Source: Streptomyces sp. Q6
GTDB taxonomy: Bacteria > Actinomycetota > Actinomycetes > Streptomycetales > Streptomycetaceae
DNA length: 64,000 bases
Assembly (NCBI RefSeq): GCF_036967205.1
Contig: NZ_CP146022.1
Location: 3,596,001 to 3,660,000 of the forward strand
Direction: 5' to 3'
Shown here: positions 1-64,000 of the stretch, piece after piece
Position numbering within the stretch: position 1 is the stretch's first letter
Layout of the letters: the number at the start of each line of letters is the position of its first letter
The notes under the pieces: generated by a model
Database searches by the model: none
Told to the model about the DNA's origin: nothing
The model's input: the letters and a program-made list of their open reading frames with translations, nothing else
Made by a program: the position numbers and the translations under genes

Positions 1-535
1 CGGGCCCGCCGCCGACTTCACGCTCGCCGAGGAGCACAAGGGCACCGAGCGGGCGATCCTCGACTCCGGGCTGCCGTACACGTTCCTGCGCAACGGCTGG
101 TACCACGAGAACTACACGCAGAACCTCGCTCCGGTCCTCGCCCACGGCGCCGTCGTCGCGAACGCCGGCGAGGGCCGTGTCGCCTCCGCCGCGCGCGCCG
201 ACTACGCCGCGGCCGCCGTCGCCGTCCTGACCGGCGAGGGCCACGAGGGCCGGGCGTACGAGCTGAGCGGCGACGACGCCTGGTCGCTCGCCGAGTACGC
301 CGCCGAGGTCGCCCGGCAGTCCGGCAAGGACGTCGTCTACCGCGCCGTCACGCCCGAGGAGAACCGCGAGGTGCTGATCGGCGCCGGACTGCCCGCCCCC
401 TTCGCCGACATCCTCGTCGGCGTCGACACCGCCATCGAGCAGGGCCTCCTCGCCCACCGCGACGGCGAACTGGCCCGGCTCATCGGCCGGCCGACCACCC
501 CGCTCGCGGACGCGATCGCCGAAGCGCTGAAGTAG
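1..535 (+). CDS. NmrA/QOR2-like NAD(P)-dependent oxidoreductase, 3' part
   Basis: The 5' end lies outside the window; reading in frame from base 2 gives about 177 C-terminal residues ending at the TAG at 533-535. The visible sequence (LPYTFLRNGWYHENY, then an ADYAAAAVAVL stretch and YELSGDDAWSLAEYA) is characteristic of the atypical short-chain dehydrogenase group that includes NmrA and quinone oxidoreductase QOR2. The Rossmann glycine motif would be in the missing N-terminus. Family members are usually about 285 residues, so roughly 60 percent is present. Likely role is NAD(P)H-dependent reduction of quinones or redox sensing; the substrate cannot be inferred. A hairpin follows the stop. Confidence 0.85.
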   Translation, partial: GPAADFTLAEEHKGTERAILDSGLPYTFLRNGWYHENYTQNLAPVLAHGAVVANAGEGRVASAARADYAAAAVAVLTGEGHEGRAYELSGDDAWSLAEYAAEVARQSGKDVVYRAVTPEENREVLIGAGLPAPFADILVGVDTAIEQGLLAHRDGELARLIGRPTTPLADAIAEALK

Positions 536-546
536 GCCGAAAGCCG

Positions 547-564
547 CCCGGGAGCAGTCCCGGG
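547..564 (+). terminator. Hairpin after the oxidoreductase gene
   Basis: Perfect 7-bp inverted repeat CCCGGGA / TCCCGGG with a 4-nt loop, starting 12 nt after the stop codon. There is no U-tract, as is usual for Streptomyces terminators. A second small palindrome (CCGTAT / ATACGG, 610-625) lies further on, ahead of rarD. Confidence 0.55.
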
Positions 565-702
565 GCGATCCTGGGGCGGTCCTGGGACAGGGCTCCTTCG
601 GCGTCAGGACCGTATGTCGATACGGGCATGACACGCACCGCCCCGCGGCGCTACCTTCGTCTGTGGCCGCCGCGGGGCTGCCGTGTGTCAGGAGGAGGGT
701 CC

Positions 703-1704
703 GTGCGGGACGCCGGGGCGGCAGAGGAAACAGCGGCGCAGAAGGCCAAGGACGGGCGGGTCGGACTCTTCAACGGGTTCGCCGCCTACGGCATGTGGGG
801 GCTCGTGCCCCTGTTCTGGCCGCTGCTCAGGCCCGCGGGATCCGTGGAGATCCTGGCCCACCGCATGGTGTGGTCGCTGGTCGTCGTGGGCGTCGCGCTG
901 CTCTTCGTACGCAAGTGGGGATGGGCGCGTGACCTGCTGCGCCAGCCCAGGCGGCTCGGGCTCGTGGCCGTCGCCGCCACCGTGATCACCGTCAACTGGG
1001 GCTTCTACATCTGGTCCGTGAACGCGGGCCATGTGGTCGAGGCGTCGCTCGGGTACTTCATCAATCCGCTCGTCTCCATCGCGCTCGGCGTGCTGCTGCT
1101 CGGGGAGCGGCTGCGGCCCGCGCAGTGGGTGGCCGTCGGGGTCGGGCTGCTCGCGGTGCTCGTGCTCGCCATCGGCTACGGGCAGCCGCCGTGGATCTCG
1201 CTGATCCTCGCCTTCTCCTTCGGCACGTACGGGCTCGTGAAGAAGAAGGTCAATCTGAGCGGCGTGGAGTCCCTCGCGGCCGAGACCGCCGTGCAGTTCC
1301 TGCCCGCGCTCGGGTACCTGGTGTGGCTGACCGTCCAGGGCAGTTCGACGTTCGCGACGGAGGGCGCCGGGCACGCGGCGCTGCTCGCGTCGACCGGGCT
1401 CGTCACGGCGATCCCGCTGGTGTGCTTCGGGGCGGCCGCGATCCGGGTGCCGCTGTCGACGCTGGGGCTGTTGCAGTACCTGGCGCCGGTGTTCCAGTTC
1501 GTGCTCGGGATCGTGTACTTCCACGAGGAGATGCCGGCCGAGCGGTGGGCCGGGTTCGGGCTCGTGTGGGTGGCGTTGGTGGTTCTCACGTGGGACGCCC
1601 TGCGCTCCTCCCGGGCCGGGCGGATCGCGCTGGCCCGCGCCGCCGCGGACGCGGCCGCGCAGGGCGAGGGCGACGTCTCGCCGCGGCCGACCACCGCCGT
1701 GTGA
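703..1704 (+). CDS. rarD: RarD/EamA-family (DMT) permease
   Basis: A 333-residue polytopic membrane protein of the drug/metabolite transporter superfamily. The sequence GLFNGFAAYGMWGLVPLFW near residue 17 and the following EILAHRMVWSL are typical of the RarD/chloramphenicol-sensitivity family, and about ten hydrophobic segments are readable. The start is the GTG at 703 because a strong GGAGGAGG ribosome site lies at 691-698; an in-frame ATG at 628 would add an arginine-rich leader with no such site. Substrate is unknown for most members. The gene stands alone, followed by a VOC gene about 110 bp downstream on the same strand. Confidence 0.9.
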   Translation: MRDAGAAEETAAQKAKDGRVGLFNGFAAYGMWGLVPLFWPLLRPAGSVEILAHRMVWSLVVVGVALLFVRKWGWARDLLRQPRRLGLVAVAATVITVNWGFYIWSVNAGHVVEASLGYFINPLVSIALGVLLLGERLRPAQWVAVGVGLLAVLVLAIGYGQPPWISLILAFSFGTYGLVKKKVNLSGVESLAAETAVQFLPALGYLVWLTVQGSSTFATEGAGHAALLASTGLVTAIPLVCFGAAAIRVPLSTLGLLQYLAPVFQFVLGIVYFHEEMPAERWAGFGLVWVALVVLTWDALRSSRAGRIALARAAADAAAQGEGDVSPRPTTAV

Positions 1705-1812
1705 CCCTCCGGGCGCGCCGTCGACGCCCGAAGGTCCCGCGGCCGGGGGCCTGGCGCACCGGAGCGGGGAGCGTGCGGGGCGATTGTCAGTGGTGTCCGG
1801 TTCACTGAACGC

Positions 1813-2262
1813 ATGACCTTTCATTGGAAGCTCGTGGTGGACAGTGCCGATCCGCACGCGCAGGCCGAGTTCTGGTCCGCCGCCCTCGAGTACGAGGTGG
1901 AGGACAACGCCGCGCTGATCGAGCGGCTGCTGGGATTCGGGGCGCTGAGCGAGGACGAGACCGTGGAGTTCCGGGGGCGTAGGGCCTTCCGGGACCTCAT
2001 CGCCGTACGGCATCCCGAGGACCCGGTGGAGGAGGGGACGGGGACCGGGCAGGGGCGGCGGATCCTGTTCCAGCGGGTGCCGGAGGCGAAGGCCGGCAAG
2101 AACCGGCTGCACATCGACGTCCACGTCGGCCCGGAGCGGCGGGAGGCCGCGGTCGAGCGGCTGACCGGGCTCGGCGCCCGGGTCCTCGACGAGGTGAAGG
2201 CGCAGGGCGGGGAGTGGGTGGTGATGGCCGACCCCGAGGGGAACGAGTTCTGTCTTCAGTGA
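1813..2262 (+). CDS. VOC (glyoxalase/bleomycin-resistance fold) family protein
   Basis: A 149-residue single-domain protein. The N-terminal strand MTFHWKLVVDSADPHAQAEF, the central KNRLHIDVHVG segment (metal-ligand-like His on a beta strand) and the C-terminal MADPEGNEFCLQ ending are hallmarks of the vicinal oxygen chelate fold as found in actinobacterial glyoxalase-like proteins. Such proteins may be metal-dependent isomerases, dioxygenases or ligand-sequestering resistance proteins; nothing here decides which. It follows rarD on the same strand with a gap of about 108 bp and could be a separate transcription unit. Confidence 0.88.
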   Translation: MTFHWKLVVDSADPHAQAEFWSAALEYEVEDNAALIERLLGFGALSEDETVEFRGRRAFRDLIAVRHPEDPVEEGTGTGQGRRILFQRVPEAKAGKNRLHIDVHVGPERREAAVERLTGLGARVLDEVKAQGGEWVVMADPEGNEFCLQ

Positions 2263-2323
2263 GCCGGAACCTCCGGCACCGGGGGATGCTCGGCACACGG
2301 CTGCGTGTGAGGGGGCACGGCGT

Positions 2324-2560
2324 ATGACGGGGACGCGGGGCGTGCGGGATGTCGTGGCGTGCGGGTGCGGCGAGGAGAACCTTCCCTGGCTGCTGGCCCG
2401 GTTCGGGGCATGGGGCGCGGCGCTCCTGGTGCTCGGGTTCCTCTTCCTGCTCGTCGCGCTGACCGCGCTGACCTGGGTGGTGGTCCGGCTCACCCGGGGG
2501 CGGGGCGAGCGGGAGGCGCCGGACGCCGGGCTGGGGATCCTGGACCGTTCCGAGGAGTGA
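2324..2560 (+). CDS. Small single-span membrane protein, function unknown
   Basis: A 78-residue frame starting at an ATG. An N-terminal segment containing a Cys-x-Cys (ACGCG) is followed by a single strong hydrophobic stretch of about 25 residues (roughly 30-55), then a basic then acidic C-terminal tail. No family is recognised. Codon use is typical of the surrounding genes and the frame is not overlapped by a better candidate, which supports coding. It lies between the VOC gene and the regulated FMN reductase. Confidence 0.6.
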   Translation: MTGTRGVRDVVACGCGEENLPWLLARFGAWGAALLVLGFLFLLVALTALTWVVVRLTRGRGEREAPDAGLGILDRSEE

Positions 2561-2614
2561 GCGCGGCGGGCCGGCACGCGTCCCGACGAGGGGGTTCCCG
2601 GTTGCCCTTCCCCT

Positions 2615-2653
2615 ACTTACTTGCGCATGCATATACTGCACGCGCAAGTAAGT
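2615..2653 (+). promoter_or_regulatory. Palindromic operator overlapping the FMN-reductase promoter
   Basis: Perfect 12-bp inverted repeat ACTTACTTGCGC (2615-2626) and GCGCAAGTAAGT (2642-2653) around a 15-bp centre that contains TATACT (2632-2637), a good -10 hexamer. The repeat ends about 28 bp before the ATG at 2682. Placement of the -10 inside the palindrome argues for repression by a dimeric regulator; this layout is common for HxlR- or MarR-type repressors of flavin reductases. No such regulator is encoded beside it, so the regulator would act in trans. Confidence 0.7.
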
Positions 2654-2681
2654 GAGCCCGCGTACCTGCCTTGGGGGAACC

Positions 2682-3299
2682 ATGACCACCCGCGATTTCC
2701 TGTTCGTGCTCGGCAGCAGCCGTCCCGACGGCAACTCCGAGATCCTCGCCCGCCGGGCCGCCGAGCAGCTCCCGGCCGGCACCCGGCAGCGCTGGATCGA
2801 CCTGGCCGCGCACCCGCTGCCCGACTTCGAGGACCTGCGCCACGACAGCGACCACACCCGCCCCGAGGGCGACGACGTGGCGCTGCTGCTCGACGCGACG
2901 CTCGCGGCCACCGACATCGTCATCGTGTCGCCGCTGTACTGGTACGCGGTCTCCGCCTCCACCAAGCGCTATCTGGACCACTGGTCGGGCTGGCTGCGCA
3001 CGCCGGGCATCGACTTCAAGGCGACCCTCGCCGGGCGCACCCTGTGGGGCGTCACCGCGCTCGCGCACGAGGAGTCCGAGGTCGCCGACCCGCTGATCGG
3101 CACGCTGAACAACTCGGCCGCGTACATGGGCATGCGCTTCGGCGGCGTCCTGCTCGGCAACGGCAGCAAGCCCGGCGACGTGCTGAAGGACGAGGCGGCG
3201 CTCGTCCGGGCCAAGACGTTCTTCGCGCGGCAGGCGCCGCTCGCCGCGTTCCCCACGGCGAGCGTCTACGCGCAGGCGCCGTTCGCCCTCACGCCGTGA
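2682..3299 (+). CDS. NADPH-dependent FMN reductase / flavodoxin-like NAD(P)H oxidoreductase
   Basis: A 205-residue flavodoxin-fold protein. The phosphate-binding loop FVLGSSRPDGNSEILARR sits directly after the first strand, and VIVSPLYWYAVSASTKRYLD is the typical second flavin-contact segment of NAD(P)H:FMN/quinone reductases. The ATG at 2682 is chosen because GGGGGAA lies 5-9 bp upstream; the in-frame GTG at 2652 falls inside the operator arm. Probable role is two-electron reduction of quinones, azo or nitro compounds or supply of reduced FMN. The palindromic promoter suggests inducible expression. Confidence 0.88.
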   Translation: MTTRDFLFVLGSSRPDGNSEILARRAAEQLPAGTRQRWIDLAAHPLPDFEDLRHDSDHTRPEGDDVALLLDATLAATDIVIVSPLYWYAVSASTKRYLDHWSGWLRTPGIDFKATLAGRTLWGVTALAHEESEVADPLIGTLNNSAAYMGMRFGGVLLGNGSKPGDVLKDEAALVRAKTFFARQAPLAAFPTASVYAQAPFALTP

Positions 3300-3343
3300 C
3301 GGCGGTCACGGCAGGCCGGGCCCATCCCGTGCGGGCCGTCACG
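3294..3343. terminator. Possible bidirectional terminator between convergent genes
   Basis: Arms CGTGACGGC (3295-3303) and GCCGTCACG (3335-3343) can pair, with GC-rich sequence in the roughly 31-nt loop that can itself pair. It sits between the convergent FMN reductase and ABC permease and overlaps both 3' ends. Confidence 0.35.
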
Positions 3344-4238
3344 CCGTGATGTCCTTCGCCGTGAAGCGGGCCCAGGCCGCCGAGCCGAAGACCGCCGCGT
3401 ACAGGGCCTGTAGTTCGAGGTTCTTGACCAGGTCGTCCCAGTAGACCGGCTCGCGCATCAGGTCGGCGAAGGACAGCCAGTGGTGCGAGAAGAAGTACGG
3501 CTGGAGCGCGTGCAGCTGCGGGATCTGGTCGAGGATCTGGACGGTGATCAGCAGGCCCACGGTGGTCGCCATCGCGGCGATGCCGCTGTTGGTCAGCGTC
3601 GAGACGAACAGGCCGAGCGCGGCGATCCCGATCAGGGACGCCGCCACCACGAGCGCGATCAGGAAGGCCCGCCACAGGCCCTCGCCGAAACCGATCCGGG
3701 TCCCGGAGATGGTGACGACGTCGCCGAGCGGGAACAGGATCGCGCCGGTGGCCAGCGCGGAGACCGCGACCACGAGCGTCGCCACGAGGCAGAACGTCAT
3801 CGTCGTCGCGTACTTGGTGAGCAGGAGGCGGGTACGCCCCGCCGGGGCGACCAGGAGGTAGCGCAGCGTTCCCGCGTTCGCCTCGCCCGCCACCGCGTCG
3901 CCCGCGATGACGCCGACGGCCATGGGGAGGAAGAACGGGAGCGTCGCGGCGAGCGACGTGAACACCAGGAACAGGCCGTTGTTGGTGATCTGCGCGATGA
4001 ACGCGGGGCCGCCGCCCTCGGGCCCGCCCCCGCCGAGCGTCGAACCGTCGCTCGTCTCGATCTTCACGGCGACCCCGATCAGGATCGGGACGCCGGTCAG
4101 GACCGCGAGCAGCGCCAGCGTGCGCCAGCGGCGGAAGGTCATGGTCAGCTCGCTGCGGAACAGGCCGAGGGTCCACAGCGGGCTCGGCCGCGCGCTCGGG
4201 CCCGGACGCGGCGCGGTCCGCGCTTCAGCCTGCGACAT
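3339..4238 (-). CDS. ABC-2 type transporter permease
   Basis: A 299-residue integral membrane protein with an N-terminal segment (about 1-60) ending in the first span (LALLAVLTGVPILIGVAVKI), a long outside loop rich in Gly/Pro, and a run of further hydrophobic spans (FLPMAVGVIAGDAVAGEANAGT is the typical ABC-2 amphipathic/gating segment). Its start overlaps the 3' end of the ATPase gene by 14 bp, so the pair is translationally coupled. It would form the membrane half of a dimeric exporter of unknown substrate. Confidence 0.9.
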   Translation of the reverse strand: MSQAEARTAPRPGPSARPSPLWTLGLFRSELTMTFRRWRTLALLAVLTGVPILIGVAVKIETSDGSTLGGGGPEGGGPAFIAQITNNGLFLVFTSLAATLPFFLPMAVGVIAGDAVAGEANAGTLRYLLVAPAGRTRLLLTKYATTMTFCLVATLVVAVSALATGAILFPLGDVVTISGTRIGFGEGLWRAFLIALVVAASLIGIAALGLFVSTLTNSGIAAMATTVGLLITVQILDQIPQLHALQPYFFSHHWLSFADLMREPVYWDDLVKNLELQALYAAVFGSAAWARFTAKDITA

Positions 4239-5163
4239 CGAAGCCCTCCCCGGTCAGCGCGACGAACGCGTCCTCCAGGGACGCCCGCTCGACGCCGAAG
4301 CCGCGCACCCGTACGCCCGCCGTGACCAGGGCCGTGTTCAGATCCGCCAACTCGGTCCCCGGCGGCGGCGGTTCGGCGACGACGGCGTCGTCCGACGTCT
4401 CGGTGATGGTGATGCCGTGCTCCTTCAGGACGCGGGCCGCGTCGGCCGGGTCGGGGGTCGTGACCACGAGCTTTCCCCGGGCGCCCGCGGCCAGTTCGGC
4501 GACCGGGCCCTGGGTGATCAGCCGGCCCTGCGCCATCACGGCGACGTGCGTGCAGACCTGCTCGATCTCGTCGAGGAGGTGCGAGGAGAGGAAGACGGTG
4601 GTGCCGTCCGTCGCCAACTCCCGTACCAGGGTCCTGATCTCGCGCATGCCCTGCGGGTCGAGGCCGTTGGTCGGTTCGTCCAGGACGAGCAGGCGGCGCG
4701 GCTGGAGCAGGGCGGCCGCGAGCCCGAGGCGCTGCTTCATGCCGAGCGAGTACGCCTTCGCCTTCTTCGCCGCGGCGGCCGTCAGACCCACCCGGTCCAG
4801 GGCCGCCCCGACCCGGGCCCTGCGGGTGCGCGGGTCGGCGGTCGGGTCGGCGGAGTCGACGCGCACCAGGTTGTCGCGCCCGGACAGGAACCCGTACAGG
4901 GCCGGGCCCTCGATGAGCGCGCCCACGTGCGGCAGGACGGTCCGGGCGCCGCGGGGCATCGGGCGGCCGAGGACCTGGGCGGTGCCCGCGGTCGGCTCGA
5001 TCAGGCCCATGAGCATGCGGATGGTGGTGGTCTTGCCCGATCCGTTCGGCCCGAGGAAGCCGAAGACCGCCCCCTCGGGGACGGTGAGGCTCAGCCGGTC
5101 GACGGCCGGTCGGCCACCGCGGTACCGCTTGGTGAGATCTCTCGTCTCGATGGCCGGCGCCAT
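4225..5163 (-). CDS. ABC transporter ATP-binding protein (exporter class)
   Basis: A 312-residue ATPase. Walker A GFLGPNGSGKTT lies near residue 35, signature YSLGMKQRLGLA near residue 145, and Walker B RLLVLDEPTNGLDPQG follows. The C-terminal ~80 residues resemble the DUF4162-like tail of drug/antibiotic exporters (ends SLEDAFVALTGEG). The ATG at 5163 is preferred because GGGGAGGGG precedes it; upstream in-frame codons would extend into a hairpin. Forms a two-gene unit with the downstream permease. Substrate unknown. Confidence 0.92.
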   Translation of the reverse strand: MAPAIETRDLTKRYRGGRPAVDRLSLTVPEGAVFGFLGPNGSGKTTTIRMLMGLIEPTAGTAQVLGRPMPRGARTVLPHVGALIEGPALYGFLSGRDNLVRVDSADPTADPRTRRARVGAALDRVGLTAAAAKKAKAYSLGMKQRLGLAAALLQPRRLLVLDEPTNGLDPQGMREIRTLVRELATDGTTVFLSSHLLDEIEQVCTHVAVMAQGRLITQGPVAELAAGARGKLVVTTPDPADAARVLKEHGITITETSDDAVVAEPPPPGTELADLNTALVTAGVRVRGFGVERASLEDAFVALTGEGFDVAG

Positions 5164-5190
5164 GCCCCTCCCCAGTACTGGTTCCCGTAC

Positions 5191-5225
5191 GGGGTGAGGG
5201 GCGGTGCGCACCGCCCCCTCACCCC
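5191..5225 (-). terminator. Long hairpin between the LolA-like gene and the ABC operon
   Basis: Two 17-18 nt arms (5191-5207 and 5208-5225) are perfectly complementary apart from one bulged C, centred on GTGCGCAC. It begins 17 nt after the LolA-like stop and ends 27 bp before the ABC ATPase start, so it can terminate or attenuate read-through from the upstream gene. Confidence 0.75.
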
Positions 5226-5241
5226 GTCGTCCTCCGTGCGG

Positions 5242-6510
5242 TCAGCCCGCGTCGGCCGCCTTCACCAGAGCGTCCTTGGTGACCGCTCCGGCGTACGCCT
5301 TCCCGTCCTCGGTGATCAGTACGTTCACGAGGCGGGTCGAGTACACGGTGCCCGAGCCGAACTCGCCCTTGACCTGGTCGCCCAGGGAGGACAGGAACTT
5401 CTGTGCGTCGGCCGGCACGTCGGCGGAGCCGGACCCGGCGCCGGAGGCGAGGCCGCCCGCCTCCTTCGGCAGCTTCAGCTCGGCGATGGAGGTCCAGCCC
5501 TCGCCGATCACCTTCAGCCCGTCGAGGCCGCCCGTGCCGTCGAGCTCGGCACCCTTGGGGGCCTTGGGGGCGTTCGGGAGCGCCTTGCCGCCGTCCTGCG
5601 CCGACAGCTCGTCGGCCTCGGTGACCTTCGTGCCCTTCGACGGCTTGAAGTCGAAGGTGGACGCCGCGGGCTTGCCGAAGTCGACGCTGGTGAAGCCGGC
5701 GTCGATGACGGCCGCGCCGCCGCTCGCCGGGGTCAGCGTGAACTTCAGCGGCGTCCCGGTCTTCGCGTCCACGGAGACCGTGATCGCGCCGACCGTGGAA
5801 CCGGACTGCTTGGGCTTGATCTGGAGCCGGTACGCGTCGCGGCCCGCGATCTGCGCGGTGCCGTCGACGGTGATCGACGTGGTGTCGCCGGACGCCTTGA
5901 GGACCTCGTCGGCGAGCTCCCCGGGCGTGGCTGGGACCTCGGCCGACCGCTCCTTCCTCGCGTCCTTGTCCGCGCCCTTCCCGGTGTCCTTCGCGTGGTA
6001 CGCCTGGTCCGACTTGCTGTCGTAGGCCCAGAGGTCGTCGCCGTTGTGGATCACGCTGTACTCGGACGCGTCGTCCAGGATCGACAGCTTCTGCCTGTTC
6101 TCGCCGTCCGCCGCGACGCGCAGCGTGTGCGTGCCGGAGGCGAGCTCGGTGAGCTTCGACTTCGGGTCGGCGGTCGAACCGCCGTCCTCGCCCCCGCCGG
6201 CCCCGCCGCCCAGGAGGCCGCCGGCGGCGCCGCCGCCGAGCGAGGGCAGGCCCAGGTCCGTGTGGATCTTGACGGTGCCGGACAGCTGCTGGGTGTCCGA
6301 CGCGGCGATCTTCTCGATGAGTTCCTGGGCGGTGACCTTCGGCAGATCCGGGTCACCGGAGTCCGCGAGCGCCGGGACGAGCCCGATCGTCGCCGCGGCC
6401 ACCCCCAGTACGGCCACGGGGACCGCGTACCGGGCGGCCTTGCGACGCCCGGCGCCCTGCCCCGCGCCCTGGTCCTGGCTCTGGCTGTCTTCGGATGCGT
6501 ACGGTGCCAT
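5242..6510 (-). CDS. LolA/DUF2092-like membrane-anchored protein
   Basis: A 422-residue protein with a Gln/Gly-rich cytoplasmic N-terminus, one hydrophobic segment at about residues 27-49 (uncleaved anchor or signal peptide), then an extracytoplasmic region beginning DPDLPKVTAQELIEKIAASD. That region resembles the lipoprotein-carrier/RseB-like beta fold annotated as LolA or DUF2092 in actinobacteria. A Gly-rich insertion is at about 95-115. A strong GGAGGT ribosome site precedes the ATG. The ABC exporter genes follow on the same strand beyond a hairpin. A role in lipoprotein or envelope-stress handling is inference only. Confidence 0.8.
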   Translation of the reverse strand: MAPYASEDSQSQDQGAGQGAGRRKAARYAVPVAVLGVAAATIGLVPALADSGDPDLPKVTAQELIEKIAASDTQQLSGTVKIHTDLGLPSLGGGAAGGLLGGGAGGGEDGGSTADPKSKLTELASGTHTLRVAADGENRQKLSILDDASEYSVIHNGDDLWAYDSKSDQAYHAKDTGKGADKDARKERSAEVPATPGELADEVLKASGDTTSITVDGTAQIAGRDAYRLQIKPKQSGSTVGAITVSVDAKTGTPLKFTLTPASGGAAVIDAGFTSVDFGKPAASTFDFKPSKGTKVTEADELSAQDGGKALPNAPKAPKGAELDGTGGLDGLKVIGEGWTSIAELKLPKEAGGLASGAGSGSADVPADAQKFLSSLGDQVKGEFGSGTVYSTRLVNVLITEDGKAYAGAVTKDALVKAADAG

Positions 6511-6609
6511 GTCTGTTGCCCTACCTCCGTGTTCGGCGGCGGCTTACCGTCCTGTGCACTCGTCCCTGCGTTGGCGTGCGTCCACCCCAAGCCGCCATTC
6601 TCACCCGAA

Positions 6610-6641
6610 TTGGTCAGGAGTGGTGTTCACCATCTGACCAA
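6610..6641. promoter_or_regulatory. 32-bp perfect-armed palindrome upstream of the LolA-like gene
   Basis: Outer arms TTGGTCAG (6610-6617) and CTGACCAA (6634-6641) enclose inner arms TGGTG (6621-6625) and CACCA (6628-6632). Its centre is about 115 bp upstream of the LolA-like ATG and about 150 bp downstream of the polyprenyl synthase stop. TGGTC/GACCA half-sites are typical of GntR-family operators, but spacing differs from known ones. Confidence 0.55.
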
Positions 6642-6745
6642 ACCGGCCACCACGAAGCGTCAGACCGCGGGATCAACTCCGTGTACACCTACGGGATGAC
6701 AGAACGGGCCGGGGTCTCCCCCGACCCGTAGGGGACCGTGCCGGA

Positions 6746-6792
6746 CCGGCCACGAAGGGCCGGAAAGCACCGGGTCTCAGCCGGCCCGGTGC
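6746..6792 (-). terminator. Terminator of the polyprenyl synthase gene
   Basis: Two stems: GCACCGGG / CCCGGTGC (6767-6774 and 6785-6792), which overlaps the stop codon, and CCGGCC / GGCCGG with a 6-nt loop (6746-6763) just downstream. The second is the better terminator candidate. Confidence 0.55.
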
Positions 6793-7787
6793 ACGACCGC
6801 GTCGCAGAGCTCCACCAGCGCCGACTTCGCCTCGCACTCCGGGAGCGGGGCGAGGGCGGCGCGCGCCTCCTCGGCGTAGCGCACGGTGTCCCGGCGGGCC
6901 TGGTCCAGGGCCGGGTGGGTGCGCAGCCGGGAGATGGCCTCGGCGAGCCGCTCGTCGTCCGCGAGGTCGGAGTCGAGGAGGTCGACGAGTTCCTTGTCCT
7001 CGGGCAGGCCGAGCAGCTCGGCGCGCTCGCGCAGGCGCAGCACCGGCAGCGTGGGGATGCCCTCGCGCAGGTCCGTGCCCGGGGTCTTGCCGGACTCGCG
7101 GGAGTCGGAGGCGATGTCGAGGACGTCGTCGGCGAGCTGGAAGGCGACGCCGAGCCGCTCCCCGTACTGGGTCAGGACGTCGACGACCGTCTCGTCGGCG
7201 CCGGACATCATGGCGCCGAAGCGGCACGCCACGGCGATCAGCGAGCCGGTCTTGCCGCCGAGCACGTCCAGGTAGTGGTCGACCGGGTCGCGCCCGTCGG
7301 CGGGGCCCGCGGTCTCCAGGATCTGGCCGGTGACGAGGCGCTCGAACGCCTCGGCCTGGATGCGCACCGCGTCGGGGCCGAGGTCGGCCAGGATGTGCGA
7401 GGCGCGGGCGAAGAGGAAGTCGCCGGTCAGGACGGCGACGGAGTTGCCCCAGCGCTGGTTGGCGCTCGGTACCCCGCGGCGCACGTCCGCCTCGTCCATC
7501 ACGTCGTCGTGGTACAGCGTGGCGAGGTGGGTGAGCTCGACGACGACGGCCGAGGGCACGATGCCCGGCGCGTACGGATCGCCGAACTGTGCGGCGAGCG
7601 TCACAAGAAGCGGCCTGAAGCGCTTGCCCCCGGCGCGCACCAGATGCTGGGCGGCCTCGGTGATGAAGGGCACCTCGCTCTTGGTGGCTTCGAGCAGTCC
7701 CTCCTCGACAGCCGCCAACCCGGCCTGGACATCGGCTTCGAGAGCCTGGTCCCGCACGCTAAGACCGAAAGTCCCGACGACGGTCAC
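6777..7787 (-). CDS. Polyprenyl diphosphate synthase (menaquinone side chain)
   Basis: A 336-residue all-helical trans-prenyltransferase. The first Asp-rich motif is DDVMD in LATLYHDDVMDEADVRRG and the second is DDVLD in AFQLADDVLDIASD. GGKRFRPLL and KTGSLIAVACRFGA are the other conserved family blocks. It condenses isopentenyl diphosphate with an allylic primer to make the long-chain precursor of menaquinone. Start is GTG at 7787 preceded by AGGAGA. Placement within about 50 kb of nuo, mqnA, mqnC and menG supports a quinone role; exact chain length cannot be read from sequence. Confidence 0.92.
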   Translation of the reverse strand: MTVVGTFGLSVRDQALEADVQAGLAAVEEGLLEATKSEVPFITEAAQHLVRAGGKRFRPLLVTLAAQFGDPYAPGIVPSAVVVELTHLATLYHDDVMDEADVRRGVPSANQRWGNSVAVLTGDFLFARASHILADLGPDAVRIQAEAFERLVTGQILETAGPADGRDPVDHYLDVLGGKTGSLIAVACRFGAMMSGADETVVDVLTQYGERLGVAFQLADDVLDIASDSRESGKTPGTDLREGIPTLPVLRLRERAELLGLPEDKELVDLLDSDLADDERLAEAISRLRTHPALDQARRDTVRYAEEARAALAPLPECEAKSALVELCDAVVHRAG

Positions 7788-8011
7788 GAGAGGTTCTCCT
7801 GTCTGCTGACGATCACGACGCTCACATGGCGAACTCGGTCGATCATTTGGTCGATGACACGGTTTGTCGATGTGTCGTTGCCATCACTCAAGTCAGCGTA
7901 TCCGGTCCTGTTTCGATCACAGGTGGCGCCTGCCCGGTCACCCCAGCCCGGGCGGCCTCCGGACACCCCCGGTATGTTCGTGATCAGCCAATACGACCGG
8001 GAGTACCCACT

Positions 8012-9517
8012 TTGTCCCGCACCGCCAGCGACACAGCGCCCGCCGCGGAAGAACCGCCGCCCGGCGACGATACGGCCTTCTTCGGCCAGCCGCGCGGCCT
8101 GCTCACGCTCTCCGGCCTGGAGGTCTGGGAACGCTTCTCGTTCCTGGGCATGCAGGCCATCCTCGTCCTGTACTTCGCGGACACCGTCGCGCACGGCGGC
8201 ATGGGCATGGACCCCGGCACCGCCGCGTCGGTCTCGGCCGCGTACGGCACGCTGGTGTACCTGGTCTCGGTCGCCGGAGGCTGGCTCGCCGACCGGATCC
8301 TCGGCTCGTACCGGGCGGTCCTGTGGGGCGGCATCCTCATCGCCTGCGGCCACTACTCCATGGCGGTGCCGACCGCGACCATGACCTGGGTGGGGCTCGG
8401 CCTGATCAGCGCCGGTACGGGCCTGCTGAAGCCGAACGTGGCCTCGATGGTCGGCAAGCTCTACCGCACCGAGGACGAGCGCCGCGACGCCGGCTTCGCG
8501 CTGTACTACATGGGCATCAACATCGGCGCCTTCGCCGGTCCGCTGATCACCGGCTGGCTGGGCGACCACAAGGGCTGGCACTGGGGCTTCTCGGCGGCCG
8601 CGATCGGCATGACCTTCGGCCTGATCCAGTACGTCGCCGGGCGGCGTCACCTGGCCGGGCGCAAGCACGCCGCCGAGTACGCGCTGCCGCCCGAGGGGAT
8701 GCGCCGCGCGGTCCGGATGATGATCGTCGGCGCGATCGTGGTGGCGGCGCTCGCGGTGCTCCTGGCCTCCGCGGGCTGGCTGACCATGGACCGCTTCGTG
8801 GACGTCCTGACGATCATCTCGGTGATCGCTCCGGTCGTGTACTTCGTGGTGATGTTCCGCAGCCCGCGGGTCACGGCGGAGGAACGCGGCCGCCTGCGGC
8901 CGTACCTCGTCCTGTTCGTCGCGTCCGTGGCCTTCAACTTCATCCTCTTCCAGGCCTACTCGACGATGATGCTGCTGGCCTCCACGAACGCCGAGACGAC
9001 CATCCTCGGCTTCCACTTCCCCGCCAGCTGGTACGCCTCCGCGCTCGGCGCCTTCGAGGTCGCTCTGGCGCCCGTGGTGGCGGGCCTGTGGGCGCGGATG
9101 GGCCCACGCCAGCCGCACGCCTCCAACAAGATCGCCATCGGCGTGATCCTGGGCGGTCTGTCGTTCCTGCTGATGGTGATCCCGACGTCCGGCCACAGCG
9201 GCGACACGTACAAGATGGCGGCCTGGTGGATCGTCGGCTCGTACCTGCTGCTCGGGCTCGGCGACGTCCTCCTGGAGACGTCGGGCATGTCCGCGACGAC
9301 CAAGCTCGCCCCGAAGGCCTTCGCCAGCCAGACCATGTCGCTGTGGTTCCTGTCGCTCGCCCTCGCGAACGGCATCCAGGCCCAGACCGTGAAGCTCTAC
9401 GGCGAGGTCTCGAACCCCGCGTACTTCGGCGTGAACGGTGCCATCGCCGTCGCCGTCGGTGTCGCCGTCATCGCCCTGGCGCCGTGGTTGCGGCGCACCA
9501 TGCACCCCGTTCACTGA
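8012..9517 (+). CDS. POT/PTR-family peptide MFS transporter
   Basis: A 501-residue proton-coupled oligopeptide transporter. FFGQPRGLLTLSGLEVWERFSF carries the ExxERF-like family motif, and GTGLLKPNVASMVGKLY plus FALYYMGINIGAFAGPLI are the PTR2 signatures. About 12-14 spans are visible. Start is taken as TTG at 8012, with GGGAGT about 8 bp upstream; longer frames from 7826 would add a non-conserved leader. It is separated by only 9 bp from the following CocE/NonD hydrolase gene, implying one operon for uptake and intracellular cleavage of peptides or acyl-peptides. Confidence 0.92.
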   Translation: MSRTASDTAPAAEEPPPGDDTAFFGQPRGLLTLSGLEVWERFSFLGMQAILVLYFADTVAHGGMGMDPGTAASVSAAYGTLVYLVSVAGGWLADRILGSYRAVLWGGILIACGHYSMAVPTATMTWVGLGLISAGTGLLKPNVASMVGKLYRTEDERRDAGFALYYMGINIGAFAGPLITGWLGDHKGWHWGFSAAAIGMTFGLIQYVAGRRHLAGRKHAAEYALPPEGMRRAVRMMIVGAIVVAALAVLLASAGWLTMDRFVDVLTIISVIAPVVYFVVMFRSPRVTAEERGRLRPYLVLFVASVAFNFILFQAYSTMMLLASTNAETTILGFHFPASWYASALGAFEVALAPVVAGLWARMGPRQPHASNKIAIGVILGGLSFLLMVIPTSGHSGDTYKMAAWWIVGSYLLLGLGDVLLETSGMSATTKLAPKAFASQTMSLWFLSLALANGIQAQTVKLYGEVSNPAYFGVNGAIAVAVGVAVIALAPWLRRTMHPVH

Positions 9518-9526
9518 GGTACTCCC

Positions 9527-11536
9527 ATGAGCCCTGCTTCCCCCCGCATCCAGACCGAGTTCCCGTACGGAACGACCCGCGAGGACATCCGCGTACCCCT
9601 CTCGGACGGAACGACGCTCTTCGCGCGCGTCTGGCGCCCGGTGACCGACGAGCCGGTCCCAGTCCTCCTCGAATACCTCCCCTACCGGCTCTCCGACTGG
9701 ACGGCGCCGCGCGACTGGCAGCGCCACCCCTGGTACGCGGGGCACGGCTACGCCTCCGTCCGCGTCGACGTGCGCGGGCACGGCAACAGCGAGGGCATGC
9801 CGGGCGACGAGTACGACGCGCAGGAGCTCGCGGACGGCGTCGAGGTCGTCCACTGGCTGGCCGAGCAGCCCTGGTCGTCCGGCAAGGTCGGCATGTTCGG
9901 CATCTCCTGGGGCGGCTTCAACTCGCTCCAGATCGCCGCGCTCGCGCCCGAGCCGCTCAAGGCGATCGTCACGGTCTGCTCCACGGACGACCGCTACGAC
10001 AACGACGTGCACTACATGGGCGGCTCCGTGCTCGCCGTGGACATGCACGCGTGGGCGGCGACCATGCTCGCGTTCGTCGCGCGCCCGCCGGACCCCCAGT
10101 TCGTGGGCGAGGAATGGCGGGAGATGTGGACGAAGCGCCTGGAGGCGGTCGATCCGTTCATCCACACCTGGCTGGGGCACCAGACGCGGGACGCGTACTG
10201 GCGGCACGGCAGCGTCTGCGAGGACTACTCGACGATCAAGGCCGGGGTGCTCGCGGTGGGCGGCTGGCACGACCCGTACCGGGACACGGTGCTGCGCCTG
10301 GTGGAACACCTCCCGGACGACCAGGTCCGCGGACTCATCGGGCCGTGGTCGCACCAGTACCCGGACCGCGGCCTGCCGCCGGGCCCCGCGATCGGCTTCC
10401 TCCAGGAGACGCTGCGCTGGTGGGACCACTGGCTGAAGGGCGACGACACCGGGGTGATGGCGGAGCCGAAGCTGCGGTCGTGGATCAGCGACTCGCACCC
10501 GCCGGCGACCGTCTACGACGAGCTGCCCGGACGCTGGGTCGGCGACCCGTCCTGGCCCTCGCCACACGTCACACCGGTCTCCTACGCCCTCCAGGGCGCG
10601 CCGGTGCTCGTCCGCTCGCCGCAGCAGACGGGCCTGGACGCGGGCCGCTTCTTCCCGTTCGGCAACGACGGCGACCTGCCGCCCGACCAGCGCGACGAGG
10701 ACGCGAAGTCGGCGTGCTTCGAGTTCGAAGTACCGCAGGACGTACGGGTGTTGGGGCGCCCCAAGGTGACCCTGCGGATCACGTCGAACGTGCCGCGCGG
10801 GCAGGCCGTGGCACGGGTGTGCGACGTGGCGCCGGACGGCTCCTCCACCCTGGTCACCCGTGGCGTGCTCAACCTCTCGTCGCGGCACGGCCGTTCGGCG
10901 AGCGTGCCGTGGGTGCCGGGGACGACCGAGGACGTCACGTTCGAGCTGAACGGCATCGGCCACACCTTCCCCGCCGGCCACCGCATCCGGCTCGCCGTGT
11001 CGTCGGCGTACTGGCCGTGGATCTGGCCCCAGCCGGGATCGCAGGCGGGCTTCACGCTGGCCCCGGTCGGCAGCTCCCTCGAACTGCCGGTCCGCTCCGG
11101 CGACCTGGGCGGCGCCGTCTCCTTCGACACCCCGGAGCAGTCGGAACCCCTCGGCGTCGTCCACCCGGCCTCCCTGGACGAGCAGCGGCCCGAACGCCTC
11201 GTCGTACGGGACGTCGCGAAGGGCGAGTGGAAGCTGGAGGTCGACCCGCGCTACGGCGGCACGCGCGTCTACCCGGACGGCCTGGAGTTCACCGAGGACG
11301 CCCTGGAGACGTACGTCATCGACGAGAACGACCCGCTCTCCGCCCGCACCCGATCGGACTGGTCGATCCGCCTGCACCGCCCCGAACTGGCCTGGGACGC
11401 GACGGTCGAGACCCGCTCCGAGATCTCCTGCACGGACCGGGAGTTCCTGACCTCTAGCGAGGTGGTGTGCCGGGACGGCGGCGAGGTGGTGTTCCACCGG
11501 ACGTGGGAGCGGCGGATTCCGCGGACGGCGGGGTGA
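9527..11536 (+). CDS. CocE/NonD-family serine hydrolase (X-Pro dipeptidyl-peptidase-like)
   Basis: A 669-residue protein with an alpha/beta-hydrolase domain (about 1-320) and a C-terminal jelly-roll (about 340-560) typical of the S15/CocE/NonD family. The nucleophile is Ser127 in GMFGISWGGFNS; candidate acid and base lie in GGWHDPYRD and GPWSHQYP. Family members cleave acyl esters or X-Pro dipeptides. There is no signal peptide, so it is cytoplasmic. Tight linkage to the POT transporter suggests that its substrate is an imported peptide. About 100 extra C-terminal residues beyond the usual family length form a separate region (about 560-669). Confidence 0.92.
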   Translation: MSPASPRIQTEFPYGTTREDIRVPLSDGTTLFARVWRPVTDEPVPVLLEYLPYRLSDWTAPRDWQRHPWYAGHGYASVRVDVRGHGNSEGMPGDEYDAQELADGVEVVHWLAEQPWSSGKVGMFGISWGGFNSLQIAALAPEPLKAIVTVCSTDDRYDNDVHYMGGSVLAVDMHAWAATMLAFVARPPDPQFVGEEWREMWTKRLEAVDPFIHTWLGHQTRDAYWRHGSVCEDYSTIKAGVLAVGGWHDPYRDTVLRLVEHLPDDQVRGLIGPWSHQYPDRGLPPGPAIGFLQETLRWWDHWLKGDDTGVMAEPKLRSWISDSHPPATVYDELPGRWVGDPSWPSPHVTPVSYALQGAPVLVRSPQQTGLDAGRFFPFGNDGDLPPDQRDEDAKSACFEFEVPQDVRVLGRPKVTLRITSNVPRGQAVARVCDVAPDGSSTLVTRGVLNLSSRHGRSASVPWVPGTTEDVTFELNGIGHTFPAGHRIRLAVSSAYWPWIWPQPGSQAGFTLAPVGSSLELPVRSGDLGGAVSFDTPEQSEPLGVVHPASLDEQRPERLVVRDVAKGEWKLEVDPRYGGTRVYPDGLEFTEDALETYVIDENDPLSARTRSDWSIRLHRPELAWDATVETRSEISCTDREFLTSSEVVCRDGGEVVFHRTWERRIPRTAG

Positions 11537-11538
11537 AG

Positions 11539-11618
11539 CGGAGCTCGCGGGGTGCGGCGAGGTGAGACGGAGCTCGTGGGGTGCGGCGGGCTCGGAGCCG
11601 TCACCTCACCCCGCGAGC
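11539..11618. repeat. Direct repeat plus 12-bp inverted repeat between convergent genes
   Basis: A 21-bp unit starting CGGAGCTCG occurs at 11539-11559 and again at 11568-11588 (one mismatch). The arm GCTCGCGGGGTG (11543-11554) is perfectly complementary to CACCCCGCGAGC (11607-11618). The stem would terminate transcription of both the CocE gene and the convergent HAD gene, whose last codons it overlaps. Confidence 0.65.
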
Positions 11619-12406
11619 CGCTCCAGCACCACCGCCACCCCGTCCTCCTCGTTCGACGTGGTCACCTCGTCGGCGAGGGACTTCAGTTCGGGGTGGGCGT
11701 TGGCCATCGCCACGCCGCGGGCCGCCCACGCGAACATCGGGACGTCATTGGGCATGTCGCCGAAGGCGATCGTGTCGGCGGGGCCCGCGCCGAGGCGTTC
11801 GGCGGCCAGTTCGAGGCCCGTCGCCTTGGTGACGCCGCGCGGCTGGAGTTCGACGGTGCCGGGGCCCGACATGGTGACGGTGGCGAGCGGGCCGACCGCC
11901 GCGCGGGCCACGGTCGCCAACTCGTCGTCGGACAGCGACGGGTGGCGCAGCAGCACCTTGCTGATCGGCTCGGCCCACAGTGCCGCGCGGTGGTGGACGC
12001 GGACCGCGGGGAGCGTCGGGTGCGGCATCAGATAGCCGGGCTCGATCAGCGTCAGGCCCTCCACCCCGTCCTGGTCGACAGCCGCGTACACCTGCCCGAC
12101 CTCCGCCTCGATCTTCCCGAGCGCCTGCTCGGCCAGCTCCCGGTCCAGGGTGAGCGACCACAGCAGGCGGTCGGACACGGCGTCGTAGAGCTGCGCCCCC
12201 TGCGCGCACACGGCGAGGCCGCCGCCGAGGTCGTCGAGGAGCGGCTTGACGCGCGGCGCGGGCCTGCCCGTCACCACGATGTGCCGGGCCCCGGTCGCGG
12301 CGGCGCGGGCGAGAGCGGCGCGGGTCCGGTCGGAGACCGTGTCGTCGCCGCGCAGCAGCGTTCCGTCCAGGTCAGTGGCGATGAGTGCATATGCGGGTGC
12401 GGCCAT
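11606..12406 (-). CDS. Cof-type HAD-superfamily phosphatase
   Basis: A 266-residue HAD IIB hydrolase. Motif I is DLDGTLLRGDD starting at about residue 10, motif II lies in HIVVTGRPAPR, the C2B cap fills the middle, and motif III/IV is IAFGDMPNDVPMFAWA near residue 210. Such enzymes dephosphorylate sugar phosphates, FMN or pyridoxal phosphate; the substrate is not decided by sequence. The ATG at 12406 starts immediately before the conserved first strand (YALIATDLDG), so an upstream in-frame ATG at 12496 is rejected. Confidence 0.9.
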   Translation of the reverse strand: MAAPAYALIATDLDGTLLRGDDTVSDRTRAALARAAATGARHIVVTGRPAPRVKPLLDDLGGGLAVCAQGAQLYDAVSDRLLWSLTLDRELAEQALGKIEAEVGQVYAAVDQDGVEGLTLIEPGYLMPHPTLPAVRVHHRAALWAEPISKVLLRHPSLSDDELATVARAAVGPLATVTMSGPGTVELQPRGVTKATGLELAAERLGAGPADTIAFGDMPNDVPMFAWAARGVAMANAHPELKSLADEVTTSNEEDGVAVVLERLAG

Positions 12407-12524
12407 GATCCGAAGAATACGGACCAGCAGCCCCAACGACCCGTCGAGTACCGGCCGCCCTGGGCCGTATGCCCTGTCGGGACCGGACGGCGTCATCTCT
12501 TCGGGCTAAGCGGAGCCCAACCAC

Positions 12525-12567
12525 GGGCCCCCGGGCGGCAGTTGTAGTAGACCGCCCCCGGGAGCCC
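12525..12567 (-). terminator. Terminator after the flavin monooxygenase
   Basis: GGGCCCCCGGGCGG (12525-12538) pairs with the stretch at 12552-12567 with one mismatch and a small bulge; loop of 13 nt. It begins 17 nt downstream of the monooxygenase stop on the minus strand. Confidence 0.6.
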
Positions 12568-12583
12568 TCCCAGCCTCGTCCGG

Positions 12584-13786
12584 CTAGCCGTGCGCGGCCG
12601 CGAGGTGGCGGGCCAGCCGCGGGGACGCGAACTCCGTCCCGCACACGAACCGCATCACCGGGCCGTACGAGGAACCGCCGAGCATCCCCGTGAAGTACAG
12701 ACCGGGGATCGACGAGACATAGCCCGCGCCGAGCCGCGGCGTGCCCCGGCTGGTGGCGAGCCGGGCGCGCAGGCCGTCGCCGAGGAACGGCATCGCGGCC
12801 AGGTCGACCCGGTATCCGGTCGCCGCGATGACATGGTCGCCGCCGATCTCCGCGAGCCGGTCGCCGTGCGTGCGTACGGTCAGGACGGGCGCCCCGTCCG
12901 TCACCGTCACACGCTCCACGGCGGCGACCTCGCGCACCGCCACCTTCCCCTCGAAGCGCTCCTTCAGCCACCACGCGCCGAGCGGACCGAGCACCCGCTT
13001 CACGAGGAAGTGCCGTGCCTGCGGCGGCAGTTGGCGGTACTGGTGCGGGTAGTACGTGAACGCGTACAGCGACCACGCGTTGCCGAACGGGGTCTCGGGG
13101 CGGAACCTCGGCTGGTTCCACGGCGGCGCCCCGAAGCGGACCCGGCCCTTGCCGCGCGAGACGACCCGTACGCTCGCGCCCGCCTCCGCCGCGAGGGCCG
13201 CCGTCTCCAGCGCGGACTGCCCCGCGCCGACCACGATCAGCTCCTTGCCCGCGAACCGGGACAGGTCGTGGTGCTGGGCGCTGTGCGAGAGCGGACCCGT
13301 CGCAGTGGGCCCGTCGGGGACCGCGGCGGCGAACTCGCGCGGCAGGTGCTCCAGACCGGACAGCCCCGTGGCGACGACGACGGCGCGGGCCGTGAACTGC
13401 TCCCCCGAGTCCAGCTTCAGCTCGAAGCCCGCCGCGCCGCGCCGGTCCACGGACACCACGCGTACGCGCTCCAGCTCGGGCACCAGCTTCTGCTGGAACC
13501 AGTCGCCGTACGCCACGAACGTCTCGGCGGAGATCAGGTCCTCGTCCGTGACCAGACGGTCGATGCCGGCGGCGTCGCAGTAGTCGGCGAGCCGGTGGCC
13601 GCGCTGCGGTGCGTCGATGCTCGACGCGGACGGGACGGACTTGAGGATCATTCCCTCGGGCATGTGCGAGCGCCAGCTCACCATGGGTTCCCCGAAGACC
13701 CGTACGGGAATGCCGCGGGCCCGAAGGTGCGCGGCGGTGGACAGGCCGTAAGGGCCCGCTCCGATGACAGCGACAGGATGGATCAC
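12584..13786 (-). CDS. FAD-dependent oxidoreductase, flavin-containing monooxygenase-like
   Basis: A 400-residue two-dinucleotide-fold protein. FAD-binding GAGPYGLS is at residues 9-16 and the NAD(P)-binding motif VVGAGQSALETA is near 190. The DHVIAATGYRVDLAAMPFL block near 320 is the conserved ATG-containing motif of FMO/Baeyer-Villiger/N-hydroxylase relatives. It probably uses NADPH and oxygen to hydroxylate a small molecule. It lies 55 bp downstream of the ATP-grasp gene on the same strand, so both may act on one metabolite. The exact FMO fingerprint (FxGxxxHxxxY) is not evident, so simple oxidoreductase activity remains possible. Confidence 0.87.
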   Translation of the reverse strand: MIHPVAVIGAGPYGLSTAAHLRARGIPVRVFGEPMVSWRSHMPEGMILKSVPSASSIDAPQRGHRLADYCDAAGIDRLVTDEDLISAETFVAYGDWFQQKLVPELERVRVVSVDRRGAAGFELKLDSGEQFTARAVVVATGLSGLEHLPREFAAAVPDGPTATGPLSHSAQHHDLSRFAGKELIVVGAGQSALETAALAAEAGASVRVVSRGKGRVRFGAPPWNQPRFRPETPFGNAWSLYAFTYYPHQYRQLPPQARHFLVKRVLGPLGAWWLKERFEGKVAVREVAAVERVTVTDGAPVLTVRTHGDRLAEIGGDHVIAATGYRVDLAAMPFLGDGLRARLATSRGTPRLGAGYVSSIPGLYFTGMLGGSSYGPVMRFVCGTEFASPRLARHLAAAHG

Positions 13787-13841
13787 GAAGTCCCTCCCCA
13801 GGACGACGCAGCGTCAATACTCCGTGCGCGTCCGGGCATCC

Positions 13842-15134
13842 TCAGACGCCCGGACCCGACGTGCTGCCGCGGCGGTTGGTCTGCCACAGCTGGTACAGAT
13901 GCTTGGCACCCGGCCGTACGAATCGGGCGAGCATCGTGAAGAACGGCCGTGGATCGTCGGCCGCCCACCACGCCAGCTCCGTACCGCTCGCGCGGGACGG
14001 GGCGTGCGGGGTCGTGTATCCGCTGCGCCGATAGGCGAGCAGGGCCGGCAGGTCGATGTTCTCCACCACGTACCGGTGTCCCGCCCGCTGTTCCCCCTCC
14101 GGGACGGCGCGGCCGGTCAGATCCAGGTGCAGGGCTCGGACGACGTCGATGCCCGCCTCGTTCTCGAAGAGGCGGAACTGGGCGCCCATCCGCGGATTGA
14201 AGTCGAGGAGCTTGTACTGTCCGTCGCGCCGGTCGAAGCGCAGATCGAGGTCGATGACTCCGCTGAACCCGGTCTGCTTGATGAAACGCGCGGCGAGGTC
14301 CGCGAGTTCCGGATTGTCCACGACGTACGCGTTCGCCGTCATGCCCGCGTGCGGGGGCCAGGAGCGGACCTTGACCCCGGTGAACATCGCGCGGGGCGTG
14401 GAGTCCCGGTCGAAGTAGGAGTGCACGATCCAGTCCTCGGCCTGCTCGCGCGGCAGGTACTCCTGGAGGATCACGCCGGGCTTCTCGCCCCAGCCGCGGG
14501 CGAGTTGACGCAGTCCGTTCGCGGTGGCGATCCTCGTCGTCCCGTTCACGGCGGGGTGCGAGCGGCGGGTGAACGCCTCCCGGTTCTTCGCCACCACCGG
14601 GAAGCGCGCCTTCTCGGCGAACTCCTCGATGTCCGCGTACGACTGCGGGAACGCGGCCGCCGGCGAGGGGATGCCGTGCTCCACGCACAGCTCGTGCAAC
14701 CCCTGCTTGCTGGCGAGACGGCGCGGCAACTCCCGCTCCACGCGCGGGAACAGATACCCGGCGTCGGCCAGCGGGTCCTGGTGCTCGGCGATCAGGACGG
14801 CCGCTTCCTCGTCCGTCGGGATCATCACCGTGGGCCGGCCGATCCGGCGCGCGATCCGCACCAGCCCCTCGACGAGCCGCTCCGGCTCCTCCGCCCCGGT
14901 GGTCCGCCAGGGGAAGGCGCCGCGCAGATAGCGGGAGGCCGCCGCGGGTGTGTACCGGTCCTCGGTGATCGCGTACATGGGCACCCCGAGCCTGCCCAGG
15001 CTGCGGATGGCTCCGACGCCTCCGTGGTGCAGCGGATAGTCACCGAACTTCACGATGAGGCCCGGCACGTCCCGGTCCACGGCGAATGGCACACGTTCGG
15101 TACCGCTCCGCGCATTACCGGCACTCCTGGCCAC
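13842..15134 (-). CDS. ATP-grasp carboxylate-amine ligase-like protein
   Basis: A 430-residue protein of the ATP-grasp superfamily. An N-terminal segment with GGVGAIRSLGRLGVPMYAI resembles the pre-ATP-grasp fold, FPVVAKNREAF and PGVILQEYLP match the ATP-binding lobes, and KLLDFNPRMGAQFRLF carries the Mg-binding D-x-N-P-R. Such enzymes join a carboxylate to an amine through an acyl phosphate. The start is taken as GTG at 15134 with GGGGGGA upstream; a longer in-frame start at 15218 would add a low-complexity Gly/Ser leader. Forms an apparent operon with the flavin monooxygenase. Substrate unknown. Confidence 0.87.
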   Translation of the reverse strand: MARSAGNARSGTERVPFAVDRDVPGLIVKFGDYPLHHGGVGAIRSLGRLGVPMYAITEDRYTPAAASRYLRGAFPWRTTGAEEPERLVEGLVRIARRIGRPTVMIPTDEEAAVLIAEHQDPLADAGYLFPRVERELPRRLASKQGLHELCVEHGIPSPAAAFPQSYADIEEFAEKARFPVVAKNREAFTRRSHPAVNGTTRIATANGLRQLARGWGEKPGVILQEYLPREQAEDWIVHSYFDRDSTPRAMFTGVKVRSWPPHAGMTANAYVVDNPELADLAARFIKQTGFSGVIDLDLRFDRRDGQYKLLDFNPRMGAQFRLFENEAGIDVVRALHLDLTGRAVPEGEQRAGHRYVVENIDLPALLAYRRSGYTTPHAPSRASGTELAWWAADDPRPFFTMLARFVRPGAKHLYQLWQTNRRGSTSGPGV

Positions 15135-15325
15135 GGGTCCCCCCACGCGTCCCCCATCGGACCCGGACCCACCCCGTCCGCGCCCACCGGACAATGACGC
15201 TAAGCCGGAACCCACCACTCCATCAACGGGTCATTCGGACATTGCGAACTCTTTAGGCACTGCCCCAACTGCCGTCTCCCACGTAACGTGTGGCCCACAC
15301 CGAATGGAAAGTGAGGCCCGCAGGC

Positions 15326-16594
15326 ATGGCACCCGCAGCCACCTCCGCGTCCGCGTCCGAGCCCACCAGGCTCGACCGTCCCGACCCGCTCGACCTCCCC
15401 GAAGGCGACCCCTTCGGCGCGCACAACCTTCCGTACGGCGTCTTCTCGTACGCGGACCAGGGCCCCCGGGTCGGCGTCCGCTTCGGCGACCACGTCCTGG
15501 ACGCGGGCGCGGCGGCGACGGCCCTCGGCTCCCCGTACGCGGGCCTGCTGGCCCGGCCCACCCTCAACCCCCTGCTGGCGGCGGGCCGCACGGCCTGGTC
15601 GGACGTGCGCCGCGCGCTCACCGCCTGGCTGACGGTCCCGGCCCACCGCGAGACCGTGCGCCCCCATCTGCACCCGCTCGCCTCGGTCACCCTGCACCTC
15701 CCCTTCGAGGTCGCGGACTACGTCGACTTCTACGCCTCGGAGAACCACGCCTCGAACCTGGGCCGGCTCTTCCGCCCGGACGAGGAGCCGCTCAAGCCCA
15801 ACTGGAAGCATCTGCCGGTGGGTTACCACGGCCGCGCCGGCACCGTGGTCGTCTCGGGCACGGACGTGGTCCGCCCGTCGGGGCAGCGCAAGGCGCCGTC
15901 CGACCCGGCCCCGGTCTTCGGGCCGTCGGTCCGCCTCGACATCGAGACGGAGGTCGGCTACGTGGTCGGCGTCCCCTCCGCCCAGGGCACGCCGGTCCCG
16001 CTCGCCGACTACCGCGACCACGTCTTCGGGCTCTGCCTCCTCAACGACTGGTCGGCGCGCGACATCCAGAACTGGGAGACGGTGCCGCTCGGCCCGCACC
16101 TGGGCAAGTCGTTCGCCACGTCGATCTCCGCCTGGATCACGCCCCTCGACGCCCTGGACGCGGCCCGCACGGCCCCGCCGGAGCGCACCGTGCCGCTGCT
16201 CCCGTACCTCGACGACACCGCGTCGACCGACGACCCCGCGGGCTACGACCTGCACATCACGGTCTCCCTGAACGGGCACATCATCTCGGAGCCCCCCTTC
16301 TCCGGCATGTACTGGACCGGCGCCCAGATGCTGGCCCACATGACGGTCAACGGCGCGTCCCTGCGCACCGGCGACCTCTACGGCTCGGGCACCATCAGCG
16401 GCACCGAGGACAACGAGCGCGGATCGCTGATCGAGATCACCTGGAACGGCCGCGACCTCCTCGACCTCCCCACCGGCAAGCGGGGCTTCCTGGAGGACGG
16501 CGACGTGGTGACGATGACCGCGTGGGCCCCGGGCCCCGACGGCACCCGGGTGGCCCTGGGCGAGGTCACGGGCCGGATCGTCGGCGCCGTCTAG
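15326..16594 (+). CDS. fahA: Fumarylacetoacetase
   Basis: A 422-residue enzyme that hydrolyses fumarylacetoacetate to fumarate and acetoacetate in the last step of Phe/Tyr catabolism. N-terminal FGAHNLPYGVFS, DYVDFYASENHASNLGRLFRP (catalytic/metal region), VGYHGRAGTVVVSGTDVVRP and CLLNDWSARDIQNWE are all diagnostic FAH blocks. Start is placed at the ATG at 15326; a GTG at 15290 in frame is possible but adds non-conserved residues. Homogentisate dioxygenase is not in the window. It is divergent from the ATP-grasp gene across about 190 bp in which no clear promoter could be picked. Confidence 0.95.
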   Translation: MAPAATSASASEPTRLDRPDPLDLPEGDPFGAHNLPYGVFSYADQGPRVGVRFGDHVLDAGAAATALGSPYAGLLARPTLNPLLAAGRTAWSDVRRALTAWLTVPAHRETVRPHLHPLASVTLHLPFEVADYVDFYASENHASNLGRLFRPDEEPLKPNWKHLPVGYHGRAGTVVVSGTDVVRPSGQRKAPSDPAPVFGPSVRLDIETEVGYVVGVPSAQGTPVPLADYRDHVFGLCLLNDWSARDIQNWETVPLGPHLGKSFATSISAWITPLDALDAARTAPPERTVPLLPYLDDTASTDDPAGYDLHITVSLNGHIISEPPFSGMYWTGAQMLAHMTVNGASLRTGDLYGSGTISGTEDNERGSLIEITWNGRDLLDLPTGKRGFLEDGDVVTMTAWAPGPDGTRVALGEVTGRIVGAV

Positions 16595-16647
16595 CCGAAG
16601 TCCTGTCCAGCCGAAGCCCGACCGGCCGAAGTCCCGACCGGCCGAAG
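16595..16647 (+). repeat. Short tandem repeat between convergent genes
   Basis: Four copies of CCGAAG at 16595, 16611, 16626 and 16642 are embedded in a degenerate 15-16 bp tandem unit (CCGAAG followed by a C-rich tail). The array fills the gap between the fumarylacetoacetase stop and the recQ stop. Confidence 0.6.
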
Positions 16648-16663
16648 CGCCGCCCGGCCTAGG

Positions 16664-18643
16664 TCACCAGTCCACGTCGTCGGGCTCGGCCTCCGGCCAG
16701 AAATCCGGCTCGGGTTCCGCGGAATCCGAGCCGGAGCCGGAGCCGGTACCGAAGCCGGTTCCGGTACCGGAATCCGAGCCGGAGCCGGAGGCACTCGGGG
16801 CGCCGCCGTCCATCCCGGCCAGCACCTTCAGCACTCCCTCGCCCCACGTCGCCAACTTCTTCTCGCCGACGCCACCGATCGTCCCCAACTGCGCCACCGA
16901 CGTGGGCCGTTGCAGGGCGATCTCCCGCAGCGTCGCGTCGTGGAAGATCACATACGCCGGGACCCCGTTCTCCTTCGCCTGCTCGCCGCGCCAGGCCCGC
17001 AGCGCCTCGAACACCGGCACCAGCTCGGCCGGCAGATCCGCCGCGACCGTCTTGGCCTTCCGCTCGCCCCGCGCCGCACGCGTCGTCGCGGGCTTCGGCG
17101 CCTCCTTGCGCAGCCGCACCTCCCGCTCGCGCCCCAGGACGCTCGCGCTGTCCTCGGTGAGCACCAGCGTCCCGTACTCGCCCTCGACCGCGATCAGGGA
17201 CTGGGCCAGCAACTGCCGCACCACGCCCCGCCATTCGGTCTCGCTCAGCTCGTCACCGATGCCGAAGACGGACAGCTGGTCGTGGTCGAACTGGATGACC
17301 TTCGCGGTGCGCTTGCCGAGCAGGATGTCGATGATCTGGCCCGCGCCGAACTTCTGCCGCCGCTCCCGGTCGAGCCGCACCACCGTGGAGAGGATCTTCT
17401 GCGCGGCGACGGTGCCGTCCCACGTCTCCGGCGGGGTGAGGCAGGTGTCGCAGTTCCCGCACGACCCGGCGCCGTCCTGCCCGAAGTACGTGAGCAGCTG
17501 GGACCGGCGGCACCGCGCCGTCTCGCACAGCGCCAGCATCGAGTCCAGATGGGCGGAGGCGCGGCGCCGGAACGCCTCGTCCCCCTCCCCCATGTTGATC
17601 AGCTTCCGCTGCTGCACGACGTCCTGGAGTCCGTACGCCATCCACGCGGTCGACGGCAGTCCGTCACGCCCGGCGCGCCCGGTCTCCTGGTAGTACCCCT
17701 CGACGGACTTGGGCAGGTCGAGGTGGGCGACGAACCGCACGTCGGGCTTGTCGATGCCCATGCCGAACGCGATGGTCGCGCAGACGACGAGGCCCTCCTC
17801 GCGCAGGAAGCGGGACTGGTTCCGCGCGCGCGTCCCGGCGTCCAGGCCCGCGTGGTAGGGCACCGCCTCGATCCCGTTCCTGCACAGGAACTCGGCGGTC
17901 GCCTCGACCGACTTGCGCGACAGGCAGTACACGATGCCCGCGTCACCCTCGTGCTCCTGCTTCAGGAAGGTCAGGAGCTGCTTCTTCGGGTCCGCCTTGG
18001 GCACGATCCGGTACTGGATGTTCGGCCGGTCGAAGCTCGCCACGAAGTGCTTCGCGTCCGGCATGCCGAGGCGCTGGGTGATCTCCTGGTGCGTGGCGTG
18101 CGTCGCGGTGGCGGTGAGCGCGATCCGGGGCACGTCGGGCCAGCGCTGCCCGAGCACGGACAGGGCCAGGTAGTCGGGGCGGAAGTCGTGCCCCCACTGG
18201 GCCACACAGTGCGCCTCGTCGATCGCGAAGACGGAGATCTTGCCGCGCGAGAGCAGGTCGAGGGTGGAGTCGAGGCGCAGCCGCTCCGGCGCCAGGTAGA
18301 TGATGTCGAGCTCGCCGGCGAGGAACTCGGCCTCGACGGTCCTGCGCTCGTCGAAGTCCTGCGTCGAGTTCATGAACCCGGCGCGCACGCCGAGTGCCCG
18401 CAGCGCGTCCACCTGGTCCTGCATGAGGGCGATCAGCGGCGAGACGACGACGCCCGTCCCGGGCCTGACCATGGCCGGGATCTGGTAGCAGAGCGACTTG
18501 CCGCCACCGGTCGGCATGAGGACGACGGCGTCGCCGCCGCCCACCACGTGCTCGATGATCGCTTCCTGCTCACCCCGGAAGGCGTCGTATCCGAAGACAC
18601 GATGGAGCGTGGCAAGCGCCTCGCTCTCGGTCACCTCGCTCAT
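16664..18643 (-). CDS. recQ: RecQ-family ATP-dependent DNA helicase
   Basis: A 659-residue SF2 helicase that unwinds DNA 3'-5' in recombination and repair. Visible motifs are Walker [16 protein letters not shown] near residue 45, DEAH box in [26 protein letters not shown], a zinc-binding Cys cluster ([15 protein letters not shown]), the RQC region, and an HRDC domain starting near residue 530 (LFEALRAWR-type block). The last ~45 residues are low-complexity Gly/Ser/Thr then acidic. The ATG at 18643 is used because an in-frame upstream ATG at 18688 adds only an unconserved leader. Confidence 0.95.
16721..16790 (-). repeat. 22-bp direct repeat inside the recQ 3' end
   Basis: An identical 22-bp segment beginning GGAATCCGAG occurs at 16721-16742 and 16769-16790, with GAGCCG hexamer repeats within and between. 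It encodes the Gly/Ser/Thr-rich C-terminal tail of RecQ and is a likely site of length variation by slippage. Confidence 0.8.
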
Positions 18644-18718
18644 ACCGTCAGTCCCGTCCTCGCCCGCCGCTCTCGACTTCCCCCGCAACGATAGGGGGCC
18701 GGACCGACAGCCCGAGAC

Positions 18719-18744
18719 TTATCCACAGCAGCCCCTGTGGATAA
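18719..18744. promoter_or_regulatory. Inverted pair of DnaA-box-like sequences
   Basis: TTATCCACAG (18719-18728) and CTGTGGATAA (18735-18744) form a perfect 10-bp inverted repeat with a 6-bp centre. Each arm contains a full match to the classical DnaA box TTATCCACA. The pair lies 76 bp upstream of the recQ start and 100 bp downstream of nuoN. It could bind DnaA, or as RNA form a hairpin; both uses are inference. Confidence 0.6.
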
Positions 18745-18796
18745 CTTGCTCACAATCGTCCGGACCCTCACTCGTCCGTGGGAGCCCGCACGCACA

Positions 18797-18826
18797 GAAG
18801 CCCGGCCCCACCAGGGACCGGGCTTC
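18797..18826 (-). terminator. Terminator of the nuo operon
   Basis: Perfect 9-bp stem GAAGCCCGG (18797-18805) / CCGGGCTTC (18818-18826), with further C/G pairing in the 12-nt loop, located 19 nt beyond the nuoN stop codon. Confidence 0.75.
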
Positions 18827-18844
18827 CACGGGCTCAGCGGGGCG

Positions 18845-20494
18845 CTACCGCACGAAGACGCCCGCCTGGCTCGCCAGGTCCAGGAAGTACTGCGGCGCGA
18901 GCCCCAGCACGATCGTGACCGCCACACCCACGGCGATCGTCGTCATGGTCAGCGGCGACGGCACGGCCACGGTCGGCCCGTCCGCCTTCGGCTCGCTGAA
19001 GAACATGAGGACGATCACGCGGATGTAGAAGAACGCGGCGATGGCCGACGAGATCACACCGACCACCACGAGCGCGCCGGCGCCGCCCTCGGCCGCCGCC
19101 TTGAACACGGCGAACTTCCCGGCGAAACCGCTGGTCAGCGGGATCCCGGCGAAGGCGAGCAGGAACACCGCGAAGACGGCGGCGACCAGCGGCGAGCGCC
19201 GCCCGAGCCCCGCCCACTTCGACAGGTGCGTCGCCTCGCCGCCCGCGTCGCGCACCAGCGTCACCACGGCGAAGGCGCCGATCGTGACGAAGGAGTACGC
19301 GGCCAGGTAGAAGAGGACGGACGAGACACCGTCGGGCGAGGTCGCGATGACACCGGCCAGGATGAAGCCCGCGTGCGCGATCGACGAGTACGCGAGCAGC
19401 CGCTTGATGTCGGTCTGCGTGATCGCGACGATCGCGCCGCCGAGCATCGTGACGATGGCGACGGCCCACATGACCGGCCGCCAGTCCCAGCGCAGCCCCG
19501 GCAGGACCACGTACAGGAGCCGCAGCAGCGCGCCGAAGGCGGCGACCTTCGTACCGGCCGCCATGAAGCCGGTGACCGGCGTCGGGGCGCCCTGGTAGAC
19601 GTCCGGCGTCCACATGTGGAAGGGGACGGCGCCGACCTTGAACAGCAGGCCCATCACGACCAGCGCCATGCCGATGAGCAGCAGCGCGTCGTTGCCCATG
19701 GTGTCGGCGAGGGCCGGGTCCACGTTCTGGATGGAGCCGTCGACGACGCTCGCGAGGGTGGCGTACGAGACGGAGCCCGCGTAGCCGTAGAGCAGCGCGA
19801 TGCCGAACAGGGTGAACGCCGAGGCGAAGGCGCCGAGCAGGAAGTACTTGACCGCGGCCTCCTGCGACATGAGCCGCTTGCGGCGGGCCACGGCGCACAG
19901 CAGGTACAGCGGGAGCGAGAAGACTTCCAGGGCGATGAAGAGCGTCAGCAGGTCGTTCGCCGCGGGGAAGACCAGCATGCCGCCGATCGCGAAGAGGGCG
20001 AGCGGGAACACCTCGGTGGTGGTGAACCCGGCCTTGATCGCGGCCTTCTCGCTGTCGCTGCCGGGCACGGACGCGGCCTGCGCGGCGAACGAGTCGACGC
20101 GGTTGCCGTGCGCCTCCGGGTCGAGCCGCCGCTCCGCGAACGTGAAGATCGCGACCAACCCGGCCAGCAGGATGGTCCCTTGGAGGAAGAGCGCGGGACC
20201 GTCGACGGCGATCGCGCCCATGGCCGCGATGTGCGCCTTGGTGGTGCCGTACCCACCGGCGGCGAGCCCGACGACCGCGGCGAAGGCGGCGGCGAGCGCG
20301 ACGACGGCCAGGAACACCTGGACGTAGTAGCGGGACTTACGGGGCACGAACGCCTCGACCAGGATCCCCAGGACGGCGGCACCGATGACGATCAAGGTCG
20401 GGGACAATTGCCCGTATTCGATCTTCGGTGCGTCGATCTTGGAGATCGGATCGGCGGCTGTTGTCCACAGGCTGTGGACGGCTGATGCACTCAC
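18845..20494 (-). CDS. nuoN: NADH-quinone oxidoreductase subunit N
   Basis: A 549-residue polytopic protein, one of the three antiporter-like proton-pumping subunits of complex I. The block KVGAVPFHMWTPDVYQGAPTPVTGFMA (given here by its ends KVGAVPF and TGFMA) and DIKRLLAYSSIAHAGFILAG contain the conserved Lys residues on broken helices. Start ATG overlaps the nuoM stop by 4 bp. It is the last gene of the operon and is followed by a terminator hairpin. An inverted pair of DnaA-box-like sequences lies within its first 11 codons. Confidence 0.97.
   Translation of the reverse strand: MSASAVHSLWTTAADPISKIDAPKIEYGQLSPTLIVIGAAVLGILVEAFVPRKSRYYVQVFLAVVALAAAFAAVVGLAAGGYGTTKAHIAAMGAIAVDGPALFLQGTILLAGLVAIFTFAERRLDPEAHGNRVDSFAAQAASVPGSDSEKAAIKAGFTTTEVFPLALFAIGGMLVFPAANDLLTLFIALEVFSLPLYLLCAVARRKRLMSQEAAVKYFLLGAFASAFTLFGIALLYGYAGSVSYATLASVVDGSIQNVDPALADTMGNDALLLIGMALVVMGLLFKVGAVPFHMWTPDVYQGAPTPVTGFMAAGTKVAAFGALLRLLYVVLPGLRWDWRPVMWAVAIVTMLGGAIVAITQTDIKRLLAYSSIAHAGFILAGVIATSPDGVSSVLFYLAAYSFVTIGAFAVVTLVRDAGGEATHLSKWAGLGRRSPLVAAVFAVFLLAFAGIPLTSGFAGKFAVFKAAAEGGAGALVVVGVISSAIAAFFYIRVIVLMFFSEPKADGPTVAVPSPLTMTTIAVGVAVTIVLGLAPQYFLDLASQAGVFVR
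20463..20479. other. Second inverted DnaA-box-like palindrome, in the nuoN 5' end
   Basis: GTCCACAG (20463-20470), one base, then CTGTGGAC (20472-20479). With the preceding TT the left arm reads TTGTCCACA, the DnaA box preferred in GC-rich actinobacteria. It falls in coding sequence for residues about 5-11 of NuoN, so it may be coincidental. Confidence 0.45.
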
Positions 20495-22089
20495 TTGTGG
20501 GCCGCCTCCACTTCCGGCTTCGGGTCCTTCTTCTGGACGTCGGACATCGTGTGCTTGACCGCCGGGTTCACCAGCTCGGTGAGCGGCTTCGGGTACACAC
20601 CGAGGAAGATCAGTACGCCGATCAGCGGGACCACGACCGCCAGTTCACGCACCCGCAGGTCGGCGATGCCCTCGTTCGACGGCTTCACCGGGCCCGTCAT
20701 GGTCCGCTGGTAGAGGACCAGCGTGTAGAGCGCGGCGAGCACGATGCCGAACGTGGCGATGATGCCGATGACCGGGTAGCGCGCGAACGTGCCGACCAGG
20801 ACCAGGAATTCACTCACGAACGGCGCGAGCCCCGGCAGCGACAGCGTCGCGAGGCCGCCGATCAGGAACGTGCCGGCGAGCACCGGGGCGACCTTCTGCA
20901 CGCCCCCGTAGTCCGCGATGAGACGCGAGCCGCGCCGCGAGATCAGGAACCCGGCGACCAGCATCAACGCGGCTGTCGACAGGCCGTGGTTGACCATGTA
21001 GAGCGTCGCGCCGGACTGGCCCTGGCTGGTCATCGCGAAGATGCCCATGATGATGAAGCCGAAGTGCGAGATCGACGCGTACGCCACCAGGCGCTTGATG
21101 TCGCGCTGGCCGACCGCGAGCAGCGCGCCGTAGACGATGCTGATGAGCGCCAGGACGAGGATGACCGGCGTCGCCCACTTGCTCGCCTCCGGGAAGAGCT
21201 GGAGGCAGAAGCGGAGCATCGCGAACGTGCCGACCTTGTCGACGACGGCCGTGATCAGTACGGCGACCGGGGCCGTCGCCTCGCCCATCGCGTTCGGCAG
21301 CCAGGTGTGCAGCGGCCACAGCGGGGCCTTCACCGCGAAGGCGAAGAAGAAGCCGAGGAAGAGCAGCCGCTCGGTGTTGGTCGCCATGTCGAGCGAGCCG
21401 TTGGCCCGCGCCTCGGCGATCTCCTGGAGCGAGAAGTTCCCCGCGACCACGTAGAGGCCGATGACGGCCGCCAGCATGATGAGGCCGCCGACGAGGTTGT
21501 AGAGGAGGAACTTGACCGCCGCGTACGAGCGCTGCGTCGCGGCCTCCTTCTCGCCGTGCGGGCCCGCGCGGTCGCCGAAGCCGCCGATGAGGAAGTACAT
21601 CGGGATGAGCATGGCTTCGAAGAAGATGTAGAAGACGAAGACGTCGGTGGCCTCGAAGGAGATGATCACCATCGCCTCGACGAGGAGGATCAGGGCGAAG
21701 AAGCCCTGCGTCGGGCGCCACCGCCCCGCGGCGAAGCTGCCGAGAGACTCGGCGCCGGTCTCCTGCGGGTCGGCGTCGTGCCAGCCGGCCAGGATCACGA
21801 ACGGGATGAGCAGCGCGGTCAGCGCGACGAGCGCCACCCCGATGCCGTCCACGCCCAGTTCGTAGCGGACCCCGAATTCCTTGATCCACCAGTGGGATTC
21901 GGTGAGTTGGTAGCGGTCGCCGTCCGGGTCGAAGCGGACCGCGACCACCGCCGCGAGGACCAGGGTCGCGACCGAGAACAGCAGCGCGAGCCACTTGGCC
22001 GCGGTGCGCTGCTTCGCCGGTACGGCGGCCGTGGCGATGGCGCCCACGGCCGGCAGTACCGCCGTCGCTGTCAGCAGAGGAAAGGACAT
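20491..22089 (-). CDS. nuoM: NADH-quinone oxidoreductase subunit M
   Basis: A 532-residue antiporter-like membrane subunit of complex I. VKAPLWPLHTWLPNAMGEATAP and DIKRLVAYASISHFGFIIMG carry the conserved Lys residues of the proton channel; FYIFFEAMLIPMYFLIG has the channel Glu. It starts 5 bp after nuoL and overlaps nuoN by 4 bp, so all three pumping subunits are translationally coupled. Length matches the family. Confidence 0.97.
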   Translation of the reverse strand: MSFPLLTATAVLPAVGAIATAAVPAKQRTAAKWLALLFSVATLVLAAVVAVRFDPDGDRYQLTESHWWIKEFGVRYELGVDGIGVALVALTALLIPFVILAGWHDADPQETGAESLGSFAAGRWRPTQGFFALILLVEAMVIISFEATDVFVFYIFFEAMLIPMYFLIGGFGDRAGPHGEKEAATQRSYAAVKFLLYNLVGGLIMLAAVIGLYVVAGNFSLQEIAEARANGSLDMATNTERLLFLGFFFAFAVKAPLWPLHTWLPNAMGEATAPVAVLITAVVDKVGTFAMLRFCLQLFPEASKWATPVILVLALISIVYGALLAVGQRDIKRLVAYASISHFGFIIMGIFAMTSQGQSGATLYMVNHGLSTAALMLVAGFLISRRGSRLIADYGGVQKVAPVLAGTFLIGGLATLSLPGLAPFVSEFLVLVGTFARYPVIGIIATFGIVLAALYTLVLYQRTMTGPVKPSNEGIADLRVRELAVVVPLIGVLIFLGVYPKPLTELVNPAVKHTMSDVQKKDPKPEVEAAHK

Positions 22090-22094
22090 CGGTA

Positions 22095-24014
<1,920 letters not shown>

Positions 24015-24031
24015 AACGGTTCAGCGACCCC

Positions 24032-24331
24032 TTACAGCTTCATCAGGCTGGCGTCGTCGACCGAGGCCGAGTGGCGGGAACGGAACAGCGACACGATGAT
24101 CGCGAGCCCGACCACGACCTCCGCGGCGGCGACGACCATCGTGAAGAAGGCGATGATCTGGCCGTCGAGGTTGCCGTGCATACGGGAGAACGCGACGAAC
24201 GCGAGGTTGCACGCGTTCAGCATCAGCTCGATGCACATGAACACGACGATCGCGTTCCGCCTGATGAGCACGCCGGTGGCGCCGATCGTGAACAACAGGG
24301 CGGCGAGGTACAGGTAGTTCACCGGATTCAC
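24032..24331 (-). CDS. nuoK: NADH-quinone oxidoreductase subunit K
   Basis: A 99-residue protein with three transmembrane helices. The conserved Glu residues of the proton path are in [12 protein letters not shown] and [12 protein letters not shown]. Start overlaps the nuoJ stop by 4 bp. Size and motifs match NuoK/ND4L exactly. Confidence 0.96.
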
Positions 24332-25140
24332 TTCGACGCCTCCTCTGAACGCTCCAGACGATCGGTCGAGCGCTGCTCCAGGGCCTTGAGGTCGCGGAGC
24401 GCCTCACCCGAGACGTCGCGGACCTGACCGCGCTCGCGCAGCGTCTGCATGACCGTGAGCTCCGACGGGGTGCCGTCGGGCAGCAGGCCCGGGATGTCCA
24501 CCGCGTTGTGCCGGGCGTAGACGCCCGGGGCGGGCAGCGGCGGCAGGTGCTTGCCCTCGCGCACGCGCTGCTCGGCCAGCTCGCGCTGGGTCTTGGCCCG
24601 CTCGGTGCGCTCGCGGTGCGTGAGCACCATCGCGCCGACGGCGGCCGTGATCAGTAGGGCGCCGGTGATCTCGAAGGCGAAGACGTACTTGGTGAAGATG
24701 AGGGCGGCCAGGCCCTCCACGTTCCCCCCGGCGTTCGCCTTGCCGAGGCCGTTGAACTGCGTCAGCGACGCGTTCGCCAGGCCCGCCACGAGCAGCACCC
24801 CGAAGCCGAGACCGCACAGGGCGGCCAGCCAGCGCTGCCCCTTGATGGTCTCCTTCAGGGAGTCCGCGGCGGTGACGCCGACGAGCATGACCACGAAGAG
24901 GAACAGCATCATGATCGCGCCCGTGTAGACGACGATCTGCACGATGCCCAGGAAGTACGCCCCGTTGGCCAGGTAGAACACCGCGAGGATGATCATCGTG
25001 CCGGCCAGGCAGAGGGCGCTGTGCACGGCCTTCTTCATCAGGATCGTGCACAGCGCGCCGATGACGGCGACGGTGCCGAGGACCCAGAACTGGAAGGCCT
25101 CACCGGTGGAGGTCGTGTAGGCGGCGAGCTGCGCGCTCAT
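24328..25140 (-). CDS. nuoJ: NADH-quinone oxidoreductase subunit J
   Basis: A 270-residue membrane subunit. Five hydrophobic segments fill about residues 15-175, including [19 protein letters not shown], the conserved family block with the pi-bulge helix. The last ~95 residues are hydrophilic and charged ([19 protein letters not shown] onward), longer than in E. coli (184 residues total) but usual in actinobacteria. Four-base overlaps join it to nuoI and nuoK. Confidence 0.95.
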
Positions 25141-25775
25141 GCCTCCACCCCCTCGGCCTCGGTGGCCTCCGCGGCCTCGGACGGCTTCTCGCCCTTGGAG
25201 ACGGCCACTTGGCGCTCGGTGCCGGGCGCCGCCTCGGTCACCAGACCCCGGTAGTAGTCCTGCTCGTCCATGCCGGGGAAGATCGAGTGCGGCGACTCGA
25301 CCATGCCCTCCTCCAGACCGGCGAGCAGCTGCTCCTTGGTGTAGATGAGGTTGGCGCGGCTGCTGTCCGCCAGCTCGAACTCGTTCGTCATCGTGAGCGC
25401 GCGCGTGGGGCACGCCTCGATGCACAGGCCGCACAGGATGCAGCGGGCGTAGTTGATCTGGTAGACGCGGCCGTAGCGCTCGCCCGGGGAGTAGCGCTCC
25501 TCCTCGGTGTTGTCCGCGCCCTCCACGTAGATGGCGTCCGCCGGGCAGGCCCAGGCGCACAGCTCGCAGCCGACGCACTTCTCCAGGCCGTCCGGATGGC
25601 GGTTGAGCTGGTGCCTGCCGTGGAAGCGGGGAGCGGTGGTCTTCTGCTGCTCCGGGTACTGCTCGGTCAGCCGCTTCTTGAACATGGCCTTGAAGGTCAC
25701 ACCGAAGCCCGCGACAGGGTTCTGGAACCCGGGCTTGGTGTCCTTCTCGTGCTTCTCATGCTTCTCGTCAGCCAT
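25137..25775 (-). CDS. nuoI: NADH-quinone oxidoreductase subunit I (2 x [4Fe-4S])
   Basis: A 212-residue ferredoxin-type subunit passing electrons to cluster N2. Two CxxCxxCxxxCP motifs are readable: [12 protein letters not shown] near residue 70 and [12 protein letters not shown] near residue 115. The N-terminus is rich in Lys/His/Glu (EKHEKHEKD) and the C-terminal ~50 residues are Glu/Ala-rich and non-conserved. ATG at 25775 overlaps nuoH by 8 bp. Confidence 0.96.
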
Positions 25776-27141
25776 CGGACGCCTCCTTTCCGTCACGAGA
25801 TCCGCCAAGTGATTCGTCACTCGCAGTATCGGGGCCACCACTGACAATCAACTCCCGCTCGTGGCGCGGCCGTCGGCGCGGCACGGGCGGCAGGGTCTGT
25901 CCCGGCAGCGGCGGCACGGGGAACCCGCCCGCCATCGGGTCGAAGGCCGCGGGCTCCTCGACCGCCGCGCGCCCCTTCTCCCCGCGGTCGCGGAAGATGT
26001 CCACGACGAACGAGAGCAGCAGGAGTACGAGGATGCCGCCGCCCACGTAGAGGGCGATGTCGGCGAAGTCGTAGTTCTCGTTGCGCAGGGTCCGCACGGT
26101 GGCGACGAGCATCAGCCACACCACGGAGACCGGGATGAGGACCTTCCAGCCGAGCTTCATCAGCTGGTCGTAACGGACGCGCGGCAGCGTGCCGCGCAGC
26201 CAGATGAAGAAGAACAGCAGCAGTTGGACCTTGACGACGAACCAGAGCATCGGCCACCAGCCGTGGTTCGCGCCCTCCCAGAACGTGGAGACCGGCCACG
26301 GGGCCCGCCAGCCGCCCAGGAAGAGCGTCACGGACACCGCCGAGACCGTCACCATGTTCACGTACTCGGCGAGCATGAACATCGCGAACTTGATGGACGA
26401 GTACTCGGTGTTGAAGCCGCCGACGAGGTCGCCCTCGGACTCCGGCATGTCGAACGGGGCGCGGTTCGTCTCGCCCACCATCGTCACGATGTAGATCAGG
26501 AACGAGACCGGCAGCAGCACGATGTACCAGCGGTCGTGCTGCTGGGCGACGATCTCGGAGGTCGACATCGAGCCCGAGTACAGGAACACCGAGGCGAACG
26601 CGGCGCCCATCGCGATCTCGTACGAGATCATCTGCGCGCAGGAGCGCAGGCCGCCGAGGAGCGGGTACGTCGACCCGGACGACCAGCCCGCGAGGACGAT
26701 GCCGTAGATGCCGACGGAGGCGACAGCGAGGATGTAGAGCATCGCGATCGGCAGGTCGGTGAGCTGCATCGCCGTACGGGTGCCGAAGATCGAGATCTCG
26801 TTGCCCGACGGGCCGAACGGGATCACGGCGATCGCCATGAAGGCCGGGATCGCGGCGACGATCGGCGCGAGGATGTAGACGACCTTGTCCGCGCGCTTGA
26901 CGACCAGGTCTTCCTTGAGCATCAGCTTGATGCCGTCGGCGAGCGACTGGAGCATGCCCCAGGGGCCGTGCCGGTTGGGGCCGATGCGCAGCTGCATCCA
27001 GGCGACGACCTTGCGCTCCCACACGATGGAGAACAGCACGGTCACCATCAGGAAGGCGAAGCAGAACACCGCCTTGACGACGACGAGCCACCACGGGTCG
27101 GTGCCGAACATCGACAGGTCTTCGAGTGCCAGGGGACTCAT
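25768..27141 (-). CDS. nuoH: NADH-quinone oxidoreductase subunit H
   Basis: A 457-residue, eight-helix subunit that lies against the quinone cavity. [18 protein letters not shown] is the family signature, and [20 protein letters not shown] is the second, acidic-loop signature. The last ~75 residues (after [12 protein letters not shown]) are Pro-rich then acidic and absent from E. coli NuoH; an extended tail is seen in other actinobacteria. ATGA overlap with nuoG. Confidence 0.96.
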
Positions 27142-29639
27142 GACTGCACCTCCGGGGCCTCGGCGACGGCCGGGCCGATCTTCACGAGGTCGCCGGGAAC
27201 GGCGCCCGCGTCCGACGCCACGCCGCTGCCCACGGAGTTCAGCGGCAGCCAGACCACACGGTCGGGCATCCGCGTGACCTGGAGCGGCAGTTCGACGGTT
27301 CCGGACGGGCCGGTGACCGCGACCGTGTCGCCGTCCTTCACGCCGGCCTCGGCGGCCGTCGCGGCGGACACGCGCGCGTGAGCGGCGTGCCGGGTGCCGG
27401 CCAGCGCCTCGTCGCCGTCCTGGAGGCGGCCGAGGTCGAGCAGCAGCCGGTGTCCCGCGAGGACGGCCTCGCCGCTCGCGGGCCGCGGCAGCTGGGCCGC
27501 CGTCTCCAGGGGCTCGGTGGCGTGCGGACCGTCCCAGTGGCCGAGCCGGTCCAACTCGCCGCGCGCCGCCCGCAGATCGGGCAGCCCCAGGCGGGCGTCC
27601 ATGGCGTCGGCCAGCATCTGGAGCACGCGCCCGTCGGCCGGGGCGACCCGGCGCGTCATCTGGTCGGGCTTGAGCGCGGCCTCGAACATCCGCGCGCGGC
27701 CTTCCCAGTTGAGGAAGGTGCCCGCCTTCTCGGCGACCGCGGCCACCGGAAGGACGACGTCCGCGTGCGCGGTGACCTCGCTCGGCCGCTGCTCCAGGGA
27801 GACCAGGAACTCGACCTCGTGAAGCGCTTCACGCGCGCGTGCCGGAGCGGGGAGGTCGGCGACCTCGACGCCGGCCACGACCAGGGCCCGCAGTTCACCG
27901 GAGACCGCCGCCTCGACGATCTGGCCGGTGTCGCGCCCGTAGCGGTGCGGCAGTTCGGCCACACCCCAGGCGGCCGCGACTTCCTCACGCGCGCGCGGGT
28001 CGGTCGCCGGGCGGCCGCCCGGCAGGAGCGACGGCAGCGCGCCCGCCTCGACGGCGCCGCGCTCACCCGCGCGGCGCGGGATCCACACCAGCTGGGCGCC
28101 GGTCGCGGTCGCGGCCCGTACGGCGGCGGTGAGTCCGCCCGCGACGGCCGCGAGCCGCTCGCCGACGACGATCACGGCGCCCTCGCCGCGCAGCGCCTGC
28201 GAGGCCGCCACGCCCGCGGCGCCCTCCAGGCCGACGCCCGCGGCGAGCGCGTCCAGCCACTCGGCCTCGGTGCCGGGCGCGGCGGGCAGCAGCGTGCCGC
28301 CGGCCTTCTCCAGGCCGCGCGTCGCGTGGGTGGCGAGCGAGTAGACCTGCTGTCCGTGCGTCCGCCACGCCTTGCGGAGCTTGAGGAAGACGCCGGGCGC
28401 CTCCTCCTCCGACTCGAAGCCGACCAGGAGCACGGCCGGGGCCTTCTCCAGCTTCTTGTACGTGACGCCGCTGCCGTCCAGGTCGCGACCGCGTCCGGCG
28501 ACTCGCGCGGCGAGGAAGTCGGCCTCCTCGCTGCTGTGCACACGCGCGCGGAAGTCGATGTCGTTCGTGTCGAGCACGACGCGCGCGAACTTGCTGTACG
28601 CGTACGCGTCCTCGACGGTCAGCCGGCCACCGGTGAGGACACCGGCCCGGCCCCGCGCGGCGGCGAGCCCGCGCGCGGCGACCTCCAGGGCCTCGGGCCA
28701 GGAGGCGGCCCGCAGCTCACCGCTCTCCTTGTCGCGCACCTGCGGCATCGTGAGCCGGTCCGGCTTCTGCGCGTAGCGGAAGCCGAAGCGGCCCTTGTCG
28801 CAGATCCACTCCTCGTTGACCTCGGGGTCGTCGGCCGCGAGGCGGCGCATGACCTTGCCGCGCCGGTGGTCGGTGCGCGTCGCGCAGCCGCCCGCGCAGT
28901 GCTCGCACACCGACGGCGACGACACCAGGTCGAAGGGGCGCGAGCGGAATCGGTACGCCGCCGACGTCAGCGCGCCGACCGGACAGATCTGGATCGTGTT
29001 CCCGGAGAAGTACGACTCGAAGGGGTCGCCCTCACCGGTGCCGACCTGCTGGAGCGCGCCGCGCTCGATCAGCTCGATCATCGGGTCGCCCGCGATCTGG
29101 TTCGAGAACCGGGTGCAGCGCGCGCAGAGCACGCACCGCTCGCGGTCGAGCAGCACCTGCGTGGAGATCGGGACCGGCTTCTCGTACGTGCGCTTCCTGC
29201 CCTCGAAGCGGCTGTCGGACTGGCCGTGCGACATCGCCTGGTTCTGGAGCGGGCACTCGCCGCCCTTGTCGCAGACCGGGCAGTCGAGGGGGTGGTTGAT
29301 GAGCAGCAGCTCCATCACGCCGCGCTGCGCCTTCTCGGCGACGGGCGAGGAGAGCTGGCTCTTGACCACCATGCCGTCGGTGCAGGTGATGGTGCAGGAC
29401 GCCATCGGCTTGCGCTGGCCCTCCACCTCCACGATGCACTGGCGGCAGGCGCCGGCCGGGTCGAGGAGCGGGTGGTCGCAGAAGCGCGGGATCTCGATGC
29501 CGAGCAGTTCGGCGGCGCGGATGACCAGGGTCCCCTTGGGGACGCTGATCTCGATGCCGTCGATGGTCAGTGAGACCAGGTCTTCCGGCGGGACCGCGGC
29601 CTCGCCGCCCCCGGAGGGAGCGCTAGTGGTCACAGTCAT
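27138..29639 (-). CDS. nuoG: NADH-quinone oxidoreductase subunit G
   Basis: An 833-residue peripheral-arm subunit. The N-terminal 2Fe-2S domain has [29 protein letters not shown] and a [14 protein letters not shown] block follow for 4Fe-4S clusters, with a further Cys set near CEHCAGGC. After about residue 240 comes a degenerate molybdopterin-oxidoreductase domain with no expected cofactor. The C-terminal ~100 residues form a molydop-binding-like domain. ATG at 29639 overlaps nuoF by 4 bp. Confidence 0.96.
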
Positions 29640-30994
29640 GCGTTCACCTCCGTGCGGTGCTGGTCGGCCCAGACGGTGGAGCGGGCCGGGTCGAAGGGGC
29701 AGCCCTTGCCCGTGATGTGCTGCTCGTACTCGTCGCGGAAGTACCTGAGCGAGGAGAAGATCGGCGAGGCGGCGCCGTCGCCGAGGGCGCAGAACGACTT
29801 GCCGTTGATGTTGTCGGCGATGTCGTTGAGCTTGTCGAGGTCGTCCATCGAGCCCTTGCCGGCCTCGATGTCGCGCAGCAACTGCACGAGCCAGTACGTG
29901 CCTTCGCGGCAGGGCGTGCACTTGCCGCAGGACTCGTGGGCGTAGAACTCGGTCCACCGGGTGACGGCCCGCACGACGCAGGTCGTCTCGTCGAAGCACT
30001 GGAGGGCCTTGGTGCCGAGCATCGATCCTGCGGCGCCGACGCCCTCGTAGTCCAGCGGGACGTCGAGGTGTTCCTCGGTGAACATCGGGGTGGAACTGCC
30101 GCCCGGCGTCCAGAACTTGAGGCGGTGGCCGGGCCGCATGCCGCCGCTCATGTCGAGCAGCTGGCGCAGGGTGATGCCGAGCGGGGCCTCGTACTGGCCG
30201 GGCGAGGCGACATGGCCGCTGAGCGAGTACAGCGTGAAGCCCGGGGACTTCTCGCTGCCCATCGACTTGAACCAGTCCTTGCCGCGATGCAGGATCGCGG
30301 GAACCGAGGCGATGGACTCGACGTTGTTCACCACAGTGGGGCACGCGTAGAGGCCCGCGACGGCAGGGAAGGGGGGACGCAGTCGCGGCTGGCCACGGCG
30401 GCCTTCGAGCGAGTCCAGGAGTGCGGTCTCCTCACCACAGATGTACGCGCCCGCCCCGGCGTGCACGGTGAGTTCGAGGTTCAGACCGGACCCGAGGACG
30501 TTCTGCCCGAGGTAGCCCGCGGCGTACGCCTCGCGGACGGCCTCGTGCAACCGCCGTAGTACGGGGACGACTTCGCCGCGCAGGTAGATGAAGGCGTGCT
30601 CGGAACGGATCGCGTAGCAGGCGATCACGATGCCCTCGATGAGGCTGTGCGGGTTCGCGAAGAGGAGCGGGATGTCCTTGCAGGTCCCCGGCTCCGACTC
30701 GTCGGCGTTGACCACCAGATAATGCGGCTTGCCGTCTCCCTGCGGGATGAACTGCCACTTCATCCCCGTCGGGAACCCGGCGCCTCCGCGACCTCGCAGG
30801 CCCGAGTCCTTCACGTAGGCGATGAGGTCGTCCGGCGACATGGCGAGGGCCTTGCGCAGCCCCTCGTAGCCGTCGTGCCGGCGGTACACGTCGAGCGACC
30901 AGGACTCGTCCTCGTCCCAGAAGGCCGACAGGACCGGCGCGAGCAGCTTCTCCGGGCTGGTGTCGTTGTTCTCGATCTCGGCTGCCAAGGTCAT
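29636..30994 (-). CDS. nuoF: NADH-quinone oxidoreductase subunit F (NADH/FMN)
   Basis: A 452-residue catalytic subunit that oxidises NADH with [18 protein letters not shown] near residue 65 binds [26 protein letters not shown] contacts FMN, and [13 protein letters not shown] near residue 355 ligates a 4Fe-4S cluster together with a later Cys. Start ATG overlaps nuoE by 4 bp; a longer frame upstream is a shadow of nuoE. Confidence 0.97.
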
Positions 30995-31854
30995 CACTCC
31001 CCCTCCTCGGCGGTCGGACCCGCGGGGTGCGCGGGGTCGGAGGCCGATGTGTCCTGCGGCGCGTCGTGCGAGCTGAGGTGCTCGGTGGGTGACGGCTCGT
31101 GGGCCGGTTCGCCCTTCGCCGCCTCGGCGCGCTGGTGGACCACGCGCGCGGGCGGCGTCTCGCCCTTGGCCAGGCGCAGACCGATCAGCGAGGCCGGGCC
31201 CGCGCTGCCGCTCGCTCCGACGGCGCCCTCGCGCTCGTCGGGGAACCCGGCCAGGATGCGCGCGGTCTCCTTGAAGGTGCACAAGGGGGCGCCGCGCGTG
31301 GGTGACACCTGCGTGCCCGCACGCAGGTCGTCGACGAGCTGCTTGGCGGTCTCGGGCGTCTGGTTGTCGAAGAACTCCCAGTTGACCATCACCACGGGAG
31401 CGAAATCACAAGCGGCGTTGCACTCGATGTGCTCCAGCGTGATCGCGCCGTCGTCCGTGGTGCCGTTGTTGCCGACGCCGAGGTGCTCCTGGAGCGACTC
31501 GAAGATGGCGTCGCCGCCCATCACCGCGCACAGCGTGTTGGTGCAGACGCCCACCTGGTAGTCGCCGCTCGGCTTGCGCCGGTACATCGTGTAGAAGGTC
31601 GCCACGGCCGTCACCTCGGCGGTGGTCAGGCCGAGCATGTCCGCGCAGAACTGCATGCCGGTGCGTGTGACGTGGCCTTCCTCGGACTGCACGAGGTGCA
31701 GCAGCGGAAGGAGCGCCGAGCGGGAGCCGGGGTAGCGGGAGATGACCTCCTTCGCGTCCGCCTCGAGTCGGGCTCGGACGTCGTCCGGGTAAGCGGGCGC
31801 GGGCAGTTGGGGCATGCCCAGGCTGACGCCCTGCTCCGAAGAACTGGTGGTCAC
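30994..31854 (-). CDS. nuoE: NADH-quinone oxidoreductase subunit E
   Basis: A 286-residue thioredoxin-like 2Fe-2S subunit. Cluster ligands are in [14 protein letters not shown] and [13 protein letters not shown] (C-x4-C and C-x3-C). The conserved part ends near residue 190; the final ~95 residues are rich in Ala, Glu, Pro and Ser and likely disordered, so the protein is much longer than E. coli NuoE (166). Start is GTG at 31854, sharing GTGA with the nuoD stop. Confidence 0.95.
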
Positions 31855-33173
31855 CGGTCGACGCCTCCCATCACGGGGTCGATGGACGCGACGGCGACGA
31901 TGACGTCGGCGACCTGGCCGCCCTCGCACATCGCCGCCATGGCCTGAAGGTTGGTGAAGGACGGGTCACGGAAGTGGACCCGGAAGGGGCGGGTGCCGCC
32001 GTCGGACACGGCGTGCACACCGAGCTCGCCCTTGGGCGACTCCACGGCCGCGTACGCCTGTCCCGGCGGGACGCGGAAGCCCTCGGTCACCAGCTTGAAG
32101 TGGTGGATGAGGGCCTCCATGGAGGTGCCCATGATGTTCTTGATGTGGTCGAGCGAGTTGCCGAGCCCGTCGGGCCCGAGGGCCAGTTGCGCGGGCCAGG
32201 CGATCTTCTTGTCGCCGACCATGACCGGGCCGGGCGCGAGCCGGTCCAGGCACTGCTCGACGATCCGCAGCGACTGGTGCATCTCCTCCAGGCGGATCAG
32301 GAAGCGCCCGTAGGAGTCGCAGGTGTCGGCGGTCGGGATCTCGAAGTCGTAGTTCTCGTAGCCGCAGTACGGCTGCGCCTTGCGCAGATCGTGGGGCAGT
32401 CCCGCGGAGCGCAGGATCGGTCCTGTGGCGCCGAGCGCCATGGAGCCGGCCAGGTCGAGGTAGCCGACGTCCTGCATACGGGCCTTGAAGATGGGGTTCC
32501 CGGTGGCGAGCTTGTCGTACTCGGGGAGGTTCTTCTTCATCTTCTTCACGAACTCGCGGATCTGGTCCACCGCGCCGGGCGGCAGGTCCTGGGCGAGCCC
32601 GCCGGGCCGGATGTACGCGTGGTTCATCCGCAGGCCGGTGATCAACTCGTAGATGTCGAGAATGAGTTCACGATCACGGAATCCGTAGATCATGATCGTG
32701 GTCGCGCCGAGTTCCATACCGCCGGTGGCGATGCAGACCAGGTGCGAGGACAACCGGTTCAGCTCCATGAGGAGCACGCGGATGATCGAGGCCCGGTCGG
32801 GGATCTCGTCCTCGATGCCGAGGAGCTTCTCGACCGCGAGGCAGTACGCCGTCTCGTTGAAGAACGGCGTCAGGTAGTCCATGCGCGTCACGAACGTGGT
32901 GCCCTGCGTCCACGTGCGGTACTCGAGGTTCTTCTCGATGCCCGTGTGCAGGTAGCCGATGCCGCAGCGGGCCTCGGTGACCGTCTCGCCGTCGATCTCC
33001 AGGATCAGGCGCAACACCCCGTGCGTGGACGGGTGTTGGGGTCCCATGTTGACGATGATGCGCTCGTCGTCGGACGTGACCGCGGACTGGACGACCTCGT
33101 CCCAGTCGCCACCGGTGACCGTGTACACGGTGCCTTCGGTGGTCGCGCGCGCAGTTGCGTGGGGAGTAGTCAT
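31851..33173 (-). CDS. nuoD: NADH-quinone oxidoreductase subunit D
   Basis: A 440-residue subunit homologous to NiFe-hydrogenase large subunits; with NuoB it forms the quinone-binding site. [20 protein letters not shown] is the N-terminal family signature (quinone-contacting His), and the C-terminus ends in the expected [11 protein letters not shown]. The start ATG overlaps the nuoC stop by 1 bp and the stop overlaps nuoE. Confidence 0.97.
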
Positions 33174-33913
33174 CAGCTGTACGACCTCCGCTGGTCCGGA
33201 GCCGGGATCTGGGCGCCCTTGTACTCGACGGGGATGCCGCCGAGGGGGTAGTCCTTGCGCTGCGGGAAGCCCTGCCAGTCGTCCGGCATCATGATCCGCG
33301 TCAGCGCGGGGTGGCCGTCGAAGACGATGCCGAAGAAGTCGTACGCCTCGCGCTCGTGCCAGTCGTTCGTCGGGTACACGGTGACCAGGGACGGCACGTG
33401 CGGGTCCGTGTCGGGCAGGGAGACTTCGAGGCGGATCAGACGGTTGTGGGTGAGCGACCGCAGGTGGTAGACGGCGTGCAGCTCACGGCCCTTGTCCCCG
33501 GGGTAGTGCACCCCCGAGACGCCGGTGCAGAGCTCGAACCGCAGGGCCGGGTCGTCGCGCAGGGTCTGCGCGACGCGGACCAGGTGGTCGCGCTCGATGT
33601 GGAAGGTGAGCTCGCCCCGGTCGACGACCGTCTTGTCGATGGCGTTCTCGGGGACGAGGCCCTGTTCCTCCAGGGCTCCCTCCAGCTCGTCGGCGACCTC
33701 GTCGAACCAGCCGCCGTAGGGGCGGGCGGTCTCTCCGGGCAGCCGGATCGAGCGGACGAGGCCGCCGTAACCGGAGGTGTCCCCGCCGTTGTCGGCGCCG
33801 AACATGCCGCGCTGGACGCGGATCTCCTCGCCGCCCTCGCCGCGCTGCCCCGGAAGGTTGGAGGCGCTGAGGTCCTTCTCGGGATTGATCCCGTTGCTCT
33901 GGGCGTCGCTCAC
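33173..33913 (-). CDS. nuoC: NADH-quinone oxidoreductase subunit C
   Basis: A 246-residue peripheral subunit. The conserved region spans about 85-225, with [19 protein letters not shown] and [20 protein letters not shown], the NuoC signature. The first ~80 residues are polar and poorly conserved. GTG at 33913 overlaps the nuoB stop (GTGA), which fixes the start; longer frames upstream are shadows of nuoB. Confidence 0.95.
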
Positions 33914-34464
33914 CGCAGCAGCCCCTTCATCTCGATCGTCGGCAGCGCCTTGAGCGCCGCCTCCTCCGCCTCGCGGGCCGCCTCCTCGGCGTTCACGCCG
34001 AGCTTGGAGGACTGGATCTTCTGATGGAGCTTGAGAATCGCGTCCATCAGCATCTCGGGCCGGGGCGGGCAGCCGGGCAGATAGATGTCGACCGGGACGA
34101 CGTGGTCGACGCCCTGCACGATCGCGTAGTTGTTGAACATCCCGCCGGACGAGGCGCAGACGCCCATGGAGATGACCCACTTGGGGTTGGGCATCTGGTC
34201 GTAGACCTGGCGCAGGACGGGCGCCATCTTCTGGCTCACCCGGCCCGCGACGATCATCAGGTCCGCCTGGCGGGGCGATCCGCGGAAGACCTCCATGCCG
34301 AACCGCGCCAGGTCGTACCGGCCCGCGCCCGTCGTCATCATCTCGATGGCGCAGCACGCGAGCCCGAACGTGGCGGGAAAGACGGACGACTTGCGCACCC
34401 AGCCCGCGGCCTGCTCGACGGTGGTCAGCAGGAATCCGCTCGGCAGCTTTTCTTCGAGTCCCAT
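33910..34464 (-). CDS. nuoB: NADH-quinone oxidoreductase subunit B (cluster N2)
   Basis: A 184-residue subunit that carries cluster N2, the electron donor to quinone. [11 protein letters not shown] supplies the unusual adjacent Cys pair; later ligands are in [13 protein letters not shown] and PGCPPRPE. Starts 35 bp after nuoA. Length is typical. Confidence 0.97.
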
Positions 34465-34498
34465 TGCTCTCTGGCTCCTGTCGTCCCCTGTGCGGGGC

Positions 34499-34858
34499 TC
34501 AGTCCCATTCCAGGCCGCCGCGCCGCCACACGTACGCGTAGGCGACGAAGACGGTGAGCACGAAGAGCAGCATCTCCACGAGCCCGAAAACCCCCAGGGC
34601 GTCGAAGGTGACGGCCCAGGGGTAGAGGAAGACGATCTCGATGTCGAAGACGATGAAGAGCATCGCCGTCAGGTAGTACTTGATGGGGAAGCGCCCGCCG
34701 CCGGCCGGCGTGGGGGTCGGCTCGATACCGCACTCGTAGGCTTCGAGTTTGGCCCGGTTGTACCGCTTTGGACCGATAAGCGTGGCCATGACCACGGAGA
34801 AGATCGCAAAGCCTGCCCCGAGGGCTCCCAGTACGAGGATGGGCGCATACGCGTTCAC
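34499..34858 (-). CDS. nuoA: NADH-quinone oxidoreductase subunit A
   Basis: A 119-residue protein with three membrane helices. [20 protein letters not shown] and [20 protein letters not shown] are the family signatures containing the mobile loop Cys and the conserved acidic pair. It is the first gene of nuoA-N; the long upstream region contains a candidate Rex/Crp operator. Confidence 0.97.
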
Positions 34859-34951
34859 CGCTCCTCGCTCCTCTCAGTCGGCACTGACTGCTGGCGGTTG
34901 CACGGGCCCGCGACTCCCGCCCCTCCTGCAAACGGTCGAAGATCGCTTACA

Positions 34952-34967
34952 TGTGAAGCAGGTCACA
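34952..34967. promoter_or_regulatory. Candidate Rex or Crp operator upstream of nuoA
   Basis: The 16-mer TGTGAAGCAGGTCACA is a palindrome with 5-bp arms TGTGA/TCACA. It matches the Rex operator TGTGAA-N4-TTCACA at all but one position and also fits the GTG-N6-GNCAC pattern described for Streptomyces Crp. It lies about 95 bp upstream of the nuoA ATG. Confidence 0.6.
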
Positions 34968-35288
34968 AGCCCAACTGCCCCGCATCCTATGCCTGCCGCT
35001 CTGTGATCTGCGACACGGGGTACGCCAACTACTTTGTGATCTCCACCACCTGACGAAGGATCATGAAGTCGGATGAGCGGTGATCTTCACACTCGAAGCG
35101 CCTGAGTGATCACCAGAGGTGACAACTTGCCCGGTTACCGCAGGTCGGAGCCTCGTCGCACTATCAAGAGGGCCGCGCGACGGGCAAATTGGCGCTGGAC
35201 GCCTTTGGCTGATAGTGGACCTCGTTCACACATCAGAGGGAGAGGTGTGGACGGGAGTGGACGCCAGGGTCGCCCCCTAGGGGTTGAG

Positions 35289-35304
35289 TGTGACCTGCGT
35301 CACG
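35289..35304. promoter_or_regulatory. Candidate Crp-family site upstream of the NlpC/P60 gene
   Basis: TGTGACCTGCGTCACG fits GTG-N6-GNCAC exactly and is near-perfect for TGTGA-N6-TCACA. Its centre is about 72 bp upstream of the start point predicted from the promoter at 35332-35361, a spacing compatible with activation by a Crp-type protein. Confidence 0.6.
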
Positions 35305-35331
35305 TGCCAAGTAACCTGCCGGAAACCGGGC

Positions 35332-35361
35332 TTGGCCAACGGCCTCAACGAGTGGTAGGCC
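35332..35361 (+). promoter_or_regulatory. Predicted promoter of the NlpC/P60 gene
   Basis: TTGGCC (35332-35337), 18-bp spacer, TAGGCC (35356-35361); compatible with the major vegetative sigma factor. An alternative upstream is TTGGCG (35189-35194), 16 bp, GATAGT (35211-35216). Either implies an untranslated leader of at least 170 nt. Confidence 0.45.
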
Positions 35362-35362
35362 T

Positions 35363-35462
35363 CGGGCAATTCGGGCGTATTGCTGAAAACCCATGATCAC
35401 AGCGTTGATCGCCGGTGTCCGTATTGCCCGTTACGGCGTCAATAAGGGCCGTCGGTAACGGG
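35363..35462 (+). other. Structured leader of the NlpC/P60 mRNA
   Basis: Two inverted repeats: CGGGCAAT (35363-35370) with ATTGCCCG (35423-35430), and CCCGTTAC (35427-35434) with GTAACGGG (35455-35462). They share bases 35427-35430, so the two stems are mutually exclusive, as in a switch. No known riboswitch consensus could be matched by eye. No ribosome site is evident before the ATG. Confidence 0.45.
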
Positions 35463-35542
35463 ATTCACGCGGCGGCTTCACAACTGTGGCGCACCACACG
35501 TTTCTTGATGGGAACGGTGAAGCCCTGATAGCGGTTGTTCTC

Positions 35543-36355
35543 ATGTCCCACACCGCTCACATACCCAGCCACCGGAAGCCCCGCCGCAGCGCCTCGAAGA
35601 TGGCCCTGCGCGCAGGAGTTACCGGTGGCGTCCTCAGCACCCTGGCAGTCGCCGGTGCGTCCGGTGCGGCGAACGCGGCCGAGCCGGTGACGCAGACCAT
35701 CGAGCTGCCCACGCTCACCGCCGATCTGTCCACGCAGGTCGCCCAGTCCGCGGACGCCACCCAGCAGGCCGCGGCCAACTACCAGCTCCAGGCCGAGCGT
35801 GACGAGGCCTTCGCCAAGGCCGCCGACCAGGCCAAGAAGGACCAGCTCGCCGCCGAGAAGAAGGCGGAGGCCAAGAAGAAGGCCGAGGCCGCCGCCAAGG
35901 CGAAGGCCGAGCGCGAGGCGGCCGAGAAGGCCGCCGCGTCCCGCTCCAGCGAGCGCACCACGCTCGCCACGGCCACCGAGACCGCGGCCGCCCCGGCCAG
36001 CGGCTCCGTCGCGTCCGTCATCAGCTTCCTGAAGGCCCAGGTCGGCGACGCGTACGTGATGGGTGGCACCGGCCCCAACTCGTGGGACTGCTCCGGCCTC
36101 GTCCAGGCCGCGTTCAAGCAGGCCGGCGTCGACCTGCCGCGCACCTCGCAGGACCAGTCGGTCTCCGGCACCCCGGTCTCCCTGTCGAACGTCCAGGTCG
36201 GCGACGTCCTGTACTGGGGCGGCGCGGGCTCGGCGTACCACGTCGGTGTCTACATCGGTAACGGCCAGTACCTGGACGCCGCCAACCCCTCCAAGGGCGT
36301 GGTCATCCAGGACCTGTCCGGCTACCCGGCGAGCGGCGCGGTCCGCGTCCTCTGA
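35543..36355 (+). CDS. Secreted NlpC/P60 cell-wall hydrolase (C40 peptidase)
   Basis: A 270-residue exported protein. A basic N-terminus and hydrophobic segment (about 20-45) ending in GAANAAE form a signal peptide. Residues 75-135 are a Lys/Ala/Glu-rich coiled coil, then an NlpC/P60 domain at about 155-270 with catalytic Cys183 in NSWDCSGLVQAAF and His233 in AYHVGVYIG. It cleaves peptide cross-links in peptidoglycan, probably during growth or germination. ATG at 35543 begins the basic signal region. Divergent from nuoA; expression looks controlled by a Crp-like site and a structured leader. Confidence 0.93.
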   Translation: MSHTAHIPSHRKPRRSASKMALRAGVTGGVLSTLAVAGASGAANAAEPVTQTIELPTLTADLSTQVAQSADATQQAAANYQLQAERDEAFAKAADQAKKDQLAAEKKAEAKKKAEAAAKAKAEREAAEKAAASRSSERTTLATATETAAAPASGSVASVISFLKAQVGDAYVMGGTGPNSWDCSGLVQAAFKQAGVDLPRTSQDQSVSGTPVSLSNVQVGDVLYWGGAGSAYHVGVYIGNGQYLDAANPSKGVVIQDLSGYPASGAVRVL

Positions 36356-36373
36356 GGTCCCTGTGAACGGCCG

Positions 36374-36411
36374 AAGGGCCGCCGCTCCCGATGTCGGGAG
36401 CGGCGGCCCTT
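36374..36411. terminator. Strong hairpin terminator
   Basis: 18-bp perfect stem (36374-36391 with 36394-36411, arms begin AAGGGCCGCC and end GGCGGCCCTT) and a 2-nt loop, 18 nt after the NlpC/P60 stop. It can also stop the convergent ABM gene. Confidence 0.88.
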
Positions 36412-36497
36412 CCGCGTGAACGGGCCCGGCGTGGCGGGGCCGCGCCAGGAGGCACAGCAGGGGGTGGAGCCAGCCCGGCGGACTCAGCCCTGCGGAC

Positions 36498-36824
36498 TCA
36501 GCCCTGCGGGGTCAGCTCGCCCATCGGACCCCAACCCTCGTTCGGGATGTCGGCGTTGATGATCTCGGGGACCGAGGCGATGAGCGGAGCCATGGCCTCC
36601 AGGCCCGCCTTGAAGTGGTCCGAGCCGACGTGCGCGGCGCCCGCGTCAGCGTCCCGGAAGCCCTCCAGGAGGACGTACTGGTGGGGGTCCTCGACGCTGC
36701 GGGACCAGTCGAAGAAGAGGTTGCCCTCCTCGGCGCGGGTGGCGGCGGTGAACGCGGCCGTCTTCTCCAGCCAGGAGTCGGCGTACTCGGGTCGGGCGGT
36801 GAACTTCACGGCGATGAAAATCAT
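36498..36824 (-). CDS. Antibiotic biosynthesis monooxygenase (ABM/YgiN-like) domain protein
   Basis: A 108-residue ferredoxin-like dimeric alpha/beta barrel protein. MIFIAVKFTARPEYADSW and EEGNLFFDWSRSVEDPHQYV are characteristic of the ABM fold; the family includes cofactor-free quinol monooxygenases and heme-degrading enzymes. Closeness to the menaquinone reductase gene could hint at a quinol substrate but this is inference. ATG at 36824 precedes the first strand. Confidence 0.85.
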   Translation of the reverse strand: MIFIAVKFTARPEYADSWLEKTAAFTAATRAEEGNLFFDWSRSVEDPHQYVLLEGFRDADAGAAHVGSDHFKAGLEAMAPLIASVPEIINADIPNEGWGPMGELTPQG

Positions 36825-36925
36825 GCTTCCACCCTGCCTCCGGCCAGGCACGTCGGCCAAATCGGACCGCACGACGGGTACCCGGGGACACGAACCCGCC
36901 CGGCGGTGCCGGGCGGGCCGGGGCG

Positions 36926-38227
36926 TCACGCCTTCGGGGCGACCTTGCTCAGGCCGTTGATGATGCGGTCCATCGCGTCGCCGCCCGTCGGGTCGGTGAG
37001 GTTGGCCAGCATCTTCAGCGTGAACTTCATCAGGATCGGGTGGGTCAGACCGCGCTGCGTCGCGATCTTCATGACCTTCGGGTTGCCGATGAGCTTCACG
37101 AAGGCGCGGCCCAGCGTGTAGTAGCCGCCGTAGGTGTCCTTGAGGACCTGCGGGTAGCGCTGGAGGGCGAGTTCACGGCTGGCGTCGGTGGGGCGGGCGT
37201 GGGCCTGGACGATGACGTCGGCCGCGATCTGGCCGGACTCCATGGCGTACGCGATGCCCTCGCCGTTGAACGGGTTGACCAGGCCGCCCGCGTCGCCGAC
37301 CAGGAGCAGGCCCTTGGTGTAGTGCGGCTGGCGGTTGAAGGCCATCGGGAGAGCGGCGCCGCGGATCGGCATCGTCATGTTGTCCGGGGTGTAGCCCCAG
37401 TCCTCCGGCATCGACGCGCACCAGGCCTTGAGGACCTCGCGCCAGTCCAACTCCTTGAACGCCTTCGAGGAGTTGAGGATGCCCAGGCCGACGTTGGACG
37501 TGCCGTCGCCCATGCCGAAGATCCAGCCGTAACCGGGCAGCAGCCGGTCCTCGCCGGGCCCGCGCTTGTCCCACAGCTCCAGCCAGGACTCCAGGTAGTC
37601 GTCGTCGTGGCGGGGCGACGTGAAGTACGTACGGACGGCGACGCCCATCGGGCGGTCCTCGCGGCGGTGCAGGCCCATGGCGAGGGAGAGCCGGGTCGAG
37701 TTGCCGTCGGCGGCGACGACGAGCGGGGCGTGGAAGGTGACCTCGCGCTTGTCGCCGGTGTCGCCGAGCTTGGCGTTGACGCCCGTGATGCGGCCGGTGC
37801 GCTCGTCGATGATCGGGGCGCCGACGTTGCACTGCTCGTACAGCCGCGCGCCCGCCTTCTGCGCCTGCCGCGCGAGCTGCTCGTCGAAGTCGTCACGCTT
37901 GCGGACGAGACCGTAGTCCGGGTACGAGGCGAGGTCGGGCCAGTCGAGCTGGAGGCGGACGCCGCCGCCGATGATGCGCAGGCCCTTGTTGCGCAGCCAG
38001 CCCGCCTCCTCGGAGATGTCGATGCCCATGGAGACGAGCTGCTTGGTGGCGCGCGGGGTCAGGCCGTCACCGCAGACCTTCTCGCGGGGGAACGCCGTCT
38101 TCTCCAGGAGCAGGACGTCGAGGCCGGCCTTCGCCAGGTAGTAGGCGGTCGTCGAACCGGCAGGACCGGCCCCGACGACGATCACATCTGCGCTGTGCTC
38201 GGAGAGGGGCTTGGGCTGCTCGGTCAC
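36926..38227 (-). CDS. Geranylgeranyl-reductase-family flavoprotein (menaquinone reductase-like)
   Basis: A 433-residue FAD enzyme. ADVIVVGAGPAGSTTAYYLAK near residue 12 is the FAD-binding motif, PREKVCGDGLTPRA near 45 is the geranylgeranyl reductase signature, and LLVGDAGGLVNPFNGEGI near 300 is the second FAD contact. Family members hydrogenate isoprenoid double bonds. In Streptomyces, which make partially saturated menaquinones, the likely substrate is the menaquinone side chain (MenJ-like), supported by nearby menG, mqn and nuo genes. Which double bond is reduced is unknown. Confidence 0.9.
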   Translation of the reverse strand: MTEQPKPLSEHSADVIVVGAGPAGSTTAYYLAKAGLDVLLLEKTAFPREKVCGDGLTPRATKQLVSMGIDISEEAGWLRNKGLRIIGGGVRLQLDWPDLASYPDYGLVRKRDDFDEQLARQAQKAGARLYEQCNVGAPIIDERTGRITGVNAKLGDTGDKREVTFHAPLVVAADGNSTRLSLAMGLHRREDRPMGVAVRTYFTSPRHDDDYLESWLELWDKRGPGEDRLLPGYGWIFGMGDGTSNVGLGILNSSKAFKELDWREVLKAWCASMPEDWGYTPDNMTMPIRGAALPMAFNRQPHYTKGLLLVGDAGGLVNPFNGEGIAYAMESGQIAADVIVQAHARPTDASRELALQRYPQVLKDTYGGYYTLGRAFVKLIGNPKVMKIATQRGLTHPILMKFTLKMLANLTDPTGGDAMDRIINGLSKVAPKA

Positions 38228-38337
38228 GGCGGGTTCTCCCCAGACTCGAAAACGGTGGTCTCGAAAACGGTGTGCCGTCCGGCACGGACATGGGCAGTCT
38301 ATTCAGCGGCACCGATCTCCCAGCGAAGGGCCAGCCC

Positions 38338-38856
38338 ATGACCGACGTCGCCGATGTGTTCGTGCCGCCCTCCGTGCGGCTGCGGGTCCCCACCCATGAG
38401 GACGCGTTCGCCTGGCACCGGGTGTTCGACGACCCGGACGTCATGGAGTTCCACGGCGGCGCCTCGGCGGAGCTGTCGGTGTACGAGGAACTGACCGCGC
38501 GCCAGCGGCGGCACGACGCCGAGCACGGGTTCTGCCTGTGGACGATGACGAACGACGCGGGCGAGGTCATCGGCTTCACCGGCGCGCAGCCGTGGCCGGG
38601 CACCTGGGGCCCGGTCGGCGAGATCGAGATCGGCTGGCGGCTGGGCCGCGCGCACTGGGGTCAGGGGTACGCGACGGCCGCCGCGCACGCCACGCTGGAG
38701 CGGGTACGGGCGGCGGGCGTCGGCAGCGTCGTCGCGATGGTCGACGCGCGCAACGCGCGGTCGATCGCGGTGACCCGCCGCCTCGGCATGGATCTGGTGG
38801 AGACGTTCGTGACGCCGACCGGCAAGCAGGGCCACTGCTTCCGGTTGGTGCTGTAA
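38338..38856 (+). CDS. GNAT-family N-acetyltransferase
   Basis: A 172-residue acetyltransferase of the RimJ-like group. EIEIGWRLGRAHWGQGYATAA holds the acetyl-CoA-binding loop, and VDARNARSIAVTRRLGMDLV is the usual C-terminal block. The acceptor cannot be told from sequence. ATG at 38338 is chosen because it directly precedes the conserved part; in-frame ATGs at 38290 and 38272 are possible. Divergent from the menaquinone reductase gene. Confidence 0.87.
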   Translation: MTDVADVFVPPSVRLRVPTHEDAFAWHRVFDDPDVMEFHGGASAELSVYEELTARQRRHDAEHGFCLWTMTNDAGEVIGFTGAQPWPGTWGPVGEIEIGWRLGRAHWGQGYATAAAHATLERVRAAGVGSVVAMVDARNARSIAVTRRLGMDLVETFVTPTGKQGHCFRLVL

Positions 38857-38918
38857 CGCCGCTTCCGGCGCCGTCACCCCCGGGGCTACGCTTCCGGTAC
38901 CGCCTGGGGGTGACATCC

Positions 38919-39260
38919 GTGCCGAAGACGCCCAAGACACCCGAGACGCCGGACGTGCGCGTTCCGAAACTGGTCGGCCTGATGGCGGTCGACGCACGCC
39001 AGGCCGCCCATGAGCACGGGGTGCTCATCGCCGCGGCCGACCGGCGCGACTTCCACCGGGTCACCGTGGACTACGTGGTGCGCCAGTACCCGGACCCGGG
39101 CGTCGAGGTGCCCAGGGACGCCGTGATCACCGTGTGGTTCGACCTCGGTGAGGGCGAGGGCGGTGGGGGCGTGCGCGTGCCCCGCGAGCCGGGCCCGCGG
39201 GGCGGTGGGTTGCGCCGTGAACTGGCGGAGCCCGTCGAGCCGTTCAGTCCGTGTCCGTGA
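38919..39260 (+). CDS. Single PASTA-domain protein
   Basis: A 113-residue protein with one PASTA domain at about 14-75 (VPKLVGLMAVDARQAAHEHG, then VRQYPDPGVEVPRDAVITVWF). There is no signal peptide or membrane segment, so it is probably cytoplasmic, unlike typical PASTA kinases and penicillin-binding proteins. Start is the GTG at 38919, 8 bp after GGGGG; a GTG at 38910 is an alternative. Its 3' end overlaps the convergent zinc-ribbon gene by 17 bp. Confidence 0.75.
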   Translation: MPKTPKTPETPDVRVPKLVGLMAVDARQAAHEHGVLIAAADRRDFHRVTVDYVVRQYPDPGVEVPRDAVITVWFDLGEGEGGGGVRVPREPGPRGGGLRRELAEPVEPFSPCP

Positions 39261-41735
39261 GCCGCCAGGTGTCGAGCGCGACCCGGTGCATCTGCTGGGA
39301 CCGGCCCCACACGTCCTCCCGCGCCGACAGCAGGATGGCGTACTCGGTGCCGTCCGCGGCGATGTAGGCCTGGTCGATGCCGTGGATGGTCTGCCCGGCC
39401 TCGTTCTCGTACGTGTACTCCCACAGCGCCCCCGTGCGGCCCTGGAAGGTGTTCCGCTCCAGGCGCAGCCGCTGGTAGCCGCTCTTCTTCTTGTCGGCCT
39501 GAAGGTGCTTCTCCATGGCGAGGAAGTTGTCGTACGAGGTGTAGTCCGCGGCCGGGATGACGCCGACGAGGAAGTGCTCCTGGCCGGTGCTGCCCGCGTA
39601 CGTGATCTGGCTGTCGTTCTCGATGCCCTGCCGGTCCCACTGCTCGGGCACGGCGAACGAGAAGCCCTTCTCGTCGAAGACCTGGTGGTAGCCGGCCGGG
39701 ATGTCCGGCATGTCGGTGGGCTCTGCGGACGCGGAGGCGGACGCCGGGTCGGACGCGGCGTCCGGGCTCGCGCTCGGGGTGGGCGTCGGTGACGTCCCGG
39801 CGGACGGCTTCGTGGTCTGCGCGGCGACCGGCCGGCCGCCCTCGCCGTCGTCCTTGCCGCCGTCCCCGTCGTCCTGGAGCAGGAGCACACCGGCCGCGGC
39901 GCCGCCGCCGATCACGAAGGCGCCCGCGAGGGTGCCGACCCAGATACCGACGCGCCGCTTCGACCGCGGCGGGGGCCCTGCGGGCGGCGTGAGGTGGACG
40001 GTGTGCGGATCCACGGTGTGGGGATCGACGGGGTGCGGATCGTACGGTGACGGCGGCTGATGCGGGTGCTGCGGTTGCTGCGGTTGCTGTTCGTGAGGCT
40101 GCTGGAACCGGTCGGCGGGCGGCGGCTGGTACGGGGTGAACCGGTCGCCGGGCGGCGGCAGTTGGCCGGAGTACGCGGCCGCCTGGCCGGGTGCCTGCCC
40201 CGGGACCTGACCCGGCGTCGGCGGCATCGGCGGCATCCCGGTCCCCGCACCCGTGCCTGCCCCCGCCACCTGCGCCAGGTACGGCCCGACGAACGCCGCG
40301 CCCCCGATCCACAGCAGCCCGAAGAGCAGCGCGTCCGGGACGCTCAGGCCCACATCGACCTGCCCCGAGCCGCTGCTCGAACTGCCGAAGAAGTCGAAGC
40401 CGCCCGTGTAGTCGACGCCCAGACCGCCCACCCCGGCGAGCAGCAGGAACAGGCCGAAGAAGAGCCCCGCGGACAGGAGTTGCTCGCGCCGGTCGAGCGA
40501 GCGGCGGGCGATGAGCACGCCGGCGGTCAGCGCGCAGACGAGGCCGAGGGCGAGCGCGTAGGCGACGGCGCCCGAGCCGAGTTCGTCGCCGAGCCGGGAC
40601 AGGCCGAACGACTCGCGCTCGTACCCGCCCCCGCCGAACGAGGACGTGCCGCGCGCCTCCATCTGGAGCGGGGCGCCCCAGCTCAGGCCGAGCACGCCGA
40701 GCGCGAGGTTGGGCAGCAGCATCAGGAACGCGCCGAGCGCCGCGGCGGCCGAGCCGTCGAACTCGGAGGAGTCCGCGACGTCGGCGGCGCTGTTGCCGCC
40801 GTCCTCGCCGAAGAGCGCGAGCCCGAGGTAGCCGAGGACCGCCGCGATGAGCAGCACCCAGCCCATGGCGCGCACGGCCGTACCGAAGGCCCGTACCGTC
40901 ATCCGCACCCCGGGCCTGGCCTCGGCCACCCGGTACCGCAGGTCGTCCGCGTGCAGCACTCCCCCGGCCACGGCGAGGGTGAGCAGCAGCGTCCACAGGG
41001 CGGTGAGGAACGGCGTGGTGGACAGGTCGACGCCCTCGATCCCGGGCTGTGCGATCAGGGCGAGCAGCAGCGTCGCACCGGTCACCAGGAGGGCGACGCG
41101 CACGGCCGCTTCGAGCCCGGCGGTGGCGCCGTCGGGCGCGCCGGGCACGACCCGCGCGTACAGCCGGCCGCGCAGCATCCGTACGCCGACGACGAGCAGC
41201 ACGATCCACAGCACCGTCACGAGGAGCGGGACGAGCGAGATCGACGCGGTGCCGGACGTCCCCGCCTCGTATCCGCCGTCGTACAGGGAGGAGTCGGAGG
41301 ACGACGCGGCGCCCGACACCTCCAGGCCGCCACCGACCCCCTGGAGCAGGGCGGCGAGCGCGATGCGCATGCGGTCCGTGAAGCCGACGACGACATCGTC
41401 GGAGTCCTGGCCGTAGGAGGGGACGGCGAACGCGAAGGCGCTCACGAGCAGGAACCCGACCGGCCACAGCGCGGCCTGCGCGGCCCCGGCCCAGTCGCCG
41501 CGCAGCGCCCGTCCGAAGAACTGCCCGACGGCCGAGGGCTGAGCGGGGCCCGGGCGTAGGCGGGTGGGGGCGGCGGAGGCGGCGGCTGCATCGCCGCGGC
41601 GGCGGGTGCGACGGCAGGGACGGGTGGGGTGGCCGGGGCGGGCGGGGCCGCAGGGGAGCGTTCCTGCCCGCATCTCATGCAGAAGAGGGCCTCATCAGGA
41701 GCCTCGGCTCCACAGTGCGGGCAGTTCGACGCCAT
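39244..41735 (-). pseudogene. Zinc-ribbon multi-span membrane protein, frameshifted
   Basis: Two frames make one protein. Frame 1 (41735 to about 41550) encodes MASNCPHCGAEAPDEALFCM RCG, a CxxC...CxxC zinc ribbon, then a poly-Pro stretch. Frame 2 (about 41550 to 39244) has no start of its own and encodes about 770 residues: roughly ten membrane segments, an Ala/Pro/Gln/His-rich linker, another span near the AFVIGGGAAAGVLLL stretch, and a soluble C-terminal domain from GYHQVFDEKGFSFAVP. Adding one base in the G/C runs at 41545-41554 restores an 830-residue frame. Either a sequencing error or a true pseudogene. Function unknown. Confidence 0.8.
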
Positions 41736-41767
41736 CAGGGGGCTCCGTGATGCTCCGGGGACGGTCG

Positions 41768-41794
41768 GGTGACCCGCCGTCACCGGCGGTCACC
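41768..41794 (-). terminator. Terminator after the menaquinone methyltransferase gene
   Basis: GGTGACCCGCCG (41768-41779) pairs with CGGCGGTCACC (41784-41794) with one bulge and a 4-nt loop, about 65 nt beyond the stop on the minus strand and just upstream of the zinc-ribbon gene. Confidence 0.6.
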
Positions 41795-41860
41795 ACGTAC
41801 TCAACGGACACATCTTTCCCGCAGCCCGGTTCCCGTCAACTGCAATATGGGGCAAGGGAC

Positions 41861-42550
41861 TTACTTGACGCCCCGGTGCAGCGCGACGATGCCGCCGGTC
41901 AGGTCGCGCCAGGCCACCTTCCGCCAGCCCGCGCCCTGGAGGCGGGTGGCGAGCTCCGGCTGTGTGGGCCAGGCGCGGATCGACTCGGCGAGGTAGACGT
42001 ACGCGTCGGGGTTCGAGGAGACGGCGCGCGCGACCGGCGGCAGCGCCCGCATCAGGTACTCGGTGTAGACGGTGCGGAACGGCGCCCACGTCGGGTGGCT
42101 GAACTCGCAGATGACGACGCGGCCGCCCGGCTTGGTGACGCGGTACAGCTCACGCAGCGCCTGGTCGGTGTCCTGGATGTTGCGCAGCCCGAAGGAGATG
42201 GTGACGGCGTCGAACGAGTCGTCGCGGAACGGCAGCTTCGTGCCGTCGCCCGCCGTGAACGGCATCCAGGGGTGGCGCTTCTTGCCGACGCGCAGCATGC
42301 CGAGGGAGAAGTCGCAGGGCACGACGTACGCGCCGGCCCGCACGAACGGCTGCGAGGACGTGGCGGTCCCGGCGGCGAGGTCGAGCACCTTCTGCGCGGG
42401 CCGGGCGTCGACCGCCTTGGCGACCTCCTTGCGCCACAGCCGTGCCTGCCCGAGGGAGAGCACGTCGTTGGTGAGGTCGTACTTCTCCGCGACGTCGTCG
42501 AACATCGAGGCGACTTCGTGCGGCTGCTTGTCCAGGGAGGCTCGGGTCAC
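41861..42550 (-). CDS. menG: Demethylmenaquinone methyltransferase
   Basis: A 229-residue SAM-dependent C-methyltransferase of the UbiE/MenG family, which adds the ring methyl in the last step of menaquinone synthesis. [27 protein letters not shown] is recognised from its ends [13 protein letters not shown] and [20 protein letters not shown] is the SAM site; [25 protein letters not shown] is the diagnostic UbiE block (SFGLRNI, RVTKPGG). Near mqn genes, the polyprenyl synthase and nuo. Confidence 0.93.
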
Positions 42551-42580
42551 CCGCCCATTGTGGCAGTGCCCCTCCCCGCG

Positions 42581-43941
42581 TCAGCGTCGGAGGGCCTCCG
42601 CGGGTTCGACGCGGGCGGCGCGCCACGCCGGGTAGAGGCCCGCGAGGACACCGGTGACCAGGCCGATCAGCGGGGCGGAGGCCACCGTCGCCGGGTGCAC
42701 GACCGGCGTCCAGCCGCGGGCGAGCGCCACGCCGAGCACGGTCAGGGTGCCCAGGCTCGTGCCGACCAGGCCGCCGAGGGTGCCCAGCGCCCCCGACTCG
42801 GCGAGGAACTGCGCGGTGATGTGCCGCCCGCGGGCGCCGAGGGCACGCCGCAGGCCGATCTCGCCGGTGCGTTCCAGGACGGCGACGAGCGTGGTGTTGG
42901 CGATCCCGACGGCGCCGATGACCAGGCAGATCCCGGCGAGCAGCAGGAAGAGCTGGTTGAGGTCGGAGGTGATGTTCGAGCGCAGGGTGCGCGGGTCGGG
43001 CGGCGGTGTGGCCTTGAGGTACTCGGGGTGGTCGGGGCGCAGGGCGGTCGGCGCCTCGTGGGCCACCTGCCGGGCGGCGCCGAGCCGGGTGGAGACCAGC
43101 ATCTGGGCCTCCTGCGGGTCGGGCGGGCCCCAGATCCGTTCGGCGACGGTACGCGGGACGACGACGGAGAGCAGCAGGTCGGCCTTGCGGTCGACGTCCG
43201 CGACGACGCCGACGACGGTGAACGGCTCGTCGCCGATGAACACCGCCGGGTGCGTCTCCAGGGTCGTGATGCCGAGCCGGGCCGCGACGCCCTCGCCGAT
43301 CACCGCGACCGGCTCCCCGGTGGCGGCGAGGTAGTCGTCGTACACCTTGCCCTGGGCGAGGGTGGGGCGGGCCGCGCGCAGCACCCCGGGGGAGGCCGCG
43401 ACGACGGAGATCTCCTGACCGCCGTCCGTCCCGCCGGAGCCGCTGTCGGCGACGGGCGCGGAGCGGACGGTGACGCCGTCGTCGGGGCGTAGGGTCCAGA
43501 ACACCCCGGCCGCCTCGACCCCGTTGACCTTCCGCATCCGGCGGTCGGCGTCGGCCGGGAAGACGGGGCCGGCGAGCGCGGCGTCGTCGGCACCGGCCTC
43601 CTCGACGCTCACCTCGGTGGCCGTGAGCGCGTTGAACCGGGAGTCGATCTGCGAGGACGTGGTCGCGGTCAGGCCGAGGATCGCGACGAACGTGCCGACG
43701 CCGAGGACCGTGCCGAGCGCGGTCAGGGCCGAGCGGGCGGGTCGCTGGAGGACACCGGCCCCGGCCTCGGAGAGCAGGTCCCTGGGGCGCAGCACGGAGC
43801 GCTCCACGGCGGCGGAGGCCCTCGGCCGTCGCCCGCGCCGCAGCGGGTTCCTCGGACCGTGCGGCCCGCGGTGGGCGCGCCCCACGAGAGGGCTCCTGTG
43901 GCGGTGGATCAGGCGGTTCATGAGGCTGTTCATACGGCGGT

Positions 43942-43945
<4 letters not shown>
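42581..43945 (-). CDS. MacB/FtsX-type ABC transporter permease
   Basis: A 454-residue permease. An Arg/His-rich N-terminus (about 1-50) precedes the first span (ALTALGTVLGVGTFVAILGL), then a MacB-like extracytoplasmic domain of about 230 residues, then three spans with the FtsX block (IGAVGIANTTLVAVLERTGEIGLRRALGA, cited by its ends). It lacks its own ATPase domain; that is the upstream gene, which it overlaps by 4 bp (ATGA at 43945). Part of a tripartite-like operon. Confidence 0.92.
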
Positions 43946-44687
<742 letters not shown>

Positions 44688-44691
<4 letters not shown>

Positions 44692-46259
44692 CGGACGTCC
44701 TCCGCCCCGTCGCCTTCGCCGTCCGCCGCTCCCCCGCCGCTCCCCTTGGCGTTCGCGCCGTCGGACGTGACGCCGGTGACGACCTTGTCGCCCTTCTTCA
44801 GGGTCGCGCCGCCGGTCGGGGTGACGGCGACGAAGCCGTCGCCGACCGTGCCGGGTTCGACCTCCACCTGCCGCCGGGCACCGCCGGAGGTGAGGACGGT
44901 GACGGTGGTGCGGCCGTCGGCGCCCGCCGTGATCGCGGTGATGGGCACGACCAGCGCCTTGCCGTCGGTCGTCGCGGCCTGCACGGCGAGGCGTACGTCC
45001 TGCCCGGCGAGTTTGGCGTCGAGGGGCCGGTCGGGAGTCACCTCGAGGAGGTAACCGCTCTCCCCCGTCCGGGAGTTGCCGCCGTCCTGGTTGTCGCCCT
45101 GGCCGCCCGTCGCGGTGCCGGAACCGCCGGTGTCCTGCCCCTGCGCGGAGAGCGTGTCGGCGACGGACGTGACCTTCGCACGGGCGCTGATTCCGGTGAG
45201 CTCCGAGTGGATCTCCACCTTCTGCCCCTTGCGCACGAGCCCTTTCTGGTGCTCCTGGAGGTACGCCTGGACGATCAGGCGGCCGGCGGAGACCGTCATC
45301 ACGGCCCCGGTGACCTGCGCGCCGACCTTGCCCTGCACCGCGTCGACGCGGGCCGGGAAGCCCTGAAGGAACACGACCTCGCCGGCGGGCAGTTTGGGGC
45401 CCGCGGCCGCCTCCGCCTTGGCGAGTTCGGTGCGGGCGGTCGCCAGGTCCTCCTTGGCGCGCTCCAGTTGACGCCCGGAGTCGCCGCCGCTCGCCTCCTC
45501 GCCCGCCGCGGAGTCGCCACCGCCCCGGCCGCCGGCCCGCGCGTCCTCGACGGCCCGCTGCGCGCCGGTCACCGCGTCCCTGGCCGACTTGAGGCCCGCG
45601 CCGTCGTCGTCCAGGGCGGGCAGCGGGTCGTAGCCGAGGGAGGCATAGAACGCGGTGAGCGCGGTCTTCGTCCCGGCCCCGAACGTGCCGAGCGCGTCGC
45701 CGCCCGTCCCGTGCCCGAGGCCGCGCAGCGCTTCCTGGAGCTGCCGTACGTCGCCGCCGGTCGCGCCGGGCTTGAGGTCGCGGTAGACCGGGACCCGGCC
45801 GGGGAGCGCGATCACGGGCCGCCCCGACACTTCGAGGAGCACCTGTCCCGCCCGGACGGTGTCGCCCACACCGACGCCCACCTTGGTGACCACCGGGGCG
45901 CCCGATCCCTCGCCGCCGGAGATCTGCGGGGCGACCTGCACCGACTGGCCGGCCGTGACCTGCCCGCGGGTGATCACCGTGGAGGCGAGGACCCGGTACT
46001 CCACGTCGGCGGTCAGCACGCTGGGGGCGGGCGGCCGCGCGTCGGCGGCCGCCTGCGACGGCGACTTGATCAGCGTGGCCGCGCCGACCCCGCCGCCGGC
46101 CAGCACCACGGCGCCCACGACGAGGCCCGTCACCCAGCGCCGCCGCCGGGACAGCCGGCCGCCGGGCGCCGCGCCACCGTCGGCGCCGGACCCGCTCCCG
46201 CTCTCGGCACCCCCGGCGCTCTCGTCGGCGATGCCCGCGTCGCCCTCGCCGTCGCCCAT
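44688..46259 (-). CDS. Membrane-fusion (HlyD/MacA-like) adaptor with peptidoglycan-binding domain
   Basis: A 523-residue protein (547 if the in-frame GTG at 46331 is used; that start is 3 bp after the upstream stop). A cytoplasmic acidic N-terminus is followed by a membrane anchor at about 47-67. Then a beta-barrel/lipoyl-like region, a PG_binding_1 domain near 140-185 (GGDVRQLQEALRGLGHG), an Ala/Glu-rich helical segment and a C-terminal barrel. This layout is typical of actinobacterial adaptors that link an exporter to the cell wall. Operon with ATPase, permease and lipoprotein. Confidence 0.88.
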
Positions 46260-46334
46260 CTCCACCACCACGCCTCGCAGTTCCTTCGTTCGGTCGGCCG
46301 GAACCGGACGCCGGCCGGTCCGGGTGCGCACGGT

Positions 46335-46892
46335 TCAGCCGCCGATCTTGCCGCCGCCGTTGGACCCGGACTTGCCGCCGCACTTCTGGAGCGCCGCGAC
46401 CAGCTTCGGGTCTCCCTTGAGGGACTTGGCGAGGTCCTCGGTCACCGGGATCTCGCCCGTCTTCGGGTCGGGGTCCGGATAGTCGGGGAAGCCCTCGCCG
46501 CGTACACACGCGCTCGCCTTGCGCGCCTTGGCGAGCCGCTGGGCGGAGACCGCTCCGTCGCCGCCGCCCCCGGCCGTCGCGGGCAGCTTGTCCACGCACT
46601 TCTGCTCCGCCCCCTTCAGCGTCGCGGCGCTCACATGGTCCTTGTCGACCTGCCGTACGCCCTCGGACGTCGTCGTGAGCTTCACCCCGGCTGCCGCGAG
46701 GCAGTCCAAATAGGCGGCCTGGTCCGTGTCCTGGGTCTCGGCAGGGCTCGGGGCGTCCTGGTCGTCGGCGGCGACCGTCGACTTCCCGCCGGCCCCGGCC
46801 TCGTCGTCACCGCCCCCGGCGCAGCCGGCGCTCAGCAGGGCGGCGACGAAGAGGGCCGAAGCCAGCCTGGCGGTACGGGTCATGGCACGCAT
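46335..46892 (-). CDS. Lipoprotein, first gene of the MacAB-like operon
   Basis: A 185-residue exported protein with lipobox LLSAGC at about residues 17-22; the Cys would be lipidated. The mature part contains four other Cys residues (YLDCLAA, EQKCVDK, ASACVRGEGFPDYPDPDP, LQKCGGK), a pattern shared with several actinobacterial extracellular proteins. ATG at 46892 is preceded by AGGAGC. The adaptor gene begins within 3-75 bp, so it belongs to the same transcript. Function unknown; perhaps a substrate-handling or sensing partner of the exporter. Confidence 0.85.
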   Translation of the reverse strand: MRAMTRTARLASALFVAALLSAGCAGGGDDEAGAGGKSTVAADDQDAPSPAETQDTDQAAYLDCLAAAGVKLTTTSEGVRQVDKDHVSAATLKGAEQKCVDKLPATAGGGGDGAVSAQRLAKARKASACVRGEGFPDYPDPDPKTGEIPVTEDLAKSLKGDPKLVAALQKCGGKSGSNGGGKIGG

Positions 46893-47077
46893 GGGGGCTC
46901 CTGGGGCAGGCCGGGCCGAGGACAGGCCGGCGGGGGAACGAAGAGGTCGGCGCGGGGCGCGCTCTCGGCCGGCACCTCGGCCCGTGAGTCCGTACACCCC
47001 GCCAACTCGCCTGCGGAGCAGGGACGTTCACCGCACAGGCGGCCGTTCTCCGCACGCCGAAACTAGCCCCGCCACCC

Positions 47078-47119
47078 GGCGCCGTCTACTGCCCCGAAGG
47101 CCAGTAGACGCCCGGCGCC
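47078..47119. promoter_or_regulatory. Large palindrome upstream of a secreted-protein gene
   Basis: GGCGCC plus GTCTACTG (47078-47091) pair with CAGTAGAC (47102-47109) and, after a 4-nt bulge, GGCGCC (47114-47119). Situated in the 297-bp divergent gap, 70 bp before the ATG at 47190. As DNA it could be an operator; as RNA it would be a stable leader hairpin. Confidence 0.5.
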
Positions 47120-47189
47120 CGCTCGGCTTGGCTTCGAACGAACGCGTTCACAGGTACCTCAGGAAGCACAAGAGAACAGGGAATCCAGC

Positions 47190-47621
47190 ATGTTGAAGTC
47201 CACATTCGGCCGCCGCGCCGCCACCCTCGCGCTCGCCGTGACCGCTCTGACCGGTGCCGGTCTGGCGACCGCGGGCAGCGCCTTCGCGGTGTACGCGCCG
47301 AAGGACGGCTACCTCGACGGTGGCGAGTTCGGCCTGTACTACAACTCCGACCAGGGCGGCTGCGTCTTCGACCTGTACTCCTCGGACACGAACTTCAGCG
47401 GGGACTACTTCAAGGCGTTCGTCGGCTCCTGCAACGGCCAGGGCCAGTCGACGAACAACAACACCGCCTCGTACCACAACAACGACACCTACCGCTGGTA
47501 CGTGTACACCGGCAGCGACGCCACGGGTTCCGAGGGCAACCTGCCGGCCGGCTACGTCGGCAACGCGTCCAGCACCTTCAAGAACACGATCACCTCGGCG
47601 TACCCCTTCGACGCCAACTGA
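47190..47621 (+). CDS. Small secreted protein, possible peptidase-inhibitor-like fold
   Basis: A 143-residue protein with an N-terminal signal peptide (basic FGRRAATLALAV, cleavage near GSAFA-V at about 31). The mature chain has only two Cys (GGCVFDLY, GSCNGQ), likely one disulfide, and many Asn, Tyr and Gly residues; it resembles, without clear motifs, the inhibitor I36-type small secreted proteins of Streptomyces. Stands alone with its own palindrome upstream and a strong terminator downstream. Function unknown. Confidence 0.8.
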   Translation: MLKSTFGRRAATLALAVTALTGAGLATAGSAFAVYAPKDGYLDGGEFGLYYNSDQGGCVFDLYSSDTNFSGDYFKAFVGSCNGQGQSTNNNTASYHNNDTYRWYVYTGSDATGSEGNLPAGYVGNASSTFKNTITSAYPFDAN

Positions 47622-47676
47622 CCGGTCCCGTAAGGCCGGCCGTCTGAACCACCCGGGGTGACACCCGACGCACCAG

Positions 47677-47713
47677 CCGCTGTCCTGCCCGTTGGAGCCG
47701 GGCAGGACAGCGG
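47677..47713 (+). terminator. Hairpin terminator after the small secreted protein
   Basis: 15-bp perfect stem CCGCTGTCCTGCCCG (47677-47691) / CGGGCAGGACAGCGG (47699-47713), 7-nt loop, about 55 nt after the stop. Confidence 0.85.
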
Positions 47714-47788
47714 TTCGCGCACACTACCGCCCGGCCGGGGCCACCCCGATACCGCTGTTCTCCCGTTCCCCCGATACAAGGACGCCCC

Positions 47789-48769
47789 ATGCCCGCACCC
47801 TCCGGACGCCTCCTCCTCGCCCGCCTCACGGCCGTCGCCGCCGTCCTGGCGCTGTCCGGCTGCGCCGCCTCGCAGAGCGACTCGGGGGACGACGGCAAGG
47901 GCGAGCCGCCGCTCGGGAAGGTGCGCGAGCTCACCGAGACCGCGGGGCTCGTCTTCCCGCTCGACGCGTACGAGCGCTCGGCCACCGAGATCCGCCAGCT
48001 CGACGCCGCGCAGAACGTCCTCGTCACGAAGTGCATGAAGCGCTACGGCTTCGACTACGCCGCCCCGGCACCCGCGGCCACCGCCAAGTCCCAGCCAAAC
48101 GCGAAGATTTTCGGCCTCGTTGACGCCGGTGACGCGGCGCGCTACGGCTACGCCGAGCCCCCGCGCAGCGGCGGGACACCGCAGAAGCGGCCCGCCTCGC
48201 AGTTGGGCGCGACGGGCGAGCAGGTGCTGACGGGACCGGACGGGAAGAAGGGCGACGGCAGCGCCCGGGGCGGCAAGGTCCCGATGAGCCTGGCCGATTC
48301 CCGGGCGAAGAAGAGCGGTTTCGTGGTGAACGGCAAGGACGTTCCCGTCGGGGGTTGCTCGCGGGAAGCGTTCCTCGATCTGTACGCCCCCAAGGCGGAC
48401 GCTGTCGACGTGATGTACGTCTTCAACCTCCGGGCGGAGGCCGAGTCCCGCGCGCTCAGCGACTCCCGCGTGAAGAAGGCCACCAAGGCCTGGTCCGGCT
48501 GCATGGCGAAGGCCGGCTACACCACCGCCGACCCGGCGTCGGTCACCCGGGACCTCGGCATCGCGGACGACGCGCGGAACACGCCCAAGGCGATCGCGGC
48601 AGCAAAGGCAGACGTGCGCTGCAAGGCCGACGTGAATTATTCGGGAATTCGTTTCGCGGTGCAGAGTGCCTATCAGAAACGCCTTCTCGACAAGAATGGC
48701 GAGACGCTGGAACTCCTCAGGAAGCAGTCGCAGGACCGACTGCGCAGGGCGGCCGAACTGACCGCCTGA
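47789..48769 (+). CDS. Lipoprotein, function unknown
   Basis: A 326-residue exported protein with lipobox ALSGC near residue 25-29 after a hydrophobic leader. The mature part has paired Cys segments (TKCMKRYGFDY, GGCSREAFLD, WSGCMAKAGY, DVRCKAD), again suggesting disulfides. ATG at 47789 follows AAGGA. The last ~60 codons (from about 48620) use noticeably more A/T at third positions than the rest. Same strand as the LuxR-like gene 110 bp downstream. Confidence 0.85.
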   Translation: MPAPSGRLLLARLTAVAAVLALSGCAASQSDSGDDGKGEPPLGKVRELTETAGLVFPLDAYERSATEIRQLDAAQNVLVTKCMKRYGFDYAAPAPAATAKSQPNAKIFGLVDAGDAARYGYAEPPRSGGTPQKRPASQLGATGEQVLTGPDGKKGDGSARGGKVPMSLADSRAKKSGFVVNGKDVPVGGCSREAFLDLYAPKADAVDVMYVFNLRAEAESRALSDSRVKKATKAWSGCMAKAGYTTADPASVTRDLGIADDARNTPKAIAAAKADVRCKADVNYSGIRFAVQSAYQKRLLDKNGETLELLRKQSQDRLRRAAELTA

Positions 48770-48828
48770 GGACTGGCAAAACTATCCGGACCATCCCCTT
48801 CCGGTGACCCGCAGAGGCGGTCGGCGGC

Positions 48829-48850
48829 GGAATCCCCCGTGCTAGATTCC
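48829..48850 (+). promoter_or_regulatory. Candidate promoter/operator of the LuxR-like regulator
   Basis: GGAATC (48829-48834) and GATTCC (48845-48850) form an inverted repeat around a 10-bp centre; TAGATT (48843-48848) inside it is a plausible -10. No clear -35 hexamer was seen. Confidence 0.35.
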
Positions 48851-48880
48851 CGTCGCCAAACCAAGACCCGGGGGGGGATC

Positions 48881-49273
48881 TTGTCACTCAGCTGCATTAT
48901 CTGTGCTGGTCATGGCAGCGCCGATGGGCCGGATGCACTATCCGACGCGAGCCCTGCCACAGCTCTCATCGTCGCTCCCGACTTAACGCTGACACCGACG
49001 GAAGAGCGCGTTCTCGCGACGCTGTACTGCGCTCCGTCGAACATGGAGATCGCCGCGCTTCTGCATATGGCGCCGCGGACGGTGAAATTCCATATCACCA
49101 ATCTACGGGCCAAGATCGGCGGCCTGAGCAGGCTCGGCCTGTGCCTTCTGTCCGCCATGAACCGGCAGGGCATCCCGTCGGTCTGCCTCTCCTGCGCAGA
49201 CGCCTTCGCAAAGCCGCGAGGTCTCGACGGTGACGTCTCCGCTGTTCCCGTGTCGTGCGACAGCCCCGGATGA
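48881..49273 (+). CDS. LuxR/GerE-type regulator with two CxxC motifs and a TTA codon
   Basis: A 130-residue protein starting at TTG 48881, just after GGGGGGGA at 48871-48878 (a GTG at 48839 in frame is the alternative). A LuxR-type helix-turn-helix spans about 36-82 (LTPTEERVLATLYCAPSNME, then PRTVKFHITNLRAKIG). CIIC at residues 5-8 and CLSC at 102-105 flank it and could bind metal or act as a redox switch. Codon 35 (48983-48985) is TTA, the codon needing bldA tRNA, so expression may be tied to development. No receiver domain. Base composition is lower in GC than neighbours. Confidence 0.8.
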   Translation: MSLSCIICAGHGSADGPDALSDASPATALIVAPDLTLTPTEERVLATLYCAPSNMEIAALLHMAPRTVKFHITNLRAKIGGLSRLGLCLLSAMNRQGIPSVCLSCADAFAKPRGLDGDVSAVPVSCDSPG

Positions 49274-49284
49274 GCCCGTCGCGG

Positions 49285-49321
49285 GCCGCCGGAAATTCGA
49301 CTTCAACCTTTCCGGGGCGGC
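49285..49321 (+). terminator. Hairpin after the LuxR-like gene
   Basis: GCCGCCGGAAA (49285-49295) pairs with TTTCCGGGGCGGC (49309-49321) with a 2-nt bulge; loop of 13 nt; 12 nt after the stop. Confidence 0.55.
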
Positions 49322-49367
49322 GGCGCTCTGAAGAGTGTGGAAGCCGAACACGGGAGAGCGCGCAGCG

Positions 49368-49967
49368 ATGAGCGAGAAGGGGGGCGGGATGCCGGCAGGG
49401 ACGGCCACCCACGCCGACACCGCGAGCCCGGCCGACGGCTCGGGCCGCGGGGGCACCTCGGCCGACCGGGGCGCCGCGTCCTTCGAGGAGTACGCCAGAG
49501 TCGGCCAGCGCCGCCTCTACCGGACGGCCTATCTGCTGTGCGGCAGCGCCGAGGGCGCGCAGGACCTGGCCCAGACGACGCTCGCCAAACTGTTCCAGCA
49601 CTGGCGGAAGGCGAGCAGGGCCGACAACATCGACGCGTACGCCAAGACCGTCCTGGTCCGCACGTACGTCGCCGAACGCCGTCGCACCCTGCGCGACCTG
49701 CTGGCCCACACGCGCAGCGCCGCGCGCACCGAGACCCAGCCGGCCCACCACGCCGATCTGCGGGTCACGCTCCTCGCGCTCCTCGACGAACTGCCGCCCC
49801 GCGCACGGGCGATGGTGGTGCTGCGCTACTGGGAGGACCTGAGCGTGGAGTCCGTCGCGTCGCTGCTGCGGTGCAGCGAGTCCACGGTCAAGAGCCAGTG
49901 CTCACGCTCCCTGACCCGCCTGCGCGCCCGCCTGGGCGACGCCCACGAGTACTCCAGCGGGAGTTGA
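49368..49967 (+). CDS. SigE-family ECF RNA polymerase sigma factor
   Basis: A 199-residue sigma-70 factor of the SigE family. Region 2 begins ASFEEYARVGQRRLYRTAYL near residue 38; region 4 runs from RVTLLALLDELPPRARAMVVLRYWEDLSVE to STVKSQCSRSLTRLR (blocks LPPRARAMVVLRYWED and CSESTVKSQ). A low-complexity N-terminus of ~35 residues precedes it. ATG at 49368 is chosen; ATG at 49389 with AAGGGGGG upstream is also plausible. The next gene starts 8 bp later and encodes a single-span protein that may be its partner. Confidence 0.9.
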   Translation: MSEKGGGMPAGTATHADTASPADGSGRGGTSADRGAASFEEYARVGQRRLYRTAYLLCGSAEGAQDLAQTTLAKLFQHWRKASRADNIDAYAKTVLVRTYVAERRRTLRDLLAHTRSAARTETQPAHHADLRVTLLALLDELPPRARAMVVLRYWEDLSVESVASLLRCSESTVKSQCSRSLTRLRARLGDAHEYSSGS

Positions 49968-49975
49968 CACCGGTC

Positions 49976-50770
49976 GTGAACACGAAATCTCAGCACGAGG
50001 AGTACGAGGACCAGGACGCGGCGCTGTTCAGGTCCGCCCTGTCCCGGGCGGCCGAGGACCTGCCGCCGCTGCCCGACCTGGTGCCGCGGGCTCAGCAGCT
50101 GGGCCGCGGGCGCCGGGCCAGGGCGCGGGCCGTGAAGACGGGCGCGGCGTTCGCGGCGGTCACCGCCGTGGCCGTCGGCGCCGCCTGGCTGCCCTCGCTG
50201 TCCGGCTCCCCGTCGCACGGCGCCGCGGACCCGGCGGGTGCGCCGTCCGCCGCGTCGTCGGCCCCGGCGTCCGGGACGGACGAGGACGTGCGGCTCACCG
50301 CGTACCGGATGAAGGCGGCGGGGGCCCTCGACGCGGCGCTGCCGGCCGCGTTGGGCCGGGTCTCCCCGGCGGGCGCGGACGACGTGCGGTCGTTCGTGGC
50401 GCGCTCCGGCGAGCGGTCCTACCCGGTCGCGCTGACCGTGCGGCGGGCGCCGGGCGCGGCCCTGCGCGCGTGCGAGGACGCCCCCGAGAAGGGCCTGACG
50501 TGCCGTGCCACCCGGCTCACCGACGGGCGGACGGCGCACGCCTACACGCTGCCCGCGGCGGCGGGCGGCGGCAGCGAGATCTCGCTCCAGTTCCGCGAGG
50601 GCGACAGCGAGGTGTCCCTGACGGTGTCGCCCGACCCGCACGGCTCGGCGCCCCTGCCGGTGACCGTGGAGCAGTTGACCGAGGCGGCGAGCGGCGCCGC
50701 GTTCCAGAAGCTGGTACGGGACGCCGACCGGAATCCGGTGCTCACCGAAGGGGCGGACCGTGCCGGTTGA
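49976..50770 (+). CDS. Single-span membrane protein downstream of the sigma factor
   Basis: A 264-residue protein starting at GTG 49976. A polar cytoplasmic N-terminus (about 1-50, LFRSALSRAAEDLPPLPDLV) is followed by one membrane span (53-74) and an extracytoplasmic domain with one Cys pair (LRACEDAPEKGLTCRA). Topology and position suit an anti-sigma factor or stress sensor for the SigE-type factor, but there is no zinc-binding HxxxCxxC anti-sigma motif. Overlaps the following gene by 11 bp. Confidence 0.82.
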   Translation: MNTKSQHEEYEDQDAALFRSALSRAAEDLPPLPDLVPRAQQLGRGRRARARAVKTGAAFAAVTAVAVGAAWLPSLSGSPSHGAADPAGAPSAASSAPASGTDEDVRLTAYRMKAAGALDAALPAALGRVSPAGADDVRSFVARSGERSYPVALTVRRAPGAALRACEDAPEKGLTCRATRLTDGRTAHAYTLPAAAGGGSEISLQFREGDSEVSLTVSPDPHGSAPLPVTVEQLTEAASGAAFQKLVRDADRNPVLTEGADRAG

Positions 50771-51721
50771 CCGCCCCGCACCCCCGAGCGAGGACACGCT
50801 CCTCCTGAGCAGGCCGGCGGGGAACGGCTCCAACGCGCCCCGCCGGCCGCCCTCTTCGCCGGACCGCCGCCCGCGGGAGCGCCGAGGACCCGCGTCGCGC
50901 CGCGGCCGTGGCGTGCTCGTCGCCCTCGTCCTCGCGGCCGTCGCGATGGCCGCGGTCGCCGCGTTCCGCTGGGCGCCGCTCCCGCACGGGACACTGACCG
51001 CGGCGGAGCCAACGACGGCCCGTTCGGCACCGGACGCCACAGCGTCGCCGCATCCGGCGGAGGCGTCCCCGTCAACGGCGAGCCCCTCGAAGACGGCGTC
51101 ACCAGAAGCGACCCACGCGGCGTCACCGGCCAAGCCCTCCGCGAAGGCGTCCACGGCCGCCGTGCCCGGCACCGGCCGTGGCACCTTCACCGTCGCCCGC
51201 GCGGCGGCGTCCACCGCGTCCGGCGGCAGCCGCTACCGCGTCGAGGTGGAGGACGGCAGCGGCGTGGACCCGACCGCGCCGCGGCCGAGATCGCCGGGAT
51301 CCTCGCGGACCCGCGCGGCTGGGCGCACGGCGGCGCCCACACGTTCCACCAGGTCGCCGACGGTTCCGCGGGCCTGGTGATCCGGATCGCGACCCCGGCC
51401 ACCACGGACCGGCTGTGCGCGGCCTACGGCCTGAACACGCACGGCGAGGTCAATTGCAGCGGCGGCTCCGCCGTGATGGTGAACCTGCGGCGCTGGCAGC
51501 TCGGCTCCCCGCGGTTCCCCGGCCCGCTGCACGAGTACCGCGCCCTGATCGTCAACCACGAGGTCGGCCACTGGCTCGGCCACGGCCACGAGACGTGCCC
51601 GGGTCCCGGACGCCCCGCGCCCGCGATGATGCAGCAGATCAAGGGCCTGCTGGGCTGTGTCGCCAACGCCTGGCCGTACGACGCGGCCGGCCGCTATCTG
51701 AGCGGGCCCACCGTCCCCTGA
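50760..51721 (+). pseudogene. DUF3152-like protein with metzincin-type HExxH motif, frameshifted
   Basis: Frame 1 (GTG 50760 to about 51270) encodes a basic N-terminus, a membrane span (VLVALVLAAVAMAAVAAF) and an Ala/Ser/Pro/Thr-rich linker leading to YRVEVEDGSGVD. Frame 2 (about 51270 to 51721) continues the domain: DRAAAEIAGILADPRGWAHG through NHEVGHWLGHGHETC to the end. One base missing at the CCC 51269-51271 separates them; adding it gives 320 residues. HEVGHWLGHGH fits HExxHxxGxxH, the metzincin zinc-protease signature. Likely a membrane-anchored extracellular metalloprotease or relic. Confidence 0.82.
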
Positions 51722-51732
51722 CGCCCGGCGCC

Positions 51733-52329
51733 TCAGCGCGCCCGGTACACCAGCCGTCCGCCGATCACGGTCGCCACGCACGTCGCGGCCCCGCGCCGCA
51801 CCAGGTCCGCCCGGTCCGCCACGTCGAACACCGCGAACCGCGCGGGTCCGCCCACGGTGAGCGCGGGCAGCAGGACCATCGGCCGCGGGGAGAGCGAGAC
51901 CGGCCCGGGGAGCCGGTCGGGGCGGCCGCCGAACACGAGCCCGGAGCGCCGCGCCACCTCCAGGACCGCCTTGGCCCGCAGCTCCCCGGCGAGGGCCACC
52001 GTGCCGTGCGCGAACAGCCGCTGCACGCCGCGCCGGGCGCTGGCGCCGAGCCGCGAGGGGTCGGCGCGGAAGATCTGCCGCGCCCGCTCACCGCCGATCG
52101 GGGTGGTCCCGTACGTCTCGGACTCGCGCGGATCGGGGTGGTACGTGTGCTCCAGGATCTCCGGGCCGTACGGGTTGAGCAGTCCGGGCGTGAGGATGCC
52201 GGGCCAGCGCCGCACCCGGGCGGACGGGTGGGCGGCGGCCAGGTCCTCGTACGGGCCGAGCGCCGTGACGTACTCGCCGTCGACGAGGACGGCCGACCCG
52301 TCCGCGTCGGTGGCGTGAAGTGTCAACAC
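51733..52329 (-). CDS. Imidazolonepropionase/amidohydrolase-like domain protein
   Basis: A 198-residue protein starting at GTG 52329, 14 bp after mqnC. It resembles the composite beta-sandwich edges of amidohydrolases (ILTPGLLNPYGPEILEHTYHP, AVFDVADRADLVRRGAATCV, VIGGRLVYRAR) but lacks the central TIM-barrel and metal-binding HxH motif, so it is unlikely to be catalytic by the usual mechanism. Constant linkage to mqnC would suggest a role with the futalosine pathway; this is inference. Confidence 0.75.
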   Translation of the reverse strand: MLTLHATDADGSAVLVDGEYVTALGPYEDLAAAHPSARVRRWPGILTPGLLNPYGPEILEHTYHPDPRESETYGTTPIGGERARQIFRADPSRLGASARRGVQRLFAHGTVALAGELRAKAVLEVARRSGLVFGGRPDRLPGPVSLSPRPMVLLPALTVGGPARFAVFDVADRADLVRRGAATCVATVIGGRLVYRAR

Positions 52330-52343
52330 GTGTGCGCGGGGCC

Positions 52344-53552
52344 TCAGTTCGTGGAGACGAGCTTGAGCTCGGGGTGGGCCGTGCCGCCCTCGATCGCGGT
52401 GGACGAGATGTGGGAGACGACGCGGTCGTCGACCGGGTCGTTCGCCGGGTCGTCGTGCACGACGAGGTGCTCGTACGTCGTGGCGCGCTGGGCGGGCACC
52501 CGGCCGGCCTTCCTGATCAGGTCGATGATCTCCATGCGGTTGGAGCGGTGCTTGGCACCGGCCGAGGAGACGACGTTCTCCTCCAGCATGATCGAGCCGA
52601 GGTCGTCGGCGCCGTAGTGCAGCGACAGCTGGCCGACCTCCTTGCCGGTGGTCAGCCACGAGCCCTGGATGTGCTGGACGTTGTCCAGGAAGATCCGGGC
52701 GATCGCGATCATCCGCAGGTACTCGAAGAGCGTCGCCTGCGTACGGCCCTTGAGGTGGTTGTTCTCCGGCTGGTACGTGTACGGGATGAAGGCGCGGAAG
52801 CCGCCCGTCCGGTCCTGTACGTCACGGATCATGCGCAGGTGCTCGATGCGCTCGGCGTTGGTCTCGCCGGTGCCCATCAGCATGGTGGAGGTCGACTCGA
52901 CGCCCAGGTTGTGGGCGGTCTCCATGATCTCCAGCCAGCGCTCGCCGGACTCCTTCAGCGGGGCGATGGCCTTGCGCGGCCGCTCGGGCAGCAGCTCGGC
53001 GCCGGCGCCGGCGAAGGAGTCGAGCCCGGCGCTGTGGATGCGCTGGATGGCCTCTTCCACCGACACCTTGGAGATCCGGGCCATGTGCTCGACCTCGCTC
53101 GCCCCCAGGCTGTGGATGACGAGCTGCGGGAACTCCTTCTTGATGGCGGAGAAGTGCTCCTCGTAGTACTCGACGCCGTAGTCCGGGTGGTGCCCGCCCT
53201 GGAACATGATCTGCGTGCCACCGAGCTCGATCGTCTCCGCGCAGCGGCGCAGGATGTCGTCGAGGTCGCGCGACCAGCCCTTCTTCGTGTCCTTGGGGGC
53301 CGCGTAGAAGGCACAGAACTTGCACGCCGTGACGCACACGTTCGTGTAGTTGATGTTCCGCTCGATGATGTACGTGGCGATGTGCTCGATGCCCGCGTAC
53401 TTGCGGCGGCGGATGGCGTCGGCGGCGGCGCCGAGGGCGTGCAGCGGGGCGTCCCGGTAGAGCTCGACAGCCTCCTCAGGGGTGATGCGCCCACCGGCGG
53501 CGGCGCGGTCGAGTACGGCGATCAGTGCCTGCTGCGCGGCCTTCTCGGTCAC
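52344..53552 (-). CDS. mqnC: Cyclic dehypoxanthinyl futalosine synthase (radical SAM)
   Basis: A 402-residue radical SAM enzyme of the futalosine menaquinone pathway; it cyclises dehypoxanthinyl futalosine. The cluster motif CVTACKFC gives Cys73, Cys77 and Cys80. NINYTNVCVTACKFCAFY and MFQGGHHPDYGVEYYEEHF are strongly conserved MqnC blocks, as is FIPYTYQPENN. Start is GTG with GAAAGGGG upstream. mqnA lies 3 kb away on the same strand; mqnB and mqnD are outside the window. Confidence 0.95.
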   Translation of the reverse strand: MTEKAAQQALIAVLDRAAAGGRITPEEAVELYRDAPLHALGAAADAIRRRKYAGIEHIATYIIERNINYTNVCVTACKFCAFYAAPKDTKKGWSRDLDDILRRCAETIELGGTQIMFQGGHHPDYGVEYYEEHFSAIKKEFPQLVIHSLGASEVEHMARISKVSVEEAIQRIHSAGLDSFAGAGAELLPERPRKAIAPLKESGERWLEIMETAHNLGVESTSTMLMGTGETNAERIEHLRMIRDVQDRTGGFRAFIPYTYQPENNHLKGRTQATLFEYLRMIAIARIFLDNVQHIQGSWLTTGKEVGQLSLHYGADDLGSIMLEENVVSSAGAKHRSNRMEIIDLIRKAGRVPAQRATTYEHLVVHDDPANDPVDDRVVSHISSTAIEGGTAHPELKLVSTN

Positions 53553-53609
53553 CGGGCGTGCCCCTTTCGGAGTGTTTCTCAGGGTGTGGAGCTGAAATCT
53601 CAGCGTACG

Positions 53610-54274
53610 TCAGGCGGCCAGGGCACCCAGCAGAACCCCCGTGTAGGCCCCGAGGATCATGAAAGGCCCGAACGGGATCTCGCTCTTCCTGCCCGCGCGC
53701 CGGGCGACGACCAGGACCAGCGCGTACAGGCCGTTGAACAGCACGCCCGCGAACGCCCCGATGAACAGCACCCCCCACCCGTACCAGCCGAGCGCCGCCC
53801 CGAGCCCGAGCGCCAGCTTCACGTCCCCGAACCCCATGCCCTGCGGATGGATGAGGAGCAGGACCAGGTACCCGCCGCCCAGGCCGAGGGTGCCGAGCAC
53901 GGCCCCGCGCCACGATCCGCCGGGCTCGGGAGCAGCGCGGCCCCGCCGAGCGCGAGCAGCGCGAGCCCGGCCAGCGGCAGCGTCAGCACGTCCGGCAGCC
54001 GGTGCACGGCGAAGTCGACGGTGGCCAGCAGCACCCCGACCGGCACGAGCAGCAGCCAGGCCGCCAGCTCCGGACGGGTACCGGTGGCGGCGGCGAGCAG
54101 CGCGCAGGCGCCCGCGCCGACCACGGCGAGCTTCCCGGACCCCGCCCCGGCCCCGACCCAGCCGCGGGCCGTGCGCCACGGCTCCCCCGCCGGTACGGAG
54201 AGGCGGTGGGCGGGGCGGGCCAGGAGCAGTCCGGTGACCGCGCCCCAGAGGGCGGCGAGGAGGATCAGCGGCAC
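53610..54274 (-). pseudogene. A24-family prepilin peptidase, frameshifted
   Basis: Frame 1 (GTG 54274 to about 53930) encodes VPLILLAALWGAVTGLLLA and further spans to DFAVHRLPDVLTLPLAGLAL, which holds the first catalytic Asp. Frame 2 (to 53610) continues from EPGGSWRGAVLGTLGLGGGY through GMGFGDVKLALGLGAAL, which contains the second catalytic Asp in GFGD. The CCC run at 53928-53930 lacks one base; adding it gives 221 residues. It processes type IV pilin-like or Tad pilin leaders; no pilin genes are in the window. Start is 2 bp after the kinase stop. Confidence 0.82.
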
Positions 54275-54276
54275 GG

Positions 54277-55906
54277 TTACTGCTCCACCCGCTTCAGGTC
54301 GGCGGTGGGATTGCCCGCGTTCGGGTACCGCGAGGTGTACGTCAGCGAGGCGCCGTCGCGGGTCAGGCGCACGGTGTGGGCGCCCTTGGCGCAGTTGCCG
54401 CCGTTGTCCGGCGCTCCCTCGCCCGCGGCCACGAGTTCCCTGCCGGTGACGGACGTCAGGGTCAGCACGTCGACGCACTCCAGGCCCAGGAGGTCGGTCG
54501 AGGTCACGGTGCCCACCTTCTCCCCCACGGCGGCGTCCTCCAGCTCGACGCGGTAGGTGTCGGTCGAGGTGCCCAGGTCCGTGGTGGCCCGGCCCTCCCA
54601 CGTGCCGACGTAGAACGTCGGCACTCCCGCCGCGTCCGACGGGGCCGAGGACGCCGTGGGACGCGCCCCGGTGTCGCTGCCCGCGTCGTTGCTCCCCCCG
54701 TCACCGGGCAGCATGTTCACGACGAGGATGCCGCCCACCGTCACCGCCGCCAGCGCGCCGGCCACGGCCAGGGCGACCGAGCAACTCACCCTGCGCCCGC
54801 GGCCGTTCTCGGTCGCCGGGGTCGACGTCGCCGATACGGACACGGACAGCCGGCCCGGCCTGGCGTCCTCCGCGGGGACCTCGGTGCGCGGCGCGGGAGG
54901 GCGGACGCGTACGACGGGTCGGGCGGCCCGAAGGCGCCCGGGGCGGCGAACTCCCGTTCACCGAGGGGCTGCTGAAGCCGACCGGCCCCGAGGCGGGGGC
55001 CTCGGCGGGGGTGCCCTCCAGGTCGAGGAGCTGTACGGCGCTGCGCGAGACCTGCTCCACCAGCGCCCCGGGCAGCCAGCCCGCCGCGACGAGCCGGGCC
55101 GCGCCCTCGGGAGCGAGCCGCCGGGCGACCTCTTCGGGGGTGGGCCGCGCGGCCGCGTCCTTGGCCAGGCAGGCCGCCGCGACCTCACGCAACTCGCCGG
55201 TCAGCGCGCCCAGTTCGGGCTCCTCGTGGACGACCTTGTAGAGCAGCGCGGCGGAGGAGTCGCCGGGGAAGGGGGAGTCGCCGGTCGCCGCGTACACGAG
55301 GACGGCGCCCAGCGAGAAGACGTCGGCGGCGCCGGTGACACCCCTGCCGAGGATCTGCTCGGGCGACATGTAGCCGGGCGAGCCGATGGAGACGCCGGTG
55401 GAGGTGAGGGAGGCGGTGCCGTCCGTGGCCCGCGCGATGCCGAAGTCGATGAGGCGCGGCCCGTCGACCGTGAGCAGCACGTTCGACGGCTTCACGTCAC
55501 GGTGGACCAGGCCGAGCCCGTGCACCGCGGCCAGCGCCTCCGCGAGGCCCGCGCCGAGGACCCGTACGGAGTGCTCGGGAAGCCCGTGCCCCGACCCCGC
55601 CGCCTGGGCGAGGGAGGGCCCGGCGACGAATCCGGTCGCCACCCACGGCACCCGCGCCTCGGGGTCCGCGTCGAGCACCGGCGCCGTCCACGCCCCGCCG
55701 ACCCGCCGCGCCGCGTCCACCTCGCGCCGGAAGCGCTCCCGGAACTCGTCGTCGAGCGCGAAGTGCGGATGCACCACCTTCACGGCGACGGTCCGCCCGC
55801 CGGCGCTGCGGCCCAGGTACACGCGGCCCATTCCGCCGTGCCCGAGCCGCCCGAGCAGCCGGTAGGGACCCACCGTCGTCGGCTCGTCGGCCTGTAGCGG
55901 TTGCAT
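54277..55906 (-). pseudogene. Membrane Ser/Thr protein kinase, two frameshifts
   Basis: From ATG 55906 an intact Hanks-type kinase domain is read: LGHGGMG loop at 21-27, Lys43, HRDVKPSN with Asp137, DFG at 154-156. After about residue 315 the frame is lost at 54953-54955 and again at 54895-54901, each lacking one base in a G/C run. Restoring both joins a Pro-rich linker, a span (SVALAVAGALAAVTVGGIL) and an extracellular domain (FYVGTWEGRATTDLG to LKRVEQ) into 543 residues. The kinase would phosphorylate cytoplasmic Ser/Thr in response to an outside signal. As read, only the kinase domain would be made. Confidence 0.85.
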
Positions 55907-56095
55907 GCTGGTGAACCTCCCCCGGTCTCCCCCGTACGGCACGCGCGCCCCAGCAGAGTAGCCCTGCGGCACGAATACCGTCCGTTCACCTCGATTCCAC
56001 GCAGGCCGCACGGAAATCGGCAATACCGTTCACCGGAATTCCACCGGCGGACCGCGCCGAATTCCGCACGGGCCCCACAAAGGAACACGACGCAC

Positions 56096-57253
<1,158 letters not shown>

Positions 57254-57255
57254 TT

Positions 57256-57459
57256 ATGGCTACCGGAACCGTGAAGTGGTTCAACGCTGAAAAGGGCTTT
57301 GGCTTCATCGCCCAGGAAGGCGGCGGCCCGGACGTCTTCGTCCACTACTCGGCGATCAACGCGAACGGCTTCCGCTCCCTCGAGGAGAACCAGGCCGTGA
57401 CCTTCGACGTCACGCAGGGCCCGAAGGGCCCGCAGGCGGAGAACGTCACCCCCGCCTAG
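57256..57459 (+). CDS. Cold-shock protein (CspA family)
   Basis: A 67-residue single CSD protein that binds single-stranded nucleic acid. [17 protein letters not shown] holds RNP1 (KGFGFI) and VFVHYSAI is RNP2. Strong AGGAGGG at 57246-57252 precedes the ATG. Likely an abundant RNA chaperone. Followed by a terminator hairpin shared with the convergent XRE gene. Confidence 0.97.
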
Positions 57460-57518
57460 TCCCTTCGTGATCTCACGGCAGGTGCCGTGACCTGATCCGG
57501 AACCTAGAGCAGTACCCA

Positions 57519-57567
57519 AGGAGCCCCGCTCCCCACCGACCCCGGTCGGCGGGAAGACGGGGCTCCT
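57519..57567. terminator. Bidirectional terminator between cold-shock and XRE-cupin genes
   Basis: Outer arms AGGAGCCCCG (57519-57528) and CGGGGCTCCT (57558-57567) with an inner stem CCGACC/GGTCGG; 60 nt after the cold-shock stop. Confidence 0.8.
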
Positions 57568-57706
57568 GCCTTGCGTGGGTCGGGCCCCCTCGGCGGAGCG
57601 CTCGTGGAAGCCCATGCGTCACCCGCCAGCCCTCGCGTCTCCCGGCGACCGCTCCCGGATCGCCGTCGGATCATCGGTGGTCCGCGAGGGCCGCCGATGC
57701 TAGGGC

Positions 57707-58285
57707 CTACGTGTGCTGCATGAGCAGGACGCAGGTGGTGCCGGGCTCCAGGGCCCGGCAGGTGTGCGGGACGTCGCCGGGGTAGGAGAGGTAGTCGCCC
57801 GCGGCCAGCTCCACCGGGGCGTCCTGCGGGCCGGCCAGGACACGGCCCGTGGCGACGACGATGTGCTCGGTGGTGCCGTGCTGGTGCGGGTCCGAGTCGC
57901 GGGCGCTGCCCGGCTCGACCTGGAGGAAGTAGAGGTCGCGGCGGGCGCCCGGCGGGCTGGCGGACAGCAACGTCGCGCTGTAGTCGGCCAGTTCGGAGGG
58001 GACGGCCGGGCCCTGGCCCTTGCGGATCACGTGGACCGTGGGGCGCGGCGGGTCGAGGAGGGTGCTCGGCGGGACGTCCAGGGCGACGCTCAGCGCCCAC
58101 ATCGTCTCCAGGCCCGGCTTGCCGTTCGCCGCCTCCAGCTGGGAGAGCGTGGACTTGGCGATGCCCGCCCGCTTGGCCAGCTCGGAGAGGGAGAGGCCGG
58201 CCCGGGTGCGTTCGCGGCGCAGGGCCGCGGCGATGCGGTCGAGGGGCAGACGACCGGCGTCACTCACCGGATCCGGGTGGGTCAT
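57707..58285 (-). CDS. XRE-cupin transcriptional regulator
   Basis: A 192-residue regulator. The helix-turn-helix is at about 22-75 (GLSLSELAKRAGIAKSTLSQ, then NGKPGLETMWALS), and a cupin domain follows (HQHGTTEHIVVATGRVL, YLSYPGDVPHTCRA). This architecture regulates divergent small-molecule transport genes; here azlCD lies divergently 86 bp away. The cupin probably senses an amino acid or related ligand. Confidence 0.9.
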   Translation of the reverse strand: MTHPDPVSDAGRLPLDRIAAALRRERTRAGLSLSELAKRAGIAKSTLSQLEAANGKPGLETMWALSVALDVPPSTLLDPPRPTVHVIRKGQGPAVPSELADYSATLLSASPPGARRDLYFLQVEPGSARDSDPHQHGTTEHIVVATGRVLAGPQDAPVELAAGDYLSYPGDVPHTCRALEPGTTCVLLMQHT

Positions 58286-58304
58286 GGCTGCGCTCCTGAG
58301 GCCG

Positions 58305-58345
58305 ATCGTTCGGTGTGGCGAGCCTATCGTTCGGCTTGACGAACG
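58305..58345. promoter_or_regulatory. Operator repeats between xre-cupin and azlC
   Basis: ATCGTTCGG occurs at 58305-58313 and 58326-58334, 21 bp apart (two helical turns). The second copy is part of a perfect inverted repeat CGTTCG (58328-58333), N6, CGAACG (58340-58345). Location in the divergent gap makes it the likely binding site of the XRE-cupin protein. Confidence 0.65.
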
Positions 58346-58371
58346 GCCAGCGACGGTCGCATGCTCGCCCT

Positions 58372-59163
58372 ATGCGTTCGCCGTACCGAACACTCAGCCC
58401 GCTCCACCGAACAGTCGGTTCGCTTCGCCGGACGGCCGGTTCGTCCCGCCGCGCCTCCGGCCCGTCCCGCCGAGCGCGCGGTCCGCGCCCGCGCACCGCC
58501 GCCCTGGACCCGCGGCTGGTGCGGGACGTCGCGCTCGTCTGCCTCGCCGACGCCGTCGTCGGCGTCTCGTTCGGGGCCGTCGCCGTCGCCGGTGGGCTGC
58601 CCGTGTGGCTGCCGGTGCTGATGTCCCTGGTGGTGTTCGCGGGGTCGGCGCAGTTCAGCGCGGTGGGGATCCTGGTGGCCGGGGGCGGGCCCGTCGCGGC
58701 CGCCGCCACCGGGCTGCTGCTCAACACCCGTACCGCCGCCTTCAGCCTCGCCGTCGCCGACGCACTCGGGCGATCGTGGCCGGCCCGGCTGGTCGGGGCG
58801 CATCTGGTGACGGACGAGACGGCCGCGTTCGTGCTGGCCCGGACCGATCCGGAGCAGCGCAGGACCGCCTTCTGGGTGGCGGGCGTCGGCCTCTTCGCCG
58901 CCTGGAACGTGAGCGTGCTCGGCGGCGCGCTCGCCGGAGCCGCCCTCGGCGACACCGATCGGTTCGGGCTCGACGCGGCCTTCCCCGCGGTGCTGCTCGC
59001 GCTGGTGCTGCCCGCGCTGCGGGAGAGCCGCGGGGTGCGGCGGGCCGCCGCGGCCGGGGGCGCCGTCGCGGTCGCCGCCACCCCGTTCCTGCCGTCCGGG
59101 GCGCCCGTGCTGCTCGCGCTCGCCGGGCTGTCGCTGCTGTCCTCCCGGCGGTGGTCCCGGTGA
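58372..59163 (+). CDS. azlC: AzlC-family branched-chain amino-acid exporter, large subunit
   Basis: A 263-residue membrane protein. After a basic N-terminus with repeated Arg/Ser/Gly units (about 1-43), spans begin at LVRDVALVCLADAVVGVSFG; VFAGSAQFSAVGIL is the AzlC signature. AzlC with AzlD exports branched-chain amino acids or analogues. The ATG at 58372 is the most plausible start but initiation further downstream would remove the unusual Arg-rich leader. Stop overlaps azlD by 4 bp. Confidence 0.88.
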   Translation: MRSPYRTLSPLHRTVGSLRRTAGSSRRASGPSRRARGPRPRTAALDPRLVRDVALVCLADAVVGVSFGAVAVAGGLPVWLPVLMSLVVFAGSAQFSAVGILVAGGGPVAAAATGLLLNTRTAAFSLAVADALGRSWPARLVGAHLVTDETAAFVLARTDPEQRRTAFWVAGVGLFAAWNVSVLGGALAGAALGDTDRFGLDAAFPAVLLALVLPALRESRGVRRAAAAGGAVAVAATPFLPSGAPVLLALAGLSLLSSRRWSR

Positions 59164-59474
59164 ACGCCCAGCTGGTCGCCGTCCTCGCGCTCGCCGTCGG
59201 CACGTACGCCTTCCGGCTGGCCGGTCCCGTCCTGCAGGGCCGGGTGGAACTGCCGGACCGGATACGGGAGTTGCTCGGCGCGGGAGCGACCGTGCTGCTC
59301 GTCGCGCTGCTGGCAACGGGGGCGCTGACGGCGGGGCACGAGTTCGCCGGGTGGGCGCGGCCCGCCGGGGTCGTCGTGGGCGGGGTGCTCGCGTGGCGGC
59401 GGGCGCCGTTCGCCGTGGTCGTCGTCGCGGCGGCCGCCGTCACGGGGCTGCTGCGCCTGGCCGGCCTCCCGTAG
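59160..59474 (+). CDS. azlD: AzlD-family transporter subunit
   Basis: A 104-residue protein with four hydrophobic segments; VLALAVGTYAFRLAGPVLQ and the final hydrophobic block are typical of AzlD. GTG at 59160 overlaps the azlC stop (GTGA), giving coupled 1:1 translation with the large subunit. Confidence 0.9.
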   Translation: MNAQLVAVLALAVGTYAFRLAGPVLQGRVELPDRIRELLGAGATVLLVALLATGALTAGHEFAGWARPAGVVVGGVLAWRRAPFAVVVVAAAAVTGLLRLAGLP

Positions 59475-59507
59475 CCCGCCCCACCGGCCGTGCCGTACGC
59501 CGTACTC

Positions 59508-59972
59508 CTACGGGTGCATGCGCGCGCCCTTGAGGACCTTGTCGACCGCGTTGCGCGGCCCGTGGACGGCGATCCCCACGACGTCGAGATCGGCGGTGGC
59601 GACGGCGCGCACGGCCGCGCGGTTGTCCCGGTCGTTGCCGGTGGCGAACAGATCGGAGGTGAACACCGAGCGGGGCAGGCCACGGCGCAGGGCGCGTTCG
59701 TGCGCGGCCTTCAGCGTCTCCTTGCCGCCCTCGAAGACGAGCACCGGCTGCCGGAACATCGGCAGGTACGGGGTGTCGTCGGCGTCCGCGTACGGCTCCC
59801 CGACGACCTCGGGGAGCTCGGAGCCCAGACCGCTCACGAGGAAGGCGGTCACGTTCAGCCGCTGCCAGGTCTCCAGGTCGTCACGGAGCAGTACGGCGAT
59901 CTTGGTGTCGAAGCGGACGGGGGCCTGCGGTTCCGGCGTCCCCGAGGGGGCCGGGGCGGTGTCTGTGCTCAT
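59508..59972 (-). CDS. DUF2000 family protein
   Basis: A 154-residue protein. RFDTKIAVLLRDDLETWQRL and NVTAFLVSGLG match the DUF2000 family, whose fold resembles peptidyl-tRNA hydrolase II; DNRAAVRAVATADLDVVGIAVHG (ends DNRAAVRAV, VGIAVHG) is the C-terminal block. Function is undefined. ATG at 59972 is 49 bp from the divergent AraC gene, a pairing that suggests regulation by it. Confidence 0.87.
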   Translation of the reverse strand: MSTDTAPAPSGTPEPQAPVRFDTKIAVLLRDDLETWQRLNVTAFLVSGLGSELPEVVGEPYADADDTPYLPMFRQPVLVFEGGKETLKAAHERALRRGLPRSVFTSDLFATGNDRDNRAAVRAVATADLDVVGIAVHGPRNAVDKVLKGARMHP

Positions 59973-60021
59973 GGGACGAGACTGCCGACCGCTCCCCCGC
60001 CCGGTCTTGTACGTTCTTTGC

Positions 60022-60840
60022 ATGGCGCCCGACGGAACCTCGCCGCGCGAGGAGATCACCGCGTGGCGCCCTCGGGTGCGGGGCGTCGCGGAGGTCTTCC
60101 ACGCCCATTTCACGCGGCACGCGTACCCGATGCACGTCCACGACACCTGGACGCTGCTGATCGTGGACGAGGGCGCCGTCCGCTACGACCTGGAGCGGCA
60201 CGAGCACGGCACGCCGCTCGGCACGGTCTCGCTGCTGCCGCCGCAGGTCCCGCACAACGGCTCGGCGGCCACGCCGGGCGGCTTCCGCAAGCGGGTCCTG
60301 TACCTCGACCCGGGGGCCGGACCGCTCGACGCGTCGCTCGTCGGGCCCGCCGTGGACAGCCCCGACCTGGTGGACCCGCTGCTGCGGCACCGGATCGGGC
60401 AGCTGCACACCGCGCTCGCGCACCCCGGCGACGAGCTGGAGGCGGCCGCCCGGCTGACGCTCGTCGGCGAGCGGCTGCGTACCCGCCTGCGGCCGCGCCT
60501 CGCCGAGCGGCGCGGTCCCGAGCCGGACCGGCGGGTGGCCGCCTCGCTGCGCGACCTGCTCGACGCGCGGCTCGTCGAGGGCATCGACCTGGCGGAGGCG
60601 GCGGCTCTGGTGCACGCGCACCCGGCGCACCTCGTGCGGTCGTTCGGCGCGGCGTACGGGATCGCGCCGCACCAGTACCTGATGGCGCGGCGCGTGGACC
60701 GGGCGCGTCGGCTGCTGCTCGACGGGCAGCCGGCCGGCGAGGTCGCGGCGGCGGTCGGCTTCTACGACCAGTCGCATCTGACCCGGCACTTCAAGCGGGT
60801 GGTGGGGGTTCCGCCGGGCCGTTACGCGCGGGGCCTCTGA
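60022..60840 (+). CDS. AraC-family transcriptional regulator
   Basis: A 272-residue regulator with an N-terminal cupin-like sensing domain (RHAYPMHVHDTWTLLIVDEG) and a C-terminal double helix-turn-helix (EAAALVHAHPAHLVRSFGAA and VAAAVGFYDQSHLTRHFKRV). ATG at 60022 follows TTCTTTGC without a clear ribosome site. Divergent from DUF2000; the 49-bp gap probably holds both promoters. Confidence 0.92.
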   Translation: MAPDGTSPREEITAWRPRVRGVAEVFHAHFTRHAYPMHVHDTWTLLIVDEGAVRYDLERHEHGTPLGTVSLLPPQVPHNGSAATPGGFRKRVLYLDPGAGPLDASLVGPAVDSPDLVDPLLRHRIGQLHTALAHPGDELEAAARLTLVGERLRTRLRPRLAERRGPEPDRRVAASLRDLLDARLVEGIDLAEAAALVHAHPAHLVRSFGAAYGIAPHQYLMARRVDRARRLLLDGQPAGEVAAAVGFYDQSHLTRHFKRVVGVPPGRYARGL

Positions 60841-60874
60841 GCCGGGGCGCGAAGAACCGCGACCGCCCCGCGTC

Positions 60875-62302
60875 TCAGGAGTCCGCCCGGCGCGGCAGCA
60901 GCCACCACGCCAGGCCCGCCGTCACACACAGGACACCGCCCGCGATCATCAGGCTCACCCGCATCCCGCTCAGCGAGAACCCGTCGCCGGCCCCGGCCAC
61001 CAGCGCGCCGAACACGGCCACGGCCAGCGCCCCACCCGTCTGCCGCAGCGCGTTGAGCAGCCCGGAAGCCGTACCGACGCGCGGCCCGGGGACGGAGTCC
61101 ATCAGCATCGCCGTGACCGCGGGGACCGCGAACGCCCCGCCCAGACCGGTGGGCACGAGCAGCACGAGCAGCAGCCACAGGGGCGTGTCGACGCCGACCG
61201 GGATCAGCACGAACATGGCCAGGGACAGGACGAGTTGGCCGATGACGATGACCGGGCGGCGCCCGAAGCGCTCGGCCATGCGCGGCGAGACCAGGTTCGT
61301 CGACGTGATGATCACGGCGAGCGGGACGAAGACCAGACCCGCGGCCACCGCGGACATGCCGCGCGCCTGCTGGAGGTACAGGCCGAGCAGGAAGATCAGG
61401 CCGTAGAACCCGACGTTGATCGCGAAGCCGACCGCCAGGGACACCGTGACCGTGCGCTGCCGCAGCATCGACAGCGGGACCATCGGCGCGCGGTGGTGCT
61501 TCTCGGTGACGTAGAAGGCGATCGCGGCGAGGACCGCGACGCCGAGCGAGCTCAGAACCGGCGCCGACGTCCACCCCGCGTGGCCGCCCTCGATCACCGC
61601 GAAGGCCAGTCCGGCGAGGGCCAGCACGGCCGACACCTGTCCGGGCACGTCCAGCGGGGCGGGCCGCCGGGTGGACGGTGCGACGCGGGTGAGCAGGACG
61701 AGGATCACGGCGCCCAGGGGGAGGTTGACGAAGAACACGGCGCGCCAGCCGACGGTCTCCGTCAGGACGCCGCCGAGCACCGGGCCCGCCGCCATCGCGA
61801 CGGAGCCGCCGACGGTCCACAGCGCGATGGCCCGCGCCCTGCGCCGCGCGTCGTCGTACGCCTGCCGGATCAGCGCGAGCGAGGACGGCATGACGATCGC
61901 CGCCGCCCCGCCCTGCACCACGCGGGCCGCGACGAGCGTCCCGATGCCGGGCGCGACGGCGCAGGCCAGCGACGCGAGCGTGAACAGGCCGACGCCCCAG
62001 GCGTAGGCGCGGCGCGCCCCGGCCCGGTCGGCGAGCGCTCCGGCAGAGAGCATCAGGCCGGCGAACATCAGCGTGTACGCGTCGACGACCCACTGGAGCC
62101 CCGTCATGCTGCTGTCCAGCGACGAACGGATGTCGGGCAGGGCGATGTTCACGGCGGACACGTCGATGGTGATGACGGTGAAGCCGAGCAGCGCCGCGAC
62201 CAGGGCCGCGCCACTGCGGGTGACACCCGGGCGGGCCCCCGTCAGGGGCCCTCCGCCGGTACCGGTGTCGATGCCGGCTTCGGTGTCGATGGTGGATGTC
62301 AC
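60875..62302 (-). CDS. DHA2-type (EmrB/QacA) MFS drug exporter
   Basis: A 475-residue transporter with about 14 spans. DVSAVNIALPDIRSSL (motif D1-like), TLMFAGLMLSAGALADRAGARRA (motif A, GALADRAGARR) and LGGVLTETVGWRAVFFVNLP (motif C and DHA2 block) are readable. It probably exports hydrophobic drugs or secondary metabolites by proton antiport. Start is GTG 62302. A divergent MmyB-type regulator lies 228 bp away; no clear promoter was identified in that gap. Confidence 0.93.
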   Translation of the reverse strand: MTSTIDTEAGIDTGTGGGPLTGARPGVTRSGAALVAALLGFTVITIDVSAVNIALPDIRSSLDSSMTGLQWVVDAYTLMFAGLMLSAGALADRAGARRAYAWGVGLFTLASLACAVAPGIGTLVAARVVQGGAAAIVMPSSLALIRQAYDDARRRARAIALWTVGGSVAMAAGPVLGGVLTETVGWRAVFFVNLPLGAVILVLLTRVAPSTRRPAPLDVPGQVSAVLALAGLAFAVIEGGHAGWTSAPVLSSLGVAVLAAIAFYVTEKHHRAPMVPLSMLRQRTVTVSLAVGFAINVGFYGLIFLLGLYLQQARGMSAVAAGLVFVPLAVIITSTNLVSPRMAERFGRRPVIVIGQLVLSLAMFVLIPVGVDTPLWLLLVLLVPTGLGGAFAVPAVTAMLMDSVPGPRVGTASGLLNALRQTGGALAVAVFGALVAGAGDGFSLSGMRVSLMIAGGVLCVTAGLAWWLLPRRADS

Positions 62303-62530
62303 GCGGGCCTCCCTGGGCGCGGAACGGACGGAACGAGCGGGTGGGTGGGGAGCTCGGGCCGCGGCCCTGCGACATGCGCTCCCTGGGCTCCGAACCCCCC
62401 AGCCACCCGCGACAAGAGCCACTCTCTCCGGATTCGCGCCCGGGTGGCAGGCCGCGCCTCACCGGGGTCCCGCGTTCCAGGCCCTGACACACCCCCGCAC
62501 GGCACCGGCGGCCCGTGGACAATGGAACAC

Positions 62531-63397
62531 ATGGCTGAGATCACGGAATTGGGCCGCTATCTGCGGGCCCGCAGGGCCCAGGTCACCCCGGCCGAGGCCG
62601 GTCTGCCCGCGGGGACCGGGCTGCGCCGCACGCCGGGCCTGCGCCGTGAGGAGCTGGCGACGCTCGCGGGCGTGAGCGTCGACTACTACACGCGGTTGGA
62701 GCGGGGCCGCGAGACGAACCCGTCGACCGCGGTGATCGACGCCATCGGGCGGGCCCTGCGGCTGCGCGGCGACGCCCACGAGCGCCTCCACGACCTGGCC
62801 GAACTGGCCTCGGGGCGGCTCTCGGAACCGAGGCCCACGCCCGACGACACGGTGCGCGACTCGGTGCTCCAGATGCTGGAGGCGCTGCGGCCGCTGCCGG
62901 CGTACGTGGTGAGCCGGTTCAGCTACATGCTGGCCGCGAACCCGGCGGGCCGCAGGCTGCTGCCGGGCATGTGGGACCTGCCGCCGGAGCAGCGCAACGT
63001 GACCCGCTACCTCTTCCTGCACCCCGTCGGCCGGACGCTGTACGTGCCGTGGGAGGACACCGTCGCCCACTCGGTGGCGCATCTGCGCGCGGTCGGCGGC
63101 GCCGATCCCGACGACCCGAGGCTGACCGGGCTGGTCGGCGAACTCCTGGTCAAGTCACCGGAGTTCGGGCCGATGTGGGAGCGGTACGAGGTGCAGGAGC
63201 GCGGCGGCGGCACGAAGACGTTCGACCACCCGAAGGTGGGCGCGATGACGCTCACGTACGAGGTGATGCAGCTGGCGCGCACCGGCGGCCAGCGCCTGGT
63301 GACGTACCAGGCACCGGCCGGTTCGCCGGACGAGGCGGCGATGCTGAAGCTGGACCCGGCCCATTCGGCGCCGTCCGGCGGCGGCCGCGACAGTTAG
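62531..63397 (+). CDS. XRE regulator with MmyB-like ligand-binding domain
   Basis: A 288-residue regulator. Helix-turn-helix at about 5-75 (PGLRREELATLAGVSVDYYT, RLERGRE) and a C-terminal MmyB-like domain from about 100 (LPAYVVSRFSYMLAANPAGR, RYLFLHP, GGTKTFDHPKVG). The family often binds fatty acids or other hydrophobic ligands and controls adjacent genes, here the divergent exporter. ATG 62531 is used; ATG at 62522 is in frame. Confidence 0.9.
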   Translation: MAEITELGRYLRARRAQVTPAEAGLPAGTGLRRTPGLRREELATLAGVSVDYYTRLERGRETNPSTAVIDAIGRALRLRGDAHERLHDLAELASGRLSEPRPTPDDTVRDSVLQMLEALRPLPAYVVSRFSYMLAANPAGRRLLPGMWDLPPEQRNVTRYLFLHPVGRTLYVPWEDTVAHSVAHLRAVGGADPDDPRLTGLVGELLVKSPEFGPMWERYEVQERGGGTKTFDHPKVGAMTLTYEVMQLARTGGQRLVTYQAPAGSPDEAAMLKLDPAHSAPSGGGRDS

Positions 63398-63409
63398 GGC
63401 CCGTCCGCC

Positions 63410-64000
63410 TCAGGCGCGCTCCAGGATCGCGGTCACCCCCTGGCCCCCGGCGGCGCAGATCGAGATCAGCCCGCGGCCCGAACCGCCGCGCCGGGCCAGC
63501 AGCGTGGCGAGCGTGGCGACGATCCGCGCCCCGGTCGCCGCGAAGGGGTGGCCGGTCGCGAGCGACGAACCGGCGACGTTGAGCCGGTCCCGGTCCACCG
63601 GCGCGAGCCCCTGCTTCTCCCAGGCGGCGAGCGTCGCGAGGACCTGGGACGCGAACGCCTCGTGCACCTCGAACAGGTCGAAGTCCTCGATGCCGAGCCC
63701 CGCCCGCTCCAGCATCCGCGGCACGGCGTACGCGGGTGCCATCAGCAGTCCGTCGCCGCCGTCACCGGTGACATCGCCGTGCACGAAGTCGACCGCGGCG
63801 GTCTCGTAGGCCGTCAGACAGGCCAGCGGTTCGAGGCCGCGCCCGCGTGCCCACTCCTCGCTCGCGAGCAGTACGACGGCGGCGCCGTCCGTCAGCGGCG
63901 TCGAGTTCCCCGCCGTCATCGTCGGGTCGGGGCCCTTGACCCCGAACACCGGCTTGAGCGTGGCGAGTTGCTCGACGGTCGAGCCGGGCCGCAGGTTCTG
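63410..64000 (-). CDS. Acetyl-CoA acetyltransferase (thiolase), C-terminal part
   Basis: The gene enters from beyond the right end; the frame is open to base 64000. About 196 residues of the C-terminal half are present: TAGNSTPLTDGAAVVLLAS, FEVHEAFASQVLATLA (catalytic-region HEAFA), NVAGSSLATGHPFAATGAR (catalytic His in GHPFAATG) and CAAGGQGVTAILERA (catalytic Cys). The FadI/FadA-like subtype acts in fatty-acid beta-oxidation. The first, nucleophilic Cys lies outside the window. Confidence 0.93.
   Translation of the reverse strand, partial: QNLRPGSTVEQLATLKPVFGVKGPDPTMTAGNSTPLTDGAAVVLLASEEWARGRGLEPLACLTAYETAAVDFVHGDVTGDGGDGLLMAPAYAVPRMLERAGLGIEDFDLFEVHEAFASQVLATLAAWEKQGLAPVDRDRLNVAGSSLATGHPFAATGARIVATLATLLARRGGSGRGLISICAAGGQGVTAILERA

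Follow-up and report, generated by a model that had tools for sequence, protein, structure and literature searches.

The window, a 64,000-nucleotide stretch of contig NZ_CP146022.1 of Streptomyces sp. Q6, contains between 41 and 56 kb four genes whose reading frames are broken. Five breaks had been reported here in an earlier note, each said to leave its gene one base short, and frameshift-tolerant protein-to-DNA alignment to relatives confirmed all five. The gene parts and breaks are the following.

39244..41550, minus strand: zinc-ribbon membrane protein, 3' part; identity to relatives about 39-46%
41442..41783, minus strand: zinc-ribbon membrane protein, 5' part, open frame; Zn_Ribbon_1, E 1.3e-07
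41522-41573, most often 41555, minus strand: frame break A, zinc-ribbon protein; one base short; GC 0.845 over 200 bp
50760..51270, plus strand: DUF3152 protein, 5' part
51267-51273, plus strand: frame break B, DUF3152 gene; one base short; GC 0.795
51272..51721, plus strand: DUF3152 protein, 3' part; Pfam DUF3152, E 4.9e-28; 63-83% identity to relatives
53610..53930, minus strand: prepilin peptidase, 3' part; Peptidase_A24, E 1e-05, 26.3 bits, just under the cut-off of 26.5
53923-53932, minus strand: frame break C, prepilin peptidase; one base short; GC 0.775; placed by two relatives, L044 and G009
53930..54286, minus strand: prepilin peptidase, 5' part
54277..54843, minus strand: Ser/Thr kinase, C-terminal part; 33-44% identity to relatives
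54860-54917, minus strand: frame break D2, Ser/Thr kinase; one base short; GC 0.795
54934-54956, minus strand: frame break D1, Ser/Thr kinase; one base short; GC 0.80
54956..56023, minus strand: Ser/Thr kinase, kinase-domain part, open frame with the true start inside it; Pkinase, E 1.5e-34

Break B was placed at 51267 by 6/6 relatives in one frameshift-tolerant alignment run. Poor conservation of the linker makes the spots of the kinase breaks differ among relatives; with one relative (L022) the pair is fitted by a single step of two bases instead. The 3' part of the peptidase was matched in 60/61 genomes of the genus, its own included, with 51-83% identity in the best matches; a Pfam search gave no convincing match for the 5' part on its own. 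A Pfam search likewise returned no match for the C-terminal part of the kinase, which is probably extracellular.

The earlier note had proposed comparison with related genomes as a check. Among relatives' loci at which both pieces were found, and in counts that include some double counting, most genes are unshifted: the zinc-ribbon gene is in a single frame at 12/15, the DUF3152 gene at 38/42, the prepilin peptidase gene at 30/30 and the Ser/Thr kinase gene at 34/35. These single-frame proteins argue against programmed or tolerated frameshifting, in which ribosomes would shift at the break sites, although G/C runs do lie close to most of the sites. Such a mechanism would be expected to keep its shift site among relatives, and these sites are not conserved.

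The same question arises at two core genes elsewhere, picked for their expected GC-rich linkers and not as a random sample. Both infB, which encodes initiation factor IF-2, and dnaX carry a minus-one break, at GC 0.83 and 0.855 respectively. The infB break received the same placement from two relatives; some bacteria may cope with an interruption close to the amino terminus of IF-2. In other bacteria dnaX is known to be recoded, which speaks for programmed frameshifting, but the position of the shift is not conserved, since the gene of one relative (G074) is open throughout and that of another (G009) is shifted at a different spot in the linker. The placement of the dnaX break therefore rests on G074, G009's own gene being shifted, and small shifts also occur ahead of the gene in the two alignments. 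Programmed frameshifting is the least probable of the explanations considered here.

Relatives' homology clusters were too noisy to count, and rates were therefore taken from an ab initio detector that counts abrupt frame switches, defined as those with no non-coding gap, a rule fixed only after the first detector output had been seen. Without the rule there were 39 strict switches in 460 kb of the genome against 18, 19, 8 and 15 per 400 kb in four relatives. With it, 860 kb of the genome gave 36 abrupt switches, which may include false ones and only some of which were compared with relatives; 34 were minus-one (p 2e-8 against equal odds). The same relatives gave 5, 6, 2 and 2 per 400 kb, so that 36 in 860 kb stand against 15 in 1600 kb (p 2e-7). 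Events occurred in 7/18 separate 20-kb chromosomal samples and in 0/2 from the second contig; two of them, at contig positions 3378373 and 3378685, sit in a repetitive tract. Within the window the abrupt detector recovered breaks B and C only, the kinase pair appearing as one gapped switch and A being missed. In simulations it found 227/425 deletions and 241/437 insertions and typed every detected one correctly; insertions are found as readily as deletions, and the minus-one excess is thus not a preference of the detector. Its sensitivity on further simulated deletions was 491/911. The errors had been thought local to about 13 kb; abrupt switches in many parts of the chromosome do not bear this out.

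The events follow regional GC closely. The AUC of GC for events against random positions peaked at 0.950 with averaging over 300 bp, falling to 0.709 when GC was averaged over 10 bp and to 0.79 over 10 kb, and the effect was strongest at scales of 200-700 bp. Across rising GC bins the events per 1000 G/C runs of at least 4 were 0, 0, 0.39, 1.66, 27.2 and 28.8, a climb of about 16-fold per long run above 78% regional GC; the rate of the bin at GC of at least 0.82 is uncertain, as simulated deletions there were detected in 0/7 cases. Where GC over 200 bp is at least 0.78, the genome has 29 minus-one events in 69.9 kb and the relatives 4 events in 151.6 kb. A GC-linked detector bias is not the explanation, since GC 0.78-0.82 holds 57/491 of the detected simulated deletions and 26/36 of the observed events. 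The run of at least three G or C remarked on at each break discriminates weakly, 73.7% of GC-matched random tract positions having one within 12 bases. A run of at least 4 within 12 bases is enriched (21/36 sites against 26.4% of GC-matched positions, p 5e-5). Homopolymer G/C runs are a secondary factor and regional GC is the main one. The run-length spectrum of the genome shows no clear deficit of long G/C runs and is similar to that of another genome, G108.

These results bear on whether the genes are true pseudogenes, that is, whether several envelope and signalling genes were recently lost by frameshift. The frame breaks are present in the deposited sequence, and relatives have occasional switches too (2 to 6 per 400 kb, 12/15 of them minus-one), but decay should not follow GC at a 300-bp scale with so sharp a step, nor should it yield nearly only deletions or break infB and dnaX likewise. 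Instead of the mixed disabling lesions that mark pseudogenes, nearly all frame switches are minus-one (nonsense changes are outside this count). Scaling 34 per 860 kb to 8.95 Mb would moreover imply some 350 detectable breaks. Gene loss is accordingly very improbable. Slightly less credible still is a real mutator, biased towards deletion, by which single bases would be lost where GC exceeds about 78%, as might result from replication slippage on GC-rich templates combined with defective mismatch correction; were it true, hundreds of genes would be truly frameshifted.

The five breaks are best read, with a probability of roughly 95%, as residual consensus errors, with or without a drop-out in polishing, and not as gene loss. 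The earlier note's preference for base under-calling over decay is strongly supported by the single base missing at each site, the single frames of relatives and the GC dependence. Single bases would have been under-called by long-read sequencing, for the most part in short G/C runs or close to them, the platform being suggested by an assembly of 8.95 Mb in 2 contigs, which is in keeping with long reads. The marks of long-read error were found: single-base deletions predominate, homopolymers are enriched and the events are spread widely, core genes infB and dnaX included. Most errors elsewhere would then have been removed, probably via short-read polishing, which would fail in stretches of a few hundred bases with GC above about 78%; drop-out of short reads may thus be the cause of the GC step. 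Short-read coverage typically fails at such extreme GC. This polishing step, taken by itself, is likely. A pure failure of base calling in extreme-GC DNA, with no polishing drop-out, would account for the enrichment of runs of at least 4, but a base caller probably takes in 10-20 bases at a time and the GC effect peaks at far longer scales, with its steep rise per long run at 78% GC. We consider it rather unlikely; it overlaps with the main reading and, being an artefact also, leaves the verdict unchanged. The relatives' own minus-one bias, which makes the bias not unique to this genome, may reflect milder errors of the same kind or real deletions.

There are parallels for residual consensus errors of this sort. 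PacBio-only and Illumina-corrected assemblies of three Streptomyces differed at 70, 295 and 335 sites; single-base insertions in homopolymers made up the vast majority (PMC6923854). That case shares with ours the genus, the G/C homopolymers, the single missing bases, the tens to hundreds per genome and the judgement against other proteins; it differs in that the breaks here were judged from the assembled sequence, and our analysis adds that the errors left over lie where GC exceeds about 78% at a 300-bp scale. Kastor is described as a tool that assesses and corrects errors by which genes are fragmented when small genomes are assembled from long reads (PMC12007338); there too frameshifts falsely pseudogenise genes and are detected against a reference set, whereas no correction was made here. 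The five breaks are almost certainly not a real feature and leave no biology to explain. An apparent cluster of gene losses is thereby dismissed as spurious, and every frameshift that this assembly shows where GC exceeds about 78% must be regarded with suspicion, in core genes too. Other high-GC genomes can be screened simply for the same defect by means of the GC threshold and the averaging scale of 300 bp.

The apparent clustering at 41-56 kb comes from base composition: GC is above 78% in 21% of this stretch and in 4% of the first 41 kb. Five breaks are a modest excess over the 2.1 expected with sensitivity correction (P 0.06); without it 1.3 are expected (P 0.01). Genes before 41 kb had been called intact, which holds as far as relatives' proteins reach (86.5% of 0-41 kb); the same claim for genes after 56 kb was weakly tested, with 24.8% of 56-64 kb covered.

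The 460-kb tract contained 19 homology clusters, of which 8 were accepted by inspection as in-gene and the other 11 dropped as upstream extensions or weak matches, three of these (34860, 57208 and 38252) after examination. The candidates at 34860 and 57208 lie upstream of a NuoA-like and a cold-shock-like gene respectively (both named by reading translations, with no search), and for 38218-38365 the frame that is open in relatives lies antisense within the neighbouring gene. Gapped switches at 24330 and 25769 are boundaries of complex I genes (Pfam Oxidored_q2, Oxidored_q3, Fer4, NADHdh), and the AzlC/AzlD frame change at 59138 reflects two overlapping genes. Just beyond the window, at contig positions 3661291-3661297, lies a further minus-one break, E, at GC 0.765, which like C (0.775) is slightly under the 0.78 step.

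For each broken gene the 5' and 3' pieces were taken, each in its own frame, and breaks were placed by aligning relatives' proteins, Streptomyces being the best-matching relatives, to the window DNA with a frame-change-tolerant aligner. The genome (8.95 Mb in two contigs, 99.99% complete) carries the window within its 8.57-Mb contig, at positions 3596001-3660000. All five frame losses in four genes described in the earlier note are present.

Breaks placed by alignment to relatives' proteins (window positions)
41522-41573, zinc-ribbon protein, one base short
51267-51273, DUF3152 protein, one base short
53923-53932, prepilin peptidase, one base short
54934-54956, Ser/Thr kinase, one base short
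54860-54917, Ser/Thr kinase, one base short

Pfam matches agree with the zinc-ribbon (1.3e-07), DUF3152 (4.9e-28) and kinase-domain (1.5e-34) assignments, and the type IV leader peptidase match (1e-05) falls slightly below cut-off. The second contig (386 kb) holds a further prepilin-peptidase-like gene (G000:C2:347602-347916) that shares 43% identity with the 3' piece.

Where a relative's locus yielded both pieces, these share one frame, uninterrupted by a stop, in 12 of 15 cases for the zinc ribbon (from 79 loci supplied), 38 of 42 for DUF3152 (from 88), all 30 for the prepilin peptidase (from 30) and 34 of 35 for the kinase (from 98). Since two locus collections overlap, some DUF3152 and kinase loci were perhaps counted twice; restriction to one collection gives 28/32 and 26/27. 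Among the exceptions, the frame differs between zinc-ribbon pieces in L026 and L051, and a stop lies inside the span, with frame kept, in L046 (zinc ribbon) and L052 (kinase). In L031, L036, L038 and L045 the DUF3152 pieces match places ~900 bp apart (about 11.7-13.1 kb), probably two tandem copies. As the relatives are mostly in a single frame the shift is not conserved, which speaks against programmed frameshifting as well as against an old pseudogene shared with them.

Two core genes, infB and dnaX, were picked for their expected GC-rich linkers. infB (IF-2) lacks one base within the gene's GC-rich amino-terminal region, at about contig 6240888 (L266, position about 469; GC 0.83), two relatives giving identical placement. 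dnaX is one base short in the linker (GC 0.855), and its C-terminal domain goes on in another frame. Loss of both in a living strain is unlikely. The dnaX of G009, a different genome in a single contig, has a minus-one linker shift at another spot (L268, reverse strand, about 3243); that of G074 is open along the whole gene.

Frame breaks were also sought with a simple trained codon-phase model that lists abrupt same-strand frame changes where neither frame is stop-closed near the junction. This detector gave 23 switches in one unbroken 460-kb tract that surrounds and contains the window and 13 in 20 separate 20-kb samples (7 of 18 chromosomal samples affected, neither of two from the second contig), so that the errors are not local, contrary to what the earlier note proposed. 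The minus-one type accounts for 34 of these 36, and for 12 of 15 in four relatives (5, 6, 2 and 2 switches per 400 kb). Sensitivity to simulated changes was equal (227/425 deletions, 241/437 insertions), and just two of the five window breaks were recovered. Spread within the tract is uneven: the stretch at 78-120 kb holds 12 events, that at 120-337 kb holds 2. The densest group seen, five abrupt minus-one switches in 1.7 kb (G000:C1:3384405-3386072, L089), apparently falls in one gene which reads as having FHA-like and FtsK-like parts. A repetitive Gly/Ser/Thr-rich coding tract (G000:C1:3378066-3378932, L088) confuses frame detection.

The main determinant of break position is regional GC rather than run length. 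GC over 200 bp at the window breaks is 0.845 (zinc ribbon), 0.795 (DUF3152), 0.775 (prepilin peptidase) and 0.80 and 0.795 (kinase), values that rank between the 89.8th and 99.9th percentiles of the tract. Of the minus-one events, 29/34 lie at 200-bp GC of at least 0.78, within 69.9 kb of the 860 kb searched; the four relatives show 4 events in 151.6 kb of such sequence. GC separated events from random positions best at 200-700 bp (AUC 0.942-0.950), against 0.709 at 10 bp and 0.79 at 10 kb. From the lowest to the highest GC class, events per thousand G/C runs of at least 4 were 0, 0, 0.39, 1.66, 27.2 and 28.8; the rate per run itself jumps with GC and the step is therefore not explained by run content. 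A comparable GC bias of the detector was not seen in simulated deletions up to GC 0.82. Long runs contribute additionally, with a smaller effect: a run of at least 4 lies within 12 bases of 21/36 sites versus 26.4% of GC-matched positions (p 5e-5). The runs of at least 3 noted at the breaks do occur at 34/36 sites but discriminate little, 73.7% of GC-matched positions also qualifying.

Single-base shortfalls thus occur in many parts of the chromosome, linked to GC on a few-hundred-base scale. Long-read consensus probably under-called bases genome-wide, with most under-calls then repaired by short-read polishing; extreme-GC tracts without usable short reads would have retained the raw errors. 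Simple scaling of 34 events in 860 kb gives about 350 detectable cases genome-wide, the same order as the 70, 295 and 335 sites differing between three PacBio Streptomyces assemblies and their Illumina-corrected versions, where single-base insertions in homopolymers made up the great majority (PMC6923854). The five breaks are a correct observation yet no biological feature. The under-calling reading of them stands, given the single-base shortfalls, the minus-one excess and the hits in infB and dnaX, with two amendments: the errors are not local, and regional GC outweighs run length.

The 41-56 kb region looked clustered because its share above 0.78 GC is high (20.7%; the figure is 3.6% for 0-41 kb and 14.5% for 56-64 kb). 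The rate in this genome predicts 1.3 detectable events there, and the same detector found 2; the five known breaks compare with 2.1 expected after sensitivity correction (P 0.06). Genes before 41 kb had been called intact, and no in-gene break was found in 0-41 kb, 86.5% of which is covered by relatives' proteins; candidate switches in that part turned out to lie at boundaries between genes or upstream of genes and were rejected. The next break lies just past the window (contig 3661291-3661297), in a gene whose translation, read by eye, resembles 3-oxoacyl-ACP reductases.
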